A program made the translations under genes and the position numbers. A stretch of 25,781 nt of DNA from Microthyrium microscopicum (taxonomy: Eukaryota; Ascomycota; Dothideomycetes; Microthyriales; Microthyriaceae). Below the pieces are notes generated by a model, which saw nothing but the letters and a program-made list of their open reading frames with translations, was not told the origin of the DNA and ran no database searches. Position 1 is the stretch's first letter, and every line of letters begins with the position of its first letter. The stretch lies in NCBI GenBank assembly GCA_010405405.1, contig MU004243.1:1115580-1141360 (forward strand), read 5' to 3'. Shown piece after piece: positions 1 through 25,781 of the stretch.

Positions 1-597
1 ATCTATCTTAACTTCTAATACTAATACGTACTTAAATACTTCCTTTTTTAGTATTATAGCTAGTTACTAAATTAAATTTAGTAGTATATCTTAATAATAA
101 AGCTTAATATTAGTTAAAATATTTTATTTTTAAAAGTATAAGAACTATACTTTATTCTAATATTATTCTTTATTATTTCTAGATTAATTAACCTTATTTA
201 GAGACTATCTTCTATATTTAAGAATAAATAGAAGATAATATATTTAGTAGATATTTCCTAATAATATATTAATCTTATTATAAAACTTAAATAAAGAGCT
301 TAAAGGTATATTTATAAATAGATTAGCTTAAGTAAACTATATTTCTTATATTAATTTCTATAAGGTTCTATTATTACCTTAGATATAAAGATACTTACTA
401 ATATCTATATATTTATCTATATCTACTTTAACTCTTAATACTAATATTTAATATTTCTTTCTAATTTCTAGCTTTTATACTTATATATAAAGTTAACTAT
501 TATTCTTAAAGTAGTATTAGTTTACTATACTACTTATAAAGGTAATTATACTATTATTTATATATTAGCTAAGCTTAATATATATATTATTTATATT

Positions 598-690
598 TAT
601 AGCTTCTTTCTTTACTTCTCTTATTCTATACTTCTTTTTTTCTTCTTTACTTTACTACCTTTATTCTTTTCTCTTTTACTCTTTATTCTT
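598..690. repeat. Pyrimidine-rich tract
   Basis: Nearly all bases on the plus strand here are T or C, interrupted mainly by single A residues inside TTACTT or TTATTC steps. The bias is local: flanking DNA has a mixed T/A strand composition. It may be a degenerate CTT-type microsatellite or a polypyrimidine tract of a dead element. I see no coding content in it. Confidence 0.5.
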
Positions 691-718
691 TATAATAGTT
701 AATATTATAGTAATATAT

Positions 719-738
719 AAAATAAATAAATAAATAAG
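719..738. repeat. Short AAAT microsatellite
   Basis: About four to five uninterrupted AAAT/AATA units. This is a simple-sequence repeat with no other visible feature. Confidence 0.6.
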
Positions 739-1802
739 TTAATTTTATATAGAAAGTTTTACTATATATACTAATCTATAAACTTTATTTTAGCTATATT
801 ACTATATTAAGTACTTAGTAAGACTTTATAGTTAAGGCCTTTAATATTATTAATTAAGAAGTAAGTATATAAAGTACTATAGTATATATACTAATAGTAA
901 GATTTAATAATAGTATCTTCTATTTATATCTAGCTATTAATACTTATAATATAGCTATTTAGTTACGTCTTTATAGTAAAACCTAATATAAATATAGCCC
1001 TATTTAGTTATAGTAGCTATATAATTAAAGTTATTACTAATATCCTTAATAATTAGCTTAATCTTACTATAGATTATAATAGTATTAATTATAAAGTTAG
1101 CTATAATAGATACTATTTATATAGTATTAGAAAATACTTTTATATTTATCTTTACGTAAGTAGTTTATAAAAACCTAATATTTAATAAGCTATTACTAAA
1201 TATAATATATAGACTATTAGCTAGAAATAGTTAAATAGCTAACTATAGTTTCTTATTTATATATAAGTCTAAACTAAAATTATATTTTAGTTAGTACTAA
1301 TACTATACTAGTACTAAGATTATTTAATAAAAATATAATAACTCTATAGCCTTTTTTAGTAATAAAGCTAAGTATATATTAGACTTTAAGATTATTTTAA
1401 AACTACTATAGATAATAAAAGTAGTTACTAAATAACTAGCTAGAAGTATAATAGCGTCTAACTCTTAGAGCCTTTAAAACTAAGAGTTTAAAGTACTTTA
1501 TTCTAATAAAGAAGTTTATTAAATAGATTCTTAAGGTATTAGCTTTTAAGTCTTAATAATTAGTATTATCTATATAGATAGTATAAGCCTAATTATAAAT
1601 AAAATATATTTTAAAACCTAAATAATAATAATAATCTAGTACTAAAGTTATAATTTAGATTATAGTTTAGAACCTAAGTAATAAGAATTAACTATTTATT
1701 AACTTATATAAATAATATAAAACTATAACTTAGTATAAGATATATATTAATTTTATATTATAATTCTATTATACTTCCTTAAGGTAATAATAAAAGAAGT
1801 AT

Positions 1803-2062
1803 AAAATATTATTATATTTATTTAAATTAATTCTTAGAGGTATATAAAATCTATAACTTAGTATAATATACTACTTTAGGGTTATACTTTTTATATATTT
1901 CTTTATAGTAATAGTAAAAGAAATATAATATACTAATTTAGAGTTATAACTTTTATATACCTTTTTATAATAATAAGAAAGAATTATAATATACTAGTCC
2001 TAGGCTATAGTTTTTATTTATCTTTTAGGCTTTAGTAGTAAAGAAAGTATAATATAGTATTA
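1803..2062. repeat. Tandem repeat of ~62 bp with internal dyad
   Basis: The string AATATAC recurs at 1865, 1927 and 1988, and a mutated AATATAG at 2051, giving a period of 61 to 63 bp. Each unit runs from a TATACT-containing start through a T-rich arm to a complementary AAAGAAA-TATAAT arm, so each unit can fold back on itself. Units differ mainly by transitions and small indels. A more divergent copy may begin at about 1737. Function unknown; it resembles a decayed minisatellite or repeated transposon end. Confidence 0.6.
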
Positions 2063-2904
2063 TACTTATAATAAAAAAAAATATTAAGGTATATATTATA
2101 TAAGTTATTAATATAGATAAAATTTAAAAACTAGAAGTAGAATAATTATATATATTAGAATACTTAAGGCTAAGAAGATTTAGCTTAGAGATACTAGAAC
2201 TTTCTAAACTAGAATCTAGTATTTAATTTTTATATAATAACTATAAGTAAGAAAGGTTAGAAAACTAGGCTATTACTTACTTAAGATAGACTAGTTACTT
2301 AATAGTAATTTTATATTAATATTAATAACTTTAAGAACTTACTATATATTATAATTATAACCTTAATATTTTAATTACTATTTATAATAATATAGTAATA
2401 GTAGGAAATACCTTAATATAAGTAAGTAACTTTTAGTTTCTAAGTTAGATATAGTAACTAACTAAGCGTTACTTTACTCTTACTTAATTCTATATAATAA
2501 ATTAAAATATAAATACTTTATATACTAAATTTTTATCTTTCTCTTTTTATATCTACTAATACTTAATCTATATTTACTATATCTATTATTATAAGCTTTA
2601 TAACTTCTTTACGTAAAGCCTCCTACCTATATAAAATAATAGAAAAGTAAATAGAAGAGTAAATAAAAAGGCTAATAAAAGAGTAAATATAAACTAAACT
2701 AGATATATACCTTAAAGAATTACTTAGATTTTATAACCTTTTATAATTAATAATCTTACTAAAGCTAATACTAGCTAATATAATAGTATAGGATATTAAA
2801 TTATAGAAAGATTTTAATCTTAATAATATAAACTAGCTATATAACTTTATTTAAACGTTTATAATTCTATATATATATAGTTAACCTTCCTAACGTTTTA
2901 TAAC

Positions 2905-2970
2905 TAATAATAATAATAATAATAATAATAATAGTAATAATATTAATAGTAATAATAATAATAGTAATAA
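2905..2970. repeat. TAA trinucleotide microsatellite
   Basis: About 22 trinucleotide units of TAA with a few TAG and TTA interruptions. It contains no CA or TG and would itself be unaffected by RIP, so its present length may reflect slippage independent of the mutation process around it. Confidence 0.9.
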
Positions 2971-3408
2971 AGGTTTTAGGTATTTAGATACGTTAGATAA
3001 GAATAACTTAGACTTAGAGAATAATATAGACTTAAAGGATTTAAGTTCTAATAAAGATTAGAGTTATAAATCTTATAATTAATAGTTAATATAATTTAAG
3101 TTAAATTATAAAATAATATCTATACTTTAGATACTAAAGTAAATAGATAGATTTAAATTAAGATTAATAAATTTAATATTTAACTTCTTTATTATATTAA
3201 CTACTAATATAACTTTCTTTTACTAATACTAATTTATAATAATAAGAATATAATAACTTACTATAGTAATAATTATAATTAAGATATAAATAGATTAAGA
3301 ATATATATAGAAATAATACTAGTATAAGTATAAATAATAATAATATATATAATATTAATAATATTATTTAATAAATAATATTAGAAAAGTTAACTAGACT
3401 AAACTATT

Positions 3409-3680
3409 AGTACTCTAAACTCCTAGCTAACTCTAAGCTAATTCTAGGTTAACTCTATATATAGATAGGCTAATATTTAAACCCTAGGCTAGTATTTAAA
3501 CCTAAGCTAACTATAGACTAATCTTAGGCTAACTCTAGGCTAACCCTAGGCTAATTCTATATATAAGTAAGCTAATATTTAAACTCTAGGCTAATTTTTA
3601 AACTCTAGGCTAGTATTTAAACTATATACTAAACTAGGCTAATCTTATACTAATTTTATATTAATTCTATACTAACCCTA
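3409..3680. repeat. 12-bp and 15-18 bp minisatellite based on CTAGGCTAA
   Basis: A degenerate array built on units like AACTCTAGGCTA (12 bp), alternating with longer units in which ATTTAAA replaces part of the unit. The best-preserved run lies around 3520-3560. Towards 3640-3680 the unit drifts to AATTCTATACTA, the same unit that forms the array at 6973-7062. No coding content is visible. Confidence 0.75.
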
Positions 3681-5120
3681 CGCTAATTTAATATTTAGTA
3701 TTAAAAATAGAATAGAAGGTAATATATAGAAATAAGTTAAATTTCTTAGAAATATATATACTACTCTAGTAGTTTATATAAATTATAAAATATTCTAGAT
3801 AAAGCTTAAAATATATATTTTTAACTTTATATAAGAAAGCTTTAATAAAGATATAATACTTTATATAATTACTAACCTTTTTTATAAGCTTAGTTATAAG
3901 TAGTAATCTAGTTTAATATTATTTTAAAATATTAAATAACTAGTCTAATATTTACTAAATAGAGCCTACTAGATTAATATTATTATACTAGGTAAATTAC
4001 TAGTCTAAACTATAATTTAATAATTTTTAAACTTATAAAACTTAGTAAACTTTATAGTTTAATATTAGCGCTTAATAGTAGAAGTACTTTAATAAGTAGT
4101 TTACTTTTAGTAGTTAATAAATATAACTAGTTAATATAGATACTTTATTTACTTAATCTAGTTATAAATTTAAGTATAAATTAACTACTAATCTTATAGT
4201 TATTAGTAGAAGTAGCGTACTTAGAAGTAGCTTTAGTACTACTTATCTTATAAAGAGTAGTTCTTATAGTAGACGTTATAGTTAAATATTAGTAGAACTC
4301 TAATTACTATTAAAGACCTTTAAACTCTTAAATTACTTAATTAGCTTAATAATAAAATTATTAATAGCTTTTTTACTAAGCTTTATAAAAAGGCTAAGTC
4401 TAAACTTACTAAATAGATAAAAATAGTAGAAACTCTAATTAAAGATAATATTCTATAATATTATATACTTAATACCTATTAGTTCTCTAAAATATAATAA
4501 TAAAATAGTATTAAAAAGATTACTTACTAAATAAAGCGCTAAAAAATTAGTAGAAAAAATTTTCTTAGTATTTATAAACTCTTTATTTTAATTTATTAAC
4601 TTAGGTAGTTACTAGACTCTACTAACTATTCTTTCTTAATAACGTTAAGTACGTTAGTATAACTCTTTATTTATTAGTAAAGGACCTATTCTTACTTTAG
4701 CTAAAGAAATACTTTAATATAAGTTAAGTAATACTTAGAACGAGAGTAAATAAATATTTAAGAAAGTAGAAAGTAGTTATTAATAAAACTTTTTAAATTA
4801 TAGTACCTTTATCTTTATAAATACTTAAGCTACCTTTTATACTAATAATCTACCTAATATTTTTCCTAACTAATATAATAAAGTAATATAATAACTAATT
4901 AGTTTAATTATCCTTTATAGTAGCTTAAAAGGTAACTTTAACTACTTAAAGGCTTAGTATAGTAGCTTTTATTTAGAAACTTTATAAAATATTTCTAACT
5001 ATCCTTTTTATAGAGTATAATATTAGTAGAGAGCTTATCTACTATAGAGGATAGCCTATTTTTTTCTTAATCTAATATATTTTTCTTATTAATATATATA
5101 TATTTCTAACTAAAGATTAT

Positions 5121-5368
5121 CCTTTTATTAATAATATAATCTCTTACTATTACTAATTCCTATTATTAGTAATATATCCTATTATTATAGATATATTCTA
5201 TTATTATAGATATAGCCTCTTATTAAAGATATATTCTTTTACTAGAAAGATATCCTCTTATTAATAATATAATCTCTTACTATTACTAAATCCTATTGTT
5301 AGTAACGCATCCTATCATTATAGATATATTCTATTATTATAGATATAGCCTCTTATTAAAGATATATT
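5121..5368. repeat. Tandem duplication of ~115 bp at 133-bp spacing
   Basis: The segment 5121-5235 is repeated at 5254-5368, a spacing of 133 bp. Each copy is itself made of units of about 20 bp of the type ATTCTATTATTATAGATAT. Copy 2 keeps TG, CA and CG at about 5297-5317 where copy 1 has TA, so the second copy preserves a less mutated state of the same sequence. Confidence 0.8.
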
Positions 5369-5719
5369 AAAAAGACTAATAGCTATAGCTTAATCTACTT
5401 TAGTAGTAATTGCTATATATAAGCTAGTATAGGATAAAGAAGTTACTATTAACTCTAGTCTCTTAGTATAGATTAAGAAGGACTAGCTAGTAAGAGGGTA
5501 GATAGTAGTTTCTTAACTTCTAGTCGTTTTAATTGCCTTTTATTAACTATAGTATTTACTTATAAGCTATTTCTTTAAGTATCTATAATATATCTAACGA
5601 CTTAGACTTTCTATAAAGAGTAATAAGTATACTTAATACTATATAATTAGACTAGAATAAGCTAAGTATTAGAATAATAGTAGTATCTTAGAAGAAATAG
5701 TTACTTAGAGTTATATAAG

Positions 5720-5785
5720 TATAATATTAATAAAGTTATTTTAAAAGGTACGTATAATATTAATAAAGTTATCCTAAAAAGTATA
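5720..5785. repeat. 33-bp direct repeat, two copies
   Basis: The string TATAATATTAATAAAGTTAT starts at 5720 and again at 5753, a period of 33 bp. The two units differ by C/T and G/A transitions only. Confidence 0.7.
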
Positions 5786-5884
5786 ATAGCTATAGTATTA
5801 ACTTTATTATTACTAAGGAAGAAGCTATTTTTTAATACTCTACTTCTAGAAGTTCTACTAAGACTAATTTACTATTACTAATAT

Positions 5885-6275
5885 AGCTTACCTATCTACT
5901 TAAATAAAGATACTTTTAATACTCTATTCTAGTATTATAAAGTATAAAGTATATTTTAACTATAGGCTCTTTATAAGTAACTATAATTTAGAGATAAAGT
6001 AAGTTTTCTATAGAATTTAATCTTAGCCTAGTTTAGTAATAATTACTATATATAAACTAATATAAGATAAGGAAGTTACTATTAATCCTAGTTACTTAGT
6101 ATAAGTTAGAAAGGACTAGCTAGTAGTATAGAAGGCTACCTATTTACTCTTAATACTTTATTTTAGTATTATAAGGTATAAAGTATAATTTAATTATAGG
6201 CTCTTATAAGTAACTATAATTTAGAGATAAAAAGGTTTTCTATAGAATTTAATTTTAGTTTAGTATTACTATAGT
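5885..6275. repeat. Tandem duplication with 234-bp period
   Basis: A block containing AGTATTATAA at 5931 recurs at 6165. The shared part runs through TATAGGCTCT, AAGTAACTATAATTTAGAG and TTTTCTATAGAATTTAAT. Differences are mostly transitions plus a few small indels. Short matching sequence upstream of each copy (from 5885 and 6131) extends the homology. Confidence 0.75.
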
Positions 6276-6690
6276 TACTACGTCCTTTGTTTTTATAGCT
6301 ACTATATTCTTTACTACTATATTTATCTTTTCTACTTTAAGTATAGTTATAAATAATATAATCTAGCTTACTATTTATAAGAATAGTTAGTATATTCTAC
6401 TTAGTAATAATTACTATATATAAGCTAGTATAGAATAAGGAAGTTACTATTAATTCTAATATAAGTAGTAAGATAGAATAAGTAATAAAATAAAACGTAA
6501 AATTAAGGTAAATAAAGCTATTTAGAATAATAAGAAACTTATTTATATTTTATAAGTTCTTTCTAATATCTTAATTAATATACTTACTTCTCTATTAGAG
6601 TTATTATTCTATTATATACTACTAATAAAGAACTTATCTTTATTTTATTATATCTAGTATTATTAGTAAGATATATATTAAGTATTAGTA

Positions 6691-6850
6691 AAGTTAACTA
6701 TATAACTACTATATAGTAATAAATTCTTAGGCTATAGTTTTTAAGTACTTTTTAAACTATAGAGTATATATATATTTTAAGTACTATAAAATATAAAGTT
6801 AACTATATAATTACTATATAGTAATAAATTCTTAGGCTATAGTTTTTAGG
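6691..6850. repeat. 105-bp spaced direct duplication
   Basis: A segment of about 55 bp starting AAGTTAACTATATAA at 6691 is repeated from 6796 almost identically, ending in CTTAGGCTATAGTTTTTA. Related but poorer matches follow near 6900-6945. No gene is visible. Confidence 0.75.
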
Positions 6851-6972
6851 TTTTTCTTTAATTAATATAATTAAACCTTTTTAATAATAATAAAGGTTTA
6901 GTAAAATTAACTCTAAAGCTACTATATAGTATAGAATTTTAGAGCTATACTTTATAAAGACTTCTTTATATT

Positions 6973-7062
6973 ACTCTATACTAACTCTATACTAACTCTA
7001 TATTAACTCTATACTAACTTTATATTAACTTTATACTAACTCTATATTAACTTTATATTAAT
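6973..7062. repeat. 12-bp minisatellite, about 7.5 units
   Basis: Clean tandem units AACTCTATACTA, with variants that differ by C to T (CTTTATATTA). The period is exactly 12 bp. The same unit ends the array at 3409-3680, about 3.3 kb away, so the two loci share a source. Confidence 0.9.
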
Positions 7063-7545
7063 ACTACTTAAATTCTAAACTATCTATATTTATTTTATAA
7101 TTAGTACTTATTATATAAACTAATATTCCTTAAGATATTAATTTTATATACTATCCTAATCTTATTTATACTATTATATATATATTAAATATCTTTATTT
7201 AAATATAATACTAGATAGTACTAAGGCTTATTTAAATTCTATTATATTTAATAGAATAAAACGTTATAATTATAGTAGACTCTCTTTATAAATTATTAAG
7301 AAATTAGTAATCTTATTAAAGAGTAGTAGCTACTACTATATAAGCTTAAAACCTAGATATTATTATTCTAAGCTTTAAGAGTAGATAATAATATAGAATA
7401 TAATTAAGGCTATTTAAGTATAATTAAAGTATACTTTTAGTAGTTATATTATAACTAATTCTAACTAAATTATAAGAAGTTATATTTAATTTTCTAACCT
7501 TTTTACTTATCCTACTACCTTAAGTCTAGATAGTATTAAGCAACT

Positions 7546-7929
7546 TCTAACTACTATTATTAAATATTGGATAGGCATAGGAGATTTAATATAGCCTATA
7601 TACTTACTAAGAGAAGGGTATCTAAGATTTAAAAAGTATTAGGTAAATATCTTATATAATAAATAACATTTAAATTAAAATACAAGTAAGCTAAAAGATA
7701 TAGAATTACAAAACAAAATAAACTATTAATTTAGAATAGATAGAATTTAATAGAAGTAGGTATAAAAATCCTAAGCAAGATAAGTAAATCTAATATTTAA
7801 TAAGGTAAACATGTAGGGATTTATAAATTAGCTTAACTTGTTACTATAGCTTATAATATAAATGTTATAAGTATAACTAAATAATTAACATCTAGATTAG
7901 ATTAGTATTTAATCTAATAGTAAGCCTAA
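7546..7929. other. Start of partially RIPped segment; no gene seen
   Basis: CA and TG reappear from about 7547 onward (GCAACTT, TTGGATAGGCATAGG) and stay present at low level to about 25351. Within these 384 bases I see neither a recognisable reading frame, nor a tandem repeat, nor a clear terminal repeat. It may be the edge of an element distinct from the saturated tract to the left. Confidence 0.5.
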
Positions 7930-8070
7930 AGGGGCATACCGCTCTTAATAATATTACCTACTACGTTTAACTTATAGTGTATTACTACTAACCTATACTA
8001 CTTTAAGAACTTCTAAACTTCTAAACTTCTATTTTAGTAGTAGAAATTATCTTTATTTATAATAAGGTTA
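7930..8070 (+). repeat. Partial copy of the helicase-gene 5' region
   Basis: About 90 bp from 7930 to 8022 aligns well with 14701-14813, just before and at the apparent start of the helicase pseudogene. Shared blocks include GGGCA, CTCTTAATAA, ATTAC, TACTACGT, TAACTTATA and TTTAAGAACTTC; the downstream copy has an extra ~18 bp. Weaker similarity continues to about 8070. No helicase coding sequence follows, because the eight-unit array starts at 8133. It is best read as a dispersed 5' fragment or shared promoter-side repeat. Confidence 0.6.
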
Positions 8071-8132
8071 TTAATATTTAGTAAAGTAGCACTTTTATAT
8101 AATACTATAGCTTGCTTAGAAGGGTCTAGTAG

Positions 8133-9009
8133 GCTATACGTAGGTTTTAGTATAGTTATAGGGTTATATTTTAGGTAAAGATATTAGTTCGTAAGGAAGC
8201 TTACTAAATTTAGTAAAGGAATATTCTTTATAAGGACTACTTACTTATAATATCTCTCTTAAGGCGAGCTATATATAGATTTTAATATAGTTATAAGTAT
8301 ATATTATAGATAAAGATATTAATTCGTAGGAAAGCTTACTAAATTTAGTATAGGAATATTCTTTAGGAGGACTATACTTATAATATCTTTCCTTAAGTAG
8401 GCTATATATAGATTTTAGTATAGTTATAGGGATATATTATAGATAAAGATATTAATTCGTAGAAAAGCTTACTAGATTTAGTAAGAGAATATTCTCTAAG
8501 CTATACGTAGATTTTAGTATAGTTATAGGGATATATTGTAAGTAAAAATATTAGTTCGTAGGAAAGCTTACTAAGTAAGGAAATATTCTTTAAGCTATAT
8601 ATAGATTTTAGTATAGTTATAAGAACGTATTATAAGTAAAGATATTAGTTCGCAGAAAAGCTTACTAAGTAAGGGAATATTCTTTAAGCTATATATAGAT
8701 TTTAGTATAGTTATAGAGACGTATTATAGATAAAGATATTAGTTTATAGAGAAGCTTACTAAGTAAAGGAATATTCTTTAAGCTATATATAGATTTTAGT
8801 ATAGTTATAGGAACGTATTATAAGTAAAGATATTAGTTCGTAGGGAAGTTTACTAAGTAAGGAAATATTCTTTAAGCTATACATAGATTTTAGTATAGTT
8901 ATAGAGATATATTATAGGCAAAGATATTAGTTTATAGGAAAGCTTACTAAATTTAGTAAGGAAATATTCTTTAGGAGGACTATACTTATAATATCTTTCC
9001 TAAAATAGC
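8133..9009. repeat. Eight-unit tandem array with 94, 99 and ~133 bp units
   Basis: Units begin with GCTATAYRTAG at 8133, 8268, 8401, 8500, 8594, 8688, 8782 and 8876, and the last ends near 9009. Unit lengths are 135, 133, 99, 94, 94, 94, 94 and 132. Long units contain TTACTAAATTTAGTAA, a perfect 16-bp palindrome, and a 34-bp block near GGAGGACTATACTTATAA. The 99-bp unit keeps the palindrome but lacks the 34-bp block; the 94-bp units lack the block and five bases of the palindrome. A GTTCG core survives in most units. The period is not a multiple of three in the commonest class, so this is a noncoding satellite, plausibly subtelomeric. Confidence 0.92.
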
Positions 9010-9089
9010 TTTAATAAATAAAATAACACTACGCAAGAGTTTTAATTAGAGTAAATACTATAAGGCTTCTTCCTTAAAAGAATAAAAGT

Positions 9090-10440
9090 ATAGTTAGGGA
9101 TTTATAACTATAGTAAAGTTTAGTAAAGCTTAGTAGTAGTAGTTCCTTACTAAATTACCTTATAAGTAAGCCTTAGCTATAATGTCCCTTTAGTAGTATT
9201 ATTCCTTTCGTATATATTATCCCTTTAGGTTAGGCGTTATATCTTAGTAGTAAGAAGGACGTAATTCCTTACTAAATAATATTATTCTAGTACATTGTCC
9301 TTTTTGCTTACAACTACCTTACTAACTTCTAGTAAGTCTAAGTTGCTAAAGACTTCTATCCCTTTAGTAATAACGTCTTCTAATACTTTTCTACTACTAA
9401 TTTATATCTCTAAAAGTAATATTTAGCTTTTAATATAATTGTACAAGCTTTAAGACGTTAATATAGAGTATTTTAGACTTCTCTATATATATTATATAAG
9501 GTAAAGTTACGTTTTAGTAGGCCTACATTCCTTAGCTTATATACTAAACTATTATATATACTATTTAGCTTACTAATTAGTAGAACTACTAATACTAAAT
9601 ACGTAAGTATTCCTTATAGATACTAATTATCTTATAAAACGTATTTATACTTAAATATCTAAGGGGCTAGCTTACTATTATAGAACACTATACTATAGAA
9701 AATATAAAAAAAGTAAGAAAATAATATAAAATTAGTACTAAGATAGTTAGTACTACTATATAATAATTCTATAGAGCTAAATTATATATAAGTTTATCTT
9801 TCCTTATTAAATTAAGTATAACTAATACAATTAGGTAATAGAATTATAGTAGAGAAGGTTTAGTAAAGTAAAATTTTTTAGTATTAAGAGAGAGTAGGAC
9901 TATAACTCTAATCTAGCTATTATATTTAAGTAGCGCTAAGCTAGTTTATATAGTAAGTAGTACGTATACCTAAGTCTTCTTAAGCTACTCTATAGCTATG
10001 TTAAGAACTAGGTAAGTAGAGAAATAATACTTTTTTAGCTCTTTTATAGAAGAAGGAAAAATTAATTAGCTAATTTAGCTAAATAATTATTATTTTACGT
10101 AACCTAAAATTATATAGAATTCATAGTAATTATTTAAGCTTATACTACATAGTAGTTTTATACTTACGTAGTCTTGCTATACTAAATCTTAATAATTTAG
10201 TAGTAAGTATTACTTTAGAAATAACATTCTACTACTATAGAGTAAGTCTTCTTAGTTAAAAGGCTCTCTCTATTTCTTAATCCTATATTCTCTAGTATAG
10301 TATACTTTTATAGCTATCTAATTTAAATATAAAGCTTACTATGCTATTCCTTTCTTAGGACTACTTAAGAAAATATATATAGTAAAATACTTTATAATAA
10401 AATGCTTAGTATTTTCCTTATAGCGTACGCTCTATAGACA
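9090..10440 (-). pseudogene. Possible minus-strand coding relic, unidentified
   Basis: One minus-strand frame can be read from about 10440 down to about 9100. It has runs suggestive of protein, rich in Lys, Arg-derived and hydrophobic codons, and a Lys/Glu/Val-rich segment at about 9430-9290. Stops are nearly all TAA or TAG, as RIP would create. However, their density, roughly one codon in nine, is about what I would expect by chance in DNA of this composition. I recognise no catalytic motif. A tyrosine recombinase or transposase was considered and could not be supported. Treat this as an open question, not as a gene call. Confidence 0.22.
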
Positions 10441-10444
10441 ACCT

Positions 10445-10648
10445 ATTAGAATACGTTAAGGTATTTATCCTTTAATAGAGAGATACCTTATATAAGGAAT
10501 TAAGATATTATTTATTAAAATACGTTAAGGTATCTATCCTTTATAAGAAGATGCCTTATATAAGAAATTAAGATATTATTTATTAGAATACGTTAAAGTA
10601 TCTATCCTTTATAAGGAGATACCTTACACGAAGGATTAAGATATTATT
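10445..10648. repeat. Three tandem copies of a palindromic 68-69 bp unit
   Basis: Units start ATTAGAATACG or ATTAAAATACG at 10445, 10514 and 10582. Each contains a dyad: TAAGGTATCT-like left arm, a short centre around CCTTTATAAGG, and an AGATACCTTA-like right arm, followed by a shared AATTAAGATATTATTT tail. The third copy keeps CACG where the others have TATA. Each unit could extrude a hairpin. The array lies immediately upstream, in minus-strand terms, of the possible minus-strand relic. Confidence 0.85.
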
Positions 10649-11350
10649 TTACTTATTATATATATTTATTTTAATAAAACAAAAAGAATAACTTATAGTT
10701 ACTTTTCAAAGTACTATTTAATAATTACTTAGCTTTAAGGCGGCTAAAACTAGTAGAGATTACTAGTCTAACCTATCTCTATAACCTAGTCTAGTTTTCT
10801 AAATATATAGGTATTAACTAGTTAGGATAGCTATAAAGCCTTTCTATTACTAAGTAGTATTATTTAATACTACGTATTACTTAGGTAAGTAGAGCTTTCT
10901 ATAATAAAGCTTATTAAGTAGTATATTTATACTAATACTTAGTAAAATTGCTATAGAGGCATCTTAGTAGATCTTAATTAATATTAGGACTCTTTTAAGG
11001 CGATAATATTATAATAATCTTTATAACTATTTATACTTTAGCATTTATTATTAGAGATATCTTATTATACTTCATTAGTTACTTTTCTCTAATACGCTTT
11101 CTAGAGAAGATTAAAATAGTAAAGTATTTTTTATATTAATTTTTTTCTTTTAAAAAAAAGTCTTAACGTCTTTAACGTTAATACGTTTTATATTAATATA
11201 TTACATTACGCTAAGTTAATTTATAGTAATATAGGTAGTTTTTAACTATTAATTAATTAGTATTTTAGTTATACTAAATACTATAACTACTTACTACCTA
11301 GAAATACTATATATAGAATATAAATAATATTACTACTCTTTATTAATTAT

Positions 11351-11382
11351 AGCCTACTATAGACTACTATCTATAGTAGGCT
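11351..11382. repeat. Perfect 12-bp inverted repeat, 8-nt loop
   Basis: AGCCTACTATAG at 11351-11362 is exactly complementary to CTATAGTAGGCT at 11371-11382, with an 8-base spacer. It contains no CA or TG. Flanking AATTA and TAATTA strings extend a weaker symmetry. Role unknown; it could be a decayed element end or a cruciform-forming site. Confidence 0.8.
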
Positions 11383-12982
11383 TATTAATAATAACTAATT
11401 ACCTCCTTATTTAGAGATTTTATCTTATAAATAGGCTTACTAGTTATAATAAAGTAATTCTAATATACCTTTTAAGTCTAATCTCGTTCTTTCTTTACCT
11501 ATTTTTTTAACGATACTTTCCTAAGGCTATAGTTCTATATAACCTATTATACTTACGTAGTAATTATACTCTAAGCTAGGGTATAGTAATTAGGTTATTC
11601 TATATATTAGAGGAGCTTACGTTTTATAATATAGAGGAAAGTTAGTTAAAAACTAGTATATTATTTAAATACTATTTAAACTAAATACTAGCAAGTTAGC
11701 AATTAGGAGAAAGGTTACCTAAAAACTAAAGCTAACTACTACAATTTTCTACTATAATCTTTAATTAAACTAGGCTATATAAAGACTTTCTAATATTATT
11801 ATAGCCTTATTATTATTATATATAGAGATAATTCTACGTAATACCTTATATCCTTAGGAAGTATAAGTACTATATTAAAAATAATATAAATAGTATAAGT
11901 AGGTTATAGGATTATTAACCTATATAAACTACAAGCTCTTAATTTTACTAAGAGTATTCCTATTTACAAAAAGTAATCCTACCTTAATTTAGTATTAATA
12001 GGTATATCTAATACGTTAGCCCTAACGCATAATAGAGGTCACACTCTTTACTTTAGTATAAAGTATATATTTTTTCTAAGAAGGTTAAGTTTATTAGGTA
12101 AAGACTCTAAGTAGCCTTATTAAGGTAATTTAACTATATTATTTATTAGCTAGTAGTTATACTTTAGATATACCTAACTTTTCCTTAGATAGAAATCTTA
12201 ATATATATTATTAATTTAAAGTAGTAAATATTATTATTAAAAGAATATAGACATAGAAGCCTCTAAAAAAATAGAGAAACTTTATTACTTAGTATATAAT
12301 TAGTAGTATATTATAAAAAAGGCAGAAATATGCTTTCTATTAATATATACTAGATAACGTAAATAAATATTAATAAATATTATTATTAGTTTATTAATAT
12401 ATAGAAGCAAGCTAGTTAACTACTTCTAAATATTTTTATTTAAGTAGTATTCTCCTTAAGTTAAAAAGTACTAGTCCCTAGTAGATAAAAGTAGCAACTA
12501 TAGTATATATCTAACTACTAGACAATTAAGTAGTAAAAGAGTAGCTTAGAATTAGCTAACATCTAAAAATATATTACTAGCTATAGTAGTTACTAACTAG
12601 TCGTTATACTTATTTATAAAGAAATATTATAAAATCTAAGTAGTTAAACTTTTAACTTATAGGGCTTATATATCTATCTACTTTATTACTTAGTAATAAT
12701 TAATAACTTTAAGAACAAACTAAGGGTTTATTTAGAATATCTAGGAGTATAGTATAGTAAGCCTATATTTTATATATTATAACTAATAGAAATAAAAATA
12801 CAAAAAGCGTATTATAAGCTATCCTTTGCTAAATTTAAGCTTATAATCTACGCTTTAAGTAAATTCTAAATTTACTCTATTATCTACTAATCTACTTTAA
12901 GACAGTAGGAATTACTTTTAGCATCCCTATTTATTTTAGTAGTTATTTTTTAATATATTTACTTTTACTTATTATTACTACG

Positions 12983-13024
12983 CCTAGGATAGCAAAGTAA
13001 GTATACTACTTTGCTTACTCTAGG
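12983..13024. repeat. Imperfect inverted repeat
   Basis: AGCAAAGTA at 12991-12999 pairs with TACTTTGCT at 13007-13015 around a 7-base loop. The flanks CCTAG and CTAGG extend the stem with a few mismatches to 12983 and 13024. The arms keep CA on one side and TG on the other, so both arms escaped RIP together. Confidence 0.75.
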
Positions 13025-13305
13025 TACTTATTATATATTTAGTTCTTTTATCTTTTTAGGAAGTTTTCTATCTATAGAGATAGTATTATATTAATAGGTT
13101 AAAGCTAATTATAAACTTAGGTATATATTATAGGTATTAATTAGAGTATAGCTAATAGTACTTCTTTATAAAAAGATAGTTATATTTAACGTAATAGTAT
13201 ATTTCTACTAAAGACTATATTATATATATACTAATAGAGTACTAGATCCTTATCTACTATATTATTAAACAAGGCAATACTTTACGTAGAAGAAATATAT
13301 ATTAG

Positions 13306-13512
13306 TAACAAGATAACTAATAAGTAAGAATATATCTACTTCCTTTTACTATTAAAAAGAATACTAACTTAATATTAGATTAATAAAAATCTTAATTTAG
13401 GTAAGCATTAGCTTCTTTAGAAGCTATATTAGACCCTAATTATTCTCTTAGTTTACCTAGGAGGTAGTTAAGGTTTAATATTAAAAAATAAAGACTTAAA
13501 AATACTAAGGAA
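13306..13512 (+). repeat. Long direct repeat, copy 1
   Basis: This ~207-bp block is repeated at 14426-14635 in the same orientation with high similarity, mostly C/T and G/A differences (for example GCTTCTTTAGAAGC here against GCTCCTCTAGAGC there). This copy is the more mutated of the two. It contains an internal dyad: ATTAGACCCTAA at 13428-13439 faces TTAAGGTTTAAT at 13468-13479, the latter altered by two transitions from the perfect complement. Together with copy 2 it brackets the large palindrome at 13702-14398. Confidence 0.85.
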
Positions 13513-13701
13513 AACTAAGAACTAAAGATATAAACTAAAAAAAAAATATAGACTTAAAGCAGACCTAGGTATATTATTAGCAAACTACCCCTTATAAGTA
13601 ATAAGTTTATAAGTACTATTAATTTATAAGCAAATTAAGAGCAAGACTAACATATAGGTTAAATAAGAGCAGGACTAATCTATAGCTTAGCTAGCTAAGG
13701 G

Positions 13702-14398
13702 AACTAAAATTAAGAAGGAATTACTTAAGTTAATATATAATAGCTTATAAAATAAGACCTTTACTAGACAAGCTAAGTTACTTACGCTAATTAATAATAA
13801 TTAGCATTAATACCTATAAAAGCAAAAAGAATATTAATCCTACTTATATTGCTTTTTACTATAAAGAGATAAAAAAGAGAGATAGCTACGTTTCTCTTTT
13901 TTATATATAATAATATAGTAACTCTTAATATAAGATTTAGATACGTTAAAACGAAATAGGATCTTTTAGTAATATAATAAATAATATTATAATAAGATTT
14001 TATTTCTAATATAATAAATAACGTTATAATAGAAATAGAATCTTATTATAATATTATTTATTATATTACTAAAAGATCCTATTTTATTTTAGCACATCTA
14101 AATCCTATATTAAGAGTTACTATATTATTATATATACTATCCCTTAATATTCTACTAAACCTTAATATCTAGCTTATTAAGGTTTAGTAAGACATATATA
14201 GTTAGGAACGTAGCTATTCCTCTTTTTTATTTCTTTATAGTAAGGAGCAATATAAGTAGAACTAATATTCTTTTTACTTTTATAGGTATTAATGCTAACT
14301 ATTATTTATTAGCTTAAGTAACTTAGCTTATTTAGTAAAGGTCTAATTTTGTAAGCTATTATATATTAACTTAAGTAATTCTTTCTTAATTTTAGTTT
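13702..14398. repeat. Imperfect ~700-bp palindrome (long inverted repeat)
   Basis: The left arm, from AACTAAAATTAAGAAGGAAT at 13702, reads as the reverse complement of the right arm, which ends CTTAATTTTAGTTT at about 14398. Matching pairs continue inward through GCATTAATACCTATAAAAG, a block ending ATTGC with a nearby AGAGATAAAAAAG, TAACTCTTAATATA, GGATCTTTTAGTAATATAA, to a centre near 14013. Mismatches are chiefly transitions, and the right arm carries ~60 extra bases. A local stem AAAAAAGAGA/TCTCTTTTTT lies at 13871-13902. No protein motif is visible. The form fits a foldback or MITE-like element, or an inverted duplication. Confidence 0.85.
14153..14189. repeat. Perfect 13-bp hairpin inside the right palindrome arm
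   Basis: TACTAAACCTTAA at 14153-14165 is exactly complementary to TTAAGGTTTAGTA at 14177-14189, with an 11-base loop. It lies in the ~60 bases present in the right arm of the large palindrome but missing from the left arm, so it is either a small palindromic insertion or a piece deleted from the left arm. Confidence 0.8.
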
Positions 14399-14425
14399 CA
14401 TTATTCTATATTATAGTAGGAAAAT

Positions 14426-14635
14426 TAACAACGAGATAACTAATAAATAAGAGTGCATCCACTTCCTCTTAATATTAAAAAGAATACTAACTTAATATTA
14501 GACTAATAAAAATCCTAATTTAGGTAAGCATTAGCTCCTCTAGAGCTATATTAGACCCTAATTATTCTCTTAGTTTACCTAGGAGGCAGTTAGGGTCTAA
14601 TATTAAAAGATAAAGACTTAAAAATACTAGAGGAA
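14426..14635 (+). repeat. Long direct repeat, copy 2
   Basis: Second copy of the block at 13306-13512, less mutated: it keeps TGCATCCAC and GGCAG where copy 1 has TATATCTAC and GGTAG. Its internal dyad is intact, ATTAGACCCTAA at 14550-14561 against TTAGGGTCTAAT at 14590-14601. The repeat ends about 125 bp before the first codons of the helicase relic, so it occupies the position of the gene's upstream region. Whether it carried promoter function cannot be told from the sequence. Confidence 0.85.
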
Positions 14636-14838
14636 GTATAATAGCTCTAGATTAATTAGGGAAATAGGCATAGTTAGTAATACACCATTATATAAAGGAA
14701 AGGGCACGCTACTCTTAATAAGATTACGTACTACGTCTAACTTATAAGATAAAGCCTAAACGCTATAATATTACTAAGACGAACTATATACTTTTAAGAA
14801 CTTCCTATTTTACTATTTAGAATCTATAAATTATAAAT

Positions 14839-15195
14839 ATAGATTATTTTAAGGCAATCTTTAAGAAATATCTATAATATAAAGTTATAGTCTATTCTAA
14901 ATATAGCTATATAGTCCTACTAATATTATTTTCTAGATATATTAAAAAACACTATAAAAGCTTATTACTAACTACTAAGAAAGAGCTTATTTAGAAACTA
15001 TAACTCGTTACGAGACTTATATAGAATATTAATAAAGTAGTATTTCTAACTAAGACTTATCTACTAATTCTAAAGATTTTAATTTATTATAATAGATAAA
15101 AATGCTTAGAGTATAGGTATATATATAAAGGCTAAGTAATTTATATTTAAGAGCATTATTAAATTAAGTATAGCTAGATTAATCTAAATAAATAA
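14839..15195 (+). other. OrsD/DUF3505-like zinc-binding region of the helicase relic
   Basis: Two Cys/His clusters remain in frame. In the first, YKVIVYSKY starts near 14878 and has TAT codons at 14893 and 14902 where the family has Cys-x2-Cys; a His codon CAC survives at 14950, with TAT codons at 14938 and 14953 for flanking His. In the second, TGC (Cys) survives at 15103, TAT at 15112 stands for the second Cys, CAT (His) survives at 15154 and TAT codons at 15157 and 15169 for the last ligands. TGT/TGC and CAT/CAC to TAT/TAC is exactly what RIP does. This spacing matches the N-terminal domain of OrsD-like fungal proteins, as I know the family. Confidence 0.8.
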
Positions 15196-16938
15196 GGTCG
15201 TTAGATAATTAAAATACAACGAAATATATTAAATTAGTATTATCTATAAAGAAATAATATTTATTATTAAAAGATCTTTATACAGCTACCTTAGGACTAA
15301 ATTATTAAAGTCTATTAACTACTAGACACCTAGTAAGCAGCTTAGCTACATCCTAAGTACAAAATAATTTAATATTAAGTATTAGCAACTTAGTAAAGAA
15401 AACAAGAAAACTAATATAAGGAATTAATTAATATAAAGAGCATAATAAGCTATCTAGAAGCTAATATATAGGTTAAGCATATAGAATAGGCATAAATCCT
15501 ATAATTATATAAATAAACGTAGCTAATTAGTTTTATACGACCTATTAACGTCTAAATAGAGGCTAAACTCGTAAAAATTAGTAGATTAGTCTAATAAGTT
15601 ATCTAAAATACTATTAAGAATTTATAAAAAAATATTATTAGTTAAATAGTACTTAAAATAATTAATTAAAAGATTTTTAGTAGTAATAGCAAAGATAGAG
15701 CTAGAAAGCTAATACTAGTTTAATAATTAGCTAAAATAATTTAAAGATATAGTAATATCTAGTTATAGATTATTTAATTTGTTTAGCGCATATATAAGGA
15801 AGAATAGCTTAAGCTAACTATATCTAATAAAGAAGGCTAAAAAAAGTATTAAAACCTTACTAAAGAGAGGAAAGTAAGGCTAGACTTTAAGTTAACTAAA
15901 AGATAAGATACGCTACTTAATAATATCTAGGACTTATTAAGTATATTACTAAGTAGGGAAGTAAATAATAATTTAATAGACGTAGAGTTTATAAATAAGA
16001 GTAAAGATAAGAGTATAAAAATAAAATTAAAAGAGGAAAGAAAAAAATTAGATAGTTTAGTTTTAGATTTATTTCTAGCTTTATTAGATTATAACATTAG
16101 TAATATTACACATAAGAGTATTTTTATTACTATAATTATAGTTATTAGTTTAGAAAAAGATAGTAGATAGAAAGATCTATTATTATTTACTCTACGTTTA
16201 TTAGCTATTATTACACTTAAGCATATATTTATATTATATAAAGCTATATACAAGAGAGTAGAAAGAATTACTAAGTTATTAAAAAATAAAGAAATATATA
16301 AAAAAGATATAGAAGATATAGCTAAGTAGTATTATAAAATTATTAAGTAAATAGTAAAGAGGTTTATAGGATTAGTAGTAGTAAGGTATATTCTAGGTCT
16401 AATTAACTATGTCTTAAAGGTACGTATATATAGATTAAAGATTTAATATAATATAATAGATTAAGAAGTAATTAGCTAGATAGATAATAAGTTATTATTT
16501 AGTAAGGTACGTTTCTACTTTAATTATGATTTAGAGAATATAATAGCTAAAGTACTAGTAGGTAAGGTATACTTTAGTATATTATAACTTAGTTCTATAG
16601 TAGTAAACTTATTAGAAGAGACTAGAGAGCATCTCTATAAAGACTTATTATTATTTACAATAGTTATTAATAATAATACTATTAAATAGTAGAAATAATA
16701 TAAATTACTAATAATTTACTAGAAATATCTAGAAGATAATGTATCTAAAATATAGTAAGATTAGAATTTTTTAGTTAATAGAAGAAATACTTAAAATAAT
16801 ATATTACTTAAAGAAGCTAGAGACTATTAGATTCTAGACAATTAAGTACTTACTAATTTAAAGATTAATACGAAGTTTTTACGCATAATACTAAATAAGA
16901 AGGAGATACTTAAAGTATATCTAGATTAAAAGCGGATG

Positions 16939-17226
16939 TTTAAGTACTAAGTAGTAATAGAGAAGATAAAAGAGAAGTTATTAGTTCTAATCTATATAAC
17001 AAGTAGCTAGCTAGCCTAAGGCATAGAAATCATTATAACAAAATTTAAAAATAGGCTAGCTAGTTTATATTAAGGAATTTTTATTAAGAATAGCTTAATA
17101 GTATTTATTACTAAATACTATAAAGGTTTTAATTTATTAGCAATCTTAAAGGTAGTTTATTAATATATACTATTAGAAGTTAGTAAATTGTTATATTATT
17201 ATTTATAGCTTATAAAACCTTTTTAG
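16939..17226 (+). other. Central conserved module of the helicase relic
   Basis: This part reads KEKLLVLIYITSS then, at 17002-17031, a degraded form of the G-G-Q-P-A-R-G-x-E-I motif (SS, stop, LA, stop, GIEI). It is followed by a hydrophobic IVFIT run, TKYYKGFN at 17110-17133 (family: TRYHKGFN) and YL-stop-LIKPF at 17200-17223 (family: YLWLVLPF). I know these motifs from the region upstream of the helicase core in fungal telomere-linked helicases; their biochemical role is not established. A further family block, LDLIANK-x-ASYNTQT to RKVSTT, lies at 17737-17880. Confidence 0.75.
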
Positions 17227-18069
17227 GTATATATATTAGAAATAGCTAGAGTAGAGATAATAAAGAGTAAGTACTTATAGCTACTAGTAAGTAATAAAAA
17301 GGAGTATAATATAGATAAAGTAGATATTAATAATTAGGAAGAAAGGGAAGATAAAGATAGCTATATAGCTATAGAATAAGAGATATAAGGGTTAAATAAT
17401 AAAATAGAAGACATAATAGTACTTAAAAAGGATAAAGATAACAATATAGTAAAGTAGGATAAAGAGAAGAGTATTTAATTATAGTAAAAAAGTAAGGAAT
17501 CTATAGAATTTATAAATAAAGAATAGTTATTAATTTAAGTTTAAAAAGTATTAATTTAAGAGATAGAGAAGCATCTAGGTATATAAATAATAATGTTAAT
17601 ATAGTAATATATATATATTATAATTATATATAAGTATATTAAAGATAGATTAGTAGAACGCATAATTATAAAGTAGGAAGACAATTTAGGAATAGAAGAA
17701 GTATTAAAAACTAGAGTAGAGATAAGTATAGGTAAATTAGATTTAATAGCTAATAAATAAGCTAGTTATAATACGCAAACATTAGTAATAATATATATAC
17801 GTAGCTATAGTAAAGCGTTTAGTATATTATATACTAGGTAAGAGGCATTTAGAAAAGTAAGTACTACTTAGTATAAGGTATTACTATTACTATCTACGCT
17901 TAAAGAGGAATAGTAGTTAGAAAAAAGAGGAATACAAACCTTAGTAAAAGTAAGTATAGAGGATAGTATAATATTACGCTAGTCATTATTACGTTAAATT
18001 AATATAAATATATAGTTAGAAAAGTTAGCTAGTAAAGATATAAAGTTTTAGAGTATTTAAAAGCAAGGG

Positions 18070-19215
18070 ATTAAAGTAGTTATATTACGAAAAAGTCCTA
18101 TTATTATAATTATAAAAATGGAAGGAGGTAAAAGTTTATTATTTATATTACTAGCGTTATATAAAAGTAGAGGAGTTAAGGATATAACTATTATTATTAT
18201 TCTATTTATTACTTTAGAGAAGAATATAATAACGAGATATAGAGATTTATAAATTAATACTATAGAGTAAAACCCTAAAGGTTAGCAAGATTAGGTAAAT
18301 ATTATTTTTATAATACTAAAGGCGGCTATAGGAAAGGCTTTTTTATAGTTTTTAACTAAGCAAAAGTAAATTAGTTAGTTAGATAGGATTATATTTAATA
18401 AGTATTATACAATATTAGATGCTATAGCGCTAAAGAAGTAGAGGGAAAAGATGCTAGATTTATAGCTATTAATTAAGTAAGAGATATAAATAGTTTACTT
18501 AATAGCGATATTGCTACTAAGGGATAAAGAAACGTTTAAATAAGTAATAGGTTTAATAAGTATTAATCTAAAAACTATTATATAGCTATAAGAGTTAATA
18601 ATACGTAAGAATATTACGTATAAGGTTTAAAAATAGAACTAAAAGCAAGAGAAAGAGGTAGAAGTTTTAAAGTTAGTAGTAAATAAGTTATTAGTTAAGT
18701 ATAAAGAAGAGTAAGGGAAGATTATTATATATATTAGTAGGTCTATAGGAATAATTTAAAAGATAACAAATACGTTAGGCGTAGTGTATTATTATTAGAC
18801 GTTATTAAAGGATATAAAGAAGAAGACATTAGAGTAGTTAATATAAAGAAGCGTATAGGTGTTTATTTATTTAAGTATAATAGGGGTAGGTATTAATAGG
18901 CTACTAGTTTATATAGTTATATATCAAGGTAGGACGAGAATAATATAAGACTATATATAGAAAAGTAGATAAGTAGGAAGGTAAGAATAACTAAGTAAGG
19001 TAATTATATTATATTAGGTTATAAAGAATGTTTAAAGAAAGGAGCAAGATAGGTTAGATAAGTAGGCTAAGAAAAATATAGTAAAGTTAATCTAAACTAA
19101 GCACTATTAGTAACGTATAATTAACTTAGTACTTAATAGTAATTAGACTAGATAATGATATTAAGAAGATAAAGAGAGATATAATAATTACGACGCTAAA
19201 TACTAAGAACGTAGA
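18070..19215 (+). other. RecQ helicase core of the relic, motifs I to VI and Zn region
   Basis: Motif I (Walker A) is KMEGGKSLLF at 18115-18144, with ATG and the GKS intact but the usual TG-x-GKS changed. Motif II, DECH in the family, reads NKYY at 18397-18408 (IIFNKYYTILDAI): every changed residue is a G to A or C to T change. Motif III YLIAILLLRDKETF (family YLTATLPPRDE-TF) is at 18496-18537. Motif IV lies in KIIIYISRSIGII at 18718-18756; motif V region IGVGIN at 18880-18897; motif VI, SGRAGRDG in the family, is at 18958-18987 as a broken KSR-x-VGR. The ATPase could not work with motif II in this state. A former Cys-x2-Cys is at 19180-19191. Confidence 0.9.
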
Positions 19216-19500
19216 AGAGAGGTAGCTTATTTAAGTAAAAATAGATAAGTATAATAAAGATATTAGTAAAACTTATTTATTTAATCTATTACGATAGCAA
19301 AGCAAATACAACCCTATTAGTTTCTAGAAGAATAAGATTAAATTACAAATAATATATAATAAGAGTTTATATAAATTCTAAAAAAAGATTATAACGACTT
19401 TAAATACGCTACATTATTACAAAGAGCCTAAGTATAAGAAGAGTAATAAAGAGATAATAAAATTACTAAGGAGAAGTAAGGAATAGTAGATATATTTTAA

Positions 19501-19640
19501 AAATAGAAAAATATTAGCTATTAGTTTTGTATAGTAGTTAGAGGTTATAAGGAAGGAAAAAGAATACTATTACAAGAGTATTAAGGCTATATATTAAATA
19601 GCTACTAAAGACTAGACGCTTAATTAATTAAGAAGAGGGT
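19501..19640 (+). other. C-terminal cysteine cluster of the helicase relic
   Basis: In the same frame a TAT codon at 19519 and a surviving TGT at 19528 form a Cys-x2-Cys spacing, followed by RGYKEGK and a TAT codon at 19579. A Lys-rich segment KKRVAKAKKAYKDKR follows at about 19630-19674. It resembles the small Cys-rich tail seen after the RecQ core in this family, but the ligand set is incomplete and the call is tentative. Confidence 0.45.
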
Positions 19641-20339
19641 AGCTAAGGCTAAAAAAGCTTATAAGGACAAAAGAAATACGTAAGCTATATAGACATTACT
19701 TATATATTATTTTATATATAGTACGCTATAAGAACTTTATAATAGCTAGACTTTAATAAGATATAGTTATTTTAAAAAGAAATCTAGCTAAAAGAATATA
19801 TAGACCTATTAATATAGTAGGCTTATTATTAGAGTTATTATAGTATTATTATATATTTATTAAGACGAGACTTCTACTTAGATAATAGAAGAAATATAAA
19901 AGGAAGGAATTATAAACGTAAAAGCTATAAAGTAGATATAGTTAGGAAGTAGAAGAATATTATATAAGATTAAGTATAATTAAATAGTAGAACTTATAAT
20001 AAAGTTTAAAGGATATATAATTACGTAGTAAGATATATATAAAGCTAAATAGTAATCTAAGAAGCACTAGGCTAAAGGTTATAGTAAACGCATATATTAT
20101 ACTTTAATTAGATAACAATAAAATACTATATATATTAAATAATAATACAAGTATAGATTAGCTTATCTATATAGATAGTATCTAAATATAGTTTAGTATA
20201 TAATACTATATATATAATAGTTTTAATGCAGACATTTAGCTAAGGCAAAATTTAATAGATAAGCTTAAAAAAAACTATATAAAATGTAAGAAGTTCCTAC
20301 CTACAAATTATTAAACTTAATAACAAAAAGTATTATTTA

Positions 20340-21330
20340 TATTAAGGATAATATTACTAAGTTAGTAACTACTACTATATAGTATTATAAAGAAATTATA
20401 ATAGTTATAAGCAGAAATTAATAAGGCAATATTAGAAGGACTTTATAAGAGTTAACTATAGTAAGAACGAGGCTTTATTATAGACTCTAAAGATAAAACT
20501 AATAAAGAATCTAGTAATCTAGATAGATTTATAGTATCTAATAATAAAGAAAAATATAATAAAGAGCAAAACGAAGAATAAAAGTATAAGTAAGAGTAAG
20601 GAGAAGAGAATAGTAAGAAATATAATATAAGGTACGAGGAGAATAATAAGAATAACTCCTATTTACTAAGTATTATAGATAATAGTACTAAGAATACTAC
20701 AAAATACTAGCAGCATAATTAACTATAATAGTAGAAATATATTATTTTTTTATTATTACTATCCTAATACGAAAGCAAGTAAAAAGTAAGTACTAATAAC
20801 ATCCTAGAAAATAAGACTAAATTAGCTAATTTATAATATTCTATACGAAATAGGAATTACGTAGAAGAAGACTAAATAGTAATAGAAGTTATAGTATTTT
20901 AAATAAAACAAATAAACGAAGCTTAAATATAAGAATAATATATTATATAGCTTAAAGAGCAATTAGAACAAGTTCGTATAAATAAGAAATATAAGTTTTA
21001 TATAATAAGAAAAGATATTATAAATAGAGATAAGTATAAATAGATAGACTATATATAAGAATAAGCTATTAAAGAAGGTATTTAAAAGGGAATTAATTTT
21101 AGGCTTTAGGAAGGAATATAACTATTAATTTAAGCAAAGAATATAAATAGTTATAATATATATTATATACCTTATAGTATATATAATTATTAAATTTTAG
21201 TTAATAGTATTAACTAGCAAAAATCTAAGAATAATAGCTATATTTATAAAGAATAGATTTTAAGAATAATTATTATAGCTTTAATAATAAACTTAGAGAA
21301 TATTTAAGACTAAGTATATATATAAGTTAA
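20340..21330 (+). pseudogene. Acidic, coiled-coil-like coding relic downstream of the helicase
   Basis: A second plus-strand frame, one position off the helicase frame, can be followed from about 20340 to 21330. Near 20411 it reads AEINKAILEGLYKS; from about 20520 to 20690 it is very rich in Glu, Asp-derived Asn, Lys and Gln-derived stops, as in a charged low-complexity region. At 20951-21000 it reads LKEQLEQVRINKKYKF, a heptad-like segment. A less charged part follows (about 21060-21320, with IQPLIQAKNINSYNIYYIPY-like sequence). Stops are again TAA/TAG replacing Gln or Trp codons. I do not recognise a family. It could be a second gene of the same element or the far C-terminus of the helicase after a shift. 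Confidence 0.45.
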
Positions 21331-21490
21331 GAGAAGTAGATTTATAAATAGTAAAGTTTTTATATAGTTTTCGTAACATGTAATAATTAGTAATATAGAT
21401 TCTAATAATTATATTTAAATATTTATATATATAGTTAGTAAAGATACTTAAAATTAAAAAAGAAAAAGTAAAATATCTAGTAGTAATAGA

Positions 21491-22372
21491 GTGTACTAGC
21501 TTCTATTAAATGCAATAGCTACTACTAAGTACGATAGCTACTACTAAGTATAATAGCTCCTATTAAATGCGATAGCTACTACTAAGTGCAATAGCTACTA
21601 CTAAGTATAATAGCTACTACTAAGTATAATAGCTACTACTAAGTATAATAGCTCCTACTAAGTGTAATAGCTCCTACTAAGTACGCTAGCTTTCATTAAA
21701 TACGCTAGCTTCTATTATACTTACTAGCTCCTATTAAGTATAATAGCTTCTATTAAGTATAATAGCTCCTATTAAGTACGCTAGCTCCTATTAAGTACGC
21801 TAACTCCTATTAAGTATAATAGCTCCTATTAAGTATACTAGCTTCTATTAAGTACGCTAGCTTCTATTAAGTGTGCTAGCTTCCATTAAGTGTGCTAGCT
21901 CCTATTAAATATAATGACTACTACTAAGTATAATAGCTACTACTAAGTGTAATAGCTCCTACTAAGTATAATAGCTCTTACTAAGTATAATAGCTTCCAT
22001 TAAATATAATAGCTCCTATTAAATGCGCTAGCTTCCATTATACTTACTAGCTTCCATTAAGTATAATAGCTTCCATTAAGTGCGCTAGCTCCTATTAAGT
22101 ACGCTAGCTTCTATTAAATATGCTAGCTTCTATTACACTTACTAGCTTCTATTAAGTATAATAGCTCCTATTAAGTACGCTAGCTCCTATTAAGTACGTT
22201 AGCTCCTATTAAGTATATTAGCTTCTATTAAGTGCGCTAGCTCCTATTAAGTACACTAGCTCCTATTAAGTACGCTAGCTCCTACTAAGTACAATAGCTC
22301 CTATTAAATACGATAGCTCCCATTATACTTGCTAGCTCCTATTAAGTATAATAGCTCCCATTAAGTACGCTA
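21491..22372. repeat. 19-bp minisatellite array 1, about 46 units
   Basis: Head-to-tail units of 19 bp of the form AGCTCCTATTAAGTACGCT. Two subfamilies alternate: units ending CGCT and units ending TAAT or CAAT (the change includes a C/A transversion, so it predates RIP); further variation (CCT/TCT/ACT, GTG/GTA, TGC/TAC, AAGT/AAAT) is mostly transitions. A distinct variant containing TATACTTACTAGCT recurs at about 21717, 22030, 22133 and 22323. The unit length is not a multiple of three, so it is not coding. Begins about 160 bp after the acidic relic. Confidence 0.95.
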
Positions 22373-24442
22373 AATCCATTCTAAGGATCCAGTATAGAGA
22401 GGACTAAAAATTAGCTATTAATAACTTTATCTATTACGAAAAAAGGACTAGCAAGAATAAGGTAGAGATCGTTTGTAATTTAAAGTTTATAAGCTAGTTT
22501 AGGGTCTATATATTAGGAGAAATAGTAATAGTACTTGTAAGGATAGTCGTAGTAGTAGTAATTAATATTAAAGTAGAAGTATAGATTCTTACTAATAATA
22601 GGAGGAGGATTAAGAGATTAAATAGCCTTTATTATTAATTTTTTTATTACGCCAATTATCTAATGTCTTTATAATAGACTTTATAAATTAGCTCTACACC
22701 TTAGGTAGAATAGCGTTTCTAATCTACTTTATCTTTTAAGTCTTGCCTTTTATAAAAATATAATTAGGAGAAAACTCTTAATAGTAGCTAATTTCCTAGG
22801 AACTAAGAGCTTATTAGCTATCCTAATAACTAGCCCTATTAGCTTTAGTAGTAATGTAGCTAAGTTAAGTTTTTATTTTTAAGTTATAAGAAGTCCTAGG
22901 TACATTATACTAATTAAGCATAGTATAATAATAGAAAGCATTATAAGGAATTCTTCTATAGACGTCCTAGACTATTATATATAGAAGAAGACTAGAGCCT
23001 AATAGACTATAAGTAGAGGAAAGAAATACTAGCATAGGAACCTAATATTAGTTAGTAATAGTAATAAGTCGTTTTTATAAGCTTATAAGACTATAGTTAG
23101 TAAATTAATATACTTACTATTATATATTATAGCCTTAGTTAAGTATATTAGAAATAATTATCTAAAAGAAGTATTTAGCTTTCTCTATACTCTTAAGGCT
23201 AAAAGTATTTTCTTAAGTATAGTAAAGAGGTTATATAGTTTTTAAATAATGCTTTATAGCTAAGATAAGTACGGAATTAATTTTATTATTTTACTAGCCT
23301 TAAGTTATTATAGCAACTATATTTATAAGTAAGAAGGCCTAGTATAGCTAAGAAGTATATATTATATTAACTTTATAATAGTAGATAATTTTAAGCGCTT
23401 TAGATTAGTCTATATAAAAGATAAGAAAGCTATTATAGTTAGCTCTTAAGCTCTCTACTACTAACTAGTCTTTATTAAACGCCTATATAACTTAAGCGCC
23501 TACTATTTTTACACCTATAATATTACTACTAGTACTAGCGTATCTAGATCTATACGTTATTTCTTTTTCTTAATATTAAATAGCCTTAGAACGATTAAAA
23601 ATTTTGTATCTTTCTAATAGAAGACAATTAGAGTAAGTAGAATGTAATTTAGAGAAATAAATATAATAAATCTTTTCTCCTACTAGCTTTTTCTTCTTCT
23701 AAATATTTTCCTAAACTATAAAGTAAATAGTACGGTAGAAAAGTAGGCTATTACGCTTAAGGAACTCCTTATTAAAGAGTTTTTTTATTATAATACTCTT
23801 AGGATTATAGGTAGGCTAAGCATTATAGGATTTAATAACTTCTTACTTTTATAGCTTATTGCTATTAATTAAAACTTATAAGATAGGAACATTATTATAT
23901 TACTACTCTTTTTTATACTTAGTATCTTAGTCTTAGATATTTCGTTTTAATATTACTTCATTAATATATATATAGCTAACTTTAAAAAGATAAACGGAAT
24001 AGCAAAATAATTATCTATAGAGGAATACGCCCTTCTTCTTACGAATTATTTAGATAACCTTTAGTATATCGCCTTACTTATAGTCTTATAGTTAGAGCTC
24101 TAAAGTATTATTTAAGGTAATAGTCTATTCTTAAGAAGTATAAAAATCTAGAAACGACTTAGTAAACTACCTAGCTTAAGGTACTAATTAAGCTAAGGTT
24201 ATTGTAAGCTAAACCTACATTGTCTTAATAATCTCTAAGTCTAAATTACTATTACTACTATTATCTATTATAACTACGTTATATAAGAATTAGTTAAAAT
24301 TAATTTCTTTATTTAAAATATCTAATAGAATAATACTTAGGCTTCTATAAGTCGTCTTATTTATAGTAAGAGCTTATAAAAACAATCTATTAATTTTAGT
24401 AATTTTATTAGGTTTAGGCGAACTAGTTAAGTTAATAAAAAC
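22373..24442 (+). other. 2.07-kb unassigned segment between the two minisatellite arrays
   Basis: Unique-looking sequence between the arrays, with low-level CA and TG. From about 22396 to 22620 a plus-strand frame has only about three stops in 75 codons, and around 23384-24060 a different plus-strand frame is also relatively open, with stops again TAA/TAG. These could be remnants of one gene with an indel, or chance. Translations look Gln-, Pro- and Ser-derived and I recognise no domain. No terminal repeats or target-site duplication are clear at either edge. The right-hand edge enters the second array in mid-unit. Confidence 0.35.
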
Positions 24443-25351
24443 TCGTTAAATATAATAGCTACTACTAAGTGCAATAGCTACTACTAAGTATAATAGCTAC
24501 TACTAAGTGTAATAGCTCCTACTAAGTGTAATAGCTCCTACTAAGTACGCTAGCTTCTATTAAATATACTAGCTTCTATTATACTTACTAGCTCTTATTA
24601 AGTATAATAGCTCCTATTAAGTATAATAGCTTCTATTAAGTACGCTAGCTCCTATTAAGTACGCTAGCTTCTATTAAGTACGCTAGCTCCTATTAAATGT
24701 ACTAGCTTCTATTAAATATACTAGCTTTTATTAAGTGTAATAGCTTCTATTAAGTGTAATAGCTCCTACTAAGTATGCTAGCTCCTACTAAGTGTGCTAG
24801 CTCTTATTAAATACAATAGCTTCTATTAAGTATAATAGCTCCTATTAAATATAATAGCTTCTATTAAATGTAATAGCTTTTATTAAGTACGATAGCTCTT
24901 ATTAAGTATAATAGCTCCTACTAAGTACAATAGCTTCTATTAAATATAATAGCTACTACTAAGTATAATGGCTTCTATTAAGTACGATAGCTTCTATTAA
25001 GTATAATAGCTCCTATTAAGTGCACTAGCTCCTATTAAGTGCGCTAGCTCCTATTAAGTACGCTAGCTCTTATTAAGTACGCTAGCTCCTATTAAGTACA
25101 ATAGCTACTATTAAATATAATAGCTACTACTAAGTATAATAGCTTCTATTAAGTATAATAGCTCCTATTAAGTATAATAGCTCCTATTAAATATAATAGC
25201 TCCTATTAAATGTAATAGCTTTTATTAAATACGCTAGCTTCTATTATACTTACTAGCTCCTATTAAGTATAATAGCTCCTATTAAGTGCGCTAGCTTCTA
25301 TTAAGTATACTAGCTTCTATTAAATGTAATAGCTTCTATTAAATACGCTAG
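24443..25351. repeat. 19-bp minisatellite array 2, about 48 units
   Basis: Same 19-bp unit, same orientation and the same two subfamilies as the array at 21491-22372, including the TATACTTACTAGCT variant at about 24574 and 25247. It starts with a partial unit (TTAAATATAATAGC) and ends at AATACGCTAG, after which the sequence becomes fully RIP-saturated. Short runs of units are repeated in the same order within and between the arrays, as expected if several units were amplified together. Confidence 0.95.
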
Positions 25352-25781
25352 TAGGTACTAATTAGTAATAATACTAATATAATAACTAGTATCTACTATT
25401 TTCTAATACTAGTATTTAAAATCTAATAAAAAATTATAAATTTAATTAAACTATTTTTTTATATAACTTTAAGTTTTTAATAATATATTTTTAGGTTTAT
25501 AACTAGTAATTACTACCTTTAGTTTTAATTTATTTTTTTCTATACTTTTAATAATTCTACTAGTCTAATACTAGAATATTATTAAATTATATTTATAATT
25601 AGACTATATAACTTACTATTAAGTACTAAATTAATAGTTAAATTCTTAAATATTAAATATCTCTAGAACTATAGCCTATATAGATAAAATAAAAGAAGTA
25701 TTAGAATTCTTATAAATAAACTAATCTAATAATATAATATTTAGCCTATATTTATAACTAGTATTAAATACTAATAAATAT
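25352..25781. other. RIP-saturated AT-rich tract, no gene
   Basis: From the end of the second minisatellite to the window end I find no CA or TG. The sequence resembles the first 5 kb in composition and has no recognisable frame or clear repeat. Confidence 0.8.

Follow-up and report, generated by a model that had tools for sequence, protein, structure and literature searches.

Foldback and MITE-like elements carry long, near-perfect inverted arms. The locus described here, in the fungus Microthyrium microscopicum, shares such arms and differs from those elements in occurring in one lineage only, with a second insertion site not found. RIP-mutated subtelomeric RecQ helicases are already known as well: X26 of Stagonospora nodorum is a subtelomeric RecQ helicase repeat degraded by repeat-induced point mutation (RIP) (PMC3017866), and telomere-linked helicase regions occur in Fusarium oxysporum (PMC12857005). 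Our locus is similar to both in having RecQ-like helicase copies near chromosome ends, some of them RIP-degraded; the portions of those two accounts drawn on here do not describe a palindrome flanked by direct repeats. Insertions accompanied by tandem duplications are reported to arise in the repair of DNA breaks (reviewed in PMC7407515, which also recounts rice insertions of 10-1000 bp), as do small tandem duplications (PMC8355091). As far as the sections of these papers used here go, extra DNA at a break and a local target duplication are features in common with our locus, where the subtelomere is RIP-mutated and a 208-bp duplication encloses a palindromic insert of ~911 bp. In yeast, inversion of the spacer between inverted arms by template switching has been described (in the part of PMC8604942 cited here). 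We did not find the exact order of repeat, palindrome and repeat in the literature looked at, in searches not aimed at that layout, and we do not claim its absence from print.

Layout of the unit and its palindrome

The window is the whole stretch of 25,781 nucleotides analysed, which forms the terminal part of contig C14 (1115580-1141360 of 1141360), and it was compared with the genome of 36.9 Mb in 20 contigs. The initial annotation described two ~208-bp direct repeats enclosing a ~700-bp palindrome, and we find both at nearly the same coordinates (Table 1) and far above chance: the best ungapped 110-base matches in the region score 99 (direct) and 102 (inverted), and first-order Markov shuffles of 13200-14700 never exceeded 67 (n=40). 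Folding, also proposed there, gives -240 kcal/mol for 13690-14410 as single-stranded DNA, against a mean of -59 for shuffled sequences (n=20, z -38). Rfam gave 0 matches in the window at gathering score.

Table 1. Features of the window around the repeat unit
Feature	Position	Strand	Remark
Left-edge sequence of subtelomeric repeat	7547-8034	.	Also repeated at C12 contig start beside telomere repeat
Left part of ~11.3-kb TIR element (host repeat)	8035-13512	+	RIP-type mutated
94-bp tandem array inside host repeat	~8131-8973
Direct repeat copy 1	13301-13512	+	Continuous with host repeat upstream
Insert, ~911 bp	13513-14423	.	Absent from 14 of 17 host-repeat copies found
Outer left arm of palindrome	13696-13895	+
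Inner left arm of palindrome	13902-14014	+
Inner right arm of palindrome	14024-14136	-
Hairpin segment, ~67 bp	14137-14203	.	Right arm only, all three copies
Outer right arm of palindrome	14204-14403	-
Direct repeat copy 2	14424-14635	+	Host repeat runs ~100 bp further in C4 copy
Subtelomeric block with broken RecQ-like helicase	14649-21018	+	Common to C4, and to C16 up to that contig's end
RecQ-like helicase core, many stops	18043-19014 (approx.)	+	3.4 kb downstream

Three loci, on C14, C16 and C4, carry the whole unit. Their direct repeats are 90-93% alike within each locus, with 90.6% identity over 213 columns in C14, and enclose an insert made up of a left spacer of ~185 bp, the palindrome and a right spacer of ~20-27 bp. 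The palindrome arms are 92-94% alike overall; in C14, the outer pair is 91% and the inner pair 93% alike, with 9 nt at the centre. Arm against arm, transversions number 4 in 318 columns (C14), 5 in 318 (C16) and 8 in 312 (C4), and the arms are therefore not freshly made. The hairpin segment in the right arm is possibly a tiny nested insertion, or else reflects a loss from the left arm. An assembly artefact is unlikely, judged from the assembly rather than from reads, as the three copies lie 7-10% apart and have one layout.

Within the inner 235 bp (13902-14136), the central part runs in the opposite orientation in C14 from that in C16 and C4, as read from the one C14 assembly. Aligned forward, the inner 235 bp of C14 differ from either of the other copies by 5 transversions and 2 gaps; inverted, they differ from C16 by neither a transversion nor a gap, and from C4 by 1 transversion and no gap. 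C16 and C4, both forward, are separated by 1 transversion and no gap. Over the central 27 bases, compared ungapped, C14 matches C16 at 27 positions inverted and 16 forward and matches C4 at 25 inverted and 18 forward, while C16 and C4 match at 25 forward and 18 inverted. The flip spans at least ~20 bp, with no further fixed transversion in that part of the arms to mark how far out it reaches; it presumably happened on the C14 branch. An inverted centre of this kind is a known outcome of template switching or of recombination between inverted arms. In the inverted repeats of the yeast study, so far as its examples are cited here, the centre likewise flips and the arms stay, with arms of 10-16 bp compared with more than 100 bp at our locus, where recombination would be as likely.

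The host element and its single and double sites

The 208-bp repeat is an internal piece of a ~11.3-kb, RIP-mutated element with terminal inverted repeats (TIRs). Read whole in three single-copy loci on C5, C1 and the interior of C4 (18-20 kb each), the element measures 11.2-11.4 kb and has inverted ends of 132-214 bp that start with TATGACG (TATAACG at the right end in C5). By eye, short duplications flank it, namely CGAAC in C1, GTCTACC in C4 and CCCGTC/CCCGTT in C5; in the region examined around a fourth copy, on C6, no such inverted ends were found. G+C per kb is ~0.17-0.26 within host elements versus 0.42-0.55 outside. Depleted CpA and TpG together with excess TpA are the mark of RIP, and this is the pattern found: the observed/expected ratio is 0.04-0.39 for CA and 0.03-0.11 for TG in five of six stretches, 0.10 and 0.41, respectively, in the sixth (a minisatellite), and 1.37-1.87 for TA in all six. 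A six-frame comparison of two stretches of the C5 copy, covering all but ~1.4 kb in the middle and the ends, gave no Pfam match.

As a separate observation, the C16 matches to window positions 11003-11026 (L041/L042) are split by a ~1.2-kb insert with a G+C of ~0.43 that is not RIP-mutated. It is SINE-like: its head resembles a tRNA by eye, a duplication of ~14-24 bp flanks it, and a tail similar to its own lies near 940-1020 of L044.

Our copy searches score the best candidates only, so the counts are lower bounds. Direct repeat copy 2 as a query found at least 20 places, comprising six copies in the three double loci and 14 single copies. The 2 kb just upstream gave at least 27 matches, 17 of which reach the junction and represent the same three double and 14 single loci; the remaining 10 are partial copies or short minus-strand matches. 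At least 17 host-repeat copies thus reach the site: three (C14, C16 and C4) carry the unit, with the 208 bp twice around the palindrome, and at least 14 have the 208 bp once and uninterrupted, the empty sites that the initial annotation had envisaged. In all 14 single loci, the 208 bp lie within an unbroken aligned stretch of host repeat of at least 2.0 kb; ten are unbroken over all ~3.2 kb compared, and the other four (L017, L024, L025 and L027) have a break in the match, or its end, at some other point in the flanks. Copy 1 is continuous with the element upstream in all three double loci. After copy 2, the element continues in C4 for ~100 bp and is followed by the shared helicase block; in C14 and C16, ~97 bp are missing at this point, with 5 bases of overlap at the junction, so the C14 and C16 blocks are probably sisters sharing a deletion.

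A further copy of the palindrome or insert was not found in the genome at E up to 10, in a search that skips very common words. The only other match to the insert, 89 bp of AT-rich sequence on C10, was rejected as a relative of the palindrome, since the 1.3 kb fetched there hold no long palindrome and a best inverted match of ~35 bases. An ungapped purine/pyrimidine scan, which ignores transitions, detected no insert relatives at 41 of 45 in the host element, the helicase block and other fetched regions (nine sequences).

In a multiple alignment of all 20 copies of the 208-bp repeat, one column separates two groups: the six direct-repeat copies all carry A or G, and the 14 single copies all carry T. 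This difference is a transversion and therefore not RIP, and because both repeats share it and the single copies lack it, it points to a local duplication of 208 bp in the ancestor of the block, which would make the two repeats sisters. Their sisterhood rests on this one column, which conversion could mimic. A 1-base insertion is present in copy 1 at all three loci and in copy 2 in C4 only, and another transversion is private to copy 2 at all three loci; conversion between copies can explain the former, and later change the latter. Mean transversions over ~211 columns are 3.3 between copy 1 and copy 2, 2.0 among single copies, and 4.3 for copy 1 (two of them at junction columns) and 3.6 for copy 2 against the single copies; copy 1 and copy 2 differ by 1-2 transversions in pairwise alignment and by 3-4 in the multiple alignment, where two are at junction columns. 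From these alignments, the repeats do not appear clearly younger than the block, and transversion numbers would date the duplication poorly. Copies of the whole unit differ by 88-113 transitions versus 5-15 transversions. By our own count, 21-36 transitions per comparison are in CpA/TpG context (33 of 93 for C14 versus C16); as most are outside it, classic RIP sites do not by themselves account for the remaining differences.

These data bear on two other origins. If the unit were an LTR-like (TRIM) relic, the 208-bp repeats would be long terminal repeats with the palindrome as the internal region between them, and each of the 14 single copies would be a solo LTR passed on with the host element; this would account for the repeat-internal-repeat layout and the many single copies. 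We consider this very unlikely. The direct repeats belong to the host rather than to an element at varied sites, and all 14 single copies are at one place in one element, implying only one insertion ever; the transversion common to both repeats and absent from the single copies is the opposite of the pattern expected from an old LTR pair; and no clear TG..CA ends, primer binding site or polypurine tract could be seen by eye in the three copies, where RIP blurs TG and CA. The shared transversion also speaks against a chance junction, in which two independently truncated element copies would overlap by 208 bp around an unrelated palindrome. The subtelomeres here are much rearranged, which speaks for such a junction, but for the cut ends of two copies of an 11-kb element to overlap by so little, and in the same orientation, is improbable, and we regard this origin as decidedly unlikely.

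A shared subtelomeric block with a broken helicase

A helicase reading frame had been placed ~125 bp after copy 2, and this was not borne out: the window has no open reading frame of at least 100 aa (ATG, GTG or TTG start), and stop-to-stop frames of at least 80 aa number two, each on the minus strand, with the one at 13791-14042 lying within the palindrome. What starts at ~14649 is not a reading frame; it is a sequence block common to three chromosome ends. The RecQ-like frame within the block has 36 stops in 380 codons in C14. With stops read as X, phmmer against PDB sequences returned seven matches, all ATP-dependent DNA helicases including human Q1 (RecQ1), the best with an E-value of 1.8e-5 over residues 55-378, in keeping with a RecQ-type core. 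The helicase region had no match in Pfam, and a genome search with the DEAD model did not list this place. The helicase frame carries stops in all three block copies, and the C16 contig stops inside the helicase.

With 4 kb of the helicase block as the query, we recovered C14, C16 and C4 plus nine short matches of 40-102 bp. All three copies lie within ~50 kb of a contig end, a position near chromosome ends; at the C14 end, no telomere repeat was seen. Since the upstream transposon, the unit and the helicase part are all ~90-93% alike among the three copies, they represent one block with one origin, copied to three ends, and the palindrome and the helicase co-occur because the block was duplicated as a unit. 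The initial annotation proposed checking whether the unit always precedes helicase copies: it does so in the three block copies, and no palindrome match was found near the one other helicase relative found (C4:1775321, 33% identical).

The initial annotation further raised a structured replication or recombination site of a helicase element. A conserved functional site of this kind (an origin, or a recombination or processing hairpin) would be consistent with the unit lying beside the helicase in three of three block copies, and with the single flip of the centre, which indicates that the arms interact. However, the three co-occurrences amount to one block of common origin, the helicase frame is interrupted in every copy, and between loci the unit is no more conserved than its surroundings (90-93%). 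The proposal is thus not supported, and we find such a site extremely unlikely.

Other repeats were observed in the same regions. Window positions 14699-14815 resemble the left side of the repeat near 7930-8050 (73-90% over 49-120 bases, via the C12 and C11 copies), and by this similarity the start of the helicase block may be related to that left side. In L043 (C12:1-8000), a telomere repeat at the contig start is immediately followed by ~2.9-kb tandem units equal to window 7547-10355, two of them full and a third cut off at the telomere. The block at window 1-7547 changes sides relative to the helicase: it is on the inner side in C14 and on the side towards the telomere in the C4 end (L038, L040). 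In C4, an interstitial TTAGGGTTAGGG occurs between the helicase and this block. Arrays of a 19-bp minisatellite occupy 21497-22368 (~46 copies) and 24446-25342 (~47 copies).

Origin of the unit

An insertion with duplication of its target, one of the possibilities in the initial annotation, fits both the single, uninterrupted state of 14 of 17 host copies and the private transversion of the flanking copies. We think that the unit probably goes back to an insertion of the repair type, made in an old transposon and accompanied by a 208-bp target duplication, and that subtelomeric exchange spread it. The process would have started with a break or replication accident in a copy of the TIR element near a chromosome end. 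Repair would have put in the ~911 bp of captured palindromic DNA and given rise to the flanking 208-bp duplication of element sequence, for example by the filling in of widely spaced nicks, or by a template switch with a return to a point 208 bp upstream. A subtelomeric block bearing the helicase would have taken the place of the element's right part, and the complete block would have been copied to three chromosome ends and undergone degradation by RIP-type mutation. Later, the palindrome arms may have paired, flipping the centre in the C14 copy. Against this reading, a 208-bp duplication is long for fill-in, and no donor of the palindrome is known. The only junction microhomology that we saw by eye is a possible AGGAAA at the two ends of the insert; C14 and C4 have it exactly, and C16 differs by one base at the right end.

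The same AGGAAA could instead be a ~6-bp target duplication, left when a foldback (MITE-like) transposon inserted at the junction of an earlier 208-bp tandem duplication in the element. A palindrome with a 9-nt centre resembles a foldback element, its long terminal inverted repeats form most of the insert, and TA dinucleotides can be seen by eye beside the arm ends, although TA flanks are meaningless in such AT-rich DNA. Foldback and MITE elements would be expected as several dispersed copies with target duplications, whereas the three copies here belong to one block and others were not found; moreover, insertion exactly at the tandem junction would be a coincidence, and the spacers of ~185 bp (left) and ~25 bp (right) are left without explanation. 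We therefore view these two steps as rather unlikely. Of the term 'foldback element' used in the initial annotation, the long inverted arms stand; a second palindrome copy was not found, and the arm ends are without a convincing target duplication. There is also a slim chance that, near chromosome ends, the palindrome acts again and again as a cruciform, the arms of which would pair, flip the centre and break, with the breaks driving both block exchange and the 208-bp duplication.

Under the repair-type insertion that we favor, the block has the look of an old scar of repair, copied from one chromosome end to another, rather than of a working element. What on the raw sequence was an apparent new mobile element appears, with the genome at hand, as an old insertion scar that lies in a dead transposon and was multiplied through exchange between subtelomeres. 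One of the three copies, with its flipped centre, preserves a small natural trace of the interaction between long inverted arms in RIP-mutated DNA.
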